NCBI RefSeq assembly: GCF_036632915.2
Contig: NZ_CP155552.1
Coordinates: 2,666,001 to 2,730,000, forward strand
DNA: 64,000 nt
Source: Faecalibacterium taiwanense
GTDB lineage: Bacteria; Bacillota; Clostridia; Oscillospirales; Ruminococcaceae
Direction of reading: 5' to 3'
Both the position numbers and the translations under genes were made by a program. Shown piece by piece: positions 1 to 64,000 of the stretch (position 1 is its first letter; the number at the start of each line of letters is the position of its first letter). The notes beneath the pieces are model-generated. The model saw only the letters and a program-made list of their open reading frames with translations, searched no databases and had not been told where the DNA came from.

Positions 1-455
1 ATGTCCATCGAGGGCGCTGCTTTCAGGGCATCCCGATACTGCTTTTTATCCGCAGAGCCCTCCACAGCCAGCTCTGCCAACGCCTTTGCCTGCGCAGTGC
101 TCATGAAGAACAGCGCCTTGGTGACCGTATCATCCTTCTTGCTCTTTTCATCGAACTTGATGCCCGCATTCTCCAGCGCTTTCTTTGCCAGCTTGTCTGC
201 ATCCAGTTCCGGGACCAGTGCAAGGATCTGCTCCTTCACCAGATCGGCGGCCTTTTTGGTGCGCTTGCCCACGTCCAGCTGAGCATTCTCCGCAAAGGCT
301 GCGCGCATGGCATGCTTCCATGCCTGTGAGGAAACTCTGGCGCGGAGCACACCGCCGTACACGGCTGTTTTGGGGCTGCCCGTATCGTCCCGGTTGATGC
401 AGCTGGGCGGTACGGTCTGCAAAATGTGGAAATCAACATACAGGCGCTTATTCAT
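1..455 (-). CDS. cas7e: Cas7e (Cse4/CasC), type I-E Cascade backbone subunit, 3' end outside window
   Basis: The first 151 residues are visible and the frame stays open to the window edge. The N-terminus reads MNKRLYVDFHILQTVPPSC followed by NRDDTGSPKTAVYGG. This is the typical Cas7e opening, in which the RNA-binding backbone fold starts with a 'hilq..ppsn.NRDd.G.pK.a.yGG' pattern. In the family it forms the six-subunit filament along the crRNA. It starts 2 bases after the cse2 stop and is the fourth gene of the cas operon, read leftwards. The rest of the operon (cas5e, cas6e, cas1, cas2 and the array) would lie to the left of the window. Confidence 0.88.
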   Translation of the reverse strand, partial: MNKRLYVDFHILQTVPPSCINRDDTGSPKTAVYGGVLRARVSSQAWKHAMRAAFAENAQLDVGKRTKKAADLVKEQILALVPELDADKLAKKALENAGIKFDEKSKKDDTVTKALFFMSTAQAKALAELAVEGSADKKQYRDALKAAPSMD

Positions 456-457
456 GA

Positions 458-1071
458 TCAATTCTCCTTTTCTTTCTCATCCGGTGCAGGCTTCGGATCG
501 CGGTACAGGTCCTGTCCCCACCGCAGACGGACATTGGCGGGGGTCTGCGCATACCGCGGGTCGGTGCATTGCAATTCATACAGGTCTGCCGCAAGCTGCG
601 GATAATCCAGCGGGATGCCGCCATCCTTTGCCGCGCTCAGCAGCTGGATCATGCCCCGCAGATGGTGGCTGATCTCGGTGATTTCTTCTGCGGTGGCCAG
701 CGCGTTGAACCGCCGGATCACGCTAGCCTCGGTCCAGTCCTGTCCGGCACTGTTCCGCTCTGCCAGCTGCCGCACCGCACGCCCCAGCGTGTTGCCGGGG
801 CAGTTCATAAGGCGGTCGTTCCCCTGCTGATGCATAGCATACAGGGTCAGGGCGAGGTAGACCGCCCACTCTGCCGCCGAGGGAGCACTGCGGCCCTGAA
901 AGCTTTCCGGCATTCCCAGCAAAAACTTCCCCACAGTTCCGGCAGCTCGCCGGGTGCGTGGCCGATGCCCCGACGCAGCTTTGCCAGTTCTGCCCGCCGC
1001 TGGTTGTCCGGCAGAGCCTGAAGCCTGTGCAGCTGCTGCGCCGCATATAGTTTGACGTCCTGTGTTTTCAT
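458..1071 (-). CDS. cse2: Cse2 (Cas11e/CasB), small Cascade subunit, frameshifted as sequenced
   Basis: Two overlapping frames together make one Cse2. Residues from MKTQDVKLYAAQQL to about residue 50 are in one frame. From LLGMPESFQG to the stop they are in another, including AEWAVYLALTLYAMHQQG and the C-terminal helices. The break sits at the A-run 921-925 (plus strand). One extra base there gives a protein of 204 aa, the usual Cse2 size. In Cascade this helical subunit forms the belly dimer that holds target DNA. It starts 13 bases after the cse1 stop. Whether the lost base is real or an assembly error cannot be decided from sequence; similar single-base losses recur across the window. Confidence 0.8.
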
Positions 1072-1083
1072 ACAATTCTCCCT

Positions 1084-5475
<4,392 letters not shown>

Positions 5476-5611
5476 CTATAATCCGTACTTTTTGTATTTT
5501 ATCTCCGCAAATGAAAAAAGCGGCACACCGGGTCGTGCCTCATCAAAACGAAAGTGTCCTCGCAAGGTAAAGAAACATGCTATTTATAGCCCGGTTCCGT
5601 TTTCTGTTTCA

Positions 5612-5640
5612 AAGATACGCTTCTGCCCTTCTGCTGTCAA
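5612..5640 (-). promoter_or_regulatory. Candidate sigma-A promoter for the cas operon
   Basis: Read on the minus strand, a TTGACA box (5635-5640) is followed after exactly 17 bases by TATCTT (5612-5617). It would fire leftwards into cas3, whose start lies about 195 bases further on. The leader contains no obvious second gene. The -35 box is perfect and the -10 is weak. Confidence 0.4.
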
Positions 5641-5696
5641 TGACTCTGCGCCAATTCATCAAAGCTACAAAAAAATGATTTCTTTTTTGTATAAAA

Positions 5697-5733
5697 AACC
5701 GCCCCGGCTTCCATTGCGGAAACCGGGGCGGTT
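5697..5733. terminator. GC-rich stem-loop terminator
   Basis: An 11-base perfect stem AACCGCCCCGG/CCGGGGCGGTT encloses a 15-base loop. On the minus strand it is followed by six T (5691-5696), and on the plus strand by TTTGTTTG. It can stop transcription in either direction and insulates the cas promoter from the ICE side. Confidence 0.65.
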
Positions 5734-6075
5734 TGTTTGCTTTATTCGTGCTTTCTCAAGCGCTCACGCAATCACTTGCGGGGGTTCTTGATAGCAGCCT
5801 GTTCTGCACTTTATAAACAGAGAGCACAAGAAAGCACACATTTACGATATTTATTTTTTTCAGGCATTCGATTTTTCGTCCACATTGTAATATTTTCAGG
5901 AAATAACACATTTTTGGCTTTGAAGTTTTTGGAACAAACTACAACGCATTTTTTCATCAATTTTCATATCCATTTTTTCTCAAAAATTGAACTTCAAAAA
6001 ATTTCCATATCACAAAGAGGAGGTGTTTTTCCACATGAGCACACCCATACAGTTGAAAATCTGAGGTCACACCAA

Positions 6076-6942
6076 ATGACGCTGGACTACTTTTATGGGC
6101 AGTCGGGCGAGTTGTTCTCCTACTTCCGCATCCCGAAAGCACTGTTCCAAGACCACCGTTTCCGGAAGATCTCCACCGATGCCCGGACACTGTACGGCAT
6201 CCTGCTGGACCGCATGAGCCTGTCCACCAAGAACGGCTGGCTGGACGAGCAGGGACGGGTGTATATCATTTACACCGTCCGGGAAGTGCAGGAATCCCTC
6301 TGCTGTGCCGAACACAAGGCGGTCAAACTGTTCCGGGAGTTGGAGGACATCGACCTCATCGAGCGTAAACGCCGTGGTCTGGGTAGACCCAGCCTGATCT
6401 ACGTCAAAGACTTTTCCTCTGGCTTGCCAAAAGCGCAAGTACAGAATTGCCCAAACAGCAATTCTGGTGCTGCTGAAAGCGCAATTCTGGAGCAGCCAAA
6501 ACCACAAGCAAATAAGACTGATAAGAATAAAACAGAGTGGAACGATCCTGACCCTATCTATTCCGGGGGCATCCGGGAGCAGCTTGAGGATTATTTTTAT
6601 CAGGCGTTAGAGGTGGAACTGCTGCTCCGGCTCTGCCCGGATGATGAGGACACCATCTATCAGATCGTAGACCTGCTTGTGGACACCTGTTCCACCAAAC
6701 GCAAGATGTTGCGGATCGCCGGAGATGATAAGCCTGCCGAGGTGGTACGCAGTCGGCTGAAAAAGCTGAACGCTGACCACATCCGTTTCGTGCTGGGTTG
6801 TCTGGCAGAAAACACCGCCTCGGTGCGGAACATGAAGCAGTATCTGCTGGCAATGCTCTACAATGCGCCCACCACCATGAACCTCTACTATCAGAACAAG
6901 ACGAACCACGACTTTGCGCGCGGTTCACCGAAAGTGGGGTGA
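6076..6942 (+). CDS. repA: RepA-like replication initiator of ICE A
   Basis: The start is set by ATG 6076, with GAGG nine bases upstream, giving 288 aa. An open frame continues further upstream but looks non-coding. The N-terminal part (DYFYGQSGELFSYFRIPKAL, then LYGILLDRMSLSTKNGWLD) is the winged-helix initiator domain of Tn1549-type ICEs. VREVQESLCCAEHKAVKLF and the following basic segment suit DNA binding. A hydrophilic linker leads to a C-terminal helical domain (LRLCPDDEDTIYQIVDLL to MKQYLLAMLYNAP) that resembles the DUF6017 tail of the second initiator at 12721. It probably starts rolling or theta replication of the excised circle. It is followed directly by parA. Confidence 0.8.
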   Translation: MTLDYFYGQSGELFSYFRIPKALFQDHRFRKISTDARTLYGILLDRMSLSTKNGWLDEQGRVYIIYTVREVQESLCCAEHKAVKLFRELEDIDLIERKRRGLGRPSLIYVKDFSSGLPKAQVQNCPNSNSGAAESAILEQPKPQANKTDKNKTEWNDPDPIYSGGIREQLEDYFYQALEVELLLRLCPDDEDTIYQIVDLLVDTCSTKRKMLRIAGDDKPAEVVRSRLKKLNADHIRFVLGCLAENTASVRNMKQYLLAMLYNAPTTMNLYYQNKTNHDFARGSPKVG

Positions 6943-7774
6943 TGTTATCGCAAAGAAAGCTACGATTATTGCAGTCACCAATCAAAAAGGCGGTGTCGGA
7001 AAAAGCACCACCTGTGAAAATCTGGGCATCGGGCTGGCGATGGAGGGCAAGAAAGTTCTTCTGGTGGACACTGACCCACAGGGCAGCCTGACCATTAGCA
7101 TGGGCTGGCAGCAGCCCGATGAACTGTCCACCACTCTTTCCACCCTGATGGCAAGAGCCATGAACGACCAGCCCATTCCGCCCGGCGAGGGCATTTTACA
7201 CCATGCAGAGGGCGTTGATTTGATTCCGGCGAACATCGAACTGGCAGGGCTGGAAGTGGCTCTGGTAAACAGCATAAACCGGGAAAAGATGCTGAAACAG
7301 GTGCTGGACAGTGCCAAACGGGAGTATGATTTTATTCTGCTGGACTGTATGCCCTCGTTGGGAATGCTCACCATCAACGCACTGGCGGCGGCAGACGCTG
7401 CCCTGATTCCGGTGCAGGCGCAGTACCTTTCCGCAAAGGGTCTGGAACAGCTTTTGCAGACTGTCCAAAAGGTACGGCGGCAGATCAACCCGAAATTGAA
7501 AATTGAGGGCATCCTGCTGACTATGACCGACAGCCGCACCAACTACGGAAAGCAGATCAGCAACCTGATTCGGCAGGCATACGGAAAGCATCTGAAGGTG
7601 TTTGAGCAGACTATTCCACGGTCGGTCCGTGCGGCTGAAACCAGTGCGGCAGGCAAGAGCATTTTCCAGCATGACCCCAAAGGCAAGGTGGCAGAAGCCT
7701 ATCAATCTCTTGCAAAGGAGGTGCTGGCGGATGCCGATCGACAGCGGAAACTTAGCTCTGAAAGGGCTAGATGA
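6914..7774 (+). CDS. parA: ParA/Soj-family partition ATPase
   Basis: A deviant Walker A motif, NQKGGVGKSTTCENLG, is followed by VDTDPQGSLT (Walker A') and the LLDCMPSLG Walker B, so this is a clear ParA-type ATPase. As sequenced the open frame begins at ATG 6914, overlapping repA by 29 bases with no good ribosome site. A more natural start is ATG 6942, which overlaps the repA stop as TGATG. From there the frame works only if one A is added in the run 6952-6954, giving MLSQKKATIIAV. In the family ParA positions DNA with ParB and a centromere-like site. Its partner gene just downstream is broken. Confidence 0.85.
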   Translation: MRAVHRKWGDVIAKKATIIAVTNQKGGVGKSTTCENLGIGLAMEGKKVLLVDTDPQGSLTISMGWQQPDELSTTLSTLMARAMNDQPIPPGEGILHHAEGVDLIPANIELAGLEVALVNSINREKMLKQVLDSAKREYDFILLDCMPSLGMLTINALAAADAALIPVQAQYLSAKGLEQLLQTVQKVRRQINPKLKIEGILLTMTDSRTNYGKQISNLIRQAYGKHLKVFEQTIPRSVRAAETSAAGKSIFQHDPKGKVAEAYQSLAKEVLADADRQRKLSSERAR

Positions 7775-8669
7775 CCTGTTTTCCACCGAGGAAAATCGAC
7801 AGGAGGAGCAACGGGAACAGGTGCAGCAAATTCCCATCGACGAGCTGCACCCCTTCACCAACCACCCCTTCAAGGTGTTGGACGATGAAGCCATGACCCG
7901 GACAGTAGAGAGCATTGCACAGTACGGTGTGCTGGCTCCGCTCATCGCCCGCCCCAGACCAGAGGGCGGCTATGAGATCATCTCCGGGCATCGCCGGAAA
8001 ACACGCCGCAGAGCTTGCCCATCTGGACACCGTGCCAGTCATTGTTGCGCATATGAAGGATGATCCGCCACGATATTGATGGTCGATTCCAATTTGCAGA
8101 GAGAACACATCCTACCGAGTGAGCGGGCATTTGCGTACAAGATGAAGCTGGATGCGATAAAAATCAAGGTGCTAGGTCAGATTTAACTTCCCGACAAGTT
8201 GTCGGGAATTGGAAGCCGCTGATGAAGTCGGAAAAGCCACTGATGAAAGCGGCAGACAAGTCCAGCGTTTCATTCGGCTCACCAATCTTGTCCCTGAACT
8301 ACTGGACATGGTGGACGAAAAGAAATCTCTTTTAACCCTGCGGTCGAATTGTCTTATCTTGATGCAAAACAGCAGCAAGATTTTTAGAAGCAATGGATGC
8401 TTCCCAGAATGCGCCCTCTCTTTCGCAAGCCATACGGATAAAGAGCTGGCGCAGAAAAGCGAGTTCAGTTATGATGCTGTCTACGACATTATGAACGAGG
8501 AAAAGAAAAGCGAACTGGACACTGTGACCATCAAAAACAAACCCTGCGGAAATACTTTCCGCGCAGTTACACGCCCCGGCAGATGGAAAGCATCATCATC
8601 CAGTTACTCGACCAGTGGCAGCTGAAAAAACAGCAGGCAAAACAGAAGAAGCAGGAAGAAGCGCGTTGA
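7731..8669 (+). pseudogene. parB: ParB-family partition protein, multiply frameshifted
   Basis: It starts at ATG 7731 with AAAGGAGG nine bases upstream, overlapping the end of parA. The first part is a good ParB/Srx domain: IPIDELHPFTNHPFKVLDD, then GVLAPLIARP and the GHRR box. The frame breaks after SGHRRK near 8000. Later family pieces (VPVIVAHMKDD, SNLQREHILPSERAFAYKMKL, QVQRFIRLTNLVPELLDMV, EFSYDAVYDIMNEEKKSELD) are scattered over all three frames, to a final stop at 8667-8669. Several insertions and deletions are needed to join them, unlike the single-base losses elsewhere. I infer real decay of ICE A's partition gene. Confidence 0.8.
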
Positions 8670-8686
8670 GCGCAGACTGAACTAAG

Positions 8687-8708
8687 AGACCCGATTCGGG
8701 TCTTTTTT
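8687..8708 (+). terminator. Rho-independent terminator after parB remnant
   Basis: Stem AGACCC/GGGTCT with loop GATTC followed by six T. It lies 18 bases past the parB stop and separates the replication/partition genes from the next gene. Confidence 0.75.
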
Positions 8709-8735
8709 GTTTGCAAAAATTTGGAGGTAACGCCT

Positions 8736-9185
8736 ATGAACAACACGATTCCTTTTCACTCCGCAACTCACGCCCCGCAGATCACGGTGGATGTGAACAT
8801 CCTGACCATGCTGAAGCAGGCGGCATCCTGTTTGACCGAAGCAGCAGGCAAGGATGTGTACCTTGCCGCCATCGGTCCCGACATGGAGCTGACCATTATC
8901 ATGGAGGAGGATGCCCCTTCCGTTCTGCCTTGTTTTGACGAGGACGATGCCCTGATTTCCGTGAAGGGTGCGCCGCTGTTTATCAGCTACAATCCGGCGC
9001 AGGTCCTCAAGCTGGCAGGCAAGCGGTACCTGACCGGCCCGGTCATCTTCTACCGCACCGATGGGCACAGCACCATCGTATCCCTGACGGTGGAGGATAT
9101 TTACCGCTTTCAGACCTATCTGGAAAGCCACAGCATCACCCTGATGGCAGACGACCAGAAGCTGCCCTGCATCTGCATCGACTGA
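8736..9185 (+). CDS. Conserved ICE protein of unknown function
   Basis: 149 aa from ATG 8736 with GGAGGT ahead. I do not recognise a family. It is an acidic, soluble protein with alternating beta-strand-like segments (ITVDVNILTMLKQAASCL, VYLAAIGPDMELTIIME, VIFYRTDGHSTIVSLTVEDIYRF) and no membrane segment or signal. It sits between the partition genes and the DUF3846 gene of ICE A, where Tn1549-like elements carry small accessory genes. The coding style and ribosome site support a real gene; no function is proposed. Confidence 0.6.
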   Translation: MNNTIPFHSATHAPQITVDVNILTMLKQAASCLTEAAGKDVYLAAIGPDMELTIIMEEDAPSVLPCFDEDDALISVKGAPLFISYNPAQVLKLAGKRYLTGPVIFYRTDGHSTIVSLTVEDIYRFQTYLESHSITLMADDQKLPCICID

Positions 9186-9193
9186 GGTATGCC

Positions 9194-9384
9194 ATGCTGA
9201 ACTTTTTATCGGATTCGCATTTTTCGAAGCAGGTGCCATTTTCGGCTTCTTCGTGGCGGCTCTGATGCAAGCGGCACGGAGCGGTGAGATCGGACTGAAC
9301 GGAAAGGAGGATTCACATGCAAGAAAACACCTTGTCGGTGCTGAAAATTGCACCGGGACAACATCCGCAGCAGGTCGAGATTGA
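9194..9384 (+). pseudogene. Small membrane-protein frame lacking a usable start
   Basis: After a GAGG and an ATG at 9194, one frame reads LFIGFAFFEAGAIFGFFVAAL, then MQAARSGEIGLNGKED, a clear single membrane helix with a basic tail. The ATG is one base out of frame with it. One added base just after the ATG would give a protein of about 60 aa ending at 9384. The same kind of single-base loss recurs in the window. It overlaps the next gene by about 70 bases. Confidence 0.4.
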
Positions 9385-9748
9385 TAACGACCTGAAAGCC
9401 TTGCAGCAGGCTGTGGGTGGCTCCATCGGCGCAAGCTACCCGTTTGAAGATCCGGTTGCCATCGTCTACAACGATGACGGCAAGCTCATGGGACTGCCCC
9501 TGAACCGTGCCCTTCGGGATGAAAACGGAGAAATGTATGATGCCGTTGCCGGAACCTTTCTGGTTGTGGGGCTGGGCGAGGAAGATTTTGCATCCCTGAC
9601 CCCGGAGATGGCGCAGAAGTATGAGCAGCTTTTTCATCAGCCGGAAGCCTTTCTGAAGTTGGGCAACCGTCTGCTGGTGCTGCCGGTGCCGGATGAACCT
9701 CCCGCAGAAAAGCCCCGCACCAAGCCCTCGGCAGAGCATGACCGCTAA
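9317..9748 (+). CDS. DUF3846 domain protein
   Basis: 143 aa, ATG 9317 preceded by GGAAAGGAGG. The core (LKALQQAVGGSIGASYPFED, then VAIVYNDDGKLMGLPLNRAL and YDAVAGTFLVVGLGEEDFASL) is the DUF3846 domain found on many Firmicutes ICEs. A second copy of the domain occurs fused behind ArdA at about 32730-33080, with near-identical key segments (GLPLNRALRDE, VAGTF.VVGL). No enzymatic residues are known; the link with ArdA suggests a role in escaping host restriction. This copy belongs to ICE A. Confidence 0.8.
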   Translation: MQENTLSVLKIAPGQHPQQVEIDNDLKALQQAVGGSIGASYPFEDPVAIVYNDDGKLMGLPLNRALRDENGEMYDAVAGTFLVVGLGEEDFASLTPEMAQKYEQLFHQPEAFLKLGNRLLVLPVPDEPPAEKPRTKPSAEHDR

Positions 9749-9778
9749 AATCACCCTGCGGCACGGGAGGTGATGGCA

Positions 9779-10354
9779 GTGCAGGAAGAAATCGAACAGA
9801 AATCATTCAACATTATGATCTCTACCACCAAGCTGTCTGCCCGGACCGTTCTCCGGGCGGTAAAAGCGGCGTTTCGGCTGTACCAGTCCAAGGCATCCCA
9901 AGGCAAGCAGAGCGTCCGCACCCTTCTGCGGCAAAACCGGGGTGTGTCCAGCGTGGAGATCAGCAAGACCGGCATTCGTGGGCTGGAACGCTATGCCAAA
10001 AAGTACGGCATCGACTATGCCATCCGCAAGGACACCTCCGAGGTGCCACCCCGGTATCTGGTCTTTTTCAAAGCCCCGGATGCAGAAGCATTTCAATCAG
10101 CGTTCAAGGAGTATTCGGCATCTCTGCTGAACAAGGACAAACGTCCCTCGGTGCTGGCACGATTGCAGGAGCTGGTGCAGGCGGCGGCAGAACTCCCGGT
10201 AAAGTCCGGCACAAGGAACAGGAGCGTGGACTATGACCACGAAAAAGCTGACAAAGTTGCTGGCGCTGTATCTGCCCTATCTTCTGCTGGCGCTGGTGGC
10301 AACCAACTTTGGCGAAGCGTGGCGGCTTGCCGAGGGCAAGGAGCTGGGCGATAA
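9779..10354 (+). CDS. pcfB: PcfB-family (DUF3801) conjugation protein of ICE A, 3' end probably frameshifted
   Basis: GTG 9779 lies nine bases past GGGAGG and matches the start context of the second pcfB at 13745. The body (TTKLSARTVLRAVKAAFRLY, SKASQGKQSVRTLL, VSSVEISKTGIRGLERYAKK, VPPRYLVFFKAPDAEAF) follows the second copy segment by segment. PcfB-like proteins work with the VirD4 coupling protein in bringing the relaxosome to the channel. In the sequenced frame it runs to 10354 through virD4. A one-base change near 10205 would instead end it HKEQERGL at 10236, overlapping the virD4 ATG as ATGA, which looks like the natural arrangement. Confidence 0.75.
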   Translation: MQEEIEQKSFNIMISTTKLSARTVLRAVKAAFRLYQSKASQGKQSVRTLLRQNRGVSSVEISKTGIRGLERYAKKYGIDYAIRKDTSEVPPRYLVFFKAPDAEAFQSAFKEYSASLLNKDKRPSVLARLQELVQAAAELPVKSGTRNRSVDYDHEKADKVAGAVSALSSAGAGGNQLWRSVAACRGQGAGR

Positions 10355-10778
10355 GATCATGTCCATGATAGGCACCATCCCGGTGGCATTTGCGAACCCT
10401 CTGCCCAACCTGCATCCGCTTGACTTTCTGGTGGGTTTGTGCTGCGGCGCAGGGTTACGGCTGGCGGTCTATCTGCGTGGTAAAAATGCCAAAAAGTACC
10501 GCCACGGCATGGAGTACGGCTCTGCCCGGTGGGGCACGCCCAAGGACATTGAACCGTTCATGGCTCCAAAATTTGAGGATAACATCATCCTGACCAAAAC
10601 AGAACGGTTGATGATGTCCAATCGTCCGCCTGACCCGAAAAATGCACGAAACAAAAACGTACTGATCGTCGGCGGCTCCGGCAGCGGCAAGACCCGGTTT
10701 TGGCTCAAGCCGAACCTCCTGCAAATGCACAGCTCCTATGTCGTCACCGATCCGAAGGGCTATAATGAACAAGGATAA
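10233..10778 (+). pseudogene. virD4: VirD4/TcpA coupling protein of ICE A, truncated after the P-loop
   Basis: 181 aa. There are two N-terminal membrane helices (LLALYLPYLLLALVATNF and about 50-75), then the conserved EYGSARWGTPKDIEPFM segment and Walker A GGSGSGKTRF. The protein follows the intact copy at 14233 as far as MHSSYVVTDPKG, then switches to YNEQG and stops. The missing two thirds include Walker B and the arginine finger, so it cannot work as a coupling ATPase. The break falls where serine-recombinase DNA begins, so it looks like an insertion or recombination junction near 10762. Confidence 0.85.
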
Positions 10779-10805
10779 AACAAAGATGCGTTTACAAAAG
10801 GATAA

Positions 10806-11186
<381 letters not shown>

Positions 11187-11279
11187 TCCCTTCTTTTTTT
11201 GACCGAAAACAAAGGACTTTCACAATAATCAAGCAAGCCGGAGTGTGCCGCTGCACACTTCCGGCAGAAGGAGGATATA
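11187..11279 (+). other. Short spacer after the recombinase fragment
   Basis: It holds a T-rich run (CTTCTTTTTTTG, about 11192-11203) that could end transcription from the recombinase remnant. A leader follows, ending in AGAAGGAGGATATA directly in front of the GTG at 11280. I see no gene in it. ICE B's left end should be close to here. Confidence 0.35.
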
Positions 11280-11588
11280 GTGGGTGCTATCAAAGTCTTC
11301 TTGAAGGAGGTTCTGCTTCCAATCGCGCTTGCGTTCTGCCTCGCGTCATTTCTCAAGCCGATCTATATGCCTGACGGCGTATGTGACTACTTCCTTATGT
11401 GGATCTGCGTCGGCTTGCCATTCGGCATCCGGAGGATGTGCCTCTGGCTCGTTCCCAGCGACTACGGTATCTCCGGCTCAGTCGGCATCTTCGCATTGAA
11501 CTTAATCATAGGCGGTCTTATCGGAGGACTTGCCTTCTTCATCGGGCTGCTGCTCGGTGTCATTCATACCATCCGAGAAATCATCTGA
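11280..11588 (+). CDS. DUF6050-like small membrane protein
   Basis: 102 aa from GTG 11280, with AGGAGG 6 bases away. Three hydrophobic segments (VLLPIALAFCLASFLKPI, YFLMWICVGLPFGI and a long C-terminal one, LNLIIGGLIGGLAFFIGLLLG) predict an integral membrane protein. It resembles the DUF6050 proteins found near the leading end of clostridial ICEs. The function is unknown. A strong terminator follows at once, so it is probably a single-gene unit. Confidence 0.7.
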   Translation: MGAIKVFLKEVLLPIALAFCLASFLKPIYMPDGVCDYFLMWICVGLPFGIRRMCLWLVPSDYGISGSVGIFALNLIIGGLIGGLAFFIGLLLGVIHTIREII

Positions 11589-11603
11589 ACTACATCGTAA
11601 ACG

Positions 11604-11656
11604 AAGAGGGTTTGTTTCTTCTCCAATTTGGAGTAAGAAGCAAACCCTCTTTTTTT
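11604..11656 (+). terminator. Strong rho-independent terminator
   Basis: Outer stem AAGAGGGTTTG (11604-11614) pairs with CAAACCCTCTT (11641-11651). An inner stem extends it around CTCC/GGAG, and a run of seven T follows. Confidence 0.85.
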
Positions 11657-11714
11657 GTTGCCCAAAAGCCGGAATATTTGCTGGCGATGCGGCGAAGGAA
11701 AGGAGTTTTTAAGC

Positions 11715-11963
11715 ATGAAACGCATGACAGCCGGTGATCTGCAAGCACTGGAATTGCTGATGCAGACCATACCCGGCTTTGAGCATTTTGACAGCGGCGC
11801 GGATGGCATTCTCCCTGAGTGCCGAAGCTGCCGCTTTCACCGTCCTCACTGGAAATATCAGTCCTGCGTGTTTGCAGAGTGTCCCTACTGCTGCAATCCC
11901 GTTTCTACACTCAAAAATCAAAGTGGCACATCTGATGCCGGAAAGGAAACCTGTCATGGATAA
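11715..11963 (+). CDS. Small cysteine-rich protein, possible zinc finger
   Basis: 82 aa from ATG 11715, nine bases past AAAGGAG. No family is recognised with certainty. The pattern CRSCRFH...C...CPYCCN gives two C-x2-C pairs that could hold one zinc ion. The N-terminal half is helical and hydrophilic. It overlaps the start of the antirepressor by 8 bases, which suggests coupled translation. Confidence 0.6.
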   Translation: MKRMTAGDLQALELLMQTIPGFEHFDSGADGILPECRSCRFHRPHWKYQSCVFAECPYCCNPVSTLKNQSGTSDAGKETCHG

Positions 11964-12716
11964 CAAAATCGAAGTCTTCAAGAATGAACAGTTCGGTGAG
12001 GTGAGGACGATCCTCGACGGAGAAACACTTCTGTTCTGCGGCTCAGATGTTGCAAGAGCATTGGGATATGCCAGACCCGGCAAGGCAATTATTGACCATT
12101 GCAAGGGTGTCCTAAAACGGGACACCCTTACGAGCGGCGGTACGCAGTCCCTTTCCTACATTACGGAGGGTGATGTTTACAGGCTAATTGTCCATAGCAA
12201 ACTCCCTCGGCGGAAAGATTTGAACACTGGCTGTTCGATGAGGTTGTTCCCATGATCCGCAAGACCGGCTGCTACATGACGGAATCCCTGCTGGACCGCA
12301 TTCAGAAGGAACCGGCGGTCATCATAGAGCTTGCGCAGACCTTGCTCAAGGAAACGAATCGCGCCAATGCCCTTGAAGCGGAGCTGGGCATCGCAAGACC
12401 GAAAGCCGATTACTTTGACGCCTTCGTCAATCCAGATGACTGCACCAACATTCGCACCACGGCGAAGGAACTGAAAATCCCGGAGCGCAAGTTCGTCAAA
12501 TTCCTGCTTAACGAAGGGTATCTGTTCCGCTCTCCCTCCGGTCAGCTTCTTCCCTACAACAAGAAGAGCAACGAAGGACTCTTCATCGTCCGGGATTTCG
12601 TGACCTTCCGCTATACCGGCTCTCAGACCTACTTCACCCCGAAGGGCAAGAACGTCATCCGCATCCGCTACTTTGGAATCTGCGGCGTTGAAGTATCTAC
12701 GGAAATGGCAGGGTGA
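11956..12716 (+). CDS. Phage-type antirepressor (BRO-N + KilA-C), frameshifted as sequenced
   Basis: The start at ATG 11956 (MDNKIEVFKNEQFGEVRT) opens a Bro-N domain: FCGSDVARALGYARPGKAI and SLSYITEGDVYRLIVHSKLP. The frame is lost in the C-run 12204-12206. One added C there continues as SAERFEHWLFDEVVPMIRKT, found in the next frame, and then a KilA-C/ANT domain (TTAKELKIPERKFVKFLL, LFIVRDFV, YFTPKGKNVI) to 12716. The restored length is 253 aa. Such proteins lift repression of phage or ICE genes. As sequenced, only an 85-residue Bro-N fragment and a separate C-terminal part would be made. Confidence 0.8.
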
Positions 12717-12720
12717 TCAT

Positions 12721-13617
12721 GTGTCAGTCTATCGCGTCAATAAAACCCGTGACTTCACGGTCATGGGCAATACCCACCTGAGAGATAAGAACCTCTCCCT
12801 CAAAGCAGTCGGTCTTCTCTCAAAGATGCTGTCCTTCAACGACGGCTGGCAGTTCTCCACCCGTGGTCTTGCGGCACTCTGCAAGGAAGGTCCCGACGCC
12901 ATACTTTCGGCACTCAAGGAGCTTGAGGAAAACGGCTACCTTGTCCGTCACCGTGGCAGAGATGATAAGGGCAGAATGGTCAGCACGGAGTTCAACATCT
13001 ATGAGATGCCGCAAGCCGGTTTGCCACACAGGGATAATCCACACAGGGAAAATCCCGATGTGGAGAATCCAGACGTGAAGAATCCCCATAGGGAAAATCC
13101 CGCACAAAGAAATACTATCCAAGTAATTACTCAAGAAAGAAATACTCTCTCAAAGAACTATCAATCCATCAATCTTGATGTGATGGACAGGATGGATGAG
13201 CGAAGCGAGTATGAAGAGATTATCAAAGAGAATCTTGACTACAACATTCTCTGTCAGGATCCGAAGTTCGATAAAGACCGCTTCCGGGAGATCATGGACA
13301 TCATGCTGGATGCCGTCTGCTCTACCGCTCCGACCATCCGTATCAATGGCGAGGATATGCCGCAGCAAGTGGTTAAGTCCCGCTTTCTCAAGCTGAATAG
13401 CAGCCACATAGAGTACGTTCTGGAAGCAATGAACAAGAACCCGTCAGACATCCGTAATATCCGGGCGTACCTGTTGACCGCTCTGTATAACGCCTCTCTG
13501 ACGATAGACAATTACTACTCCGCGCTCGTCAATCATGACTTCTACGGGCAGGACAGATCGGCAGGGTCAAAGAAGCCGAAGACCTACGATTATAGCCTTT
13601 GTGAAGACACTCTTTAA
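12721..13617 (+). CDS. repA: Replication initiator, helix-turn-helix + DUF6017-like, of ICE B
   Basis: 298 aa starting at GTG 12721, which follows the antirepressor stop after four bases. The N-terminus (SVYRVNKTRDFTVMGNTHLRDKNL, then SLKAVGLLSKMLSF and GLAALCKEGPDAILSALKEL) is the winged-helix initiator domain common on Firmicutes plasmids and ICEs. A linker follows with a repeated (N)PHRENP/NPDV(E/K)NP motif at about residues 103-127. The C-terminal helical domain (REIMDIMLDAVCSTAPTIRI to IRAYLLTALYNA) matches the one in the ICE A initiator. It probably starts autonomous replication of the excised circle. The weak ribosome site suggests coupling to the gene before it. Confidence 0.8.
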   Translation: MSVYRVNKTRDFTVMGNTHLRDKNLSLKAVGLLSKMLSFNDGWQFSTRGLAALCKEGPDAILSALKELEENGYLVRHRGRDDKGRMVSTEFNIYEMPQAGLPHRDNPHRENPDVENPDVKNPHRENPAQRNTIQVITQERNTLSKNYQSINLDVMDRMDERSEYEEIIKENLDYNILCQDPKFDKDRFREIMDIMLDAVCSTAPTIRINGEDMPQQVVKSRFLKLNSSHIEYVLEAMNKNPSDIRNIRAYLLTALYNASLTIDNYYSALVNHDFYGQDRSAGSKKPKTYDYSLCEDTL

Positions 13618-13634
13618 TGAATACATCGTGAGCA

Positions 13635-13784
13635 ATGCTCGGAAAGGAGGACAGTGTAAATGAAAATCATCTGTCGCCGGATTGTGCCGCCTTAGCTGAG
13701 GCAGCATTCCCTCAATCATTTCAAGGAAAGGAGGTATCACTGCAATGCAGGATGAAGTCAACACCAAAGTTGTTGCAATCATGA
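13635..13784 (+). CDS. Possible 49-aa peptide upstream of pcfB
   Basis: A frame from ATG 13635 (MLGKEDSVNENHLSPDCAAL, then AEAAFPQSFQGKEVSLQCRM) fills the gap between the initiator and pcfB and overlaps pcfB by 40 bases. The composition looks protein-like, but there is no good ribosome site. An alternative 11-residue frame (MKIICRRIVPP) starts at 13661 behind AAAGGAGG. Either could be a leader for pcfB translation; I cannot choose. Confidence 0.25.
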   Translation: MLGKEDSVNENHLSPDCAALAEAAFPQSFQGKEVSLQCRMKSTPKLLQS

Positions 13785-14236
13785 TCAAGGGCGGCAAAAT
13801 CTCAGCCGAGGTGCTGAAAAAGGCACTGGACAAGTTCGTGCAGGAGATTGAGAAGGCGCAGAAGCAGATGCAGCAGCCAAAAACCTATCGCGGCAAGCAG
13901 TCCATCAAGCATCTGATGAGCCAGAACGCCGCCATCTCCAACATCGAAGTGACGGACGGCAACATCAAGTCCTTTGAGCGAACAGCCAGTAAATACGGTC
14001 TGGACTTTGCGCTCAAGAAGGACGTTTCCGTTGAGCCGCCCAGCTATCTTGTCTTCTTCAAGGGACGAGATGTTGATGTTATGACCGCCGCGTTCAAGGA
14101 GTTCTCCGCCAAAACCGTCAAGCAGAAGGAACAGCCGTCCATCCGGCACAAGCTGGATCAGGAGAAAGCCCAGAGCAAGGCACAGCACAAAGAGAAAGTC
14201 AAGGTCAAGACCAAGGATCGGGGTGTGGAGCTGTGA
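13745..14236 (+). CDS. pcfB: PcfB-family (DUF3801) relaxosome/coupling accessory protein of ICE B
   Basis: 163 aa, ATG 13745, AAAGGAGG upstream. DUF3801 features are KISAEVLKKALDKFVQEIEK, KTYRGKQSIKHLMSQNAAIS, IKSFERTASKYGLDF and PPSYLVFFKGRDVDVM. The C-terminus is strongly basic (AQHKEKVKVKTKDRGVEL). In pCF10 and Tn1549-like systems PcfB links the relaxase-DNA complex to the VirD4 receptor. The stop overlaps the next start as GTGA, so pcfB and virD4 are translationally coupled. Confidence 0.85.
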   Translation: MQDEVNTKVVAIMIKGGKISAEVLKKALDKFVQEIEKAQKQMQQPKTYRGKQSIKHLMSQNAAISNIEVTDGNIKSFERTASKYGLDFALKKDVSVEPPSYLVFFKGRDVDVMTAAFKEFSAKTVKQKEQPSIRHKLDQEKAQSKAQHKEKVKVKTKDRGVEL

Positions 14237-16001
14237 ACAAACCCGATATGAAGAAGCTCATTCTTCTGAACCTTCCGTATGTCTTCGCCTTCTACTTTGC
14301 GGATAAGATTGCCGCCGTATTTCGTCTCGCTCCCGGCACAGAGTTCATCGACAAGCTGACAAACGGCTTTGCCGTGTTCGGCACTGCCTTTGCAAATCCG
14401 CTTCCCAGCTTTCATCCCGTCGATCTGCTCGTCGGTCTGGTTGCCGGTGCGCTGCTCAAGCTGGCGGTCTATGTCAAGGGCAAGAACCGCAAGAAGTTCC
14501 GGCAGGGCGAAGAATACGGATCTGCACGATGGGGTAAGCCGGAGGACATCAAGCCGTACATGGACCCGGAGTTCTCGAACAACGTCATTCTGACGCAGAC
14601 GGAGTTCCTGACCATGAACAGCCGTCCAAAGCAGCCGAAATACGCCCGCAACAAGAACATCCTTGTCATCGGCGGTTCCGGCTCAGGCAAGACGCGCTTT
14701 TTGTAAAACCAAATCTGATGCAGATGCACAGTTCATACGTTGTCACCGACCCGAAGGGTACGGTGCTGGTGGAGTGCGGCAAGATGCTCGAAAAGGGCGG
14801 CTATGTCATCAAGTCGCTGAACACCATCAATTTCCGGAAATCCATGCACTACAACCCTTTCAGCTACATCCGCAGTGAGAAGGACATCCTCAAGCTGGTC
14901 AATACGATCATCGTCAATACGAAGGGAGACGGCGATAAGTCTGGCGAAGATTTCTGGGTCAAGGCGGAAAAGCTCTACTACACAGCTCTCATCGGCTACA
15001 TCTGGTACGAGGCACCCGACCACGAGAAAAACTTTACTACTCTGCTCGAAATGATCAATGCCTCGGAAGCCAGAGAGGACGATGAGACCTTCAAGAACCC
15101 CGTGGATGTCATGTTCGACGAGCTGGAAGCCCGCGACCCTGACCACTTTGCGGTCAAGCAATACCGCAAATACAAGCTGGCGGCGGGCAAAACCGCCAAG
15201 TCGATTTTGATTTCCTGCGGTGCAAGGCTTGCGCCCTTCGACATTGCAGAGCTGCGGGAGCTGATGAGCTACGATGAGATGGAACTGGACACCATCGGAG
15301 ACCGGAAGACGGCGCTGTTCGTCATTATTTCCGATACCGATGACACCTTCAATTTCGTCGTGGCGATCATGTATTCTCAGCTCTTCAACCTTCTCTGCGA
15401 CAAAGCAGATGACGTTTACAACGGACGGCTTCCCGTCCATGTTCGCTGTCTGCTGGACGAGTTTGCGAACATCGGTCAAATCCCGAAGTTTGATAAGCTC
15501 ATCGCAACCATCCGAAGCCGGGAAATCTCGGCGTCAATCATCTTGCAGTCCCAGTCTCAGCTCAAGACCATCTACAAGGATGCGGCAGACACCATCACAG
15601 GCAACTGCGACTGCACACTTTTTCTTGGCGGCAAGGAAAAATCCACGCTCAAGGAAATCAGCGAGGTGCTGGGCAAGGAGACAATCGACCTTTACAACAC
15701 CTCGGAAACCCGATCCAACAACAACTCCTATGGCTTGAATTATCAGAAGACCGGCAAGGAGCTGATGTCTCAGGATGAGATCGCCGTCATGGACGGAGCC
15801 AAGTGTATTTTACAGCTTCGAGGCGTGAGACCTTTTCTCAGTAACAAATACGACATCACGAAGCATCCAAAGTACCGGCAGCTCTCCGACTATAACAAGC
15901 GGAACGCCTTTGACATCGAGAAGTACCGGCAGCACAAGCTGGTAGTCAAGCCCGATGACACATTCGACCTCTATGATATGGGCGAGGTCGAAGCGGATTA
16001 A
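14233..16001 (+). CDS. virD4: VirD4/TcpA type IV coupling protein of ICE B, frameshifted as sequenced
   Basis: The start GTG 14233 overlaps the pcfB stop. The N-terminal part has two membrane segments, EEYGSARWGKPEDIKPYMD and Walker A GGSGSGKTRF near residue 146. The frame then ends at a TAA because the T-run 14698-14702 is one base short. One added T gives FFVKPNLMQMHSSYVVTDPK and continues into the long second frame with Walker B LLDEFANIG (about 408) and CDCTLFLGGKEKSTLKEIS, for a total of 589 aa. This ATPase receives the relaxase-bound strand and feeds it to the channel. It is followed by a strong terminator. Confidence 0.88.
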
Positions 16002-16077
16002 AGCCCCGTCGCTGCACTGCGCAGTGGGTAAAGCCTGATGGCTCCCAAAGCAGAACAGCGACGGGGCTTCTTTTTTT
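16001..16077 (+). terminator. Strong rho-independent terminator after virD4
   Basis: A perfect 14-base stem, AAGCCCCGTCGCTG (16001-16014) with CAGCGACGGGGCTT (16056-16069), is followed by seven T. A smaller ACTGCGCAGT palindrome lies in the loop. It separates the coupling-protein unit from the channel operon. Confidence 0.85.
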
Positions 16078-16132
16078 ATGCCCATTTTCAAAAACACACA
16101 ACCAATCTTTTTCAAATCAAGGAGGAAAATCT

Positions 16133-16348
16133 ATGGCTTTCATCAATCAGGCTGTCACAGTTCTTCAGACGCTCGTTATCGCCCTCGGCGCAGGTCTCGC
16201 AGTGTGGGGTGTTGTCAACCTCATGGAAGGCTACGGCAACGACAACCCCGGCGCCAAGTCTCAGGGCATCAAGCAGCTCATGGCTGGCGGCGGTGTGGTG
16301 CTGATCGGCACGACCCTCATCCCCCTGCTCTCCGGTTTGTTCGGCTAA
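16133..16348 (+). CDS. Maff-2 family membrane protein (VirB2/pilin-like)
   Basis: 71 aa with AAGGAGG seven bases upstream. Two hydrophobic helices (VLQTLVIALGAGLAVWGVVN and MAGGGVVLIGTTLIPLLSGL) flank a polar loop, EGYGNDNPGAKSQGIK. This is the Maff-2 pattern, always found between VirD4 and the VirB6-like gene on Tn1549-type ICEs. Size and topology resemble VirB2 pilins, so a role as a channel or pilus subunit is plausible but unproven. It is the first gene of the channel operon. Confidence 0.85.
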   Translation: MAFINQAVTVLQTLVIALGAGLAVWGVVNLMEGYGNDNPGAKSQGIKQLMAGGGVVLIGTTLIPLLSGLFG

Positions 16349-16387
16349 TCCACGGCAAGCCCAGCTTAACCGAAGGGTGGTGAAATA

Positions 16388-17257
16388 TTGGGCAGCATTT
16401 TAGAAAAGATCGAACAGGCTCTCAAGGATATGCTGATCGGATGGATCGAGAGCAACCTGACCAATATGTTCACCGATGTCAACGAGAAGGTAGGAACGAT
16501 TGCCGCCGAGGTCGGGCAAACTCCGTCCGGCTGGAACGGCGGCGTGTACCAGATGATCCGGGGACTATCCGAAAACGTGATAGTCCCCATCGCTGGTATC
16601 ATCATCACCTTCGTTTTGTGCTACGAGCTGATTTCCATGATCACCGAGAAAAACAACCTTCACGATATGGACACTTGGATGTTCTTCAAGTGGTTTTTCA
16701 AGGCGGCTGTGGCGATCTATCTCGTGACGCACACGTTTGACATCGTGATGGCAGTATTCGACATCGGGCAGAACGTTGTTTCCGGTGCAGCAGGAGTAAT
16801 CCACGGCAACACCAGCATTGATATTGATTCGACGATTGCGCAGATGCGTACCGGCATGGAGAACATGGGCGTAGGAGAACTGCTCGGTCTGTCAATAGAA
16901 ACGCTTCTGATCAGCCTGTGCCTCAAAATCATGGCGATCCTCATTACGGTTATTCTCTACGGACGCATGATTGAGATTTACTGCACCGTGAGCATCGCGC
17001 CTATTCCCATCGCAACCATGAGCAACCGCGAATGGGGCAGCATCGGCACGAACTATCTGAAAGGCTTGTTCGCTCTGGCATTTCAGGGATTTCTCATCAT
17101 GGTCTGCGTCGGCATCTATGCAGTGCTGATCAACGGCATGATCATCGCAGACAACATTCATTCGGCTCTGTTCTCTGTGGCAGCGTACACGGTTATTCTG
17201 TGCTTCTCGCTGTTCAAGACCGGAAGCCTCGCAAAATCCATTTTCCATGCGCACTAA
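16388..17257 (+). CDS. VirB6/TrbL-like polytopic channel protein
   Basis: 289 aa from TTG 16388, with GAAGGGTGG upstream. After an amphipathic N-terminus come about six membrane helices (VIVPIAGIIITFVLCYELI, FFKAAVAIYLVTHTFDIVM, LSIETLLISLCLKIMAILIT, GLFALAFQGFLIMVCVGIY, FSVAAYTVILCFSLF). The conserved TVSIAPIPIATMSNREWGS loop is shared by this ICE family. By position and topology it is the inner-membrane channel scaffold. Similar proteins are annotated as CD0411-like or conjugal transfer proteins. Confidence 0.8.
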   Translation: MGSILEKIEQALKDMLIGWIESNLTNMFTDVNEKVGTIAAEVGQTPSGWNGGVYQMIRGLSENVIVPIAGIIITFVLCYELISMITEKNNLHDMDTWMFFKWFFKAAVAIYLVTHTFDIVMAVFDIGQNVVSGAAGVIHGNTSIDIDSTIAQMRTGMENMGVGELLGLSIETLLISLCLKIMAILITVILYGRMIEIYCTVSIAPIPIATMSNREWGSIGTNYLKGLFALAFQGFLIMVCVGIYAVLINGMIIADNIHSALFSVAAYTVILCFSLFKTGSLAKSIFHAH

Positions 17258-17270
17258 GGAGGTCGGCAGC

Positions 17271-17840
17271 ATGAAGAAGTACAGCATCATCTACGCCGAT
17301 CCCCCTTGGGCGTATCGGACTTACTCCAAGAAGGGACAGGGACGGTCGGCAGAAAGCCATTATCCGACGATGTGCATTGAAGACATCAAGGCACTTCCGG
17401 TTGGCGAACTGGCTGCGAAGGACTGCGCTCTGTTCCTCTGGATCACGTTCCCGTGCCTCTGTGAAGCACTCGAAGTGCTGACGGCATGGGGCTTTTCCTA
17501 TAAGACCGTGGCTTTTGTATGGGTGAAGCAAAACCGCAGGAACGATGACCTCTTCACCGGCATGGGGTATTGGACAAGGGCAAACGCGGAAATCTGCATC
17601 CTTGCCACAAAGGGACACCCGAAGCGAGTTGACGCCGGTGTGCGTCAGGTCATCCTCAGCCACATCGAAGAGCATTCCAAAAAGCCGGATGAAGCGCGAG
17701 AGCGCATTGTTCGGCTCATGGGAGACCTTCCCCGCGTAGAGCTTTTTGCCCGTCAATCTCCCGAAGGCTGGGACGTTTGGGGCAACGAGGTCGAATGCAC
17801 GGCTCATCTTCCTATGGAGGAAACACCATGCTGCGGCTAA
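17271..17840 (+). CDS. MT-A70 family adenine methyltransferase
   Basis: 189 aa, ATG 17271 after AAGGAGGT. The catalytic DPPW is at residues 10-13 (IIYADPPWAYRT). Further family features are YPTMCIEDIKALPV, LFLWITFPCLCEALEVLTAW, FVWVKQNR and the C-terminal KPDEARERIVRLMGD...ELFARQ. This family methylates adenine N6. On an ICE it would mark the element's DNA against host restriction or alter regulation. Its place inside the channel operon, between VirB6- and VirB3-like genes, is typical of such cargo insertions. Confidence 0.88.
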   Translation: MKKYSIIYADPPWAYRTYSKKGQGRSAESHYPTMCIEDIKALPVGELAAKDCALFLWITFPCLCEALEVLTAWGFSYKTVAFVWVKQNRRNDDLFTGMGYWTRANAEICILATKGHPKRVDAGVRQVILSHIEEHSKKPDEARERIVRLMGDLPRVELFARQSPEGWDVWGNEVECTAHLPMEETPCCG

Positions 17841-18316
17841 GACCCATCTCTCTTCGAGACGCCAACGAGTATGTCCGGCAGCATCACCGGCATCACAAGC
17901 CGGTTGCCGGTCACAAGTTTTCCATCGGCTGTGAAGCAGGCGGTGAGCTGGTCGGCGTGATCATCGCCGGGCGTCCCGTCAGCCGGTATCTGGATGACGG
18001 CTTCACATTGGAGGTTACAAGGCTATGCACCAACGGAGAGAAGAACGCTTGCAGCTTTCTCTACGGCGCGGCGGCAAGAGCTGCTGCGGCTATGGGCTAT
18101 AAGCGCATCATCACCTACACACTGGAAAGTGAAAACGGTGCAAGCCTTCGGGCTTCCGGCTGGATCTGTCAAGGCAAAGCGGGTGGGCTTCGCTGGACGG
18201 GCAAGCGTCAACCGAAGGAGGATCAATATCCCGCACAAATGAAGCTGCGCTATGAAAAGCAGCTTAGAAAGGAGGAAACAGTCAATGGCATTTGTTCCGG
18301 TCCCGAAGGATCTTAA
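17828..18316 (+). CDS. XF1762-family, acetyltransferase-like protein
   Basis: 162 aa starting at ATG 17828 (MLRLRPISLRDANEYVRQHH), with GGAGGA ahead and overlapping the methyltransferase by 13 bases. The body (GCEAGGELVGVIIAGRPVSR, TLEVTRLCTNGEKNACSFLY, GAAARAAAAMGYKRIITYT, ENGASLRASGW) has the layout of a GNAT-like fold and matches the XF1762 proteins of phages and ICEs. Their substrate is unknown. The last 30 bases overlap the PrgI gene, so translation is probably coupled. Confidence 0.8.
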   Translation: MLRLRPISLRDANEYVRQHHRHHKPVAGHKFSIGCEAGGELVGVIIAGRPVSRYLDDGFTLEVTRLCTNGEKNACSFLYGAAARAAAAMGYKRIITYTLESENGASLRASGWICQGKAGGLRWTGKRQPKEDQYPAQMKLRYEKQLRKEETVNGICSGPEGS

Positions 18317-18665
18317 CCGCGTCAAAACGAAGGTCATGTTCAACCTGACCAAGCGGCAGCTCATTTGTTTTTCCGTCGCTGCGGCAGTCGGCGTCCCGAT
18401 CTTCTTTCTGGCGAAGGCACATCTCGACTTGTCTACGGCGGCAATGCTGATGGTGGTTATCATGCTCCCGTTTATCTTCTTCGCGCTTTACGAGAAGGAC
18501 GGTCAGCCCGCCGAAAAGTATCTGTACCACATCGTACAGTCCATGTTCATCCGGGACAAGGTGCGTCCCTATCGCACAAACAATCTCTACGCTGAAATTC
18601 AGCAGAAAATCAAAGAACAGGAGGAATTGCAGCTTGAACAACAGCACAGCAAAGGCAAAGCCTAA
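18285..18665 (+). CDS. PrgI family protein (VirB3-like)
   Basis: 126 aa, ATG 18285, ribosome site AAAGGAGG. The opening FVPVPKDLNRVKTKVMFNLT, then RQLICFSVAAAVGVPIFFL and a second helix AAMLMVVIMLPFIFFALYEK, are diagnostic of PrgI. These two-helix inner-membrane proteins sit next to VirB4 and are the Gram-positive counterpart of VirB3. It overlaps the VirB4 gene, whose TTG start lies inside its coding end. Confidence 0.88.
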   Translation: MAFVPVPKDLNRVKTKVMFNLTKRQLICFSVAAAVGVPIFFLAKAHLDLSTAAMLMVVIMLPFIFFALYEKDGQPAEKYLYHIVQSMFIRDKVRPYRTNNLYAEIQQKIKEQEELQLEQQHSKGKA

Positions 18666-21066
18666 GATGACGGTCAAAAACGGCGTCGTTTACGGCGACG
18701 CCCTTTCCGCTCAGGAAAAGAAGCGGATCGTCATGCAGAAGAAAAAGGACAGGAAGGCAAAGAAAGTCCGCAAGTCCGCCCAGCAGACCATCCCCTATGT
18801 GGAGATGTGCCGCGACGGTATCTGCAAGGTGAACAGCCGCCTCTACACGAAGTCCATCGCCTTTGAGGACATCAACTACCAGCTTGCGCAGAACGAGGAC
18901 AAAACCGCCATCTTTGAGAACTGGTGCGACTTTCTGAACTACTTCGACAGCTCGATTTTCGTCCAGCTCTCCTTCATCAATCAGAAGGCAAGTCTCAATG
19001 AGTTCCGCAAGCGCATCAACATTCCGGCACAGGAGGACGCCTTCAACGACATCCGCTCCGAGTATTCCGGTATGCTGCAAAGCCAGCTCACCAAGGGCAA
19101 CAACGGACTGGTCAAGAAGAAGTACATCACCTTCGGCATTGAGGCAGACTCACTCCGCACCGCAAAGCCGAAGCTCGAACGCATTGAAACCGACATTCTC
19201 AACAACTTCAAAACCCTTGGTGTGAGAACCGAACCGCTGTCCGGCTATGAGCGGCTGAAAGTGCTTCATGATGTATTCAACATGGACACCAATGAGCCGT
19301 TCCGCTTTTCCTTCGATATGGTTGCCCGAACGGGACTCAGAACAAAGGATTTCATCGCGCCCACTTCCTTTGACTTCCGTGAGGGCAAGTGCTTCAAGAT
19401 GGGCAAAACCATCGGCGCGGTGAGCTTCCTGCAAATCCTCGCGCCGGAACTCAATGACCGTATGCTTGCCGACTTCCTTGAGATGGACAGCAACATCACG
19501 GTCAATTTTCATATCCGGACGATTGACCAGGCGAAGGCAATCAAGAGCATCAAGTCGAAGATCACCGACCTCGACAAAATGAAGATCGAGGAACAGAAAA
19601 AAGCAGTCCGCTCCGGCTACGATATGGACATCATCCCGTCCGATCTCGCCACCTTCGGCGGTGAGGCAAAGCGTCTGTTGCAGGATCTCCAGACCCGCAA
19701 TGAGAGACTGTTCCTTGTGACTATCCTCATCATGAACACGGCAACCAATCGCCAGAAGCTCGAAAACGCGGTATTCCAGACCGCTGCCATTGCCCAAAAG
19801 TATAACTGTGCGCTCAAGCGTCTTGACTTCCAGCAGGAAGAGGGGCTGATGTCCTCTCTGCCTATCGGCGTCAATCAGGTGGAGATCGAACGCGGACTGA
19901 CCACTTCCAGCACGGCGGTTTTCGTGCCGTTCACCACGCAGGAGCTTTTTCAGGGCGGCGAAGCTCTCTACTACGGGCTGAACGCACTGTCCAACAACAT
20001 GATCATGGTGGACCGCAAGCAGCTCAAGAACCCCAACGGGCTGATCTTGGGTACGCCCGGTTCCGGCAAATCCTTCTCCGCCAAGCGCGAAATGACGAAC
20101 GCCTTCCTCATCACGGAGGATGACATCATCGTCTGCGACCCCGAAGCCGAGTATTTCCCTCTTGTGCAGAAGCTCGGTGGTCAGGTCATCCGCATTTCGC
20201 CGGTCAGCACGGACTACATCAATCCGCTGGACATCAACACGAACTACTCCGAAGAGGAAAACCCGCTGACGCTGAAATCCGACTTCATCCTCTCCATGTG
20301 TGAGCTGATTGTCGGCGGCAAGGACGGCTTGCAGCCGGTTGAGAAGACCATCATTGACCGCAGCGTCCGCATGGTCTATCAGGAGTTCCTTGCAGACCCC
20401 AAGCCGGAGAAAATGCCGATCCTCGAAGACCTCTACAACATTCTGAGAAATCAGAAGGAACCGGAGGCACAGCGCATCGCAACTGCCCTTGAAATCTATG
20501 TTCACGGCTCTCTGAATGTCTTCAATCACAGAACGAATGTGGATGTCAACAATCGCTTCGTCTGCTATGACATCCGCGAACTCGGCAAGCAGCTCAAGAA
20601 GCTCGGTATGCTGATTGTGCAGGATCAGGTTTGGAACAGAGTTACCATCAACCGCGCCCAGCACAAGGCAACTCGCTACTACATGGACGAGTTCCACCTT
20701 TTGCTGAAAGAGGAACAGACCGCCGCATACAGCGTGGAAATCTGGAAGCGTTTCAGAAAATGGGGCGGCATTCCGACCGGCATTACCCAGAACGTCAAGG
20801 ATCTGCTTGCGTCCCGCGAGGTGGAGAACATCTTTGAAAACTCGGATTTTGTCTACCTTCTGAATCAGGCATCCGGAGACCGGCAGATTCTCTCGAAGGC
20901 GTTGAATATCTCGCCCAGCCAGCAGAACTACATCACCAATTCCAATGCCGGTGAGGGGCTGATCTTCTATGGCTCGACCATCGTTCCCTTCAAGGACGAT
21001 TTCCCGAAGGACACCCAGCTTTACCGCATCATGACCACCCGCTTAGAAGAAACCGTACAGAACTGA
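18634..21066 (+). CDS. virB4: VirB4-like conjugation ATPase
   Basis: 810 aa. TTG 18634 is spaced nine bases from AGGAGG inside prgI. The N-terminal half is a TraC/VirB4 domain (FEDINYQLAQNEDKTAIFEN, then VQLSFINQKASLNEFRKRI). The C-terminal RecA-like ATPase has Walker A GTPGSGKSFSAKREM near 475, Walker B YYMDEFHLLL near 683, and GGIPTGITQNVKDLL. It powers assembly of the channel and substrate transfer. It is intact and the most conserved gene of the ICE. Confidence 0.93.
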   Translation: MNNSTAKAKPKMTVKNGVVYGDALSAQEKKRIVMQKKKDRKAKKVRKSAQQTIPYVEMCRDGICKVNSRLYTKSIAFEDINYQLAQNEDKTAIFENWCDFLNYFDSSIFVQLSFINQKASLNEFRKRINIPAQEDAFNDIRSEYSGMLQSQLTKGNNGLVKKKYITFGIEADSLRTAKPKLERIETDILNNFKTLGVRTEPLSGYERLKVLHDVFNMDTNEPFRFSFDMVARTGLRTKDFIAPTSFDFREGKCFKMGKTIGAVSFLQILAPELNDRMLADFLEMDSNITVNFHIRTIDQAKAIKSIKSKITDLDKMKIEEQKKAVRSGYDMDIIPSDLATFGGEAKRLLQDLQTRNERLFLVTILIMNTATNRQKLENAVFQTAAIAQKYNCALKRLDFQQEEGLMSSLPIGVNQVEIERGLTTSSTAVFVPFTTQELFQGGEALYYGLNALSNNMIMVDRKQLKNPNGLILGTPGSGKSFSAKREMTNAFLITEDDIIVCDPEAEYFPLVQKLGGQVIRISPVSTDYINPLDINTNYSEEENPLTLKSDFILSMCELIVGGKDGLQPVEKTIIDRSVRMVYQEFLADPKPEKMPILEDLYNILRNQKEPEAQRIATALEIYVHGSLNVFNHRTNVDVNNRFVCYDIRELGKQLKKLGMLIVQDQVWNRVTINRAQHKATRYYMDEFHLLLKEEQTAAYSVEIWKRFRKWGGIPTGITQNVKDLLASREVENIFENSDFVYLLNQASGDRQILSKALNISPSQQNYITNSNAGEGLIFYGSTIVPFKDDFPKDTQLYRIMTTRLEETVQN

Positions 21067-21083
21067 TAGGAGGATTTTTGAAT

Positions 21084-21659
21084 ATGAACAACAAGATGAT
21101 TACCATTCCCTATGCGGACGCTATCGAATACGGAGAGAACACCTCCGCGCTGTTTAAGGCTCTGTGGGAGCTGACCGATCTGATCCGACTGGAAAGCGAC
21201 CTCAAGAAGCATCACCGCGCCTACCTCCATGTGAGGGAGGACATCGACGAAAAGGTCAAGGAAGCGCGTCAGATTATGACCAAAGTATCTGTGGATATGA
21301 TTGGTTTCTACCTCAATGTTGATGTTTCTGAGTGCAGCAACAGCGATGAGAATACCCCTTTCGTTGACGCGGGTGATGATGAAACCGTATCTATCCCCAA
21401 GGACAAGTATGAGCTGATGATCGACGATTTGCTCACGATGTCCGAAATCATCCAGTGCGTTGCGGATATGCGCACGCAGGATGTGAAGGCAATCCGCGAG
21501 TTCGGCAAGTTCGTTCCCGCCTTCGCTGCCTTTGAGAAGAACCGCCTGAGCCTCTATCGTGAGGCGGCGAAGGAAGCCGAGGAAATCTTTGACCGTTGGG
21601 CGGACGAGATTGACGATTTCGACGAGGACTACGAGCCGGACGAGTTCTTCTCTGACTGA
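21084..21659 (+). CDS. Acidic protein of unknown function in the transfer operon
   Basis: 191 aa. ATG 21084 is spaced ten bases from AGGAGG; a TTG at 21078 is closer but less likely. It has helix-rich segments (LFKALWELTDLIRLESDLKK, DIDEKVKEARQIMTKVSV) and an extremely acidic tail (WADEIDDFDEDYEPDEFF). No family is recognised. It lies between virB4 and the second methyltransferase, in the same operon, so it could be a transfer accessory protein. Confidence 0.65.
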   Translation: MNNKMITIPYADAIEYGENTSALFKALWELTDLIRLESDLKKHHRAYLHVREDIDEKVKEARQIMTKVSVDMIGFYLNVDVSECSNSDENTPFVDAGDDETVSIPKDKYELMIDDLLTMSEIIQCVADMRTQDVKAIREFGKFVPAFAAFEKNRLSLYREAAKEAEEIFDRWADEIDDFDEDYEPDEFFSD

Positions 21660-21693
21660 GCCGTCCGGCTCTCAAAGGAAGGAGCTGATACCC

Positions 21694-22641
21694 ATAGAGT
21701 TTGACACCATTCATACCGGCGATTGCCTTGAAATCCTGAAAACTCTGCCCGATGACAGCGTTCATTGCTGTGTGACATCCCCTCCGTATTACGCGCTCCG
21801 CGATTACGGCGTGGAAGCTCAGATCGGCAGAGAGACAACGCCGAAGGAATATATCTCGCGCCTGACGGAAGTGTTTACCGAAGTCAGGCGCGTTTTGCGT
21901 CCGGATGGGACGCTCTGGCTGAACATCTCGGACACTTACGCTGGGAAAGGCAATCAGGGCGATTTTGTTGACCCGAAGAACCCCAACGGCAGAAACGGTC
22001 AGGCTGTGGCTCTCAACAACAAGGTTGAGGGCTGCAAGCCGAAGGACATGATCGGCATTCCGTGGATGCTGGCTTTTGCCCTCCGCGATACCGGCTGGTA
22101 TCTGCGCAACGACATCATCTGGATGAAGGATAACCCCATGCCGGAGAGCGTGAAAGACCGATGCGCCCGCTGCTATGAGCATATTTTCCTGTTCTCCAAG
22201 TCCAAGAAGTATTTCTTTGACTACAGGGCAATCTCCGAGCCGATTGCTCCCGCAACGGCAGAACGCCTCAAGCGCGGCATGAAGGGCGGCAACAAGTACG
22301 GCAAGCCCGTTCCCGGTCAGCCTCAGCCGCAATCCATCAACCGCCCCCGTGAGCATGGCGCGATCAAGGACGCAGACATCAATCCGCTCCGCAACAAGCG
22401 CGATGTCTGGAAGATCAACACCGTCCCCTTCAAGGGCGGTCACTATGCCGCCTACCCTCCAAAGCTGGTTGAAACCTGTCTTCTCGCCGGTTGTCCAGAA
22501 GGCGGCATTGTGCTTGACCCCTTTATGGGAAGCGGCACAACCGGCATGGTTGCCTCACAGATGGGGCGTCATTTCGTGGGCATCGAGCTGAACCCTGAAT
22601 ACACCGAGCTTGCCTACAAGCGGATTGGAGGTGAAATCTGA
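21694..22641 (+). CDS. DNA (N4/N6) methyltransferase, beta-class order, start codon unclear
   Basis: About 315 aa. Motif IV TSPPYYALRDYG is near the N-terminus and motif I (VLDPFMGSGTTGMVA) near the C-terminus, which is the beta-class order. FSKSKKYFFDYRAISEPIAP and NKRDVWKINTVPFKGGHYAAYP are typical of ICE and phage solo methyltransferases. The start is odd: the strong AAGGAAGGAG at 21676-21684 is followed at the right distance only by ATA (21694, IEFDTIHTGDCLEIL), and no ATG, GTG or TTG lies nearby in frame. The open frame extends back to ATG 21559 inside the previous gene. It probably protects the element's DNA. The stop overlaps the next ATG as TGATG. Confidence 0.82.
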   Translation: MEFDTIHTGDCLEILKTLPDDSVHCCVTSPPYYALRDYGVEAQIGRETTPKEYISRLTEVFTEVRRVLRPDGTLWLNISDTYAGKGNQGDFVDPKNPNGRNGQAVALNNKVEGCKPKDMIGIPWMLAFALRDTGWYLRNDIIWMKDNPMPESVKDRCARCYEHIFLFSKSKKYFFDYRAISEPIAPATAERLKRGMKGGNKYGKPVPGQPQPQSINRPREHGAIKDADINPLRNKRDVWKINTVPFKGGHYAAYPPKLVETCLLAGCPEGGIVLDPFMGSGTTGMVASQMGRHFVGIELNPEYTELAYKRIGGEI

Positions 22642-24848
22642 TGCCCAGGGAACCGGAACTCAAAGCCCGCGACAAGGTAGTCGTGCGGATGACGCGGGAG
22701 GGCGCGGTTGAGGAAAACCTGATGGCTGGCACCGAACAGCGTGTGTCAAAGCGGCTGGAAGAGGCAGAGTTGGTAAAGCTCACTGAGACAGCCGAGCCTT
22801 CCGAAGCTCTTTCTGCGGAGGAACAGAAAAAGGTGCAGATGCGCCGTCAGCAGCGTCAGTTTCAGACGGAACACGCCGAAGATAACGACACACAGCCGCC
22901 CTCGGAAACGTCCGTCACAGAAGAGAAAAGGGCAGAAAATTCACCCCAGAATGTACCCGAACCGCTGCCTGTGTCAGAGACTCCGTTCAAGCCTCCAACT
23001 TTAGAGCAGCACGGCGTTTCTTCTCATACCGGCACGGTGATTGCCGAAACGGTTGTCACACACAAGCTGCGCAAGACCTCGGCAGTGGAGGCAGTGGATG
23101 CGGATGCCGTTCTCTCCCAAGCGGCAGAGACTTCCTCCGCAAAGCCGGTCTCGGACGATGCCGTCCCGCCCACGAAGCGGATGCAGAAGCTCGAAAGGAA
23201 GTCCGAGAAGGCGCATGAACGTCTGGATGCCGCCCGTGAAAAGCTGCCCACGCACAAGGTTCTCAAGAAAGAGCGCGTCTTTGATGAAGAGACCGGCAAG
23301 GGCAAAACCCGCCTTCATTTTGAGGATGAGCTGAAAAAGCCCAAGAGCAAAGGCAAGCTGCAATTTGAGGCAGATAAAACCGTCCGCAAGGTCGGTGACA
23401 CCCTTGCTTCCGGCATTCACGGCAAAATCCATGAGGTCGAACAGGAAAACACGGCGGTTGAGGCGGCGCATAAAACGGAGATCGCCGCTGAGACTGCCGC
23501 TCGGCATTTCAGTCATCATCGGGAAAAGAGCATCAACAAACCTTATGAGAAGGTCTCTAAGCTGGAACATAAGGCGGATGCTGCGGATGCGAAGCTCCAA
23601 TATGAGAGAAATCAGCAGGAGCATCCTGAGATGAAGAAGCAGAACATGAACAAGCACTACCAGAAGCAGAACATCAAGAAGGAATATGCCGCCGCTCGAA
23701 ATGCCGGTTCTCAGACTGCCGGGACTGCCACAAAAAGCACCGGCAAGAAGCTCGGTGAGAAGGCGTCCGACAAGATCAAGGAGTTCTTTGAGAAGAACAA
23801 GAAGGTCTTCATCTGGATCGGCGTCGGAATTGCCCTTCTCGTTTTGCTCGGTGCTGGAATCAGCTCGTGTTCGATGCTCACCTCTACCGGTTCGTCGGTT
23901 ATCGCTTCCTCCTATCTCAGCGAGGATGATGCGATGCTGGGCGCAGAAGCGCAGTATTGCCAAATGGAGCAGGAGCTGCAACGCTATCTCGACACCTACG
24001 AAAGCACTCACAACTATGATGAATACCACTTCGATCTGGATGATATTGAGCATGACCCCTATGTGCTGATCTCCATTCTCTCGGCTCTCCATGAGGGCGA
24101 GTTCACGCTGGATGAGGTGCAGGGTACGCTCCAAATGCTGTTTGAAAAGCAGTATATCCTCACCGAAGAGGTCATCATCGAAACCAGATACCGCACGGAA
24201 ACCGACACATGGACGGACGCAGACGGCAACACGCACACGGAAACCTATCGCGTCCCGTATGACTACTACATCTGCAACGTGAGGCTCGAAAACTTCAATC
24301 TCTCCCATGTCCCGGTCTACATCATGTCTCAGGAACAGCTTTCCATGTATGCGACGTATATGTCGGTGCTGGGCAACCGCGAGGATCTGTTCGGTGACTC
24401 TCCCTATGTGGACAAGTACATCACCAATCCGCCCGCTGACTACGATGTCAACCCGGAATACCTGAACGACGAGAAGTTTGCAGCGCTGATTACCGAGGCG
24501 GAAAAGTATCTCGGTTATCCGTATGTGTGGGGCGGCTCCAATCCCGACACGTCCTTTGACTGCTCCGGCTTCGTCAGCTATGTTCTCACGAACAGCGGTC
24601 TTGTGAATACCGGACGGCTGGGCGCACAGGGGCTTTACAATGTCTGTGCGCCGGTCTCAAAGGCGAATGCACAGCCCGGTGATCTTATCTTTTTCGTCGG
24701 GACGTATGACACCCCCGGCGTGTCTCACGTCGGCATCTACGTTGGTGATGGGGTCATGATCCACTGCGGCGACCCCATTCAGTACACATCCATCAACTCT
24801 TCCTATTGGCAGCAGCATTTCTACGCCTTCGGAAGACCCGCCTATTAA
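22641..24848 (+). CDS. Membrane-anchored NlpC/P60 cell-wall hydrolase (VirB1-like)
   Basis: 735 aa. About 390 N-terminal residues are charged and repetitive, with coiled-coil-like parts (RMQKLERKSEKAHERLDAAR, KVSKLEHKADAADAKLQYER). One membrane helix follows (VFIWIGVGIALLVLLGAGIS, near 395). Next comes an external domain with EEVIIETRYRTETDTW, and at about 615-735 an NlpC/P60 peptidase: YLGYPYVWGGSNPDTSFDCSG with catalytic Cys, and GVSHVGIYVGDG with His. It opens the peptidoglycan for the conjugation channel. This CD1108-like layout is standard for Tn1549-family ICEs. Confidence 0.88.
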   Translation: MPREPELKARDKVVVRMTREGAVEENLMAGTEQRVSKRLEEAELVKLTETAEPSEALSAEEQKKVQMRRQQRQFQTEHAEDNDTQPPSETSVTEEKRAENSPQNVPEPLPVSETPFKPPTLEQHGVSSHTGTVIAETVVTHKLRKTSAVEAVDADAVLSQAAETSSAKPVSDDAVPPTKRMQKLERKSEKAHERLDAAREKLPTHKVLKKERVFDEETGKGKTRLHFEDELKKPKSKGKLQFEADKTVRKVGDTLASGIHGKIHEVEQENTAVEAAHKTEIAAETAARHFSHHREKSINKPYEKVSKLEHKADAADAKLQYERNQQEHPEMKKQNMNKHYQKQNIKKEYAAARNAGSQTAGTATKSTGKKLGEKASDKIKEFFEKNKKVFIWIGVGIALLVLLGAGISSCSMLTSTGSSVIASSYLSEDDAMLGAEAQYCQMEQELQRYLDTYESTHNYDEYHFDLDDIEHDPYVLISILSALHEGEFTLDEVQGTLQMLFEKQYILTEEVIIETRYRTETDTWTDADGNTHTETYRVPYDYYICNVRLENFNLSHVPVYIMSQEQLSMYATYMSVLGNREDLFGDSPYVDKYITNPPADYDVNPEYLNDEKFAALITEAEKYLGYPYVWGGSNPDTSFDCSGFVSYVLTNSGLVNTGRLGAQGLYNVCAPVSKANAQPGDLIFFVGTYDTPGVSHVGIYVGDGVMIHCGDPIQYTSINSSYWQQHFYAFGRPAY

Positions 24849-24864
24849 AAGAAAGGAGTTTTGC

Positions 24865-25101
24865 ATGAATCCCAAGTATCAGAAGGTCCTCTCTGACATC
24901 GAGAAGGCTGAAAAGAAGAAGTCCGAAATCGAAGGACAGCTCAAGGAGCTGTACGACAAGAAGACAGAGCTGGAAAACCTTGAAATCATCAATACTGTGC
25001 GCTCTATGGTGATGGACAAGGATCAGATCATGGCATTCCTGTCTTCCATGAAGGGCGGCACCAAGCCCGCTGAAAATACGGAGGTAATCGACAATGCGTA
25101 A
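24865..25101 (+). CDS. DUF4315 family protein
   Basis: 78 aa, ATG 24865, AAAGGAG seven bases upstream. It is almost entirely a coiled coil (DIEKAEKKKSEIEGQLKELY) followed by NLEIINTVRSMVMDKDQIMA. This is the DUF4315 pattern, always found between the NlpC/P60 hydrolase and the DUF4366 protein in this ICE family. The function is unknown. It overlaps the next start by 8 bases. Confidence 0.85.
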   Translation: MNPKYQKVLSDIEKAEKKKSEIEGQLKELYDKKTELENLEIINTVRSMVMDKDQIMAFLSSMKGGTKPAENTEVIDNA

Positions 25102-25873
25102 GAAGTTTCGTTTTCTGACCATCCTTGCGGTCTGCGTCATGGTTCTGTCCTGCTTCTCGGTGACGGCGTTTGCCTACGCCGATGATACCGAGCAGAACCT
25201 TCCCGTTACGGAGGCAACCCAGCCGGAACAGCAGCCTGAGACTACTCCCGCGCCGGAAAAGCCGAAGGGTGAGCCGATTGACGATGAGGGCAACGCCTAC
25301 ACCCGCGACTTGCTCTATGATAAGGCAACCAACAAGCAGTTCATCACAGTCCAGACGAAGAGCGGCAACACCTTCTTCATTGTCATCGACTACGATGCGC
25401 CCATCAATGAGGACGAGGAACAGTACCAGACGTACTTCCTGAACATGGTCGATGAAAGCGATCTGCTTGCGCTGCTGGACGAAGATACCGCGGCTGCTCT
25501 GACCACCTGTAACTGCAAGGAAAAGTGCGCTGCCGGTCAGGTCAACACCGACTGCCCGGTCTGCAAGAATAACATGAGCGAATGCACCGGCGCAGCTCCC
25601 GCTATGCCTGAGCCGGACAAGGACGCAGAAACCGACGTCCCTGCTCCCAAGCCTGAAAAGAAATCCAATGTCGGTATGGTTCTTATCGTCTTCATCCTTG
25701 TTGGAGCTGCGGGCGCGGCGTATTACTACATCAAGTTCGTCAAGGGCAGAAAGCCCAAGGACGAGGATCTGGACTTCTTCGACGATGAAGGCTACGAGGA
25801 AGAGCCGTACATCAACGAGGATGAAGAGCCGCAGATTGCGGAGGATGTTGAAACGGACGGTGATGAGGATTGA
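25094..25873 (+). CDS. DUF4366 (CD1107-like) surface protein
   Basis: 259 aa. A signal peptide (MRKKFRFLTILAVCVMVLSC, ending near AFAYA) is followed by a Pro/Glu-rich stretch, then the DUF4366 core (DLLYDKATNKQFITVQTKSG, FFIVIDYDAP, YQTYFLNMVDESDLLALL). A cysteine cluster comes next (CNCKEKCAAGQVNTDCPVC), then a membrane helix (VGMVLIVFILVGAAGAAYYY) and a very acidic cytoplasmic tail. It is exported and anchored, probably part of the mating apparatus. The stop overlaps the topB start. Confidence 0.85.
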   Translation: MRKKFRFLTILAVCVMVLSCFSVTAFAYADDTEQNLPVTEATQPEQQPETTPAPEKPKGEPIDDEGNAYTRDLLYDKATNKQFITVQTKSGNTFFIVIDYDAPINEDEEQYQTYFLNMVDESDLLALLDEDTAAALTTCNCKEKCAAGQVNTDCPVCKNNMSECTGAAPAMPEPDKDAETDVPAPKPEKKSNVGMVLIVFILVGAAGAAYYYIKFVKGRKPKDEDLDFFDDEGYEEEPYINEDEEPQIAEDVETDGDED

Positions 25874-27939
25874 TCTTAGTCATTGCCGAAAAGCCCAGCG
25901 TTGCCCAGTCCATTGCAAAGGTGCTGGGCGCAACGTCCCGCAAGGACGGCTACATGGAAGGCGGCAATTACATCGTTTCGTGGTGCTTCGGACATCTGGT
26001 GGAGCTGGCAGACGCCAGCTCCTACGATGAGCGGTATGCCAAGTGGCGGTATGACGATCTTCCCATTGTTCCGGAAAGCTGGATGTTTGAAATCACGAAG
26101 GAAAAAGCCCAGCAGTTCAAGGTGCTGTCCTCTCTCATGAAGGACAAGCGCGTCACTGAGCTTGTCTGCGCAACCGATGCAGGACGCGAGGGTGAGTTGA
26201 TCTTCCGGCTGGTCTACAACAAAGCCGGATGCACCAAGCCCTTCAAGCGTCTGTGGATCAGCTCGTTGGAGGACTCCGCCATCCGCGAAGGCTTCAACCA
26301 TCTCCGGGACGGCAAGGAATATGACCGTCTCTATGAAGCGGCACTCAGCCGCTCGAAGGCAGACTGGATTGTCGGCATCAACGGCACCCGCCTTTTCACC
26401 ACGCTCTATCATAAGAAGCTGGTGGTCGGGCGCGTCCAGACGCCGACCCTTGCAATGCTGGTGGAGCGTGACGGGAAAATCTCAACCTTCCAGAAGGAGA
26501 AGTATTTCAACGTCCACGTCGGCAAGGGCGATCTGACCGCCGATCTGGAAAAGGTCAAAACCGAAGAGGAAGCAAAAAGAATTGCGGCGGCTTGCGAGAA
26601 AAAGCAAGCCGTCGTTTCTTCTCTCAAGTGGGAGACGAAAACCGTCAATCCTCCGAAACTCTATGATCTGACTACCTTGCAGCGCGAGGCTAACCGCTAC
26701 TACGGCTTCACCGCCCAGCAGACGCTCGATCTCGTACAAACACTCTACGAAAAGAAGCTCCTGACCTATCCGCGCACGGACAGCCAGTTTATTACGGATG
26801 ATATGGAGGACACCGCCCGTCAGGTCATTTCTATCGTCTGCCGCCAGCTTCCGCTTTTCTCCGGTGTTTCGGTTACTCCGGACATTTCCCGCGTAACCGA
26901 CAACAGCAAGGTCACAGATCACCATGCCATTCTCCCGACCGTCCAGCTTGAAAAGCAGGATGTTTCCGCACTCCCTCAGTCGGAGCAGAAAATTCTCAAT
27001 CTTGTCGGGATGCGCCTTCTGTGTGCGACCGGCGAGAAGCACACCTACGCAGAAACGCAGATCTCGCTCTCCTGCGAAGGCTATGCGTTCAAAACCAAGG
27101 GTAAGACCGTTGTTCAAAACGGCTGGAAAGCCGTCGAAGAGCTGTTCAAGGCATCCCTCAAGACAAAGGAAAAGGACGATCCCGTGAAGTCCCTGCCCGA
27201 AGTCCACGAGGGCGATATTCTGGATAGCGTGTCCGCCAGTGTTACGGAACACTTCACGACGCCTCCGAAGCAGTACACGGAAGACACGCTCCTGTCTGCG
27301 ATGGAGACTGCCGGAAACGATCAGTTCGACGATGACACCGAGAAGAAAGGTCTCGGCACTCCCGCAACCCGCGCCGGTATCATTGAAAAGCTGGTGAAAT
27401 CCGGCTTTGCAGAGCGTAAAGGAAAGTCCCTCATTCCAACGAAGGACGGCTGCAACCTTGTCTGCGTCCTGCCGGAACAGATCACCTCTCCCGCAATGAC
27501 GGCGGAATGGGAAAACACGCTCATGGAGATTGAGCGCGGCAATGCGGATGCAGACGCCTTCCTCAGCGGCATTGTCCAGATGACCGGGGATCTCGTGAAA
27601 GCCTACCCGTTTCTCTCCGATGCCGAAGCCCAGCGTTTCGGCACGGGTAAGGAGGAAATCGGCAAATGTCCCCGCTGCGGCTCTCCGGTCTACGTCGGCA
27701 AGGGCAATTTCTACTGCTCGAACAAGGAATGCTCCTTCTGCCTGTGGGAAGACAACAAGTTCTTTTCCAGCAAGAAAAAGAAGCTGACCAAGAGGATTGC
27801 AAAGGAGCTGCTGGACAAGGGCTGGTGCCGAGTGACCGGGCTTTACACGCCGAAGAAGCCCCAGCTCTACGATGCAGTGATCCAGCTGGATGACTGCGGC
27901 GGCAAATACGTCAGCTTCAAGATGGAGTTTGATCGATGA
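25870..27939 (+). CDS. topB: DNA topoisomerase III (TopB)
   Basis: 689 aa from TTG 25870, overlapping the stop of the previous gene. The Toprim domain starts at LVIAEKPSVAQSIAKVLG and includes CATDAGREGELIFR near residue 100. The active-site tyrosine is in LLTYPRTDSQFI, near 301. RAGIIEKLVKSGFAERKGKS follows. The C-terminal zinc ribbon has CPRCGSPVY and CSNKECSFC at about 598-625. Type IA topoisomerases on ICEs are thought to resolve replication or transfer intermediates. Confidence 0.95.
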   Translation: MILVIAEKPSVAQSIAKVLGATSRKDGYMEGGNYIVSWCFGHLVELADASSYDERYAKWRYDDLPIVPESWMFEITKEKAQQFKVLSSLMKDKRVTELVCATDAGREGELIFRLVYNKAGCTKPFKRLWISSLEDSAIREGFNHLRDGKEYDRLYEAALSRSKADWIVGINGTRLFTTLYHKKLVVGRVQTPTLAMLVERDGKISTFQKEKYFNVHVGKGDLTADLEKVKTEEEAKRIAAACEKKQAVVSSLKWETKTVNPPKLYDLTTLQREANRYYGFTAQQTLDLVQTLYEKKLLTYPRTDSQFITDDMEDTARQVISIVCRQLPLFSGVSVTPDISRVTDNSKVTDHHAILPTVQLEKQDVSALPQSEQKILNLVGMRLLCATGEKHTYAETQISLSCEGYAFKTKGKTVVQNGWKAVEELFKASLKTKEKDDPVKSLPEVHEGDILDSVSASVTEHFTTPPKQYTEDTLLSAMETAGNDQFDDDTEKKGLGTPATRAGIIEKLVKSGFAERKGKSLIPTKDGCNLVCVLPEQITSPAMTAEWENTLMEIERGNADADAFLSGIVQMTGDLVKAYPFLSDAEAQRFGTGKEEIGKCPRCGSPVYVGKGNFYCSNKECSFCLWEDNKFFSSKKKKLTKRIAKELLDKGWCRVTGLYTPKKPQLYDAVIQLDDCGGKYVSFKMEFDR

Positions 27940-28694
27940 CCCGCCCAAAGTATGTTGCTTCATGCAGCGGAGGCAAAGACAGCGTAGCGACGCTTTTGCT
28001 GGCTGCGCAGCACAACGAGCCGCTGGACGAGGCGGTTTTCAGCGAAGTCATGTTCGACAAAGACACAAGCGGCGAAGTCCCGGAACACCGGGACTTCATT
28101 TATGACCGGCTCAAGCCCTTCTGCGAAAAAGAGTTGGGCATCAAGTTCACCATTCTCCATGCGGACAAGACCTACGATGACGTGTTCCATCATGTCATCA
28201 CCCGCGGACCTCATAAGGGCGAGGTTCGCGGTTTTGCGTGGGCTGGAATGTGCGCGGTCAATCGGGACTGCAAAATCCCGCCCGTCCGCAAGTACAATGC
28301 CGCGCTCTCGCCGGACACTGTGAGCTATGTAGGTATCGCGCAGGATGAGCCAAAACGCCTTGCGCGTCTGGACGGTGTGAAGAAGGTCAGTCTGCTTGCC
28401 AAGTACGGCATGACGGAGGCGGACGCCTACAAGCTCTGTCAGGAACACGGGCTGCTTTCCCCGATCTACGCTCACTGCCGAAGAAACGGCTGCTGGTTCT
28501 GTCCCAACACAAGCGACTCGGAGCTGCTGCACATGGTCACAAAGCACCCGGATATGTTTGATCGGCTGATTGAATGGGAGAACGAGGATAACATCTTCCA
28601 TCGTCGGATGACGCGCAGAGAAACCCCGTCTGAGGTAAAGGCTCGTTTACTGAGCAAATCCCAGACGGGGTTTTCTTCGCACAAAAGCAAATAA
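27936..28694 (+). CDS. PAPS-reductase-like PP-loop ATP pyrophosphatase
   Basis: 252 aa, ATG 27936 overlapping the topB stop. The PP-loop SCSGGKDSVATLLLAA (residues about 9-20) marks the adenosine nucleotide alpha-hydrolase fold. Later features are RDFIYDRLKPFCEKELGIKF, RGFAWAGMCAVNRDCKIPP and a cysteine pair in RRNGCWFCPNTSDSELL. Similar phage and ICE proteins are labelled phosphoadenosine phosphosulfate reductases, but the lone PP-loop with a CxxC could equally modify nucleic acid, as DndC does. I see no Dnd partners. The last 25 codons lie across a perfect terminator, so the natural end may be shorter. Confidence 0.78.
   Translation: MTRPKYVASCSGGKDSVATLLLAAQHNEPLDEAVFSEVMFDKDTSGEVPEHRDFIYDRLKPFCEKELGIKFTILHADKTYDDVFHHVITRGPHKGEVRGFAWAGMCAVNRDCKIPPVRKYNAALSPDTVSYVGIAQDEPKRLARLDGVKKVSLLAKYGMTEADAYKLCQEHGLLSPIYAHCRRNGCWFCPNTSDSELLHMVTKHPDMFDRLIEWENEDNIFHRRMTRRETPSEVKARLLSKSQTGFSSHKSK
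28621..28675 (+). terminator. Terminator embedded in the 3' end of the PP-loop gene
   Basis: AAACCCCGTCTG (28621-28632) pairs with CAGACGGGGTTT (28662-28673), with a small GCTC/GAGC hairpin in the loop and a short T-run. It ends the long transfer operon before the ArdC-like gene. Confidence 0.7.
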
Positions 28695-28710
28695 GAAATG
28701 GAGGTTTGAG

Positions 28711-30585
28711 ATGGCTGAAAACAAAAATGCACAGCAAGTCCGCGAAATCACGGACAAGCTGGAACAGGGCATCAAGGAGCTTTTTGAATCCGAGCGGTTC
28801 AAGGAATATCTCCGCACGATGTCCAAGTTCTACAACTATTCCTTCAACAACACGCTGCTCATTGCGATGCAGAAGCCGGAGGCAACCTATGTTGCCGGTT
28901 ATACCTCGTGGCAGCGCAACTTTGACCGTCAGGTCATGAAGGGCGAAAAGGGCATCAAGATTCTTGCACCCGCGCCGTACAAGGCGCAGGAAGAGCGCGA
29001 GAAAATTGATCCTGTGACGCAGAAGCCGGTGATCGGTGCAGACGGAAAGACTGTCACGGAAACGGTCGAAGTCCTGCGTCCTGCCTTCAAGGTGGTCAGT
29101 GTCTTTGATGTTTCCCAGACGGACGGCAAGGAGCTTCCGGACATTATCGTCGATGAGCTGAAAGGCACCGTCGAAAACTACGAGGCGTTCTTCGACGCGC
29201 TCAGGCAGGAATCTCCCGTCCCTATTTCCTTTGAGGATATTCCGGGCGGCGCAAAGGGATTCTTCTCTCCGGTTGAAAGCCGTATTGCCATTCAGGAGGG
29301 CATGAGCGAAATCCAGACGGTCAAAACCGCCATTCATGAGATCGCTCACGCCAAGCTCCATGCCTTCAAGCCTGACGAGAAAGCCGCTCCCGAAGATAAG
29401 AAAGATCGTCACACCAAAGAGGTTGAGGCAGAAAGCGTAGCCTACACGGTTTGTCAGCGTTACGGCATTGAAACCTCGGACTACTCCTTTGGCTACATCG
29501 CCGGTTGGTCATCCGGCAAGGAAACCAAAGAGCTGAAAAGCTCTCTGGACACTATCCGCAAGACGGCGGCTGAGATGATCGAGGGCATTGACGCCAAGCT
29601 CAAGGTACTGCTGGCAGAGAAAGCGCAGTCCGCAGAGAAAGATACCGAAGCGCCCGCAGAGCCGATGCCGGAAGCACCCATTTACCGTGAGACGGCAAAT
29701 TACGCCTATGAAGCCGGTGAGATGGAAGCATATCGCGCCTCCCTTGCGGCAAACGAGGAATGCCGCAGGGCGATTGAAGCGGCGATCAGCTCTAACTACG
29801 GTGATAACCGTCTGGATGCGGATGCTGCCGTGAAAAGCGTCCTTGAGCAGTTCTCTCCGGAGCGCGTCCGATATGTCCTTGCAAACACCATTCAGCAGAA
29901 AGACTTCGACGGGCGCATTCCGCAGCCCCTCAAGGAGTGGGCAAAGAGTGTTGAGGTCTGCCCGGAGAATGCCTCCCGCTTCCTTGTGGATAAACCCAAT
30001 CCCGGACTGACGGCACTTTTCGTGGATGCGTTCCGTCAGCAGACCGAACCTAAGAAGGAAGTCGCTTCTGAGAAAACAGGGGAAAGAGACCCGGAGGTTG
30101 TTGCGTGGGAGAACGATGAGATTACCTCTATTGAGGTAAAAACCGTGGAGGTCAAGTCTCCCTTTGCCCCCTTGCCGGAGGAAGCGGCAAAAGCACCGAA
30201 AGCGCACCGCCTGACTGCCGAAGAGAAGGAGATCAAAGCCGCCGTCATGGATACGCTCAAGGGGCAGATTGCCTATAACAACGACGGTATGCGGGCGTCC
30301 TATCGCGCCTCTAACCATTCCTTCAATCTGCTGGCACGGAACGGCGTCAGGATCGAGGGCAACACGGTTACGCAGAATGGCGAGCCGCTGTTCAAAATCC
30401 ATCGCCGTCATGCGACGCGGAAAACGCAAGGCTGTTACCGTGAGCTGATGCCGACGCTGGAATACGTCAAGCAGGAGCAGAAACAGGAAAAGCCCTCCAT
30501 CCGTGATCAGCTCAAAGCTGCCGCGAAAACGCAGCCGGAGAAGAAGTCCCCGGTCAAATCCAAAACGCACGACATGGAGTTGTGA
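28711..30585 (+). CDS. ArdC/LtrC-like protein with zinc peptidase motif (DUF3849 region)
   Basis: 624 aa, start ATG 28711 after GGAGGT. The N-terminal 120 residues are an ArdC-type single-strand DNA-binding domain (YLRTMSKFYNYSFNNTLLIA, AGYTSWQRNFDRQVMKGEKG). An HEIAH zinc motif (VKTAIHEIAHAKLH, about 209) and DRHTKEVEAESVAY follow, as in ArdC and LtrC peptidases. Next is a DUF3849-like middle region (APIYRETANYAYEAGEMEAY) and a C-terminal helical segment, KPSIRDQLKAAAK. ArdC proteins protect incoming DNA from restriction, which suits a gene expressed early after transfer. It shares its C-terminal KxSIRDxLK signature with the next gene. Confidence 0.8.
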   Translation: MAENKNAQQVREITDKLEQGIKELFESERFKEYLRTMSKFYNYSFNNTLLIAMQKPEATYVAGYTSWQRNFDRQVMKGEKGIKILAPAPYKAQEEREKIDPVTQKPVIGADGKTVTETVEVLRPAFKVVSVFDVSQTDGKELPDIIVDELKGTVENYEAFFDALRQESPVPISFEDIPGGAKGFFSPVESRIAIQEGMSEIQTVKTAIHEIAHAKLHAFKPDEKAAPEDKKDRHTKEVEAESVAYTVCQRYGIETSDYSFGYIAGWSSGKETKELKSSLDTIRKTAAEMIEGIDAKLKVLLAEKAQSAEKDTEAPAEPMPEAPIYRETANYAYEAGEMEAYRASLAANEECRRAIEAAISSNYGDNRLDADAAVKSVLEQFSPERVRYVLANTIQQKDFDGRIPQPLKEWAKSVEVCPENASRFLVDKPNPGLTALFVDAFRQQTEPKKEVASEKTGERDPEVVAWENDEITSIEVKTVEVKSPFAPLPEEAAKAPKAHRLTAEEKEIKAAVMDTLKGQIAYNNDGMRASYRASNHSFNLLARNGVRIEGNTVTQNGEPLFKIHRRHATRKTQGCYRELMPTLEYVKQEQKQEKPSIRDQLKAAAKTQPEKKSPVKSKTHDMEL

Positions 30586-30597
30586 GAAAGGAGACGC

Positions 30598-31791
30598 ATG
30601 AAGAAATACACAGACGTTGACATCATTGCGGAGCTGCAGAAGCTCGTGGACGATCATGTAGACAGCTACAAGGAAGACTTCGACATCGACAAGCGTATCA
30701 TCCGCCGCGCTGCCGAAAGCCGGAGTCCCGAAGACAAAACACTGATGTGGTTCTGCCGTCCGCATGGAACGCACTGCCTCAATGAAAATCAGGTCTTTAT
30801 TCAGGGAACGCGGGATCACAACACCTTCCGTTTCTATGCGGAACAGACCTACGACGAGTGCATTGCCCGCGTCATCATCCCGAAAGCCGTTAAGCGCGGC
30901 AAGGCCTTCGGAGATGTCTTTGAGATCAACTACCGGGAACAGGCGGCAAATGTGGCGCAGAACGCGGTTGCGCCGGATCATGACCGGTTGACCTTCGCAG
31001 ACGGCTATGTGCTGGACGCACCCTGCCGCAGTAGCTTCGATGCAGCAATGGCTCTGGTCGGTGAGCATGGCGGCGTCAAAACCCACCAGACGCTCCCAAA
31101 GGATGCGGAGGCTCTGGCGGAAGTGCTGTCCAAGCAAAAAACCCGCCGTGACAGACTGCCGGATGCAGGAAGGACAGAGACGCTTTCGCCTCTGCCCGTT
31201 GCAGAACTTCGGAAGTACGAGGCGGTCAAAAAGGCTCATCCCGACGCGCTGGTCTGCTTTGCCCAGAACGGCTATTTTGAGCTGTACGGCAAGGACGCGG
31301 AAAAAGCCGCGCCCTTGCTCGGCACGAAACTCCTTGAGAAGAAGGTGCGCGGCAAGCCCTCCATGCCGGTGACTGGCTTCCGTGAAGCTGCGTGGGTAGC
31401 AGCATCTAAGAAGCTCTGGCAGTCCGGCGTGGATGTCTTTCTCAGCAAGGACGGCGAGACCTTCAAGGAACTCAAAGCCGCAGATTACATTCCTGTCGGC
31501 GCGACGCTGAATGTGGACGGCATCAAGTGCAGAATCGACGCCGTTGATTTTTCCGCCGATGAAGTCCGGCTGACCAACATCGAGGACAAGAACCGCCCCA
31601 TCCGCTTTTCGGAAAGCATCCAGTATGTCCGCTCCTATGTGGAGGATGCCGGAACTGCCATCTACGACACCATCCCGAAGAAGCCCGCTGCCCGTGAATC
31701 CATCCGTGACAAGCTGAAATCCGCACAGAAGGCACAGCCGACCCACACGCCGAAACCGCAGAAATCGAAAGGAAAGGATATGGTACTCTGA
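30598..31791 (+). CDS. ICE accessory protein with a MutS-N-like segment
   Basis: 397 aa, AAAGGAGAC before ATG 30598. The N-terminal part (DIIAELQKLVDDHVDSYKED, MWFCRPHGTHCLNENQVFIQ) is a conserved ICE domain I cannot name with certainty. The middle (AVKKAHPDALVCFAQNGYFE, LYGKDAEKAAPLLGTKLLEK) follows the mismatch-binding N-domain of MutS (HPD.L..F..GdFyE.fg.DA). The C-terminal ARESIRDKLKSAQKAQ repeats a signature found in the gene before it. It is probably a DNA-binding accessory factor. Confidence 0.65.
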   Translation: MKKYTDVDIIAELQKLVDDHVDSYKEDFDIDKRIIRRAAESRSPEDKTLMWFCRPHGTHCLNENQVFIQGTRDHNTFRFYAEQTYDECIARVIIPKAVKRGKAFGDVFEINYREQAANVAQNAVAPDHDRLTFADGYVLDAPCRSSFDAAMALVGEHGGVKTHQTLPKDAEALAEVLSKQKTRRDRLPDAGRTETLSPLPVAELRKYEAVKKAHPDALVCFAQNGYFELYGKDAEKAAPLLGTKLLEKKVRGKPSMPVTGFREAAWVAASKKLWQSGVDVFLSKDGETFKELKAADYIPVGATLNVDGIKCRIDAVDFSADEVRLTNIEDKNRPIRFSESIQYVRSYVEDAGTAIYDTIPKKPAARESIRDKLKSAQKAQPTHTPKPQKSKGKDMVL

Positions 31792-31792
31792 T

Positions 31793-32008
31793 ATGAAAAA
31801 CTTTACCGTAGAAGAACTCAACCTGATGTGCTGCTTCAATACGTCCAGCCGCAAGCGGCTGATCGACGATATGAAGAGCGTCACCCTGAACGACATGGAC
31901 AGCGAGATCGCAGAGCTGATGTATAAGACCATCCGGAAGCTCGAAGCCATGACGGACGCAGAGTTTGAGGAACTGTATATCATGCCGGACGGCATGATGG
32001 ATGACTGA
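31793..32008 (+). CDS. TTRAP-like transposon-transfer assisting protein
   Basis: 71 aa. ATG 31793 directly follows the previous stop. The sequence opens MKNFTVEELNLMCCFNTSSR, with MYKTIRKLEAMTDAEFEELY near the end. This is the pattern of the small TTRAP family present on CTn/Tn1549-type elements. It is acidic and helical. The biochemical role is unknown. Confidence 0.75.
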   Translation: MKNFTVEELNLMCCFNTSSRKRLIDDMKSVTLNDMDSEIAELMYKTIRKLEAMTDAEFEELYIMPDGMMDD

Positions 32009-32021
32009 AAGGAGGATGCCT

Positions 32022-33792
32022 ATGCCCGTATTAGACGGTGATTTTGAAGCCTTCGTCACAAACCTTGGCAAGTACAACGAGGGTATGCTGGTCGGTGAGT
32101 GGGTGAAGCTGCCCACCACCGAAGAAGAGATGCAGAAGGTTTTTGAGCGTATCGGGATCGGCAAGCAGGATGAGTTCGGTCAGCCCTATGAAGAGTGGTT
32201 TATTACCGACTACGAATGCCCGATCTACGGCGTCCAGAAGATGCTTGGCGAGTACGAGAGCCTTGATAAGCTCAACTACCTCGCCGCCTTGATTGACGAG
32301 CTTTCCCTGAGCGATCAGGAAAAGCTCGTTGCCATTATGGAATCTGGCTGCGATGAGGTCAGCGACATCGACGATCTCATCAACCTGACGTTCAATCTGG
32401 ACTGCTACGACATCATGCCCGGTATCAACGACGAATATGACCTCGGCTATTACTATGCCAACGAAGCCGGTATCTACTCCGAAAAGGATCTCGGTCCTCT
32501 GGCAGACTACATCGACTATGAACGCTATGGTCACGACATCGCTTATGATGAACAGGGACGCTTCACCGATGAAGGCTATGTCCGCGTCGCAAGCGAACGC
32601 TGGGACAGACAGTTTAACGGTGAGCTGGACGATATTCCCGACGAATACCGGATCACCGGCTCAGGGAAGCCGCCGAGCGTGACAGCACCATCGCCGTTCT
32701 CATCGTTGAGCCGGGGAAGGAACCTTATGTGAAGGAGATTGACTCCGGGCTGGAGTCCTTGCAGCATGAAGTCGGCGGCTACATCGAGGCGATTTATCCC
32801 TACGAAGACCCGGTTGCCTTAGTCTGCAACGAGGAAGGCAAGCTGGAAGGGCTGCCCTTGAACCGCGCCCTGCGTGATGAGGACGGTGACATCTACGATG
32901 TTGTTGCCGGAACATTTATGGTAGTCGGTTTGACGGATGACAGCTTCGGCTCTCTGACCGTAGAGCAGATGCAGAAGTTCTCTGACCACTTCAAAGTGCC
33001 GGAGCAGTTTGTCAAGCTGGGCGATAAGATTGTGGCGATCCCCATGATCTCGAAGGAGCAGCAGAAGCAGGAAGCTACCGAGCAGAAGGACTTTGAGATG
33101 AACGCCGATACCTCCGGTCTGACGGTTGCCGGTCACATCGGGACGTGGCACACCATTGATCAACACGAGGTCGGCGGTCACAGCTTTTATTTGATGGAGC
33201 ATGACACCTACGGCGATGAGGCGGCTTGCATCATCGTCGATGAGCGCGGCAAGCTCGTCCTTGATGATGTCTACAACGGCTTTGACGATGACACGCTCCG
33301 CCTTCTCGACCTTGAGGTCAAGGAAGTGCCGGAGATGCCCGATCCTGCGCTCTCCGTTCAGGATATGAAGGACTACGGCTACGCATGGGCTGGCGTCCTG
33401 CCCGCCGGTCAGGAGGCGGCTGAGAAGGCTTTGGAGAAGGGCTGCGAGGTTTACCGTCTCTATTCAGATAACACCGAGGGCTTGTGCGTGGATGCAAGGA
33501 GATTGCCGACCATGCGGCAAAGGGCGGAATGCTCGGTATCAGCAAGGAAAGCTGGATGGCGGCACTTGAGAAGGAAAACTACCTCAAGGCAGCGGAGATG
33601 TCGATGGAGGATGACTACGGCATGATTGATGGGATCATCAACAACGGTCCGAAGAAGGACAAGACCGCAGAGGTCAAAGCCCCCGAAAGGGGCGAAAAGT
33701 CCTCCATCATGGATAGGCTCAAGTCTGCAAAGGCTGAAAAGCAGAAGGAATGCTGCCCTCCCAAAAAGCACAAAGGAGAGATTGAACTGTGA
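32022..33792 (+). CDS. ardA: ArdA antirestriction protein fused to DUF3846 and a DUF4316-like tail, frameshifted twice as sequenced
   Basis: The start ATG 32022 is five bases past AAAGGAGG. Residues 1-210 are ArdA (GDFEAFVTNLGKYNEGMLVG, EWFITDYECPIYG, INLTFNLDCYDIMPGI, YIDYERYGHDIA). ArdA mimics DNA and blocks type I restriction enzymes. Adding one G at 32664-32666 joins it to IAVLIVEPGKEPYVKEIDSG and a DUF3846 domain. Adding one base at 33482-33483 then joins the tail VRGCKEIADHAAKGGMLGIS to 33792. The whole would be 590 aa. As sequenced three separate pieces result, the first still a nearly complete ArdA. The two single-base losses fit the pattern seen elsewhere. Confidence 0.78.
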
Positions 33793-34010
33793 GCAGAAGT
33801 CAGAAATGGCGGCAGGAGTGGTCGTTCTTCATCGGGGACAGCGGACGCCGGAAGTATAACCGCTTCTGCGTCCGCTGCGTCCATAGCTGCAAGCAGAGCT
33901 TCCGTGCGGATCTCATCGCCTGTCCGCACTTCTCTCGCAAGGCGGCGCAGTGTAGACAGTTAGGGGTCGAAAAAGCCTGTGATAGCAAGCCCCAGAGCGG
34001 CGCAAATTGA
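33789..34010 (+). CDS. Small basic, cysteine-containing ICE protein
   Basis: 73 aa from GTG 33789, overlapping the previous stop, with AAAGGAGAG upstream. A basic N-terminus (SRSQKWRQEWSFFIGDSGRR) and FCVRCVHSCKQSF with three cysteines suggest a small nucleic-acid-binding protein. No family is recognised. It is the last gene of the plus-strand ICE operon before the shared terminator. Confidence 0.55.
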   Translation: MSRSQKWRQEWSFFIGDSGRRKYNRFCVRCVHSCKQSFRADLIACPHFSRKAAQCRQLGVEKACDSKPQSGAN

Positions 34011-34105
34011 CCAACCTAAGTGATTGTATTCCCTGCGCAGTTTCTTCTTTAGCGCGGAAATAAGTGTCGATTTCGGCACTTGTTTGAATGCCCGGAAAAC
34101 GAACC

Positions 34106-34154
34106 AAGAGCCTCTGTCGATGCCCGTTTTGGGTGTCGGCAGAGGCTCTTTTTA
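34106..34154. terminator. Bidirectional terminator between converging genes
   Basis: AAGAGCCTCTG (34106-34116) pairs with CAGAGGCTCTT (34140-34150), with further pairing inside. T follows on the plus strand. It lies between the plus-strand ICE operon and the minus-strand Xre gene, whose stop is at 34152. Confidence 0.8.
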
Positions 34155-34481
34155 TGACATATTCAAAATAGCGGACAGCAGCTCTTGAACCTGTTGCCGG
34201 TATTCCGGCTTTATATCCGAAATACGTCTGGCAAGCGCAAGGGCTTCCGCTTCTGGCTCATCGGTCCCAAAGATAATTCGGTCCGCACTGACGCCCAGCA
34301 AACGGCAAAGACGCTGCAAGGCTTCAAGAGAAATACCGGAAGCACCACGCTCAATAGCGCTCAGGTGATTCGGCGTCATGCCAAGCATTTCTGAGAGCGT
34401 GTCCTGCGTATAGCCCGCCTGTTCTCTTGCCACTTGAATATTGCCGCCGATTTCAATATTGATGTCCTTCTTCTCTCGCAT
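34152..34481 (-). CDS. Xre-family transcriptional regulator
   Basis: 109 aa from ATG 34481 (MREKKDINIEIGGNIQVARE), preceded by AGGTGGTGAGG. The helix-turn-helix is clear (EQAGYTQDTLSEMLGMTPNH, LSAIERGASGISLEALQRLC), with LLGVSADRIIFG after it. It is divergent from the YpsA-like gene. The inverted repeat at 34540-34562 in the shared region is a likely operator. It probably represses its neighbour or itself. Confidence 0.85.
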   Translation of the reverse strand: MREKKDINIEIGGNIQVAREQAGYTQDTLSEMLGMTPNHLSAIERGASGISLEALQRLCRLLGVSADRIIFGTDEPEAEALALARRISDIKPEYRQQVQELLSAILNMS

Positions 34482-34539
34482 AGCCTCACCACCTTTGCAT
34501 TTAGTGTACCTAACGGCGGTGTCATTATCCACGGTACGC

Positions 34540-34562
34540 TGTCGTTGATTTTACTAACGACA
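34540..34562. promoter_or_regulatory. Operator-like inverted repeat
   Basis: TGTCGTT (34540-34546) and AACGACA (34556-34562) form a perfect 7-base inverted repeat with a 9-base centre. It ends six bases before the -35 box of the ypsA-like promoter. The arrangement suits binding of the divergent Xre dimer. Confidence 0.5.
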
Positions 34563-34567
34563 CTGCA

Positions 34568-34596
34568 TTGACTGTCCGTGATGAGGGTGATAGAAT
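34568..34596 (+). promoter_or_regulatory. Sigma-A promoter of the YpsA-like gene
   Basis: TTGACT (34568-34573), 17 bases, TAGAAT (34591-34596). It points to ATG 34633, about 30 bases past the expected transcription start. Confidence 0.6.
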
Positions 34597-34632
34597 GGAG
34601 TTACCTACCAAAAGAGTGAAAGAAGGGGTGTC

Positions 34633-35208
34633 ATGTCGCGCATTATTGAGTTTAGAAAGTCTGCTCAAAAAGCTGCAAAGCAATCCGTTCAAGGCAAGAC
34701 TTGTGCGTTTACCGGTCATAGACCGCAGAGTCTTCCATTCGGCTTTGATGAATCCGATAAGCGTTGTACTTCTTTGAAATCTGTTATGCGGGATCAGATT
34801 GTAGCACTCATCGAGAACGAGGGCGTCACGCATTTTATTACCGGCATGGCTCTTGGCGTCGATATGTACGCTGCGGAAATTGTACTCGATTTGAAATCAA
34901 AATACCCTCACATTACTCTGGAAAGCGCAATCCCTTGTGAGACACAAGCGATCAAATGGTCTGTGGCTTCACGGGAACGGTATTATAATATCGCGGCAAA
35001 GTGTGACAAGGAGACCATGCTGCAACGGGAGTACACGCCGGACTGCATGGACAAGAGAAATCAGTACATGGTAGATCATGCCGATTATATTCTCGCAGTA
35101 TGGAATGGATGCCCCAGCGGTACCGGGAATACCGTGAGATATGCCCACAAAAAGGGCAAATCTATCATCGTTATCAATCCGGTTTCCCTTGATGTCACGC
35201 GGGAATGA
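34633..35208 (+). CDS. YpsA-like SLOG-family protein (DUF1273)
   Basis: 191 aa. AGAAGGGG lies seven bases before ATG 34633. After a basic start the YpsA pattern appears: CAFTGHRPQSLPFGF, VTHFITGMALGVDMYAAEIV, ESAIPCETQAIKWSVASRER and ADYILAVWNGCPSGTGNTVR, ending with KGKSIIVINP. The Rossmann-like SLOG fold binds nucleotides or nucleotide-derived signals. Several SLOG proteins act as sensors in phage defence, and an isolated copy beside an Xre regulator and a defence block fits this, but the role here is inference. Confidence 0.85.
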   Translation: MSRIIEFRKSAQKAAKQSVQGKTCAFTGHRPQSLPFGFDESDKRCTSLKSVMRDQIVALIENEGVTHFITGMALGVDMYAAEIVLDLKSKYPHITLESAIPCETQAIKWSVASRERYYNIAAKCDKETMLQREYTPDCMDKRNQYMVDHADYILAVWNGCPSGTGNTVRYAHKKGKSIIVINPVSLDVTRE

Positions 35209-35432
35209 GGCAAAAAATTTCCTCCTGAATCAAGCGTTGTGAAAACCGTGAAGTATTTCCCGATAGTGAATACACATTGCACTACTCGGTGATTATTGGA
35301 AACGTGTACGGCGTATGCTGCCCAGTGAACATCTCCACGGAACACATCAAATTTTCGCGGCTTCGTAAAACGGAAAGTGTCACCTCATGAACGGTTCCTT
35401 GCCGAGAGAAAAATAAATCGCTGGAAACGGGA
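35209..35432. other. Non-coding stretch between YpsA-like gene and terminator
   Basis: I find no gene with a ribosome site in these about 220 bases. It is an ordinary downstream region before the strong terminator at 35433. Confidence 0.4.
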
Positions 35433-35478
35433 ACGCCCCCGGCACTGTGCGTCTGGCACAGTGTCGGGGGCGTTTTTC
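35433..35478. terminator. Very strong bidirectional terminator
   Basis: A 19-base perfect stem AACGCCCCCGGCACTGTGC (35433-35451) with its complement (35457-35475) and a five-base loop. T-runs follow on the plus strand. It stops both the YpsA-like gene and the long minus-strand operon that ends at 35485. Confidence 0.9.
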
Positions 35479-35484
35479 CGTGTC

Positions 35485-36096
35485 TTAGTTATGAGCCAGT
35501 TCATTTAGGAGCTGCTTTCGATAGTCCACATCCAAGACGCAGCGATGGAAGTCCATCAGACGGTGTTCGTCGAACAGCTTTTCACAGAACTTGGTCAGCG
35601 GATGATTCATCAGCTTTGCAGAAATCCCGACCTCGTTGAAAAACCTTGCCCATGTGAAGACCTCTTCTAAATCCTCCTGCTCAAGCGTGGTGGGAATGAT
35701 GGCGTTGCAGAGACGTACAATGGGGCTATCCGCAAATCGTTCTGCCACTTCCTCCGGCGAGCATTCATAGCGGTCACAGTCAAAGGAAAGCGCATCCTCA
35801 ATTTTAAGATAATTTTCGGTTTCATCCCGCGTCAAGGTTATGGTGTAGTCTCCCATACCGGACGGCACATCAATATTCTCCATGACATCAAGCTCGTAAC
35901 GGGATCCGCCGATGATCGCTTCAAAGGAGAAGGACTGACAGATTACTGCTGGGTTCTTGTCTATCTTGTCCTCATTCAGAAAGGACAGCGGATTGTACTC
36001 TGTTAGTTCCCAGTCGATTTTTCCTCTCTCTGTTTGTTCAGCGATCTGCTGGATTAGATGTTGTTCTTCTTCGCGCAGATTTTCATTGTACAACAT
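35485..36096 (-). CDS. Acidic protein of unknown function, last gene of the RM-DinG operon
   Basis: 203 aa from ATG 36096 with CGGAGGTGAA ahead. No family is recognised. The N-terminal part is helical (EEEQHLIQQIAEQTERGKID). A beta-like middle follows (ICQSFSFEAIIGGSRYELDV, GDYTITLTRDETENYLK), then a helical C-terminus. It lies 75 bases downstream of the DinG-like helicase gene and shares its direction, ending at the strong terminator. Confidence 0.6.
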   Translation of the reverse strand: MLYNENLREEEQHLIQQIAEQTERGKIDWELTEYNPLSFLNEDKIDKNPAVICQSFSFEAIIGGSRYELDVMENIDVPSGMGDYTITLTRDETENYLKIEDALSFDCDRYECSPEEVAERFADSPIVRLCNAIIPTTLEQEDLEEVFTWARFFNEVGISAKLMNHPLTKFCEKLFDEHRLMDFHRCVLDVDYRKQLLNELAHN

Positions 36097-36170
36097 GATT
36101 CACCTCCGTTTTCTGATTGTCCTTTTTTGGGGGCTGTTCTATGTTTCCGAAGAGAATGCCGTTTGTACCA

Positions 36171-38219
36171 TCATTCCTTGGCTGAGGGCAGACCTTCGTA
36201 AAACTTCCTTAGTTCGTCCAGACTGCTTGTACGTTTCTTGATAGGCAGGGAGTCCCATGTGATGTCATGATAGCGTTCTGGCGGCTCGTCCCGCAGTCTT
36301 CGGTCGATGATGCAGACAATGCCGGTGTCTGTGAAATTACGGATCAATCGCCCGATGCCCTGCTTGAGCTTGATAATCATTTCGGGAACACGAACATCCA
36401 TCAGGGCATCCTTAGCAACGGAACACTTATACTCGATAATTGGATCGGGGACAGGAAACGGAAGCCGGAAAATGATGACATTGGAAAGGCTTTTTCCTTC
36501 AATGCTGATACCTTCCCAATATGCACCCGTCCCCAGAAGCACGGAGTTCGTATCTTCCTTAAACTCATTCAGCACCTTGTCCTGCGACGATCCCGGCTGC
36601 TGCATCAAGATTTTGTACGGAAGATTTTTCTCACTGAGAATGGAGTAGACCTCTTCCATGTCGGTCTTTGCCGTAAACAGCACGAGTGCCTTTCCGTTGG
36701 AAATGCTCAGGATCTCAAGCAGTCGCTCCACACCCTTTTCAATGAAGGCTTCATGTTCTCTGGTCGGGTGCGGGAGATCGTCGCAATAGTAGATCATGGC
36801 GTGTTCATCGTATGGATATGGGGAAGGCTTTGGCTCGGATAAGCAGCCGCGGTCACCAGCGGGAAAGCCGGTATTGCTGATAAAGTAAGAATACTGTTCT
36901 TCCAGAGACCCGCTCGTGGCGTTCGTCAGCGTGGCAGAGGTCAAGATGGTTCTTTCATCACCATTGAAGTATAGGCGGCTCACAATTTCTTTTGTGTTTT
37001 TAGGGCAATAGACGAGTTCCGTGTTGCTGCCGTGCTGCTCAATCCAGATCAGCATATCGTCTATCTGGTCAAGAAGCTCTGAAAGGGACTCGCTGACGGC
37101 ATCCAGATCATCAGAGGCAGCAAAGGAACGGTTGTTTCTGAAATCCATGCTGGAATAAATCTGAATGCTGGACGAAAGGTTGTGTATGGCGGCGTTCATC
37201 TCGGTAAGCAGTTCAATCGCACTGCCATTGTTGTCGAAGAAAAAGCGGTCAGCGTAGCGCATATTCTGCTCTGCCTCGTTGATCTGCTTTTGGACTTGTG
37301 CTTTCAGGCAGTTATAGAAGGCGATGATTGCGCTCTCTGCCTCTCGCTTTTCACCTGACACACTGCTCTGGTCAAAGGATCGCAGCTCATAGAATGCGTT
37401 CTTAATCATTCCAAAGAGCATACCTTGCCCGAAACGCTCCGTTGTGGCACTCCGCACCTTATCATCCAAGTTGTGTGCTTCATCCACGACAAGCAGATCA
37501 GCGGCGGCGTTAATCAGCCCTTCCTGACCGCGCCGGAGTTTCATGAGATGCTGGGTTAAAAAATCCTGATTGCACAGTACCACTCCATCCGTAAACTTTA
37601 ATGCTGCGCGCACTTTGTAATACTTGCACTTCTTTTCACAGGAGCCACAATTCTTCATGCTGAACCGCTGCACGTTTACCTTGTCCCAGACTCCTTGCGG
37701 CAAAACCTCCGGGAAATCCTTGCGTTCCTCATACCCTTGCTTGATTCCTTCTTTGATCGCGTCCGGTGGGTCTGCTTTCGGGTCACACATATACTCATCT
37801 GCGCGTTTGTTGCAGAGATAATGGGTCTGTCCTTTTGCGAGGATAACATCTCTGTTCAGCCCAAGAAGGGGCATTACCGCGTGGACATCGCGCCAGAGCT
37901 GTTCTTGAAGCGCAATGGTCGAGGTTGCGATGATAACCGGCTTGTTCATGCGTTTGCTGTACAGCAGCACCGGCACAAGATAGCCAAAGGACTTTCCAAT
38001 GCCCACGCCAGCTTCAATCGCAAAATGCTGATCGTTTATGAGGGCGTCCACAATCTCAAAGGACATATCCTGCTGTCCCTCACGCATTTCCAAACCATGC
38101 TGCGGGGCTTCATCCCAAAAGAAGGTGCTGACTTGCTCACTCATGGAGTACAGCTCTGCTTTTCTGCGCTTTTTCCGTTCCTCCGATGTATTGAATCCAA
38201 AATAGAATCTGTTGTCCAT
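36171..38219 (-). CDS. DinG/XPD-family ATP-dependent helicase
   Basis: 682 aa from ATG 38219, seven bases past GGGAGG; an ATG two codons earlier is too close to the ribosome site. Walker A is EAGVGIGKSFGYLVP (near 70). Motif Ia is VIIATSTIALQEQLW and the DEAH box is VVDEAHNLDD (near 243). A four-cysteine cluster, with CNKRADEYMC and CGSCEKKCKYY, could hold the 4Fe-4S centre of DinG/XPD enzymes. KQGIGRLIRNFTDTGIV is motif VI. It unwinds DNA 5'-3'. DinG-type helicases occur in plasmid-borne CRISPR type IV and other defence loci. Here it follows a type I RM operon and a NYN gene. Confidence 0.88.
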   Translation of the reverse strand: MDNRFYFGFNTSEERKKRRKAELYSMSEQVSTFFWDEAPQHGLEMREGQQDMSFEIVDALINDQHFAIEAGVGIGKSFGYLVPVLLYSKRMNKPVIIATSTIALQEQLWRDVHAVMPLLGLNRDVILAKGQTHYLCNKRADEYMCDPKADPPDAIKEGIKQGYEERKDFPEVLPQGVWDKVNVQRFSMKNCGSCEKKCKYYKVRAALKFTDGVVLCNQDFLTQHLMKLRRGQEGLINAAADLLVVDEAHNLDDKVRSATTERFGQGMLFGMIKNAFYELRSFDQSSVSGEKREAESAIIAFYNCLKAQVQKQINEAEQNMRYADRFFFDNNGSAIELLTEMNAAIHNLSSSIQIYSSMDFRNNRSFAASDDLDAVSESLSELLDQIDDMLIWIEQHGSNTELVYCPKNTKEIVSRLYFNGDERTILTSATLTNATSGSLEEQYSYFISNTGFPAGDRGCLSEPKPSPYPYDEHAMIYYCDDLPHPTREHEAFIEKGVERLLEILSISNGKALVLFTAKTDMEEVYSILSEKNLPYKILMQQPGSSQDKVLNEFKEDTNSVLLGTGAYWEGISIEGKSLSNVIIFRLPFPVPDPIIEYKCSVAKDALMDVRVPEMIIKLKQGIGRLIRNFTDTGIVCIIDRRLRDEPPERYHDITWDSLPIKKRTSSLDELRKFYEGLPSAKE

Positions 38220-38248
38220 CCACATTCCTCCCGGAATAGAAACCTATG

Positions 38249-39640
38249 CTATCCGCGTTTCAGTTCAATGCTGACGTTTCCGTTCTCGTCGATGGTCAGC
38301 GTCATGTGTCTGATGTGCTTCTCATAGAACTGCCGCCGCTCTGCGGGAGACATTTCGATCCTCGTGTTTCGCAGAGCAGCGTCAAACATATCGTTGACGT
38401 TCAGGTGAACGGAGTTGTCAATCCAGCGGTACATCTCCTTGAATAGTGCGTTTTTCTTGATGTCCTCGCTGTTGCCAGAGTAGAAGTCATCCAGATAGCA
38501 GTAGAATATCCCGGATTCTGCGAGTGCCGCCTTCATATCCGGTCCGCATTTTTCCCGCTCAATCATGACAAGGAATCTGGCGTCCGGCAAGGAAGAGATA
38601 AGCCCCCAGTAGTCGGAATCGCTTGAGACGATGACGAAGGAATCCACTTGCTTCTGGTAGTGTTCCTGACAGGCTCTTGCGGTGAGCTTGATGTCTACCA
38701 GTGATTTGTTCTGCTTGATCCGCTCAATCATGATATGCTCAACGGGGATGCGGGTGTAGTTTTCAAGAATCCGCCATGCCGTAGCGGTATGTACGTCATC
38801 AAAGAGAATGATCGCCGTAATTTTCTGCATGACCTCATAATCAAGATTTTTGAGCGTGGCACACAGCTTGTACGGGTCGGAGTTTTCGCAGTCCACCACC
38901 AATACGGTCTTCTCGCTGTCATCAATGAAGTCGTAGATATTGTTTTTTACAAAAGCCCCTGCATCAGAGACTTTACTGTATTCCGTGAAGGCGTCGCAAT
39001 GCCATTGATAAAGCAGGGTAGCAAACTTCTTATCATTATAGAGGACATTACCCTCGTCCATCGGTACCCAGTTGATATACATTTGATAGGGGTAGTAGGA
39101 GAGACTTGCGTAATAAATATCGGCAGCATCTTTCGTTCCGTCCTCTGTCAAGCCGTTTGGCATAATGAACAGCTCTTTTATGTACGTCCAGTTAATCCAG
39201 ATTGGAAAGAGGCTTTTGCAGTTGTTGATGCGGTCTGAAATCAGCCGGTTGATCTCGATAATGTGGTGGCAGAGCTTTGTACTCGACTTTTTGATAAAGC
39301 TGATTCCGTCATTTGAAAGCTGCTGCATACTGGACATTGGAAGGATCTCAGGCATCGAAAGAAGCCCACGGTATTCCATCCGTATGATGTCATTTATTTT
39401 CCGGTAATTGCGCTCAATGGCGGTGCGGATGATACATAGATTACGAATGATACGGGCATTTTTATCCTGTTCAAGCCGGTTGTATATCTCTATCTTCGGC
39501 GGCTCGTGTTCATTTTGGAAAATACGAAGCGGGACGCCGATCAGATATGCTACCTTTGACACAAGCTCATAGGTGCTGTCTTTATAAGCAATCTGCTGTC
39601 CGGCATATTCGACGCCATTCAACATGACTGAATTGCCCAT
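38249..39640 (-). CDS. NYN-domain (PIN-like) putative ribonuclease
   Basis: 463 aa, ATG 39640 with AAAGGAGTAG upstream. The N-terminal about 230 residues are unassigned and helical. From about residue 240 a NYN domain is evident: VLVVDCENSDPYKLCATLKN with acidic metal ligand, ITAIILFDDVHTA, HIMIERIKQNKSLVDIKLTA and FVIVSSDSDYWGLI. These acidic positions are the catalytic set of PIN/NYN nucleases. A short C-terminal domain ends TIDENGNVSIELKRG. It lies between hsdR and the DinG-like gene, so it may be an RNA- or DNA-cutting effector of the same locus. Confidence 0.8.
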   Translation of the reverse strand: MGNSVMLNGVEYAGQQIAYKDSTYELVSKVAYLIGVPLRIFQNEHEPPKIEIYNRLEQDKNARIIRNLCIIRTAIERNYRKINDIIRMEYRGLLSMPEILPMSSMQQLSNDGISFIKKSSTKLCHHIIEINRLISDRINNCKSLFPIWINWTYIKELFIMPNGLTEDGTKDAADIYYASLSYYPYQMYINWVPMDEGNVLYNDKKFATLLYQWHCDAFTEYSKVSDAGAFVKNNIYDFIDDSEKTVLVVDCENSDPYKLCATLKNLDYEVMQKITAIILFDDVHTATAWRILENYTRIPVEHIMIERIKQNKSLVDIKLTARACQEHYQKQVDSFVIVSSDSDYWGLISSLPDARFLVMIEREKCGPDMKAALAESGIFYCYLDDFYSGNSEDIKKNALFKEMYRWIDNSVHLNVNDMFDAALRNTRIEMSPAERRQFYEKHIRHMTLTIDENGNVSIELKRG

Positions 39641-39667
39641 GATCTACTCCTTTCGATGGAACGTGGG

Positions 39668-42600
39668 TTATTGAGCGTACTTTTTGAAGTTTTCAGCTTG
39701 TTCCAGAACCTCCTTGTAGACATCATCAATGGTTACGGGGGATAGTCAAATTCATCCAGTAGCAGTATGAGGTCAACTTGCAGATTTGCCTTAATGTCAT
39801 CACGGGTAGACCAGTCGGTGTATTTAGCTTTGTCATCGACAATAATCTTAATCCGCTTTGACAATTCAATCATCTTATCGTCCGGGTACTCGAACTCATA
39901 CTTCTTGGCAACCGCCTTGAGAATGTCATAAAAGGCTTTTTCCTCGTAGTCAATTCCCATGCCCTTGAAGGAGTCTTTTTCCTTTTTGAGTTCTTCAAGG
40001 AGCTTCGCAAGCTGCTCCGCCACATCGTCAAGGACTTCATTAGCAAAAGCCTCATCACGACGGCGATTGTTGTACTCATCAACAACCCGCTTGAGGCGGT
40101 CTGAGAACTCCATGCCCATAATGCGGTTGACCTTTTTATACTCATCAATCGCCTGAGAGAGAAGCCGCTGCAATACCTTGATTTTAGTGTTCGGTAATTG
40201 GATCGCGTTGATCTTATCCAGATACTCGTCACTGAAAATATCAACAGAGATATGCTTTCCCGTTTCAAACAATTCCTCTATACCATCAGATTGAATTGCA
40301 CCTTCAAGAAGTTCACGGACGCGGGCATTCATTTGTGAAATGTCGGGGGCATCGCCCTTTGTGAGTTTGAAAAGAATAGAGCGCACAGCACAGTAGAAGT
40401 GCAGATAGTCCTTTTCTTTATCAGAGATAGCCTCACTTGAACTGCATAGGTTGAACGCTTGTTTCATGCGTTTGACTGCCGCCATAAAGCGAGTTTCCAA
40501 ATCTTCCGTGAGCTGTACATACTCAACAGCCCGATTGAGGCAAGCAAGCTGCTCTTTCGGTGAGCCGTTGAAGTAATCCGTGCTATTGAAGTTGTGGAAC
40601 ATCTGAGCCAAGACATCGAGCTGGTCTTTAACAATCGTGATAGACTGCTCGACGCCTTCAAACTCGTCGCTCTCAAAGTTGGTGTATTTCTTGAGGGCGA
40701 GATTCATGTTTTTCTTAATGCCGATGTAGTCCACGATCAAGCCCTTGTCCTTGCCGGTATAGACGCGGTTGACGCGGGAAATCGTCTGGATAAGGCTGTG
40801 CTGCTGGATGGGCTTGTCGATGTAGATTGTGTCGAGTGCCGGTACGTCGAAGCCGGTAAGCCACATATCAACAACGATGGCAATTTTGAAGTTTGATTTA
40901 ACGTTCTTAAACTGACGGTCAAACTCCTTGCGATCATCTTTCGTTCCCAGCATTTCATAAAGCTCAGGCTCATCATCTTTATTTCGCGTCATGATGAGCT
41001 TGATCTTCTCGATGGGTTTGAGTTCCTTTTTCTCTTTTTCCGTCAGTTGAACCCCGTCAGGGCAAACCTTTTTCTCTGCCCATTCCGGTCTCATTCCAAC
41101 TATAATCTGATAAAAAGCGTATGCAATCTTGCGATTAGAGCAGACAAACATTGCTTTTCCTGCAACGGTAGCTCCTTCGGCAACGCGGGTCTCATAGTGG
41201 TTAATGAAGTCCTCCGCAACTGCGTGAAGTCGGTCAGGATCACCGATGATCGCATCAATATGAGCAACCGCCTTCTGGCTTTCCTCAATCTGATGCTCAT
41301 TTGCACCTTCAACAGCACAGCGGTCATAATAATCTTCAATTTCCCGAACCTTTGCCTGATCAAGAGTGACCCGTGCAGCGCGTCCGTCGTAGACAAGGTT
41401 GACTGTGATACCGTCTTTGACCGCCTCTGTCATTGTGTAGGCATCGACAACCGGACCGAAGACTTCAATCGTGCCATCTACGGGCGTGCCGGTGAAACCG
41501 ACATAGGTAGCATTGGGGAGAGAATCGTGTAGGTACTTTGCGAATCCATAGCTTCGCTCTACACCTTCGGCAGTGACCTTGACTTTCTGATCGAGGTTTA
41601 TCTGACTACGGTGTGCTTCATCGGATATGCAGATCACATTCGCTCTATCCGTCAGAAGCTCCAAGTCCTCGGTGAACTTTTGGATGGTGGTCATGTACAC
41701 CCCACCGCTTGCCCTGCCTTGAAGTTCCTGACGCAGCTTTTCGCGGGAATCAATGCTCACAACGGTTTCGTCACCAATGTACTTCTTGGATGCTACAAAC
41801 TGCTTTGAGAGCTGGTCATCCAAATCCGTTCGGTCGGTAATAATCAGGATTGTAGGGCTATGGAAGAAGGTACTCTTCATAAGCATTCTTGTGAGGAAGA
41901 GCATAGTATAGCTTTTTCCGCAGCCTGTCGCGCCGAAGTATGTGCCGCCCTTGCCGTCCCCTCCGGTCTGAGATGTGCCTTGATATTCTCAAACAGCTTG
42001 ACCGCAGCAAAATACTGAGGATAGCGGCAGACGATTTTGAGGTCTTTGTCCGAGCTATCAGGGAAATAGACAAAATCCTTGATGACTGCCAAAAGCCGTT
42101 CTTTGCGGAACAGTCCACTCACCATAGTTACAAGGGAATTGATGCCGTCCAATTCCTTATCGTCAGCTTCAATCTTTCTCCACGCATAGAAGAAGTCATA
42201 CGGGGAGAAGAAGGAACCGTATTTATTATTTGCACCATCGCTTATGACGATGAAGGCGTTATACTTGAAGAGTTCAGGAATATCACGGCGATAACGCACG
42301 GTAAGCTGAGTATAGGCGTCCATGATCGTTGTGTTTTCTTTGACTGCGCTCTTGAACTCAAGCACAACAACAGGAATGCCGTTGATGAAGACAATCCCGT
42401 CCGGTATGCGTAGCTGGTTGTTGATGCCTTCAATTTCAAATTGATTGACGATCTTGAACACGTTTTTCTCTGGCTCATCAAAGTCAATCAGCTCAATGTA
42501 AATGTCTTTCTTTGTGTGATCCTCACGGTTGAAGATGAAGCCGTCACAAATCATTTTGCAGACTGCTTTGTTTGCTTCGTAGATCGTACCGGAAATAGAC

Positions 42601-43112
42601 CTCAGGCGAAGGATGATGCTATCAACTTCGCTTGGGGTAAGTCCCTCTGAGGCATACCTGTTCAGGAGGTATTTCCGCAGATCGTCGATAAGCAGAACCT
42701 CAGAGCGTTCACGGTGGATCTGCTCACCATTCAAATAGATATACCCTTCATCTTGAAACAAATCCATGATGGACATTTCAAGAGAATGCTCATTGAAGTT
42801 CGCCATTATCATTTCCCCTAACTGCCTCTGCATTTCTGCTTCAAAGGCTTTTTCACTTTGCTGGAAGTCGTACTCCTGATACTTCAAACCCAGACGTGCC
42901 AGCATGAGTGTACCTTCCCAGTCATCTATATTTGAGTATTGAGTTGCGTGGTTTACATCTGTGAGAATACCAAGAATCAAGCCCGTACAATCAAGCGCAA
43001 AGTCTATCATTTCCTGAACGTCCGGATAGGAAATAGGGTAACGATTCGGAAGGTTTTCACTGTTCACGATGCGCTTCTCATCGTTGTGGGCATAGAGTTT
43101 GTTTCTCTGCAT
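39668..43112 (-). CDS. hsdR: HsdR, type I restriction endonuclease subunit, frameshifted twice as sequenced
   Basis: ATG 43112 (MQRNKLYAHNDEKRIVNSEN) opens the N-terminal nuclease domain (RIPDGIVFINGIPVVVLEFK is the D...ExK site). At the C-run 41958-41961 one base is missing; restored, GDGKGGTYFGATGCGKSYTM supplies Walker A. The next frame holds CISDEAHRSQ, the DEAH box, VGFTGTPVDG and the helicase C-domain (VDMWLTGFDVPALDTIYIDK, QTISRVNRVYTGK). A second missing base at 39737-39741 cuts off VTIDDVYKEVLEQAENF and the tail to 39668. The repaired protein is 1148 aa, normal for HsdR. It translocates DNA and cuts unmodified sites. Confidence 0.9.
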
Positions 43113-43638
43113 TCGGATGTTATCTCTCTTTTACTCAGTCCGTTGAACCGCTTCTGATATAGGTCTAAAAATTCTGGAAAAGTCAAATCCACCCGAACAG
43201 GAACATTGTCCGCATCAGGAATATCAAACGCGGCGAAGAGTTTTCTATCTGCCTCAACCCGATCCTTAAAAAGCATTCCTCTTGCGGCTTGAGTTGGTGC
43301 TGATATGGGATCGGGTAGAAAAAGGTTGTTCCGTCATGATCCACCGTCAAAGTTTCTCTGTACTTCGGGAAAAGGTCTTGATTTCCCTCGCATTTAACAA
43401 GGAGGGTTCCAATGGACACGACACCATTCGAGGTATCATACAGTTTGGCAATCTCCATGAAACAGGCTTTCATCAGAGCATCATAGACTGTATGGTAGAA
43501 TGCTGGCGAAACCTTCATCTCTTCGGCATAATTACGTTGGTTCTTCCGATACTGCTGCATGATCAGGTAGTAGGCTTTTGCGTCGAAAGCTCCCTGGTGA
43601 AGTTCTTCGGCAATTCTGATCAATGTTTCCTTGTCCAT
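43064..43638 (-). CDS. AbiU2-like HEPN protein, frameshifted as sequenced
   Basis: ATG 43638 is preceded by GGGAGGG. The first part (MDKETLIRIAEELHQGAFDA, then AFYHTVYDALMKACFMEIAK and LYDTSNGVVSIGTLL) resembles AbiU2-type HEPN proteins. One base is missing in the A-run 43268-43272 (plus strand). With it the protein continues FKDRVEADRKLFAAFDIPDA to 43064, 191 aa in total, overlapping the hsdR start. Many HEPN proteins are RNases or toxins in abortive infection; I do not see a clear R-x4-6-H site here, so the activity is uncertain. It sits between the hsdS cassette and hsdR. Confidence 0.65.
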
Positions 43639-43660
43639 TTTCGTCCCTCCCTTCGTAGGA

Positions 43661-43679
43661 AAATGATAATTTAGCGGCT
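43661..43679 (+). repeat. Inversion site a, outer edge of the hsdS C-half cassette
   Basis: AAATGATAATTTAGCGGCT in forward orientation. It is an exact 19-base inverted copy of 44280-44298. Read in the cassette's frame it encodes NDNLAA, the joint between the two hsdS halves. Confidence 0.85.
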
Positions 43680-43682
43680 CAA

Positions 43683-44288
43683 ATGCGAGCATATTTCAAG
43701 GAATATACAGCAAATAACGCTTCAATAACAGGCAAACTCAAAGATTACTCAGTTATGCAGTACGGTTACACTGAAACAGCTACCACCGAACCAGTTGGAC
43801 CGAAGTTCTTGCGTATAACAGACATCGCTCAAAATTATATTGATTGGAATGGTGTACCATATTGTCCAATCAGCGAGGAAAATCATGAAAAATATGTTCT
43901 CTCGGAAGGCGATGTCGTTGTAGCTCGGACAGGAGCAACCGTGGGGTATGCTAAAATGGTCGGCAGAAATATTCCCGATTCTGTATTTGCATCGTTCCTT
44001 GTTAGAATAAGACCCATTGATGACGAATACAGATACTACTTTGGACTTGCAATTACATCTGCCGAGTTCCTTAATTTTGTTCAGACGAACGCTGGGGGTT
44101 CAGCTCAACCGCAAGCAAATCCTCCGCTTTTAGGGGAATTTGAGCTTTCTATTCCTAATAAGCAAAGTCTGCCAGAGTTCAACACAAAGATTTCCTCGTT
44201 TCTCGGAGTTATCGAGTCTAATGAAACGGAAATATCAAAGCTCCACGAGGTCAAAGATACAATGGTGAAGATGTTATCAAGCCGCTAA
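43683..44288 (+). CDS. Silent hsdS C-terminal half (second target-recognition domain), inverted
   Basis: The frame is open from the repeat at 43661 (NDNLAAQMRAYFKEYTANNA) and ends VKMLSSR at 44288. It has no start or promoter of its own. It carries a whole HsdS target-recognition domain (KFLRITDIAQNYIDWNGVPY, LSEGDVVVARTGATVGYAKM, GGSAQPQANPPLLGEFELSI) and the following conserved helix (LPEFNTKISSFLGVIESNET). It lies opposite to all surrounding genes. Inverting 43661-44298 would fuse it in frame behind the minus-strand hsdS N-half at 44277-44801. Confidence 0.85.
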   Translation: MRAYFKEYTANNASITGKLKDYSVMQYGYTETATTEPVGPKFLRITDIAQNYIDWNGVPYCPISEENHEKYVLSEGDVVVARTGATVGYAKMVGRNIPDSVFASFLVRIRPIDDEYRYYFGLAITSAEFLNFVQTNAGGSAQPQANPPLLGEFELSIPNKQSLPEFNTKISSFLGVIESNETEISKLHEVKDTMVKMLSSR

Positions 44289-44299
44289 ATTATCATTTA
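44275..44299 (-). repeat. Inversion site b, joint of hsdS N-half and silent C-half
   Basis: A 25-base element shared, inverted, with 45886-45910; its inner 19 bases match 43661-43679 inverted. On the minus strand it encodes NDNLAA plus a stop, closing the hsdS N-half. On the plus strand it encodes SSR plus a stop, closing the silent C-half. Confidence 0.85.
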
Positions 44300-44801
44300 T
44301 CTTCCGCTTGAGTTCAATCCGATCCGTAATCGTATTGTATGCCTTTACAATGCTGCGTTGCTTCTCGATAGAGGGGACAGGCAGTTCAACCTTGCACATT
44401 TCATCCCAGTCCATAATTTCCCGGACGCTGCCGTGAGACTTAAAACGTGCATAACGATCAAACTCCGGTCTGCTGAACCAGAGCATTAGGTATTCGGGCA
44501 GTAGCTCGTTTTCATCTTTCACTTCAAAAACGGTATAGATATTGCTGACAAGCCCCTCATCATAATCCGTTAGAAGAGCAATACCAATTTTGTCTCCACG
44601 CCGAGAAGTATCTGGAATGTAGGTAAACTGCCCCCGTTTGACTACCTTGTATTTCGTAAAGTCGGTACCAACCGTGTTTGCAATAGAGGGAATGAACATC
44701 TTTTGGACGGAAACACCTAAAAGGTTTTCCTCTTTTCCGTCTGTGTTCCTGACATCGACTTGGCGAATGAAGTCTCCAAGCAGCCTATATCCTTCTTTCA
44801 T
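44277..44801 (-). CDS. hsdS: hsdS N-terminal half (first target-recognition domain only)
   Basis: 174 aa, ATG 44801 (MKEGYRLLGDFIRQVDVRNT). One target-recognition domain (SIANTVGTDFTKYKVVKRGQ, ALLTDYDEGLVSNIYTVFEV, LPEYLMLWFSRPEFDRYARF) is followed by the conserved helix (EKQRSIVKAYNTITDRIELK). It ends at RKINDNLAA exactly in inversion site b. It is colinear with the first half of the complete HsdS at 45897-47053 (YKLISKGLFACNP, MMWFRRPEFDRECWF). It is half of a specificity subunit until the C-half is flipped; half-size HsdS proteins can sometimes work as dimers. Confidence 0.85.
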   Translation of the reverse strand: MKEGYRLLGDFIRQVDVRNTDGKEENLLGVSVQKMFIPSIANTVGTDFTKYKVVKRGQFTYIPDTSRRGDKIGIALLTDYDEGLVSNIYTVFEVKDENELLPEYLMLWFSRPEFDRYARFKSHGSVREIMDWDEMCKVELPVPSIEKQRSIVKAYNTITDRIELKRKINDNLAA

Positions 44802-44810
44802 TGTGACACC

Positions 44811-45794
44811 TCACCCTATGTATTTTCTGTGTGCCAGCTTGACGTTTTGCTGTTTGACCATAGCATAGTGCATGGTCGTGTCGATCTTCTGATGCCCTAA
44901 GAGCTGCTGGACTTGCTCTATGGGCATTCCTTTATCTATGGCTGATGTTGCCAATGTTCTTCGGAACTTATGTGGGTGGACACGAGGCAAATCCAGTCGT
45001 CGTCCCAACTCCCGCAATCGTCTTTCAATACCGCCGATCTGTAACCGCCCATGTGGGGATGCCAGAGAAACAAACAAAGCGGGATTGCTGTCACTACGGC
45101 TCTCCAAATAGTTTTGAAGGTGAATCTTCGTCCTGGCATCGAAGTAAACGATTCTTTCCTTGCTGCCTTTTCCGAACACTACGCATTCGCGCTCGTTGAA
45201 ATTGATGTCATCTCTGTTGAGTGCGCTCATTTCTCCGACACGCATTCCAGAGGATGCCAACAGATCAATCATGGCGAGATCACGGATAGAAGAGCAATTA
45301 TCTCGCATGATCTCCAAAGTCTCGTCTGAATAAGTCTCTTTGATTACCTTCGCCGTTTTGACCTTATGTATGCGGCGAACCGGACTTTTCACGATATGAT
45401 CTTCATCCTCCATCCACGAGAAGTAGCTGGATAGAATCCTGCGAATGTTATCAATCGTGACCTTGCTGGATTTTCTTTGCGTTTGGTAGTCCGTGAGATA
45501 CCTGCGCAAGTCTTCTGTGGTGATTTCCTGCGCCAATTTTCCAATGCCGGACAGCATTGCAAAGATGGTCTGGCGATAGTAGTTCAGCGTTTTTTCCGAG
45601 CAACCCTCAATTCGCTTGGCTGTGATAAACAAGGAAACCATGTCTACGCTTTCACTTACATCAGCAGCTTTGTCTCGATGGACTGTTACGCCGGTCAGTG
45701 CCTTCTCAAGTACAGCTTTAAGCTGCTTGAGCTGTGCATTGTTCAGATACGGAAGCATCTGCCGCTGCACTTCTTGAATTAGATGTTCTTTCAT
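44811..45794 (-). CDS. Tyrosine recombinase, probable hsdS invertase
   Basis: 327 aa. The N-terminal SAM-like domain has DMVSLFITAKRIEGCSEKTL and YYRQTIFAMLSGIGK. The catalytic domain has SGMRVGEMSALNRDDI (Arg), VFGKGSKERIVYFDARTK (Lys region), HPHKFRRTLATSAIDKGMP (His-x2-Arg), QLLGHQKIDTTMHYAMV (His and the Tyr nucleophile). All catalytic residues are present. It lies inside the type I RM operon between a full and a partial hsdS, next to inverted repeats at their joints. This is the arrangement of known hsdS-shuffling recombinases. ICE integrase is a less likely role. Confidence 0.88.
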   Translation of the reverse strand: MKEHLIQEVQRQMLPYLNNAQLKQLKAVLEKALTGVTVHRDKAADVSESVDMVSLFITAKRIEGCSEKTLNYYRQTIFAMLSGIGKLAQEITTEDLRRYLTDYQTQRKSSKVTIDNIRRILSSYFSWMEDEDHIVKSPVRRIHKVKTAKVIKETYSDETLEIMRDNCSSIRDLAMIDLLASSGMRVGEMSALNRDDINFNERECVVFGKGSKERIVYFDARTKIHLQNYLESRSDSNPALFVSLASPHGRLQIGGIERRLRELGRRLDLPRVHPHKFRRTLATSAIDKGMPIEQVQQLLGHQKIDTTMHYAMVKQQNVKLAHRKYIG

Positions 45795-45854
45795 TGTCGT
45801 TTCTCCTTTGTTTTAACTCAGAGAACGACAATCAGTGGCAGTTCCTTGTGGTAA

Positions 45855-45885
45855 AACTCTCGCCACTGGTGAGAGTTGTGGACTG
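45855..45885 (-). terminator. Weak terminator or attenuator between hsdS and recombinase
   Basis: AACTCTC (45855-45861) and GAGAGTT (45871-45877) form a 7-base stem. On the minus strand it is followed by TTTTACC. It could reduce read-through from hsdM-hsdS into the recombinase and downstream genes. Confidence 0.4.
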
Positions 45886-45910
45886 TAAATGATAATTTAG
45901 CGGCTTGATA
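45886..45910 (+). repeat. Inversion site c, 3' end of the complete hsdS
   Basis: TAAATGATAATTTAGCGGC plus TTGATA, identical over 25 bases to the complement of site b at 44275-44299. On the minus strand it encodes the last residues SSR and the stop of hsdS. Confidence 0.85.
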
Positions 45911-47053
45911 GCTGTGACAGAAGCAGTTGCTGCATGACATTTAGCCGCATAATTTCCTCCGTATTCCGGGTAACAGATTCGTATGACCCACGAGCTTTAA
46001 CCTCAAAATCTTGTATTTCACTTGCGGATGGAACTGGAATCGCAAAAGACTCCATTTCCTGCTTGTTAATTGCCTCTCTGGTCGAACCGGACTGCGCTAT
46101 TCCCATAAGTTTAGCTTTGTTTTCGGCAGAACAAAGTGTTGTCATGATGTAATAACTCATTGGCACAGCCAAATTGGGGCGCAATATCATGACGTGCTGA
46201 TTTACGCGAGCAGGAGAACATCCACCGGCACGATGCAGCATCGCGTAACTGATACACCTGTGATATTAAATAGGACATCATTTTGCTCGACGACCACATT
46301 TGAAAGTTGATCCGCCTGTTCGTCAGAAATATGAGCAAGATCATCATAGGAAAAGGCAAAATCAAAAATGTTTGTACTTCGGATGAGTGAAATGCCAGAC
46401 TCTCGATAGGCTGTTTTTCCACCTTTGGGCGTTGCACCACTTCCGATTTTCGAGCAAAGTTGTTTTAGCGGAACAGTCGGATATATTTTGCCTCCATCAA
46501 TAAACATCTTGCGATAGATTGCGTTGACGGTCGCAACCAAATTATCATTTATCTCCTTCTTCATAGCAATTCGCCTTGTGATTGCTCGATAGGATTCTAC
46601 TACATCAAGCTGCCGCTCGTAGGGAGGAACCGGGAGCTGAATGCGGCAAAGATCATCCCATGAGATGCCGCCACGAACACTGCCATCCGTCATGAACCAG
46701 CATTCACGGTCAAACTCCGGTCTACGAAACCACATCATCAAATACTCTTCATTTAAGACATCGCGGTCAATAATCTCAAACATGAAATACGCCGGAGAAA
46801 CTATTGCGGCGTTGTCTTTCTCATAGAGCGCAATCGGAAGACGTTCATCGCGTCCAACGTGCATTGGATTACAGGCAAATAGCCCCTTGCTGATCAGTTT
46901 ATACCGACTCAAATCTGTGCCAATTACATTTGCGACGGAAGGCATAAACTCTTTGTCGATGCTTATGCCAAGAACAGTGCTGGTGACTTCCTCGGAGTTT
47001 CGATAATCAACAAGCCGAATGTGTTTACCAAGAGGTTCATAATTCGATTTCAT
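45897..47053 (-). CDS. hsdS: HsdS, type I specificity subunit (complete copy), frameshifted as sequenced
   Basis: It starts at ATG 47053 (MKSNYEPLGKHIRLVDYRNS), overlapping the hsdM end by 17 bases. The first recognition domain and helix run to KKEINDNLVATVNAIYRKMF, the joint at site d. The second domain starts PTVPLKQLCSKIGSGATPKG. At 46213-46214 one base is missing; restored, VDVLPARVNQHVMILRPNLA continues to the stop at 45897, for 385 aa. HsdS binds two half-sites and so sets the sequence specificity of the whole complex. Its second half is a swap candidate for the silent cassette. Confidence 0.88.
46539..46554 (-). repeat. Inversion site d, central joint of the complete hsdS
   Basis: Sixteen bases (AAATTATCATTTATCT, plus strand) identical to 44287-44302. 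On the minus strand it encodes the INDNL joint between the two hsdS halves, followed by V instead of A. Confidence 0.75.
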
Positions 47054-48611
47054 AGCCCAGCTCCTTAAACACGGTCAACAGGTCTGCCTTTGACTTTTCT
47101 TCTGCAATGAGCAGATCGCGCAGTTCACTTTGCAGCGCCTTCATTTTCGTATCAAAGTCGATGTTCTCATCGCGGTTTACAAACTCAATGTAACGGCTCG
47201 GAACAAGGGTAAAGCCCTTTTCAGCAACCTCATCGAAGGATGCGCTGTAACAAAATTCAGGCACATTCTGATAAGTTTCTTCATAGCCTTCCTGCTGCCA
47301 TGCGTGATAGACGCCCGTGACTTTTGCACGGTCTTCTTCTGTCAGTTCAATATACTTCTTTTCATAAGGGCTTCCCATTTGCCGCAAGTCCATGAAAAGG
47401 ATCTCGCGCTCACGGTTACGGAAGCGTTTTACTTCACCGTTTTCTTCAACCACACGAGCCTTTTTATTCTTGTTCAGAATCCAAAGCGTAACGCTGATGT
47501 CCGTGGTGTAGAAGAGGTTTCGGGGAAGGATAATGATTGCCTCGACGAGATTGTTCTCTATAAGCTGACGGCGGATTTTTAACTCTGTACCATCGTCAGA
47601 TAGTGCGCCGTTTGCAAGCAGGAAACCGGCAACACCGTTCTGAGAGAGCTTTGAAACAATGTTCAGAATCCAGCCATAGTTTGCGTTACTCGTGGGCGGA
47701 ACTTCATAGCCGTCCCAGCGCGGATCATCAATCAGCTCATTATCACCACGCCATTCTTTCTGATTAAAAGGCGGGTTTGCCATAATGTAATCTGCCTTGA
47801 GGTCCTTGTGCTGGTCATTGGTGAATGTGTTCGCTGCCATTTCTCCGAGGTTTGCAGAGATGCCGCGAATAGCCAGATTCATTTTGCACAGCTTGTACGT
47901 CGTGTTTGTATATTCCTGACCATAGATAGAGACCTTCTTCTTGTTGCCGTGATGTGCCTCCACGAACTTCATTGACTGCACGAACATACCGCCAGAACCG
48001 CAACAAGGGTCGTACAGAATGCCATCATACGGTTCAATCATTTCTGCAATCAAATTGACAATACACTTCGGCGTATAGAACTCGCCCTTGCCCTTGCCTT
48101 CCGCAAGAGCAAACTTGCTCAGGAAGTATTCGTAGACCCGCCCGATAATGTCATTCTCTTTATCGCCGGTGTTGATCTTATCAATCTCGTCCAGCAGTGA
48201 TGCCAGCTTTGCTGTGTCGATGTGAAGACGTGAGTAGTAGTTGTCCGGCAGTGCGCCTTTCAGTGCGGGATTCGCTTTCTCAATCGTATAGAGGGCGGTG
48301 TCGATTTTCAGCGCAATGTCATCCTGTTTCGCATTCTCCATGATGAAAGACCAACGGCTGATCTCAGGCAGGAAGAATACATTATCCTTCGTATAGAAGG
48401 CAACATTGTCAACAAACTTCTCACCGTATTTTTCAGAAATAGCTTTCCTTTGTGCCTCAAACTTATCGCTGGCAAACTTCAAAAAGAAGAGACTGAGAAC
48501 GACGTGTTTATATTCTGCTGGCTCGACAGAACCACGGAGTTTATCTGCGGACTTCCACAGAGCTTCCTCCATAGAAATCTCCTTCTTCGGTGCCGATGCG
48601 GCTCGTGCCAT
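47037..48611 (-). CDS. hsdM: HsdM, type I N6-adenine methyltransferase subunit
   Basis: 524 aa, intact. The N-terminal helical domain (LWKSADKLRGSVEPAEYKHV, VLSLFFLKFASDKFEAQR) is followed by the methyltransferase domain: GEFYTPKCIVNLIAEMIEPY, the SAM motif YDPCCGSGGMFVQS (about 205) and the catalytic MANPPFNQKEW (about 277). It methylates adenine at sites chosen by HsdS and is needed for restriction too. It begins the RM operon and overlaps hsdS by 17 bases, so the two are translated together. Confidence 0.95.
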   Translation of the reverse strand: MARAASAPKKEISMEEALWKSADKLRGSVEPAEYKHVVLSLFFLKFASDKFEAQRKAISEKYGEKFVDNVAFYTKDNVFFLPEISRWSFIMENAKQDDIALKIDTALYTIEKANPALKGALPDNYYSRLHIDTAKLASLLDEIDKINTGDKENDIIGRVYEYFLSKFALAEGKGKGEFYTPKCIVNLIAEMIEPYDGILYDPCCGSGGMFVQSMKFVEAHHGNKKKVSIYGQEYTNTTYKLCKMNLAIRGISANLGEMAANTFTNDQHKDLKADYIMANPPFNQKEWRGDNELIDDPRWDGYEVPPTSNANYGWILNIVSKLSQNGVAGFLLANGALSDDGTELKIRRQLIENNLVEAIIILPRNLFYTTDISVTLWILNKNKKARVVEENGEVKRFRNREREILFMDLRQMGSPYEKKYIELTEEDRAKVTGVYHAWQQEGYEETYQNVPEFCYSASFDEVAEKGFTLVPSRYIEFVNRDENIDFDTKMKALQSELRDLLIAEEKSKADLLTVFKELGYEIEL

Positions 48612-48676
48612 ATCAAAATCCTCCCTGTGTATTTATCTAACCTATTTTACAAAAAGAGCTGTACGAAAAACCGGAC

Positions 48677-48898
48677 TCAGTTCTTGTCCGTTCGCACAGC
48701 CTCACATATATCTCCGATGTCACAGTTCAAGTAATCACAAATGCGCAGCAAAATAGAGAGGGACACTTCTTCCCCCTTATTCAGTTTTGTCCATGTTCCG
48801 GCAGACAGCCCTACTTCATGTCGTAGAGAAGCCTTCTTTATGTCGCGTTCCAGAAGAAGCATCCATAGTTTCTTATAGCTTATGCGCACGGCAACCAT
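48677..48898 (-). CDS. Small Xre-family regulator upstream of hsdM
   Basis: About 73 aa. Start choice is uncertain: ATG 48916 and ATG 48898 both lack a good ribosome site, while a GTG nine bases further in has AAAGGATGG in front. The helix-turn-helix (RISYKKLWMLLLERDIKKAS, LRHEVGLSAGTWTKLNKGEE) and SILLRICDYLNCDIGDICE are typical of the short YozG-like Cro/CI regulators. It lies 65 bases upstream of hsdM in the same direction, and may control the RM operon, as C proteins do. Confidence 0.75.
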   Translation of the reverse strand: MVAVRISYKKLWMLLLERDIKKASLRHEVGLSAGTWTKLNKGEEVSLSILLRICDYLNCDIGDICEAVRTDKN

Positions 48899-48916
48899 CC
48901 TTTCGCTTGCTTGCAT

Positions 48917-49065
48917 TCAACATCGCTTATAATATTATACTGGATTTCGTTCTCAAAAGCAATCCGTTGATGCAGAAATTAAAGAAAAAGTTTCAACTTC
49001 TCGAACCTTCTCTTAAGGATGCAGGGCATCTCCGGTCAACAGGAGATGCCCTGCTTTTGAAAGGA
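48917..49065. other. Intergenic region with stem-loop downstream of relaxase
   Basis: It contains an AT-rich stretch (TATAATATTATACTGG, 48930-48945) that can serve as the -10 region for the small Xre gene. It also holds a perfect 13-base stem GCAGGGCATCTCC/GGAGATGCCCTGC at 49021-49054 followed by TTTT on the plus strand. The stem lies just past the relaxase stop. Confidence 0.5.
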
Positions 49066-50430
49066 CTATTCGCGTTGTGTGCTGCGCAGATGATCACGGT
49101 CATGGTCAACAGAAGGAGCGAGAAACGTATCAACATTAGACTTGATCGTCTCTATTTGCTTTACTTCTTTTTTGAGCTTCACACGTTCATCATAGAGCCG
49201 CTGTTGCTCTTCAAGAAGTCGCTGCTGTTCCGCTTGCAGTGTCTTCAAGCTCGGCAGTTTTTCATCGCCCTGCATGGCAAGTAATGTGCTTCTCGCTGCC
49301 TCAAAGATCACAAGCTCGGCTTCGTGCTTTGCTTTGAAACCCGGCTTATCTTTTGCCTTCTGGAATGCGTCATATACGGGCTTGAGCCGCTGGTAGTTGG
49401 AGATGTTTTTGATAAGCGGCTGGACTTCCCGCAGACGTGCTTCAACGCCTTTCAGTTCCTTGCCGGTACGGTCATAGGAGCTGTGAACATCCTCGACCTT
49501 CTTCTCAAGATCGGCGTATTGAAGCAAGTTGTTTTCCGTGAGATAGTTGAGTGTCCGTGCCGCTTCCTTGAGGATAGTGAGCTTTGCTTTATGCTCGTAA
49601 CCCTTGCTGTCGATGAGCCTGATACGCGCCTGAATATCTCCGATAAGAGAGATGCCCTTCGGCGTGGCTTGTCTCTGACTTCTTCGGGGCGTCCGTCCGG
49701 CAATACGCTCCTTGATGCGTTCCTCGGTGTAGTTCTCTCCGATGGTCTTAGAACGGGTAAACCGCTCCTGACCTTCAGCGCGGAAGGAGATGTATTTGCC
49801 GGTCTTAATTTCATAACCGGCTTCCTGCATAAGCCGCAGAAAATCATCGTAGTCCTTGGCTGTGATGACAAGCCGGTCGATGGTTTGCTTGAGCTTTTGC
49901 TTCCAGCTCGTGCCGCGTTTGGCTTCGGTGTACTCCTTGTAGCCCATGCCCTTGTTCTGAGAGGGAGGGATAACAGAGAGACCGTTTTCCTTACAGAGCC
50001 GGTCGCTGACCTCACGCATATCATAGTAAATCCGCTTGTAGCTCTTGTATGCGTGGTAGTCCATGAAGTCAACCGCATTGAAAATCAGGTGGTTATGAAC
50101 ATGATCCTTGTCAATGTGAGTGGTCAGCACATACTCATATTTTCCACCGAGGATTTCATCTGCAAACTGCTTGCCGATCTCGTGGGCAAGCTCCGGTGTG
50201 ACCTCTCCAATTTCAAAGGACTGGATCACATGACGGGCTATGATCCTGACCGGATTCATCCCTTTTTGCTCGGCTATTTTCCGCGTCCACTCAAATTCCC
50301 GCGCTGCGGTCTCGCTGGCACAGCCGTAGGACGAGACCAGCAGCTTCTCGTCGGTCTTTTCGGGATTCAGAATGTACGCGATTGCCTTGCTCAAAGTTCC
50401 TCGGATTGCTTTGATTTTAGTAACTGCCAT
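49066..50430 (-). CDS. MobP-type relaxase of ICE B
   Basis: 454 aa from ATG 50430. The N-terminal relaxase domain has VTKIKAIRGTLSKAIAYILN, a YGCASETAAREF segment, and the metal-binding HIDKDHVHNHLIFNAV (about 105-120, HxDxxHxHxH). SYKRIYYDMREVSDRLCKEN follows. A long C-terminal coiled coil (KLPSLKTLQAEQQRLLEEQQ, RLYDERVKLKKEVKQIE) completes it. It nicks one strand at oriT and pilots it into the recipient. It overlaps the MobC-like gene upstream by 40 bases. It is encoded opposite to the channel genes, about 16 kb away from them. Confidence 0.93.
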   Translation of the reverse strand: MAVTKIKAIRGTLSKAIAYILNPEKTDEKLLVSSYGCASETAAREFEWTRKIAEQKGMNPVRIIARHVIQSFEIGEVTPELAHEIGKQFADEILGGKYEYVLTTHIDKDHVHNHLIFNAVDFMDYHAYKSYKRIYYDMREVSDRLCKENGLSVIPPSQNKGMGYKEYTEAKRGTSWKQKLKQTIDRLVITAKDYDDFLRLMQEAGYEIKTGKYISFRAEGQERFTRSKTIGENYTEERIKERIAGRTPRRSQRQATPKGISLIGDIQARIRLIDSKGYEHKAKLTILKEAARTLNYLTENNLLQYADLEKKVEDVHSSYDRTGKELKGVEARLREVQPLIKNISNYQRLKPVYDAFQKAKDKPGFKAKHEAELVIFEAARSTLLAMQGDEKLPSLKTLQAEQQRLLEEQQRLYDERVKLKKEVKQIETIKSNVDTFLAPSVDHDRDHLRSTQRE

Positions 50431-50720
50431 ACTGCATCCATCTTTTCTTTCAGCTCGTCAATATCGTCCTGGTAGAATCGTCCCGTCGAGTTGATCCTGC
50501 GGCAGACGGTATTGATGTTCACACCGATCTTGTTGATTTCGGCGGCGAGCTTTTTCTGCTCTGTGTAGTCTACGACAATGATGTAGCCGTCAATCAGCAT
50601 CTTCCTTGCATACGCACCGAAGTTCTCCGTGCCGATCATCTCCATCTTCTTTGCAATCGTCCGTTCTTCCTGTGGTGTCAGCCAAATCTTCTTCTGAATG
50701 TCTCGTGTTCTTCGTACCAT
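50391..50720 (-). CDS. mobC: MobC-like relaxosome accessory protein
   Basis: 109 aa from ATG 50720 with GGAGGG seven bases before it. RRTRDIQKKIWLTPQEERTI, NFGAYARKMLIDGYIIVVD and LAAEINKIGVNINTVCRRIN are the MobC/ribbon-helix-helix relaxosome pattern. Such proteins bind oriT and help the relaxase open the strands. The inverted repeats in the adjacent region 50768-50843 are its likely target. Confidence 0.88.
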   Translation of the reverse strand: MVRRTRDIQKKIWLTPQEERTIAKKMEMIGTENFGAYARKMLIDGYIIVVDYTEQKKLAAEINKIGVNINTVCRRINSTGRFYQDDIDELKEKMDAVWQLLKSKQSEEL

Positions 50721-50767
50721 GCTGCGCCCTCCGTCGTAAAGATTAGAAGGGTTTGGGACTATCCCAA

Positions 50768-50843
50768 CAAGCAAAAATCTGATGTTAAGGGCAGGGTCTC
50801 CTTAACTGATTTTTCTCCGGTGGGTACTCACCGGATTTGCTTG
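50768..50843. other. Putative oriT with nested inverted repeats
   Basis: Three nested or adjacent repeats lie upstream of mobC. CAAGCAAA (50768-50775) pairs with TTTGCTTG (50836-50843). GTTAAGG (50784-50790) pairs with CCTTAAC (50800-50806), flanked by AAAAATC/GATTTTT. CCGGTG (50817-50822) pairs with CACCGG (50829-50834). The gap before the relaxosome genes is the usual place of oriT. The nick site itself cannot be read off. Confidence 0.55.
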
Positions 50844-50956
50844 CTAATCTCCCAAAATCGTATTCTACGAAGATTACTCCGTGAAATGTCCCTTCACTTT
50901 ACAACGGACACAATAAGAGCGTTTGTTGAGTACCGGATTTCAAAAAAGTCAAAAAA

Positions 50957-51616
50957 TCATTGGATTTCCCATGTAAAAGCCACTGTGTCTGTCACATCAA
51001 TATCATCTGGCTCAATCTCAGGTGCGGCGCACTTGCTCATCGCCATGAGAGGCTGAATGCAGTCTTCGACCTCATAGCTCGTTCTGGAATACACATTGAG
51101 TTCGCCCCAGTTGTAGTCGATGTTGAGCAACTGCACAAGCGTACTGCCTGATGCTTTGCAAAGAATCTCCGCCTTTGCTCTGGCGTTCTCCGTCGCATTG
51201 ATCAGCAGCTCTTCGCTGACTCTTGCCGGGTTTTTCACGGTGAACGCAATGCTGAGTTCTGGTTGCGCCCCACAATCCGCAATCGCAGAAATGACATTTG
51301 CAAGCTGCTTGCTGTCAAAGTCAAAGGCAAGTTTCAAGCGATAGCTGCAAGCATATCCGGCAAACTCTCGCTTGTAATTACCTTGCCGATCCTTGACATT
51401 CTCGTACCTTGTCTGGACATCAAAGCTCGTGGTTTTCAGGTCTTCCTTACGATACCCAACGCGGACAGCGACACCTTGCAGCTTTTCGATTCTCTCGGCA
51501 GCTTCCGACATTGCAAGGTCATAGTTTTTTGAATTTGCTTCAATGTTCAGAGATAGGATGATGTAATCCGGTCTTGCGGAGACATTTCCTGTCCCTTTTA
51601 CGGTGATTGTTCTCAT
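50957..51616 (-). CDS. SIMPL-domain protein (DUF541)
   Basis: 219 aa from ATG 51616. The SIMPL pattern is clear: ITVKGTGNVSARPDYIILSL, NIEANSKNYDLAMSEAAERI, GYRKEDLKTTSFDVQTRYEN, GYACSYRLKLAFDFDSKQLA and the C-terminal TENARAKAEILCKASG. No signal peptide is present, unlike most SIMPL proteins (OmpG-like or BP26), so it is probably cytoplasmic. It lies immediately downstream of the vWA gene with shared bases. The role on an ICE is unknown. Confidence 0.82.
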   Translation of the reverse strand: MRTITVKGTGNVSARPDYIILSLNIEANSKNYDLAMSEAAERIEKLQGVAVRVGYRKEDLKTTSFDVQTRYENVKDRQGNYKREFAGYACSYRLKLAFDFDSKQLANVISAIADCGAQPELSIAFTVKNPARVSEELLINATENARAKAEILCKASGSTLVQLLNIDYNWGELNVYSRTSYEVEDCIQPLMAMSKCAAPEIEPDDIDVTDTVAFTWEIQ

Positions 51617-52271
51617 TACTTTCTCCCGTCCTTTCTGGAATTGAAGTCCTCATCAATACGCTTTTTCCAATTCGTACCCAGTGGTACGCTGCATCGGACA
51701 GCAGAAACCGCTTCGCTCAGAACTTCATAGTTGAGCTGCGTTCCCTCATGGTCAGAGTGGTAGTTGACCGCTCGGTCTGCACCAATTCCGAAATGCCTTG
51801 CCGTCTCAACTGCGTCGATGTTTGCACCGAGGAACAAAAACTCCCAGCCATACTTTTCCTTCTGACGCTCAATCATTTTCTTGACCTTCTCGCTGTCATA
51901 ACGGCGGCTTGCATTCTCCATGCCGTCCGTTGTGATGACGAACAGAGTATGTTCAGGGACATCTTCATTTCTTGCGTACTTGTGGACATTTCCAATGTGA
52001 TGAATCGCTCCGCCGATAGCATCCAGAAGCGCGGTGCAGCCGCGAACGGAATAGTCATTGTCGGTCATCGGCTCGACCTTTTGAACCGGTACACGGTCAT
52101 GAATAACCTCGCTCACGTTGTCAAAGAGGACGGTAGAGATCAATGCCTCGCCATTCTCCTTTTTTGCTTTTCAATCATGGAGTTGAAGCCTCCGATGGTG
52201 TCTGCTTCCAGCCCGCTCATAGAGCCGCTGCGATCAAGGATGAATACGATCTCCGTCAAGTTCTTTCTCAT
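51616..52271 (-). CDS. von Willebrand factor A domain protein, frameshifted as sequenced
   Basis: ATG 52271 opens MRKNLTEIVFILDRSGSMSG, with the metal-binding DxSxS of a vWA domain. The T-run 52160-52165 (plus strand) is one base short. Restored, EALISTVLFDNVSEVIHDRV follows, then TALLDAIGGAIHHIG (the conserved Thr) and TLFVITTDGMENASRRYDSE (the conserved Asp), to 51616 and 218 aa. It resembles the stand-alone, cytoplasmic vWA proteins associated with tellurium-resistance or stress genes. Partner proteins are not evident except the adjacent SIMPL gene. Confidence 0.82.
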
Positions 52272-52373
52272 GTTCAGTACCTCCGTATATAAAAAATATG
52301 ACTGCTTGGCGTCTCACCTTACAGTCATATTGTACTTCGGTATTCACTTCGTTTGGTCGCATGGCAAGCGACA

Positions 52374-52792
52374 TTATTCTAAGGACGAGAATATCTCTCC
52401 GTCAATGATTAGAACGTCATCCATCGGAATCTTCGAGCCGTCCTGCATAGTGATCCGCCGCTCAAAATCATCGACTTTTTTGACCGTACCGACTGCTGAT
52501 ACATATTTGCCGCCAGCCTTCCGCTCATCAGGCTGGAAGTAAGTAATGGTGACTTCCGGTTTGTCATCGAGGGCATCCATGAGAAGCTGATACTTCATGT
52601 CCAATGCAGTCAGTGCTTCCTCGTCAAGCTCAATCCTTTCATCGGTCAGACGCCCGGTTTCTTTGATTGCAGCATCGTAGCCGGTGAGGGCAGCAAAGGG
52701 GCGAACTGCGCCGCCCGATCTGACATTGGCATCTGTGGTCGCGTCTTGGAGACGTGGTGAGGGAGGTCGATTATTTCTCTGTATTTTTCCAT
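52374..52792 (-). CDS. YolD-like protein, frameshifted as sequenced
   Basis: ATG 52792 (MEKYREIIDLPHHVSKTRPQ, then MPMSDRAAQFAPF) is the typical YolD opening. One base is missing in the A-run 52695-52697 (plus strand). Restored, AALTGYDAAIKETGRLTDER continues through PEVTITYFQPDERKAGGKYV to 52374, 139 aa. YolD-like genes commonly pair with Y-family polymerases of the UvrX/UmuC type. Such a polymerase lies two genes upstream here. Confidence 0.83.
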
Positions 52793-52812
52793 TTCACATC
52801 CAGACCTTTCCC

Positions 52813-53528
52813 TTAATCGCGGAATAAGTATCTCAGCATTCGTTCAGGGTCATCCAAAAACTGTTTTGTGATTTTATAATGTTCTGTCTCTGAATATTTG
52901 ACTTTGTGTATCCCAGTGTCGGTCATTTCGAGAATCTCAGCCTTGGGATATGTCATGAGTATAGGAGAATGTGTGGCAATGACAAACTGAGAGTTTTCTT
53001 CGACAAGCTCATCAATCGCAATCATCAACGACATCAATCTTTGCGGAGAAAGAGCTGCTTCGGGTTCGTCCAAAATATAAAGTCCGTTTCCTTCAAAACG
53101 GTTTGTTACAAGGGACAAAAAAGACTCTCCGTGGGACTGAGCGTGAAAAGAAACTCCACCGTAACGAAGGAGAGTGCTATGCTCATCTAAATATGTTGCC
53201 GTGTTATAAAAGCTTTCTGCTCTTAAAAGAATCCGTCTTTGGGATAACCGGATTTGATGGTGGTTAGATACTGATGGAGAACAGAATGTGATGACTTTGT
53301 TGAGAAGGAGAAATCTCTGGACCCTCCCTCTGGATTAAAGCCCAATGCAACCGCAATCGCCTCAAGTAATGTCGATTTACCCGTCCCATTTTCACCAACG
53401 AAAAAAGTTACCGGTTTTTCAAAAGCCAATTCTTCAAGTGATTGTAGGTATTTGACTACTGGCAAGTTAGCAAGATATGATGATTGTTCTGGAAACCCAT
53501 TGAGTCTTATTCCGGTCAAGTAATTCAT
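52813..53528 (-). CDS. AAA ATPase (ABC/SMC-like), frameshifted as sequenced
   Basis: ATG 53528. Walker [21 protein letters not shown] is near residue 45 and [13 protein letters not shown] follows. The frame ends at a TAA because the A-run 53225-53228 (plus strand) is one base short. Restored, it continues [30 protein letters not shown] (the signature region), [16 protein letters not shown] (Walker B) and IATHSPILM (H-loop), for 238 aa. Similar small ATPases occur widely as predicted regulators or defence factors. It lies between the Y-family polymerase and YolD genes. Confidence 0.82.
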
Positions 53529-53546
53529 CGCTCTAATCCTTTCGCG

Positions 53547-55055
53547 TTACGCCTTATGCCCGCCGATCTGTGCATTCCGATCCTTTGCCGTTGCGCCTTC
53601 TTCAAGATTCATCGCCTTGAGGATGGCGTTCTTTCCGTACTTCTTCTTGATGGCGAGAGCCGCCTTCTGAATTTTTCGTTCACGTTCCAAGGCGGCATCT
53701 TCGGCTTTCCGCTTTTCCTCTTCGGCGGCATAGTCGGTGAAGAGGTCAAGCTGGACAGCACCGTCATTTTTCTTCGGTGCGTCCGCTTCCGGCAGGACAT
53801 GATTTGCCACAACATACATACGGCGGACAAGCAGATTCTTGTCCACGATCCGGTCGAAGAGTTCTGCCACAGCACACATTATTTTGCGCGTAGAGGATGT
53901 GTGACTGTCGAGGTTGATGGACCCGTGCGCCTGTTTGGGAATCTCCCGTCCGTAGGGGTCTTTCTCAATCGCGCCGTGATACTTTGCCCGTCGTGCCGGA
54001 TCGGTCAGGTTCTCAATGTCGTAGCCAACTGTGAGAACCATCTGGTCGGTGACAAGCCCCTTGTCCACCAAATCCAGAACGAGCAAGTCCGTCATCTCGC
54101 GGATGACGAGCTTCGCTTTATCTGCCTCATAGGGGCAGTGCAAAACCTGACCGGAGCTGAGGCTGTTGGAGCTGGGACGGTATGCCTTGATTGCCTCAAT
54201 GGTCGTAGGCTCCCAGCCCCACGCATGATCAATGAGTAGTTCCGTATTCTTTCCGAACAGCTTATAAAGCAAGTCCTCGTTCCGCTCTGAACAGAGGGCA
54301 ACATCACCCATGGTGAACATCCCATTCTGCTCAAGTTTCTTGGCAATACCTCGACCCACGCGCCAGAAATCCGTGAGAGGCTGGTGCGCCCAAAGCTCAC
54401 GCCGGAACTTCATTTCATCCAGTTCGGCTATTCGGACGCCGTTTTTGTCGGCGGGGATGTGTTTCGCCACAATGTCCATTGCCACCTTGCAGAGAAAGAG
54501 GTTCGTGCCGATTCCTGCGGTTGCCGTAATGCCGGTTGTCTCAAGCACATCGAGGATGATCTTCATGGCAAGATCATGGGCGGAGAGCTTGTAGGTATTC
54601 AGGTAGTCCGTCACATCCATGAACACCTCGTCGATGGAGTAGACAACGATGTCCTCCGGCGCAATGTACTTGAGGTAGACCTGATAGATGCGGGTGCTGT
54701 ACTCCATGTAATACGCCATCCGGGGCGGTGCGATGATGAAGTCAATCGCCAAAGACGGATCTGCTTGTAGCTCAGAGAAGAAGTGTGATGTGCCGTCCAG
54801 CCTGTGTCCCGGCGCGTCGTGCTGCCGTCCGGCATTTGCTTCCTTCACACGCTGCTTGACTTCAAACAGCCGTCCACGCCCGGAGATGCCATAGTTCTTG
54901 AGGGAGGGCGTGACGGCAAGGCAGATGGTCTTATCCGTCCGGCTTTCGTCTGCGACAACGAGGTTTGTGTCCAGAGGATCTAAGCCACGCTCCCGGCATT
55001 CCACGGAGGCATAGAAAGATTTCAGGTCGATTGCAATGTATATGCGCTGCTTCAT
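53547..55055 (-). CDS. Y-family DNA polymerase (DinB/UmuC/UvrX-like)
   Basis: 502 aa, intact. Motifs are IYIAIDLKSFYASVECRERG (metal Asp and the Y-family FYAS), VVYSIDEVFMDVT (catalytic SIDE), GIGTNLFLCKVAMDIVAKHI, WRVGRGIAKKLEQNGMFTMG (helix-hairpin-helix) and a little-finger domain. The C-terminal QLDLFTDYAAEEEKRK resembles a beta-clamp-binding motif (QLDLF). It copies past damaged bases and raises mutation rate. With YolD, it forms a mutagenesis module as in phage SP-beta. Confidence 0.9.
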   Translation of the reverse strand: MKQRIYIAIDLKSFYASVECRERGLDPLDTNLVVADESRTDKTICLAVTPSLKNYGISGRGRLFEVKQRVKEANAGRQHDAPGHRLDGTSHFFSELQADPSLAIDFIIAPPRMAYYMEYSTRIYQVYLKYIAPEDIVVYSIDEVFMDVTDYLNTYKLSAHDLAMKIILDVLETTGITATAGIGTNLFLCKVAMDIVAKHIPADKNGVRIAELDEMKFRRELWAHQPLTDFWRVGRGIAKKLEQNGMFTMGDVALCSERNEDLLYKLFGKNTELLIDHAWGWEPTTIEAIKAYRPSSNSLSSGQVLHCPYEADKAKLVIREMTDLLVLDLVDKGLVTDQMVLTVGYDIENLTDPARRAKYHGAIEKDPYGREIPKQAHGSINLDSHTSSTRKIMCAVAELFDRIVDKNLLVRRMYVVANHVLPEADAPKKNDGAVQLDLFTDYAAEEEKRKAEDAALERERKIQKAALAIKKKYGKNAILKAMNLEEGATAKDRNAQIGGHKA

Positions 55056-55077
55056 CTTCTGCGCCTCCGATTTCTTC

Positions 55078-56610
55078 TCAGATTAGCTCTAATGACATTT
55101 CATTGGAGTTTTTGATGTTGAATACGATACGCCATTCAATATCACCCTCCACCGGCTCAAAGTGTAGAGCGGAACAAGCTGCATGGAGTTTTTCTTTCGA
55201 GCTGCCTCCACATACGATTGCGGTTGGACCGTCCGCGCCGCCGATAATGCCGATACAAGCCATATCGTTTCGTGCCTCCGGTGCATAGCGGTCAGAGCAT
55301 GGCGCAATTTCCAAAGGCTTGTCCCCCTCAGCACAATCACAGATCGAAATATCGCTGTCCGGTTCAGGAGAAAGCGTATAGCTCATGGCGGTAAAATGCG
55401 TCGGATAAAACCAGCGGTCAGAGCCGAAACGCTTTTCGGAAATTGTCTGCCGCTCCAATTCCTGTACGGTTAATGTGTATTTTGTGCCGCTGACCGGATG
55501 GGTGAAAGAAAACGAATCGCCGGGAGCGTGTGTCTTGAAATGTGGTCCCGGGACACGGCATGACCGCTGCTCCATCGTAAAGGAGAGGGATTTTATTTCA
55601 GTACGGCGTTTGCTTGCCCACGGAAAAGCTGCCCGAAAAATCATCCATCCATAGGATATATCCAAGTCATAGTGTTCCAACGCCCACTTTGCTTCCAATT
55701 CATTGATCATCCCATCCGGCAAACACGGATTATAAACCACCGAGCAGCCGTGGGAGGTTTGCATCGTTTTCCCGTTCAATTCCAAACGAGGAATAAAGTC
55801 AAGGCAAAGCGGATTGTCTAAATCAATTTGCATTTGCTGCTCCTGCGTGAAGTATTCGCAGGAGTCGTTTTCGGGGTGCAAATCCCATTTCGTCATGAAC
55901 TTGCGGATGTCATCCTCTGGGGTTCGCATACAAAAGTCCATGACGAGCCCCTTGCTGCAAGAATACGCCGCAGGAATAACCCAATGATGTCCTGCCCAGT
56001 CAAATTGCTTATTCAACCGGAGTTCCGTTCCGGAACGGTCTTTTCCTGAATGTCCCCAGAAGTCTCCATCAAAGTAGACCTTCCATTCAGGTATGGTCGG
56101 TTCTGCTTCCGGGTTCATATCAACATCATAATAGTCTTCGGTGTACTTGATCTTGCTATAATCAAAGGATGCTTGCAGCTTTTTGATGTATGCCCACGGT
56201 TGTTCCATAGGCGTCAATTTCATTTTCTCGGCAAGCTCTGATAGCGCTTTTTTCTGTTCATGCGTCGGAGTGTTGTCCCGCAAAAAGGCTTCAAATTGGG
56301 CTTTATCCCACATCCACGCCTGTTCCAACGCTGCCGAATCATCGCAAGCAAGGAGCAGCCTCAGAAAGTCTGCAAAATTGTTTGCCAGCGGATGAACGAA
56401 ATCCGGAGCCGAGTTCATGGGGCTGACGGAAAATACCATACTGCCGAAGCCTCGAACAAAGCAGAAGTGAATGCCATCCACGCCAGCCCAGCCAAAAATA
56501 GATGCACCTTTGGGCGTGCAAAAGTAAGGGTTGTTATCTTCACGACACTCCACTCCTACGACAGAGAGTTCAATACCACTTCGCAAAAATTTCTGAAATA
56601 CTTTATCCAT
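55078..56610 (-). CDS. Large protein of unknown function with a GIIGGADGPTAI tail motif
   Basis: 510 aa, ATG 56610, AGGAG ten bases ahead. The N-terminal 120 residues (SGIELSVVGVECREDNNPYF, then ASIFGWAGVDGIHFCFVRGF) look like a SMI1/KNR4- or immunity-type fold. The middle (WKVYFDGDFWGHSGKDRSGT) is unassigned and rich in aromatics. Near the C-terminus IGIIGGADGPTAIVCGGSS reproduces a signature of the oxaloacetate decarboxylase beta subunit, but the protein has no membrane segments. The function is unknown. Confidence 0.6.
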   Translation of the reverse strand: MDKVFQKFLRSGIELSVVGVECREDNNPYFCTPKGASIFGWAGVDGIHFCFVRGFGSMVFSVSPMNSAPDFVHPLANNFADFLRLLLACDDSAALEQAWMWDKAQFEAFLRDNTPTHEQKKALSELAEKMKLTPMEQPWAYIKKLQASFDYSKIKYTEDYYDVDMNPEAEPTIPEWKVYFDGDFWGHSGKDRSGTELRLNKQFDWAGHHWVIPAAYSCSKGLVMDFCMRTPEDDIRKFMTKWDLHPENDSCEYFTQEQQMQIDLDNPLCLDFIPRLELNGKTMQTSHGCSVVYNPCLPDGMINELEAKWALEHYDLDISYGWMIFRAAFPWASKRRTEIKSLSFTMEQRSCRVPGPHFKTHAPGDSFSFTHPVSGTKYTLTVQELERQTISEKRFGSDRWFYPTHFTAMSYTLSPEPDSDISICDCAEGDKPLEIAPCSDRYAPEARNDMACIGIIGGADGPTAIVCGGSSKEKLHAACSALHFEPVEGDIEWRIVFNIKNSNEMSLELI

Positions 56611-56615
56611 AGACC

Positions 56616-57653
56616 TTATGCTCCTATTAAACTCTGGTCAAATGCAAACAGAGCCTCGTTGATCTCAAAGACGTTATAGTTTCCACGCTCCACGAAATAC
56701 TCCACGATGATGTCAAACTTGTTGGAGTGGGAGAGTGCAAAGCCCGCCTTCATGAGCATATCCTTCATTTCCAAAAGCGGCAGCTCAAGGGCGATGGCAA
56801 ATGCAATAACGGTGGGTTTGGAAGGCTTGTAGGACTTGTCCGAGCGGATCTTCGAGAAGAGCTTCCGGTCAATATTCGCCTTCTTGTAGCACTGTGCGTC
56901 CGTCATGCCGCATTCGTCAATCTTCCGCAGCAGCATCTCGGAAAAGCTCTCGTCGATCTGTTCCAGTGCATCGTCAAGAGTTGCCGCCTTCTCGGAGCTG
57001 ACTGCCATAGGAGATGTGAGCTTTTCAATAGCTTCATCGCAAACGGATGACTCGCAGGGCATGGGTTCTTCCATCTGGAAGGAACTCATTCTGCGCAGAC
57101 GCTCATAACGACTATCGGTATGCTCGTCCACATAGCGGTCATCTATGTATGCAGCAATGTCGGCAAACAGCTTGCCGCTGATTTGATAGGCTTTGCGGTC
57201 GAAGATGACGATGTACACCGTCATTTCGTTTTCGAGAAGGAAGCTGCTGATGGTATCAATCGCAACCTTGAGAGCCTGATCCTTCGGATAGCCGAAAATG
57301 CCAGAGGAAATCAGCGGGAACGCAACAGACTCACATCCGTATTCCTTCGCCAGCATGAGCGAAGTCTGATAGCATGAGATCAGCCGTTCGCGCTCACCAT
57401 GCCGTCCGTCATACCAGCGCGGACCGACTGCGTGAATGACATATTTGCAGGGCAGACGATAGCCCTTCGTGATCTTTGCGCTCCCGGTTTCGCAGCCGTG
57501 GAGCGTTTCACATTCTGCCAGCAGCTCCGGTCCTGCAGCGCGATGAATGCAGCCGTCCACACCGCCGCCACCCAGCAGCGACTCGTTGGCAGCGTTGACG
57601 ATAGCATCCACCTTCATTTTCGTGATGTCATTTCTGACGATTTGAAGCGGCAT
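56616..57653 (-). CDS. Macro-domain protein with C-terminal helix-turn-helix-like domain
   Basis: 345 aa. Residues 1-180 are a macro domain ([47 protein letters not shown] and [16 protein letters not shown]), which binds or hydrolyses ADP-ribose and related compounds. The second part ([40 protein letters not shown]) resembles an Xre-like helical domain. It is a known clostridial fusion. NAD-derived signalling or removal of ADP-ribosyl marks is plausible. It overlaps no neighbour but follows the SRPBCC gene closely. Confidence 0.85.
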
Positions 57654-57673
57654 GATTCAATCCTCCCGTCCGG

Positions 57674-58195
57674 TTACTTCGCGCCGGTCAGCAGCTTGTC
57701 CAGCGGGATTCTTTCCGGGTATTTTCCCTCGGTCAGAATGTCATATAAATACCTGTTATCCAGAATCATATCATCCCGGATAAGCTGCCAGTTTGCCTTT
57801 TTCCTGAAAAACACCTTGAAGATCAGGAAGTTCATGATCGCCCCAATTACCGGCGTGGTCATGCCGAAAGCCTCGGTGTGAGAGAAATGGCATCCTGTTT
57901 TGGTTCTTTTCCCTTCAAAGGTGATGAACGCCGTTTTCTTGTCGCACCGGAATACAATGCGGAAGTGGTTCTCATCCTGTTCGCATTCCGTAATTGTGCC
58001 GGTCACATCGTAGTCCAGCCCCATGACGATCTCGCGGAAGCGGATCTTGCTTCCTGCGTTATAGTTTCCGTTATAGAGATTGCATTCGATGTGGTAGGGA
58101 CTCCATTTCACAAACTCTTCCTCAAAGTTAGCAGTCCATGCCTTTAATTTTTCATAGGAAGCCGGAATCTCTATCTGCTCTGTAAGAATAATCAT
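57674..58195 (-). CDS. SRPBCC (START-like) family protein
   Basis: 173 aa. IEIPASYEKLKAWTANFEEE, FVKWSPYHIECNLYNGNYNA and GSKIRFREIVMGLDYDVTGT outline the START/Bet v1-like fold, ending with a helix (ANWQLIRDDMILDNRYLYDI). These bind hydrophobic ligands. It lies between the macro-domain gene and two small membrane proteins and is transcribed with them. Confidence 0.75.
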   Translation of the reverse strand: MIILTEQIEIPASYEKLKAWTANFEEEFVKWSPYHIECNLYNGNYNAGSKIRFREIVMGLDYDVTGTITECEQDENHFRIVFRCDKKTAFITFEGKRTKTGCHFSHTEAFGMTTPVIGAIMNFLIFKVFFRKKANWQLIRDDMILDNRYLYDILTEGKYPERIPLDKLLTGAK

Positions 58196-58215
58196 TGTCA
58201 GTTTCTCCTATTCTG

Positions 58216-58425
58216 TCAAAGCGGCATCGGTGTCCGGGCGATCAGAATGACCGCCAGAATCGCGCCCACAAATGCCGCAGCCCCTATGACTGCCAACACC
58301 TTTTTGCTGAGTTTCTTCTTCGCTGCCTTGCAGATCAGCGCGGCGCAAGCCATGCAGACAACCGCAGCCACAAGTGCAATGCCCAGCGTTTCCCATAGCC
58401 AAGAAAGTTCATGTAGGATTTTCAT
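58216..58425 (-). CDS. Small membrane protein
   Basis: 69 aa from ATG 58425, after GGAGATGATGA. Two hydrophobic helices (ETLGIALVAAVVCMACAALI and VLAVIGAAAFVGAILAVILI) with a basic loop (CKAAKKKLSKKV) between them. No family is recognised. Confidence 0.6.
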   Translation of the reverse strand: MKILHELSWLWETLGIALVAAVVCMACAALICKAAKKKLSKKVLAVIGAAAFVGAILAVILIARTPMPL

Positions 58426-58465
58426 GCGTTCATCATCTCCTGTTCGTTAAACTGGAAGTTAACTA

Positions 58466-58645
58466 TCAACTGATAATCAAAAATATCATTCCTAAAATTG
58501 CAAATCCTTCACAGATTGCAACTATCTTAAAATTTTTTGAACTCATTTTCCCGTTTTTATACTCATCGTGGCACAAATAAATTGTAAGTGCTGCAAACAC
58601 AATCGTCATTATCCCAATAGTTGCCATCATTTTTGTCATCTCCAT
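58466..58645 (-). CDS. Small two-helix membrane protein
   Basis: 59 aa from ATG 58645; ATG 58639 is also possible. The sequence (MEMTKMMATIGIMTIVFAAL, then TIYLCHDEYKNGKMSSK and FAILGMIFLIIS) has two membrane helices around a short polar loop. It is AT-rich compared with its neighbours and has no recognised family. It sits between the flavodoxin and the other small membrane gene. Confidence 0.55.
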   Translation of the reverse strand: MEMTKMMATIGIMTIVFAALTIYLCHDEYKNGKMSSKNFKIVAICEGFAILGMIFLIIS

Positions 58646-58666
58646 AAATCCGAGTTTGTACGACTC

Positions 58667-59145
58667 TCAAAGTTTCAGTCCATCAACCCACGCTGCCAGT
58701 TCTTTATGCCCTACATTGTGCTTGAAGACATTCCCGTCCATCAGCTTTGCGCCTTTGCAGCTCGGCGCAAGGCGTTCGTTCGTCTTGCCAATGCCGCTTC
58801 CTCCGGAGGTTGCAAACGGGATGATCGTCTTGCCAGTCAGATCATAGCTCTCAAGGAACGTATTGATAATCGTCGGCGCGACATACCACCAGATCGGAAA
58901 ACCCACAAAGATTGTGTCGTAGTCCTTCATGTTGTCCCGCTTCACGGCAATCTCAGGACGGGAGGCAGGATCGTTCATCTCAATCGTGCTGCGGGCTTTT
59001 TGTCCATCCAGTTCAGATCGGCTTCCGTGTAAGGCACCTTCGGCTCAATCTCAAAGATGTCCGCGCCGATTGCCTCAGCCAGCGTCTCGGATACCTTCGC
59101 GGTCACGCCGGACGCAGAAAAATATGCTACAAGTTTATTGCTCAT
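58667..59145 (-). CDS. Flavodoxin-like protein, frameshifted as sequenced
   Basis: ATG 59145 ([20 protein letters not shown]) follows [21 protein letters not shown] is the FMN phosphate-binding loop. The T-run 58997-59001 (plus strand) is one base short. With it, [20 protein letters not shown] continues into [20 protein letters not shown] (the flavin-stacking loop) and [20 protein letters not shown], to 58667 and 159 aa. It is probably an NAD(P)H-dependent FMN-type reductase or electron carrier. Confidence 0.85.
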
Positions 59146-59869
59146 TGTGTTCTTCCTCATCAATCTTTTCATTTCCTTCATTCAGCATGAAGTATAGCAG
59201 TGCTTCCAGCAATGTTGCCATATAGTGAAGCGACCAGTTTTCTTCCGGCTCTTTTGCCATCTTATCAAGTACGGCTCGAAAAGCCGTGGTACGGTCAATC
59301 CTTGTTTCCTCATCAATGCGGTCAAGTATGCCCTTCATTTTCAGAGCAAGTTCTTTTTCCTCGTCAGAAAGCTCCGGTATGCCAAGTAGCGCAGATAGTT
59401 TCTTGTCCTGCATAATAGCATCGCATTCGATGTATGACTTGTGTTCGGCTGACATCAATTCTTCAAAGTAGTTGATAAAAATATGAACGCGAATGCCACC
59501 TTCTTCGTCCGGGGAGAAGCAGACGGTTTGCGATTTTTCTGCAATTTCTTTCAAAAATGCAAGGTCTTCTGAGTCATCGAACTCCGCAAACGGAAGAAAC
59601 ATATTGATTTCCGCGTGCCAACGATGATAGTCCACGATTCCCTTGATATACCCGCGGTGTTGCTTGACAAACGCATCACAGCGTTCCAGAAGATACTCGT
59701 AGTTCTTCTTGTCCTCCGGTACAATGATCTTTGGTATCTTGTCCATTGCTTCGGAGTACGCTTTCAGCATACCCCCATTGACCGCGCGGTCAAACACCTC
59801 ATCGCACCATTTATCGTATTCGACAGACTCGGTTTCCCGGTAATCCTTCTCAAAGATAATATCGTCCAT
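59135..59869 (-). CDS. Acidic protein of unknown function
   Basis: 244 aa from ATG 59869. It is soluble and helix-rich ([60 protein letters not shown]), with a middle beta part ([16 protein letters not shown]). I recognise no family. It starts just downstream of the 228-aa gene and overlaps the flavodoxin start by 11 bases. Confidence 0.55.
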
Positions 59870-59873
59870 TGCG

Positions 59874-60560
59874 TTACCCCTTTATGATTTTCTCAAGCTG
59901 CATTTCGGTCGCGTTAGGCAGACGTGATTGCAGATGTTTTAGAATGCGCTCTTTGGATTCCTGCGGGTCTCGCTGATAGGCGGAGGTGATAAAGTCGTAC
60001 CCGAAAAGCTCTTCCGGCGTCGAATACTCCGCGACACCCCAGCCATAAGGTCTTCCGTACCTGTCCTGCATATAGACAAAATCCGCAATGCAGACATAGC
60101 TCTGCATTTGCAGTCTCGTGATACACGTCTCAAAGCCGGTGTTGCCGCCCTTGCGGTAGTTCAGAGCCTCTTTCAGGCGTTTGGAAAGCATCCCGCCTTC
60201 ACCGTCTATGGCTTCATAAAGCTCCTTGTCCTTGTATGACGCCAAGCCGTCATCCCAACGGGCGTCAAAGTCATAGCCGTCACGCCGTAAGTTCGCAAAG
60301 TTCGGAATCCACTCCCGACTCACAAATCCAGCTTTCTTGTTGAAAAGTTTGCCGTAGAGACATTTGCCACTCCGCGCAGCCGGACCTTTCCATTCCCACG
60401 GACCATCTACATCATCCGCAAACCATAACTCAGGTGGGCAAAGTTCCTCGATGGAGAAGCCGTGAATCTCATTCCGAAAGAAGGGCAGAAAGCCGTATTG
60501 CTCAACAGCGGCAATCAAGTCATCGGCACTATGCAGTTGTCCGACATCTCGCTCTGACAT
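59874..60560 (-). CDS. Conserved clostridial protein, possibly AlkZ-related
   Basis: 228 aa. The pattern GFLPFFRNEIHGFSIEELCP, VDGPWEWKGPAARSGKCLYG, KLFNKKAGFVSREWIPNFAN and DARWDDGL is widespread in Clostridia and is sometimes labelled AlkZ-related, because AlkZ glycosylases share the WEWKGP-like segment. Without the DNA-binding winged helices I cannot support glycosylase activity. It shares one base with the stop of the small gene upstream. Confidence 0.6.
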   Translation of the reverse strand: MSERDVGQLHSADDLIAAVEQYGFLPFFRNEIHGFSIEELCPPELWFADDVDGPWEWKGPAARSGKCLYGKLFNKKAGFVSREWIPNFANLRRDGYDFDARWDDGLASYKDKELYEAIDGEGGMLSKRLKEALNYRKGGNTGFETCITRLQMQSYVCIADFVYMQDRYGRPYGWGVAEYSTPEELFGYDFITSAYQRDPQESKERILKHLQSRLPNATEMQLEKIIKG

Positions 60561-60865
60561 TACTCTGCCTCTTCAATCACGCCATAATCAATCAGGATAT
60601 TTTTCTCCGCATACTGCGGGTAAACAATACCCATCATTTCATACTGATAACGTCTCACGCGGCGATGCTCCTGAACCGGCTCCGGTGCATACGCAGCGGT
60701 TTCACAGTGCGCATATTCCGGCATTTCCGCAAGATCATCCCGAACGGCACGGATAAGCGCGTTTGCCACATCATCAATGCTTTTGCCGGTTTCCACGGCA
60801 ACCAGTTCGTGCTTCCGGACTGCCTTGTCCAGATTACCGGGGGAGCGAAACAGCTTGTATTTCAT
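60560..60865 (-). CDS. Small protein of unknown function
   Basis: 101 aa from ATG 60865, after AAAGGACGGGC. It is soluble, with a short helix (SIDDVANALIRAVRDDLAEM) and a tail with several tyrosines. It overlaps the next gene by one base (TAATG). No family is known to me. Confidence 0.5.
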   Translation of the reverse strand: MKYKLFRSPGNLDKAVRKHELVAVETGKSIDDVANALIRAVRDDLAEMPEYAHCETAAYAPEPVQEHRRVRRYQYEMMGIVYPQYAEKNILIDYGVIEEAE

Positions 60866-60898
60866 ATCATTGCCCGTCCTTTCTCTCTATCGGTCTGT

Positions 60899-61723
60899 CT
60901 ATTCTTCCTGAAATCTGTTCTTTAGGGACGCAATCATCGCTTGTGCGGCGATGCTCAGATACAAAACTCCAATTTCATAGATAAATTCGCGGTCGATCAC
61001 GATAAAGCATTCTCTAATGTGTGTGAAAACCAGTTCCAGCAAGTCCCTGTACAGTGGATCATCAAAGGGCTTGAACCGTGCAAACTTGCTTTTGGCAGCG
61101 TCCCATGTCATGGACGCTTCGCCCTCAGCACTGGTCATCACCTCGCAGAGAATCATGCTGACGCCCATTTTCCCGTTGCCGGTCAGGAGTTCTCCTTCGT
61201 AATAGCTGAGAAGGTCTTTCTTACGTCGGAGCGGAATCATATCACAGTTGTCATCAAGCTCAAATGCAATCAGCTCCGCAGCGAGTTCCCGCCAGACCGC
61301 ATATCCGGCGTTAATGGTTCCGTCCTCTTCGTGGCTGATGGTATCGTCCATGCAGTATCGTTCATAGAAGTTATCCCCGCCAAGCTCGTTGCGGGTGCAG
61401 AAGATATGCGCCAGCTCATGCAGAAGAATGTGCTTCAACTCTGCCGGATAACGCGCAATGTCTGTCCGCAGAAGGATTCCATCAACGCCGTCTCCTTTAC
61501 CGACGAAGGCAGAGGCATGAAAGTCAAAATAGCCGTCCTCTGTATAGCGGTCTTCCAGCCGATCAGGGAAATACTGCTTGCAGAACTGTTCAAAGACTTC
61601 CTGCTGATTTTCCGTCTGAAAGCAGCACAGCACAAGGTTGTCCTCGCTGAACTCCGTTCCCATGCGCTCGTTAAAGATGGAAGCGGCATAGAAAAGGGCT
61701 TCTTTATAGTCGTTGTTGTTCAT
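60899..61723 (-). CDS. Putative zinc metallopeptidase with HELAH motif
   Basis: 274 aa from ATG 61723. HILLHELAHIFCTRNE holds the HExxH zinc motif, with YAVWRELAAELIAFELDD supplying a likely third ligand glutamate. The N-terminal part (YKEALFYAASIFNERMGTEF) is helical, as is the C-terminus. It may process a regulator, like ImmA, but its length and context make that only a guess. It is followed by further unknowns in the same operon. Confidence 0.65.
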   Translation of the reverse strand: MNNNDYKEALFYAASIFNERMGTEFSEDNLVLCCFQTENQQEVFEQFCKQYFPDRLEDRYTEDGYFDFHASAFVGKGDGVDGILLRTDIARYPAELKHILLHELAHIFCTRNELGGDNFYERYCMDDTISHEEDGTINAGYAVWRELAAELIAFELDDNCDMIPLRRKKDLLSYYEGELLTGNGKMGVSMILCEVMTSAEGEASMTWDAAKSKFARFKPFDDPLYRDLLELVFTHIRECFIVIDREFIYEIGVLYLSIAAQAMIASLKNRFQEE

Positions 61724-61747
61724 CTAATTACTATCCTTCATCCTCAT

Positions 61748-62284
61748 TCACCCCTCCGGTCTGACATTTCTCAGGAAGTCAGAGTGCGGCACATACGGCA
61801 AGTTGAGCTGCCAGCCCATGCGGTTCAGCTCGTTGAGCTTGATCAGCATCAGGTTGATGTTTGTTCCCATTGCAGCAGAAAGCTGCACCACATCGTAGTC
61901 CTGCTTCATCAGGTCAATCAGCTCATCATCATCAATGATCAGGTGGGAGGCAAACGCATTCGCCTCATATTCGTGTTTTGTGCGCATATCAAACAGCACG
62001 AACTCCGGAAGCGGCTCGTTTCCTTTGGCAAGATCGCGGTGAAAGGTATCATGCCCGATCTCGTGACCGCAGACCATTTGCATGATCAGATACTCCATAT
62101 TGGAGTTCAGAAGAATATGCCGCTCTTTATGGCGGTAGGTGTACATTCCGAGCAGATCGTTCAGATTGTCAAGGAAATGGAGATGAATGCCCAGCTCACG
62201 GGCAATCTTCAAGGTATCTCTTGTTCCACAGCTTTTGACAATGCTGTTCGCCTTTTTGTATATTTCCTCGGAGCGAATTATCAC
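61748..62284 (-). CDS. ImmA/IrrE-family metallopeptidase
   Basis: 178 aa. A short N-terminal region (RSEEIYKKANSIVKSCGTRD, TLKIARELGIHLHF) precedes the zinc site MVCGHEIGHDTFHRD, with TKHEYEANAFASHLII as third ligand region. These are standard ImmA features. In ICEBs1 ImmA cleaves the repressor ImmR after DNA damage and switches the element on. The Xre regulator just upstream in the same direction is the likely target. Confidence 0.88.
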   Translation of the reverse strand: MIIRSEEIYKKANSIVKSCGTRDTLKIARELGIHLHFLDNLNDLLGMYTYRHKERHILLNSNMEYLIMQMVCGHEIGHDTFHRDLAKGNEPLPEFVLFDMRTKHEYEANAFASHLIIDDDELIDLMKQDYDVVQLSAAMGTNINLMLIKLNELNRMGWQLNLPYVPHSDFLRNVRPEG

Positions 62285-62352
62285 GGGACCTTCACCCCTT
62301 TCATGTTGAATACAGTCAAAGTAAATCCGTCGGGAAGCCGAGACGCAGACAG

Positions 62353-62781
62353 TTATTCCTCTGCGTCCGTCTCGGTCTTCTTGTATTTCTTCGGCGTGTA
62401 TTTCTCAACATTCCGGGCTTTGGATTCCCAATATATATCCTGCAACGCCTTCATCACCGCATCCTTGTCCTGCTCAGACAGCGTACCGCCCGCAAACAAG
62501 CCGGACATCCCTTCAATCAGGTCCTTTGCCTGTTTCATGCCACGAGAGCCGTACTGCTCGGATGCCTGAACCACAAACTCTTCGTCCTCGGTCAGCAGAT
62601 AGTTCACATCCACCTTGAAGTATTCCGCGATTTTTCTGTAAGCGTCCTTGGTGCGGGGAAAGGAAATGCCGTTCTCGTACCGGGTAATCATACGTCTGTT
62701 GATCCCCAGTGCATCGGCTACTTCCTGCTGGGTCAGCTTCCGCTTCTCCCGTTCAGCCTTGAATTTCTCTCCAAACGTCAT
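62353..62781 (-). CDS. Xre-family repressor (ImmR-like)
   Basis: 142 aa from ATG 62781 (MTFGEKFKAEREKRKLTQQE), eight bases past GGAGTG; that GTG is an alternative start. The helix-turn-helix is EVADALGINRRMITRYENGI. A longer hydrophilic C-terminal region (KQADLIEGMSGLFAGG-like, ending in charged helices) could be the cleavage-sensing part. It lies upstream of the ImmA-like gene and downstream of a perfect promoter with inverted repeats, consistent with autoregulation. Confidence 0.85.
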   Translation of the reverse strand: MTFGEKFKAEREKRKLTQQEVADALGINRRMITRYENGISFPRTKDAYRKIAEYFKVDVNYLLTEDEEFVVQASEQYGSRGMKQAKDLIEGMSGLFAGGTLSEQDKDAVMKALQDIYWESKARNVEKYTPKKYKKTETDAEE

Positions 62782-62836
62782 TTTGGTAATCACTCCTGTT
62801 CACAAAAAGTTTGCGACATCAAATTGCGCAAGTCTA

Positions 62837-62865
62837 TTGACAAAGGCACTTGAAGTGCGTATAAT
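62837..62865 (+). promoter_or_regulatory. Consensus sigma-A promoter towards 63051
   Basis: TTGACA (62837-62842), 17 bases, TATAAT (62860-62865), a perfect consensus. Transcription would start near 62872, at the left edge of the operator repeats. A repressor there would block it. Confidence 0.8.
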
Positions 62866-62871
62866 AATGAC

Positions 62872-62936
62872 TGAGCAATCCAACTACTCATAGTATATCT
62901 TGAATTGCTCATCCTGTCAAGGGGCATGAGTAGTTG
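62872..62936. promoter_or_regulatory. Operator region with interleaved inverted repeats
   Basis: CAACTACTCAT (62881-62891) and ATGAGTAGTTG (62926-62936) form a perfect 11-base inverted repeat. Between and beside them TGAGCAAT (62872-62879) and ATTGCTCA (62904-62911) form a second. They overlap both divergent promoters and are the likely binding sites of the ImmR-like protein. Confidence 0.65.
62892..62920 (-). promoter_or_regulatory. Consensus sigma-A promoter of the immR-like operon
   Basis: On the minus strand TTGACA (62915-62920), 17 bases, TATACT (62892-62897). It drives the immR-immA-like genes and possibly the whole minus-strand cargo run to the relaxase. Confidence 0.75.
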
Positions 62937-63050
62937 TACACGAAAAAGTTACATCTTTTGAGCAGTTCAAATGGACAGGCATTTATGCTGCCGAAGATCA
63001 TCCGTACCGGCATACACCGGTATAAGGGAACAGGAGTGAGAAAAACGCAA

Positions 63051-63311
63051 ATGGCTACACAGTACAGAAAAGCATACGTCCCGGTTACGCTGGATGTGGA
63101 CAAGGAGGGGGCAATCCTCCCTCGCCTTATCTGGTGGGACAACGGTGTGATCTTTCAAATCGACCAGATTCTTTACAAATGCCGCGCCACATCCAAGAAG
63201 GTTGGGGGCGGAGGCATCCGTTACACAGTTCAGATTCGCGGAAAGGAGTCATTTCTTTTTCACGAAGGAGACAAGTGGTTCGTCGAAGCAAAGGAGGACA
63301 ACTGCTCATGA
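63051..63311 (+). CDS. Small protein of unknown function, divergent from immR
   Basis: 86 aa from ATG 63051 (MATQYRKAYVPVTLDVDKEG, then AILPRLIWWDNGVIFQIDQI). CAGGAGTGAG lies about 13 bases before it, a rather long spacing; the frame is open further upstream. It is a beta-rich, basic protein (RYTVQIRGKESFLFHEGDKW) of a type common next to ImmA-like genes. The stop overlaps the next ATG. Confidence 0.65.
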   Translation: MATQYRKAYVPVTLDVDKEGAILPRLIWWDNGVIFQIDQILYKCRATSKKVGGGGIRYTVQIRGKESFLFHEGDKWFVEAKEDNCS

Positions 63312-64000
63312 TTTTATCCCAGCGCCAACTTGAAGAAATTGCAGCCTCAACAACAAAGGACTTCAATCGGTTCTTTTTCGGGGATGAGGCGGACAAGCCC
63401 GACCGATCAGCTTTGCCAACACCCATTGATCAGTTTGCAAAGAATTATCTCGGTCTTCGCGTATCATTCGCCCGTCTCTCGCCGGATGGAAGCATCTGCG
63501 GTGTCACTGCCTATGCCGACACTGAGTACAAGATCACGGAGCTTGGCATTACGCGCACACTGGCTTTGAAGCGTAATCAGGTCATCTTGGACGAGAGCTT
63601 CATTCGATCCGGCAACGTGCAGCGGCTCTGCGCCAAGCGCAGATTTACCCTTGCCCACGAGTGCGCCCATCAGATTCTCTTCCAACTGGAATCGGAAGAG
63701 GTAAAGGCGTCCTGCGAAATGAAATATTCCGCACGGACAGCCTATACGCCGCGAGAGCTGAAAACCCGCGAGGACTGGAACGAGTGGCAAGCAAATGTCT
63801 TGGGTGCGGCGATCCTGCTTCCTCAAAAAGAGGTTGACCTGGCAATGCGTCGGTTTGCAGAAACGCCGCTGATCAATTACGAGGGGAGGTATTCGTATGG
63901 TGATCACTTAACGCTGCGCCTTTTCTGCCGGTTGTTCGGTGTCTCCAAGACAACGGCGTCTATCCGCCTTCGTCAGCTCGGCTACATGGTAGATCGTCCA
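63308..64000 (+). CDS. ImmA/IrrE-like metallopeptidase, 3' end outside window
   Basis: 231 residues are visible from ATG 63308. A mixed N-terminal part (QLEEIAASTTKDFNRFFFGD) leads to AKRRFTLAHECAHQILFQLE with the HExxH zinc motif and WNEWQANVLGAAILLPQKEV as third-ligand region. The C-terminal LRLFCRLFGVSKTTASIRLR, helix-turn-helix-like, is also usual in this family. It is driven by the perfect promoter at 62837. It could cleave the ImmR-like repressor in competition with the ImmA-like protein at 61748. Confidence 0.85.
   Translation, partial: MILSQRQLEEIAASTTKDFNRFFFGDEADKPDRSALPTPIDQFAKNYLGLRVSFARLSPDGSICGVTAYADTEYKITELGITRTLALKRNQVILDESFIRSGNVQRLCAKRRFTLAHECAHQILFQLESEEVKASCEMKYSARTAYTPRELKTREDWNEWQANVLGAAILLPQKEVDLAMRRFAETPLINYEGRYSYGDHLTLRLFCRLFGVSKTTASIRLRQLGYMVDRP

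Follow-up and report, generated by a model that had tools for sequence, protein, structure and literature searches.

A mobile type I restriction-modification locus of Faecalibacterium taiwanense whose hsdS half-genes are probably shuffled by a tyrosine recombinase

A single locus in the window, the whole stretch of 64,000 nucleotides that was analysed, holds hsdM, hsdS, a tyrosine recombinase gene and a second hsdS, as identified from the open reading frame list and profile matches. The features are given below, N1, C1, N2 and C2 denoting the N- and C-halves of the two hsdS copies.

47037..48611 (-): hsdM, type I methyltransferase subunit, 524 aa (profiles N6_Mtase 9.3e-100 and HsdM_N 1.2e-20)
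46202..47053 (-): hsdS copy 1, made up of N1, site d and the beginning of C1, with a frame break near 46.2 kb (ORF list)
46536-46549 (-): site d (P1), core TAAATGATAATTTG, where N1 meets C1; agrees with the searched pattern at 12 of 14 bases
45897..46241 (-): remainder of C1, with its SSR-stop end within site c (ORF list)
45886-45910 (+): site c (P2), inverted relative to site b (repeat comparison)
44811..45794 (-): tyrosine recombinase, XerA/XerD-like, 327 aa (Phage_integrase 5.3e-33; XerA model 1.4e-70, above cut-off)
44277..44801 (-): hsdS copy 2, N-half N2, at present ending in NDNLAA-stop (Methylase_S 1.2e-7)
44275-44299 (-): site b (P3) (repeat comparison)
43683..44288 (+): C-half C2, inverted (silent), with its SSR-stop end within site b (Methylase_S 8.9e-7)
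43661-43679 (+): site a (P4), core AAAATGATAATTTA, at the outer end of C2 (repeat comparison)
43183..43692 (-): AbiU2-like HEPN gene, frame broken in the assembly (HEPN_AbiU2 match here and in the ORF beginning at 43112)
39733..43112 (-): hsdR, two ORFs in the assembly (HSDR_N, SWI2_SNF2 and T1RH-like_C)

The recombinase contains six residues which we take to be catalytic (R185, K209, H275, R278, H301 and Y310), and all six are kept in 35/35 aligned relatives; PADLOC assigned no family to the window integrase. N1 is 94% identical to N1 of locus L016, and N2 is 98.8% identical to the L016 N-half that is joined there to a C-half. C2 is 79% identical to a joined C-half of L032, and the C1 homologue in L103 is joined to the other N-half. 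In an alignment of a joined HsdS with 18 relatives, NDNL is the sole run of adjacent invariant columns, the mean column identity being 29%.

The same short inverted repeat surrounds both C-halves of the window in two sets (d>, c<, b>, a<). Sites b and c are identical over 25/25 bp, and a, b and c over 19/19 bp, just as the first-pass annotation had described them. With up to three mismatches allowed, the 25-mer has two copies in the window and none in 100 shuffles. The 19-mer has five matches in the 2.96-Mb genome, namely a, b, c and two further copies with one mismatch each that belong to another hsdS locus, at 1.13 Mb, and its reversed-pattern control gave no match in the whole 2.96-Mb genome. 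A single core base sets sites d and a each apart from b and c, the last one in d and the first one in a; the N1/C1 joint at site d reads EINDNLVATVNA.

The core shared between loci is 14 bp long, TAAAY-NNNN-ATTTR. In the 66 loci with at least three sites, 359 strict matches were counted strand-wise against 5.2 expected from shuffling, near-palindromic sites contributing a match on each strand in the real as well as the shuffled sequences. A single centre, or its complement, is found in 57 of the 66 loci when any centre is allowed, a recount that replaces an earlier one in which one centre had been pre-selected; a second centre is also present in nine (L054, L056, L062, L065, L070, L076, L084, L092 and L148). 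At least eight different centres occur between loci, and the centre is the probable crossover region. Core-type sites were absent from 21 of the 114 loci examined.

The repeat had been thought to encode the joint of the two hsdS halves in one direction and the end of the C-half in the other. Sites b and c do encode NDNLAA-stop in one direction and SSR-stop in the opposite one, but their NDNLAA is no joint, as stops follow; among a, b and c only site a leads into a C-half, NDNLAAQ running on into the silent C2. Nor is such dual coding special to this locus. In 42 loci chosen because of their NDNL-type sites, 78 C-halves were compared; the end lies 6 nt before the core in 54 and overlaps the core, as in the window, in 15, while three have another offset and six lack a core near the end. 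The stop is matched by one at the same codon on the opposite strand in 65 of the 69 C-half ends with the core in a standard place (the classes of 54 and 15). An opposite-strand stop needs a pyrimidine before the stop, which is present in 54/54 C-halves of the larger class; three of these have a TGA stop and lack the opposite-strand one. Unique dual coding was accordingly dropped, the two-way stop having turned out to be a family trait. Common descent could explain the two-way stops; selection for them remains unproved.

We regard this as a type I restriction-modification locus of the SsuCC20p kind that is mobile and shuffled by a recombinase, with a probability of about 0.9. The tyrosine recombinase would work on four sites in the order P1> P2< int P3> P4< (d, c, b and a). 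Each hsdS would combine an N-half cassette that ends at NDNL with a C-half cassette flanked by a > and a < site, and exchange between sites would re-join N- and C-halves in frame. A reversed C-half would leave its N-half truncated at NDNLxx-stop, because the C-half end has stops on both strands. The exchanges are presumably carried out by the integrase, shuffling probably takes place in this strain, and methylation specificity would be expected to change with it. Normal moves would maintain opposite orientations of the two C-halves and hence a single complete hsdS; the window has one joined hsdS by layout, with its frame broken in the assembly. The first-pass proposal of a shuffling hsdS locus with a tyrosine recombinase, two N-halves and two C-halves is supported, a b-c inversion being seen in a relative; the a-b flip is not supported in the form proposed.

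The relative in question, L162, belongs to another genus and carries the same element in nearly identical form, with the integrase and N-half inverted. Window positions 44279-45910 are inverted there (11465 to 9834; 4 mismatches in 1632), and positions 39457-44299 lie in the same orientation (37 mismatches and 5 gaps in 4848). The L162 junction site is an exact b/c chimera: at junction 1, 200/200 bases on the left equal those left of c and 200/200 on the right those right of b, and at junction 2, 200/200 bases on the left equal those left of b. Loci L031 and L032 share a C-half segment of 675 bp (0 mismatches, 1 gap), which in one of them is attached to N1 and in the other lies reversed at copy 2; their other shared stretches are 99.85-100% identical, and the second C-half differs. 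L142 contains two 2274-bp units without any difference, the repeat being bounded by the 14-bp core. At the level of assembled sequence, the window and L162 show an inversion between P2 and P3, L031 and L032 show the transfer of a C-half between two positions with a change of orientation, and L142 shows an exact tandem duplication, the product expected of exchange between direct-repeat sites. L162 also carries a different C1 cassette and the second C-halves of L031 and L032 differ, so cassettes are replaced between genomes as well. This replacement counts against the shuffling reading, as do the base changes in the cores of a and d, the frames broken in the assembly, the loci without core-type sites or with a second centre, and the three loci described below that have no joined hsdS.

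Exactly one joined hsdS is present in 44 of the 47 classifiable loci and none in three, so the one-gene rule is not absolute; two joined hsdS (ON/ON) were found in 0/47. After 14 near relatives, including the window and L103, had been removed by hand, one joined hsdS remained in 30/33 loci and none in 3. The ON position is scattered over the integrase tree of 35 of the 47 loci (12 were lost to a simple translation filter), since it changes 11 times against a shuffled mean of 12.0, a count as low being reached in 182/500 ON/OFF shuffles. The first-pass annotation expected the a-b flip to yield a full hsdS. The N2-C2 joint is indeed open (in silico, N2-C2 and N1-C2 both run for 376 codons), but this flip alone would give two forward C-halves, the arrangement missing from all 47 loci. 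The integrase is inverted in six loci, in five of which both C-halves are readable, the sixth (L055) being incomplete. One C-half is forward and one reversed in four of the five (L018, L058, L097 and L162); in the exception, L061, both are reversed.

The prevalence of one joined gene may arise from recombination that itself conserves the number, mainly through P1-P4, P2-P3 and direct-repeat excision and re-insertion, short pairs around one C-half being avoided; we give this close to an even chance. These three moves reach eight states, each with one complete hsdS, and all four N/C combinations. The inner inversion is seen in L162 and the direct-repeat product in L142, and the inverted-integrase loci keep the expected orientations in 4/5, a proportion that is not significant. 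Against it, we know of no biochemical reason for avoiding site pairs 0.6 kb apart, the three OFF/OFF loci require another move, and L031/L032 could represent two large inversions or, indistinguishably, other moves plus replacement.

Alternatively, each C-half may flip freely at its own site pair, cells with two or no complete hsdS being lost through self-restriction or loss of function, and assemblies would then show exactly one hsdS because of this loss. The site pairs needed for local flips exist, and the three OFF/OFF loci, as well as L061 with both C-halves reversed, fit such flipping, which we nevertheless place somewhat below even odds. It offers no clear reason for the lack of ON/ON loci, and the available part of the S. 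suis report contains no long read with several complete hsdS (PMC10790761), which suggests that multi-hsdS states are rare in that species.

The broken frames could also mean that the locus once shuffled and is now a pseudogenised relic in this genome, which we consider unlikely. The hsdS copy 1 that had been annotated as complete is split in this assembly into ORFs 46202-47053 and 45897-46241, with an open frame over 115 of some 220 codons counted from site d. Splits also affect hsdR and the AbiU2 gene, and all these breaks speak for a relic. However, the integrase, hsdM, N2 and C2 frames are open in the window, and hsdR and AbiU2 are open in L162 and L105 (hsdR as a 1050-codon frame in L162 and a 1048-aa ORF in L105; the AbiU2 relative in L105 as an ORF of 285 aa). 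Each of the five gaps relative to L162 in 39457-44299 corresponds to one base absent from the window, in or beside a homopolymer run, which makes sequencing error appear a likelier, although unproved, cause than decay. If the frame breaks are real, the system may be decaying. Another three gaps relative to L162 are found at 52.1-52.7 kb, and in one of these it is the window that has the additional base. The hsdS copy 1 break is outside the stretch covered by L162.

The element flanks recur in L016, L103 and L105 at 94.7-98% identity. Similarity ends at site a in L016 and L105 (three bases beyond the site), and site d is where it ends in L016 and in L103, in favour of the shuffling reading; against that reading, on the site-a side of L103 it already ends at 42819. 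Horizontal cassette replacement or homologous recombination instead of site-specific recombination would accord with conserved flanks common to related loci and with C-halves kept in different company in different genomes, but is very improbable, as the L162 and L142 boundaries fall at repeats of 14-25 bp, short for homologous recombination, with unrelated sequence beyond.

A recombinase-shuffled locus of this kind is already published as SsuCC20p of S. suis (PMC10790761). According to the available part of that report, its shuffling depends on XerD and each complete assembly has one complete hsdS. Like the window, SsuCC20p has hsdM, hsdR and four target-recognition halves, two of which make up one hsdS. 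A recombinase is likewise part of the locus, its two sets of 14-bp inverted repeats (TAAATCATCATTTA) are identical and have the arms seen in the window, and its context is mobile, in this case a prophage region. It differs in being streptococcal and in its centre, CATC against GATA in the window. The S. suis locus L043 has an integrase 66% identical to that of the window, with the same site arms and centre CATC. The same part of the report records an inverted recombinase not in S. suis but in five S. agalactiae strains from which the repeats had been lost (PMC10790761), whereas L162 has the inverted integrase together with the sites. Gut inverton group 145 is probably of this kind too, as likened by description and not by repeat motif: in the accessible text its invertons overlap genes for restriction subunit S, genes for a tyrosine recombinase, a relaxase and MobC are enriched nearby, and it occurs in Bacteroidota and Firmicutes_A with suspected horizontal spread (PMC11892184).

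The cod/ivr (SpnIII) system of S. pneumoniae, with PsrA/CreX, shares the tyrosine recombinase, a short repeat (15 bp) and hsdS inversion, but in the portions available has three hsdS genes and three repeat sets (PMC7096588, PMC4948785); this type was rejected for the window, with its two hsdS copies and one repeat class. In the S. pneumoniae tvr (SpnIV) system, as far as the accessible text describes it, hsdS segments are also shuffled with recombinase help (PMC6265443). This type, working by direct repeats with excision and re-integration, was rejected as well, since the window sites lie in both orientations and a direct-repeat product was noticed only in L142.

In the available part of their paper, the SsuCC20p authors describe one complete hsdS per genome and call the mechanism unknown (PMC10790761); here the pattern extends to 44/47 classifiable loci in many bacteria. 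The comparison also defines a 14-bp site with an exchangeable centre, and provides in the window and L162 a near-identical pair differing by an inverted integrase, an arrangement to be expected on a stepwise route. The one-gene pattern, the defined site and this pair bring the mechanism within direct reach of a small plasmid-based test, and the counting rule of one joined hsdS per locus is itself testable. Tentatively, and with the odds in our view leaning against it, the recombinase-shuffled loci might form a number-conserving shufflon across phyla, in which one recombinase family brings four half-genes into new pairs through circle exchange as well as inversions at the outer and inner sites, keeping one C-half forward and one backward and giving four specificities while bypassing states with two complete hsdS or with none. 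On that view the idle N-half, cleanly terminated by the two-way stop, would be a half-subunit in its own right, and by pairing with itself it might provide another specificity. Neither the one-gene rule outside streptococci nor an inverted integrase with sites present was met in the literature searched; a 2020 survey in NAR reportedly treats hsdS invertons. The same relaxase-bearing element was observed in different gut genera.

Sequence comparison offers strong evidence for recombination at the repeats of the type I R-M locus, a probably functional member of the kind represented by SsuCC20p, a recombinase-shuffled locus of Streptococcus suis. The element bearing it is common to gut genera. 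On the minus strand hsdM is followed by hsdS copy 1, the recombinase, the N-half of copy 2 (N2), a reversed C-half (C2), an AbiU2-like HEPN gene and hsdR, while a relaxase and a MobC/NikA-like gene are located upstream of hsdM.

48611-47037, minus strand, hsdM
47053-45897, minus strand, hsdS copy 1, joined by layout as N1-site d-C1
45794-44811, minus strand, tyrosine recombinase (integrase)
44801-44277, minus strand, hsdS copy 2, N-half (N2)
43683-44288, plus strand, C-half in reverse (C2)
43183-43692, minus strand, AbiU2-like HEPN gene, located between hsdR and the silent half of hsdS; it may be an abortive-infection partner
after the AbiU2-like HEPN gene in minus-strand order, minus strand, hsdR

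The inverted repeats that the first-pass annotation placed at the joints and ends of the hsdS halves (a, 43661-43679; b, 44275-44299; c, 45886-45910; d, 46536-46549) were confirmed as described in the window sequence. With up to three mismatches, the 19-mer occurs at five places in the 2.96-Mb genome. Three of these are a, b and c, and the other two belong to a second hsdS locus at 1.13 Mb. The reversed 19-mer, used as a control, had no match in the whole genome at this tolerance. The second locus (G000:C1:1131494-1134876; L014, about 7483-10966), with the core AAACGATAATTTA, encodes an integrase of 78% identity, and both of its hsdS copies are half-genes (OFF/OFF).

Among 114 loci examined (L-numbers), the loose form AAAY-NNNN-ATTT was seen beside open frames in 93 and in 21 was not; some matches in the more distant loci are probably due to chance. 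Across the 66 loci that have at least three sites, the strict form TAAAY-NNNN-ATTTR gave 359 strand-wise matches against 5.2 predicted by shuffling; 57 of these loci use only a single centre or its complement. Different loci carry the centres GATA, CATC, AAGA, GACA, GAGA, GAAA, AACA and TGTA. Constant arms around a variable but locally matching centre have the look of a recombinase site with its crossover region. TAAATCATCATTTA, the repeat published for S. suis (PMC10790761), has the same arms. At least two centres occur within each of L054, L056, L062, L065, L070, L084 and L092, mostly from Bacteroidota, which suggests separate recombination registers.

An inversion is seen in L162, the same element in a genome of another genus of the same family. 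Window 39457-44299 has the same orientation there (37 mismatches and 5 gaps in 4848), and the match over 46539-52787, with N1, hsdM and the stretch that follows, is 96.7%, but 44279-45910, carrying the integrase and N2, is inverted with 4 mismatches in 1632. The L162 site at 9845 is chimeric, its left side matching the left of c (200/200) and its right side the right of b (200/200); at the other junction the left side is that of b (200/200 bases) and the right is a different C-half. The observed inversion is therefore b-c, a pair that the first-pass annotation had not named; a-b kept its orientation. The L162 hsdS frame is open for 357 codons.

In the window the frame of hsdS copy 1 is lost near 46.2 kb despite its joined layout, and hsdR and the AbiU2-like gene are likewise split. 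Sequencing error is a likelier cause than decay: each of the five gaps against L162 in 39457-44299 is a one-base omission from the window that lies within or next to a homopolymer run, and hsdR and AbiU2 have open frames in relatives. Three further gaps lie at 52.1-52.7 kb and occur in both directions.

Copy state was scored in the 47 of 114 loci with both copies classifiable and the integrase in hsdM orientation, ON (N-half joined to a forward C-half) requiring a joined layout and 100 or more open codons. Despite its frameshift the window was scored ON/OFF (copy 1/copy 2). Of the others, 21 lacked the site, six (L018, L055, L058, L061, L097 and L162) had an inverted integrase, and 40 were either incomplete or differently arranged. 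The result was 21 ON/OFF, 23 OFF/ON, 3 OFF/OFF (L014, L101, L143) and no ON/ON (binomial p 2.5e-10, assuming independent loci, which these are not); in a reduced set, 30/33 had exactly one joined copy. The identity of the ON copy is scattered over the integrase tree, and switching has therefore been frequent over evolution. By state count, 8 states can be reached through outer inversion, inner inversion and cassette swapping, each with one complete gene and together covering all four N/C combinations; with nothing but local flips the number of complete genes is zero, one or two. In an uncoordinated two-inversion route the inverted-integrase form would be an expected step; it was not seen in S. 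suis (PMC10790761), but exists among the present loci with the sites retained.

The first-pass annotation also held that the repeat encodes the joint in one direction and the stop in the other. An N-half that faces a reversed C-half reads into the end of that C-half; in the window, N2 ends NDNLAA-stop against the tail of C2. At 65 of 69 C-half ends with the core in a standard place, the opposite strand also has a stop at that codon, so the dual coding is real but general. In 15/69 the stop overlaps the core, as it does in the window, and in 54/69 the C-half stop lies 6 nt earlier. In most relatives GCGGCT is part of the cap at the C-half end and not of the joint. Joined in silico, N2-C2 and N1-C2 are each open for 376 codons.

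Another pair is L031 (Bacterium D16-76) and L032 (Neglectibacter sp. X58), whose common stretches, 99.85-100% identical, include a 675-bp C-half segment; one locus has it attached to N1, and the other has it reversed at copy 2. Their second C-halves differ. One C-half is present twice in opposite orientations in L115 (663 bp, 100% identical) and L026 (633 bp, 1 mismatch). L142 contains an exact tandem duplication (3564-8126) of a 2274-bp unit of integrase and joined hsdS, with the 14-bp core at its boundaries; re-insertion of a circle at a direct-repeat site would give such a product. L016, L103 and L105 share the flanks of the window element at 94.7-98% identity. In L016 and L105 this similarity ends at site a (43682); in L016 and L103 it ends at site d (46539 and 46533), and in L103 it ends on the other side at 42819. 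N2, unjoined in the window, is joined in L016, and in L103 the C1 homologue is attached to the other N-half. In L017, from a same-species genome, the R-M module between flanks that match window 39457-39654 and 48642-51885 at 95-96% is a different one, as though the entire R-M cassette had been exchanged.

Neighbouring genes include the following.

53547-55055, Y-family DNA polymerase (impB/mucB/samB), near the relaxase genes
50957-51616, SIMPL-domain protein, near the relaxase genes
38249-39640, NYN-domain protein, also on the related contig L105
36171-38225, DinG/Csf4-like helicase, also on L105

A 203-aa protein (35485-36096) had no Pfam or PADLOC family; with the helicase and the NYN-domain protein it possibly forms another defence unit.
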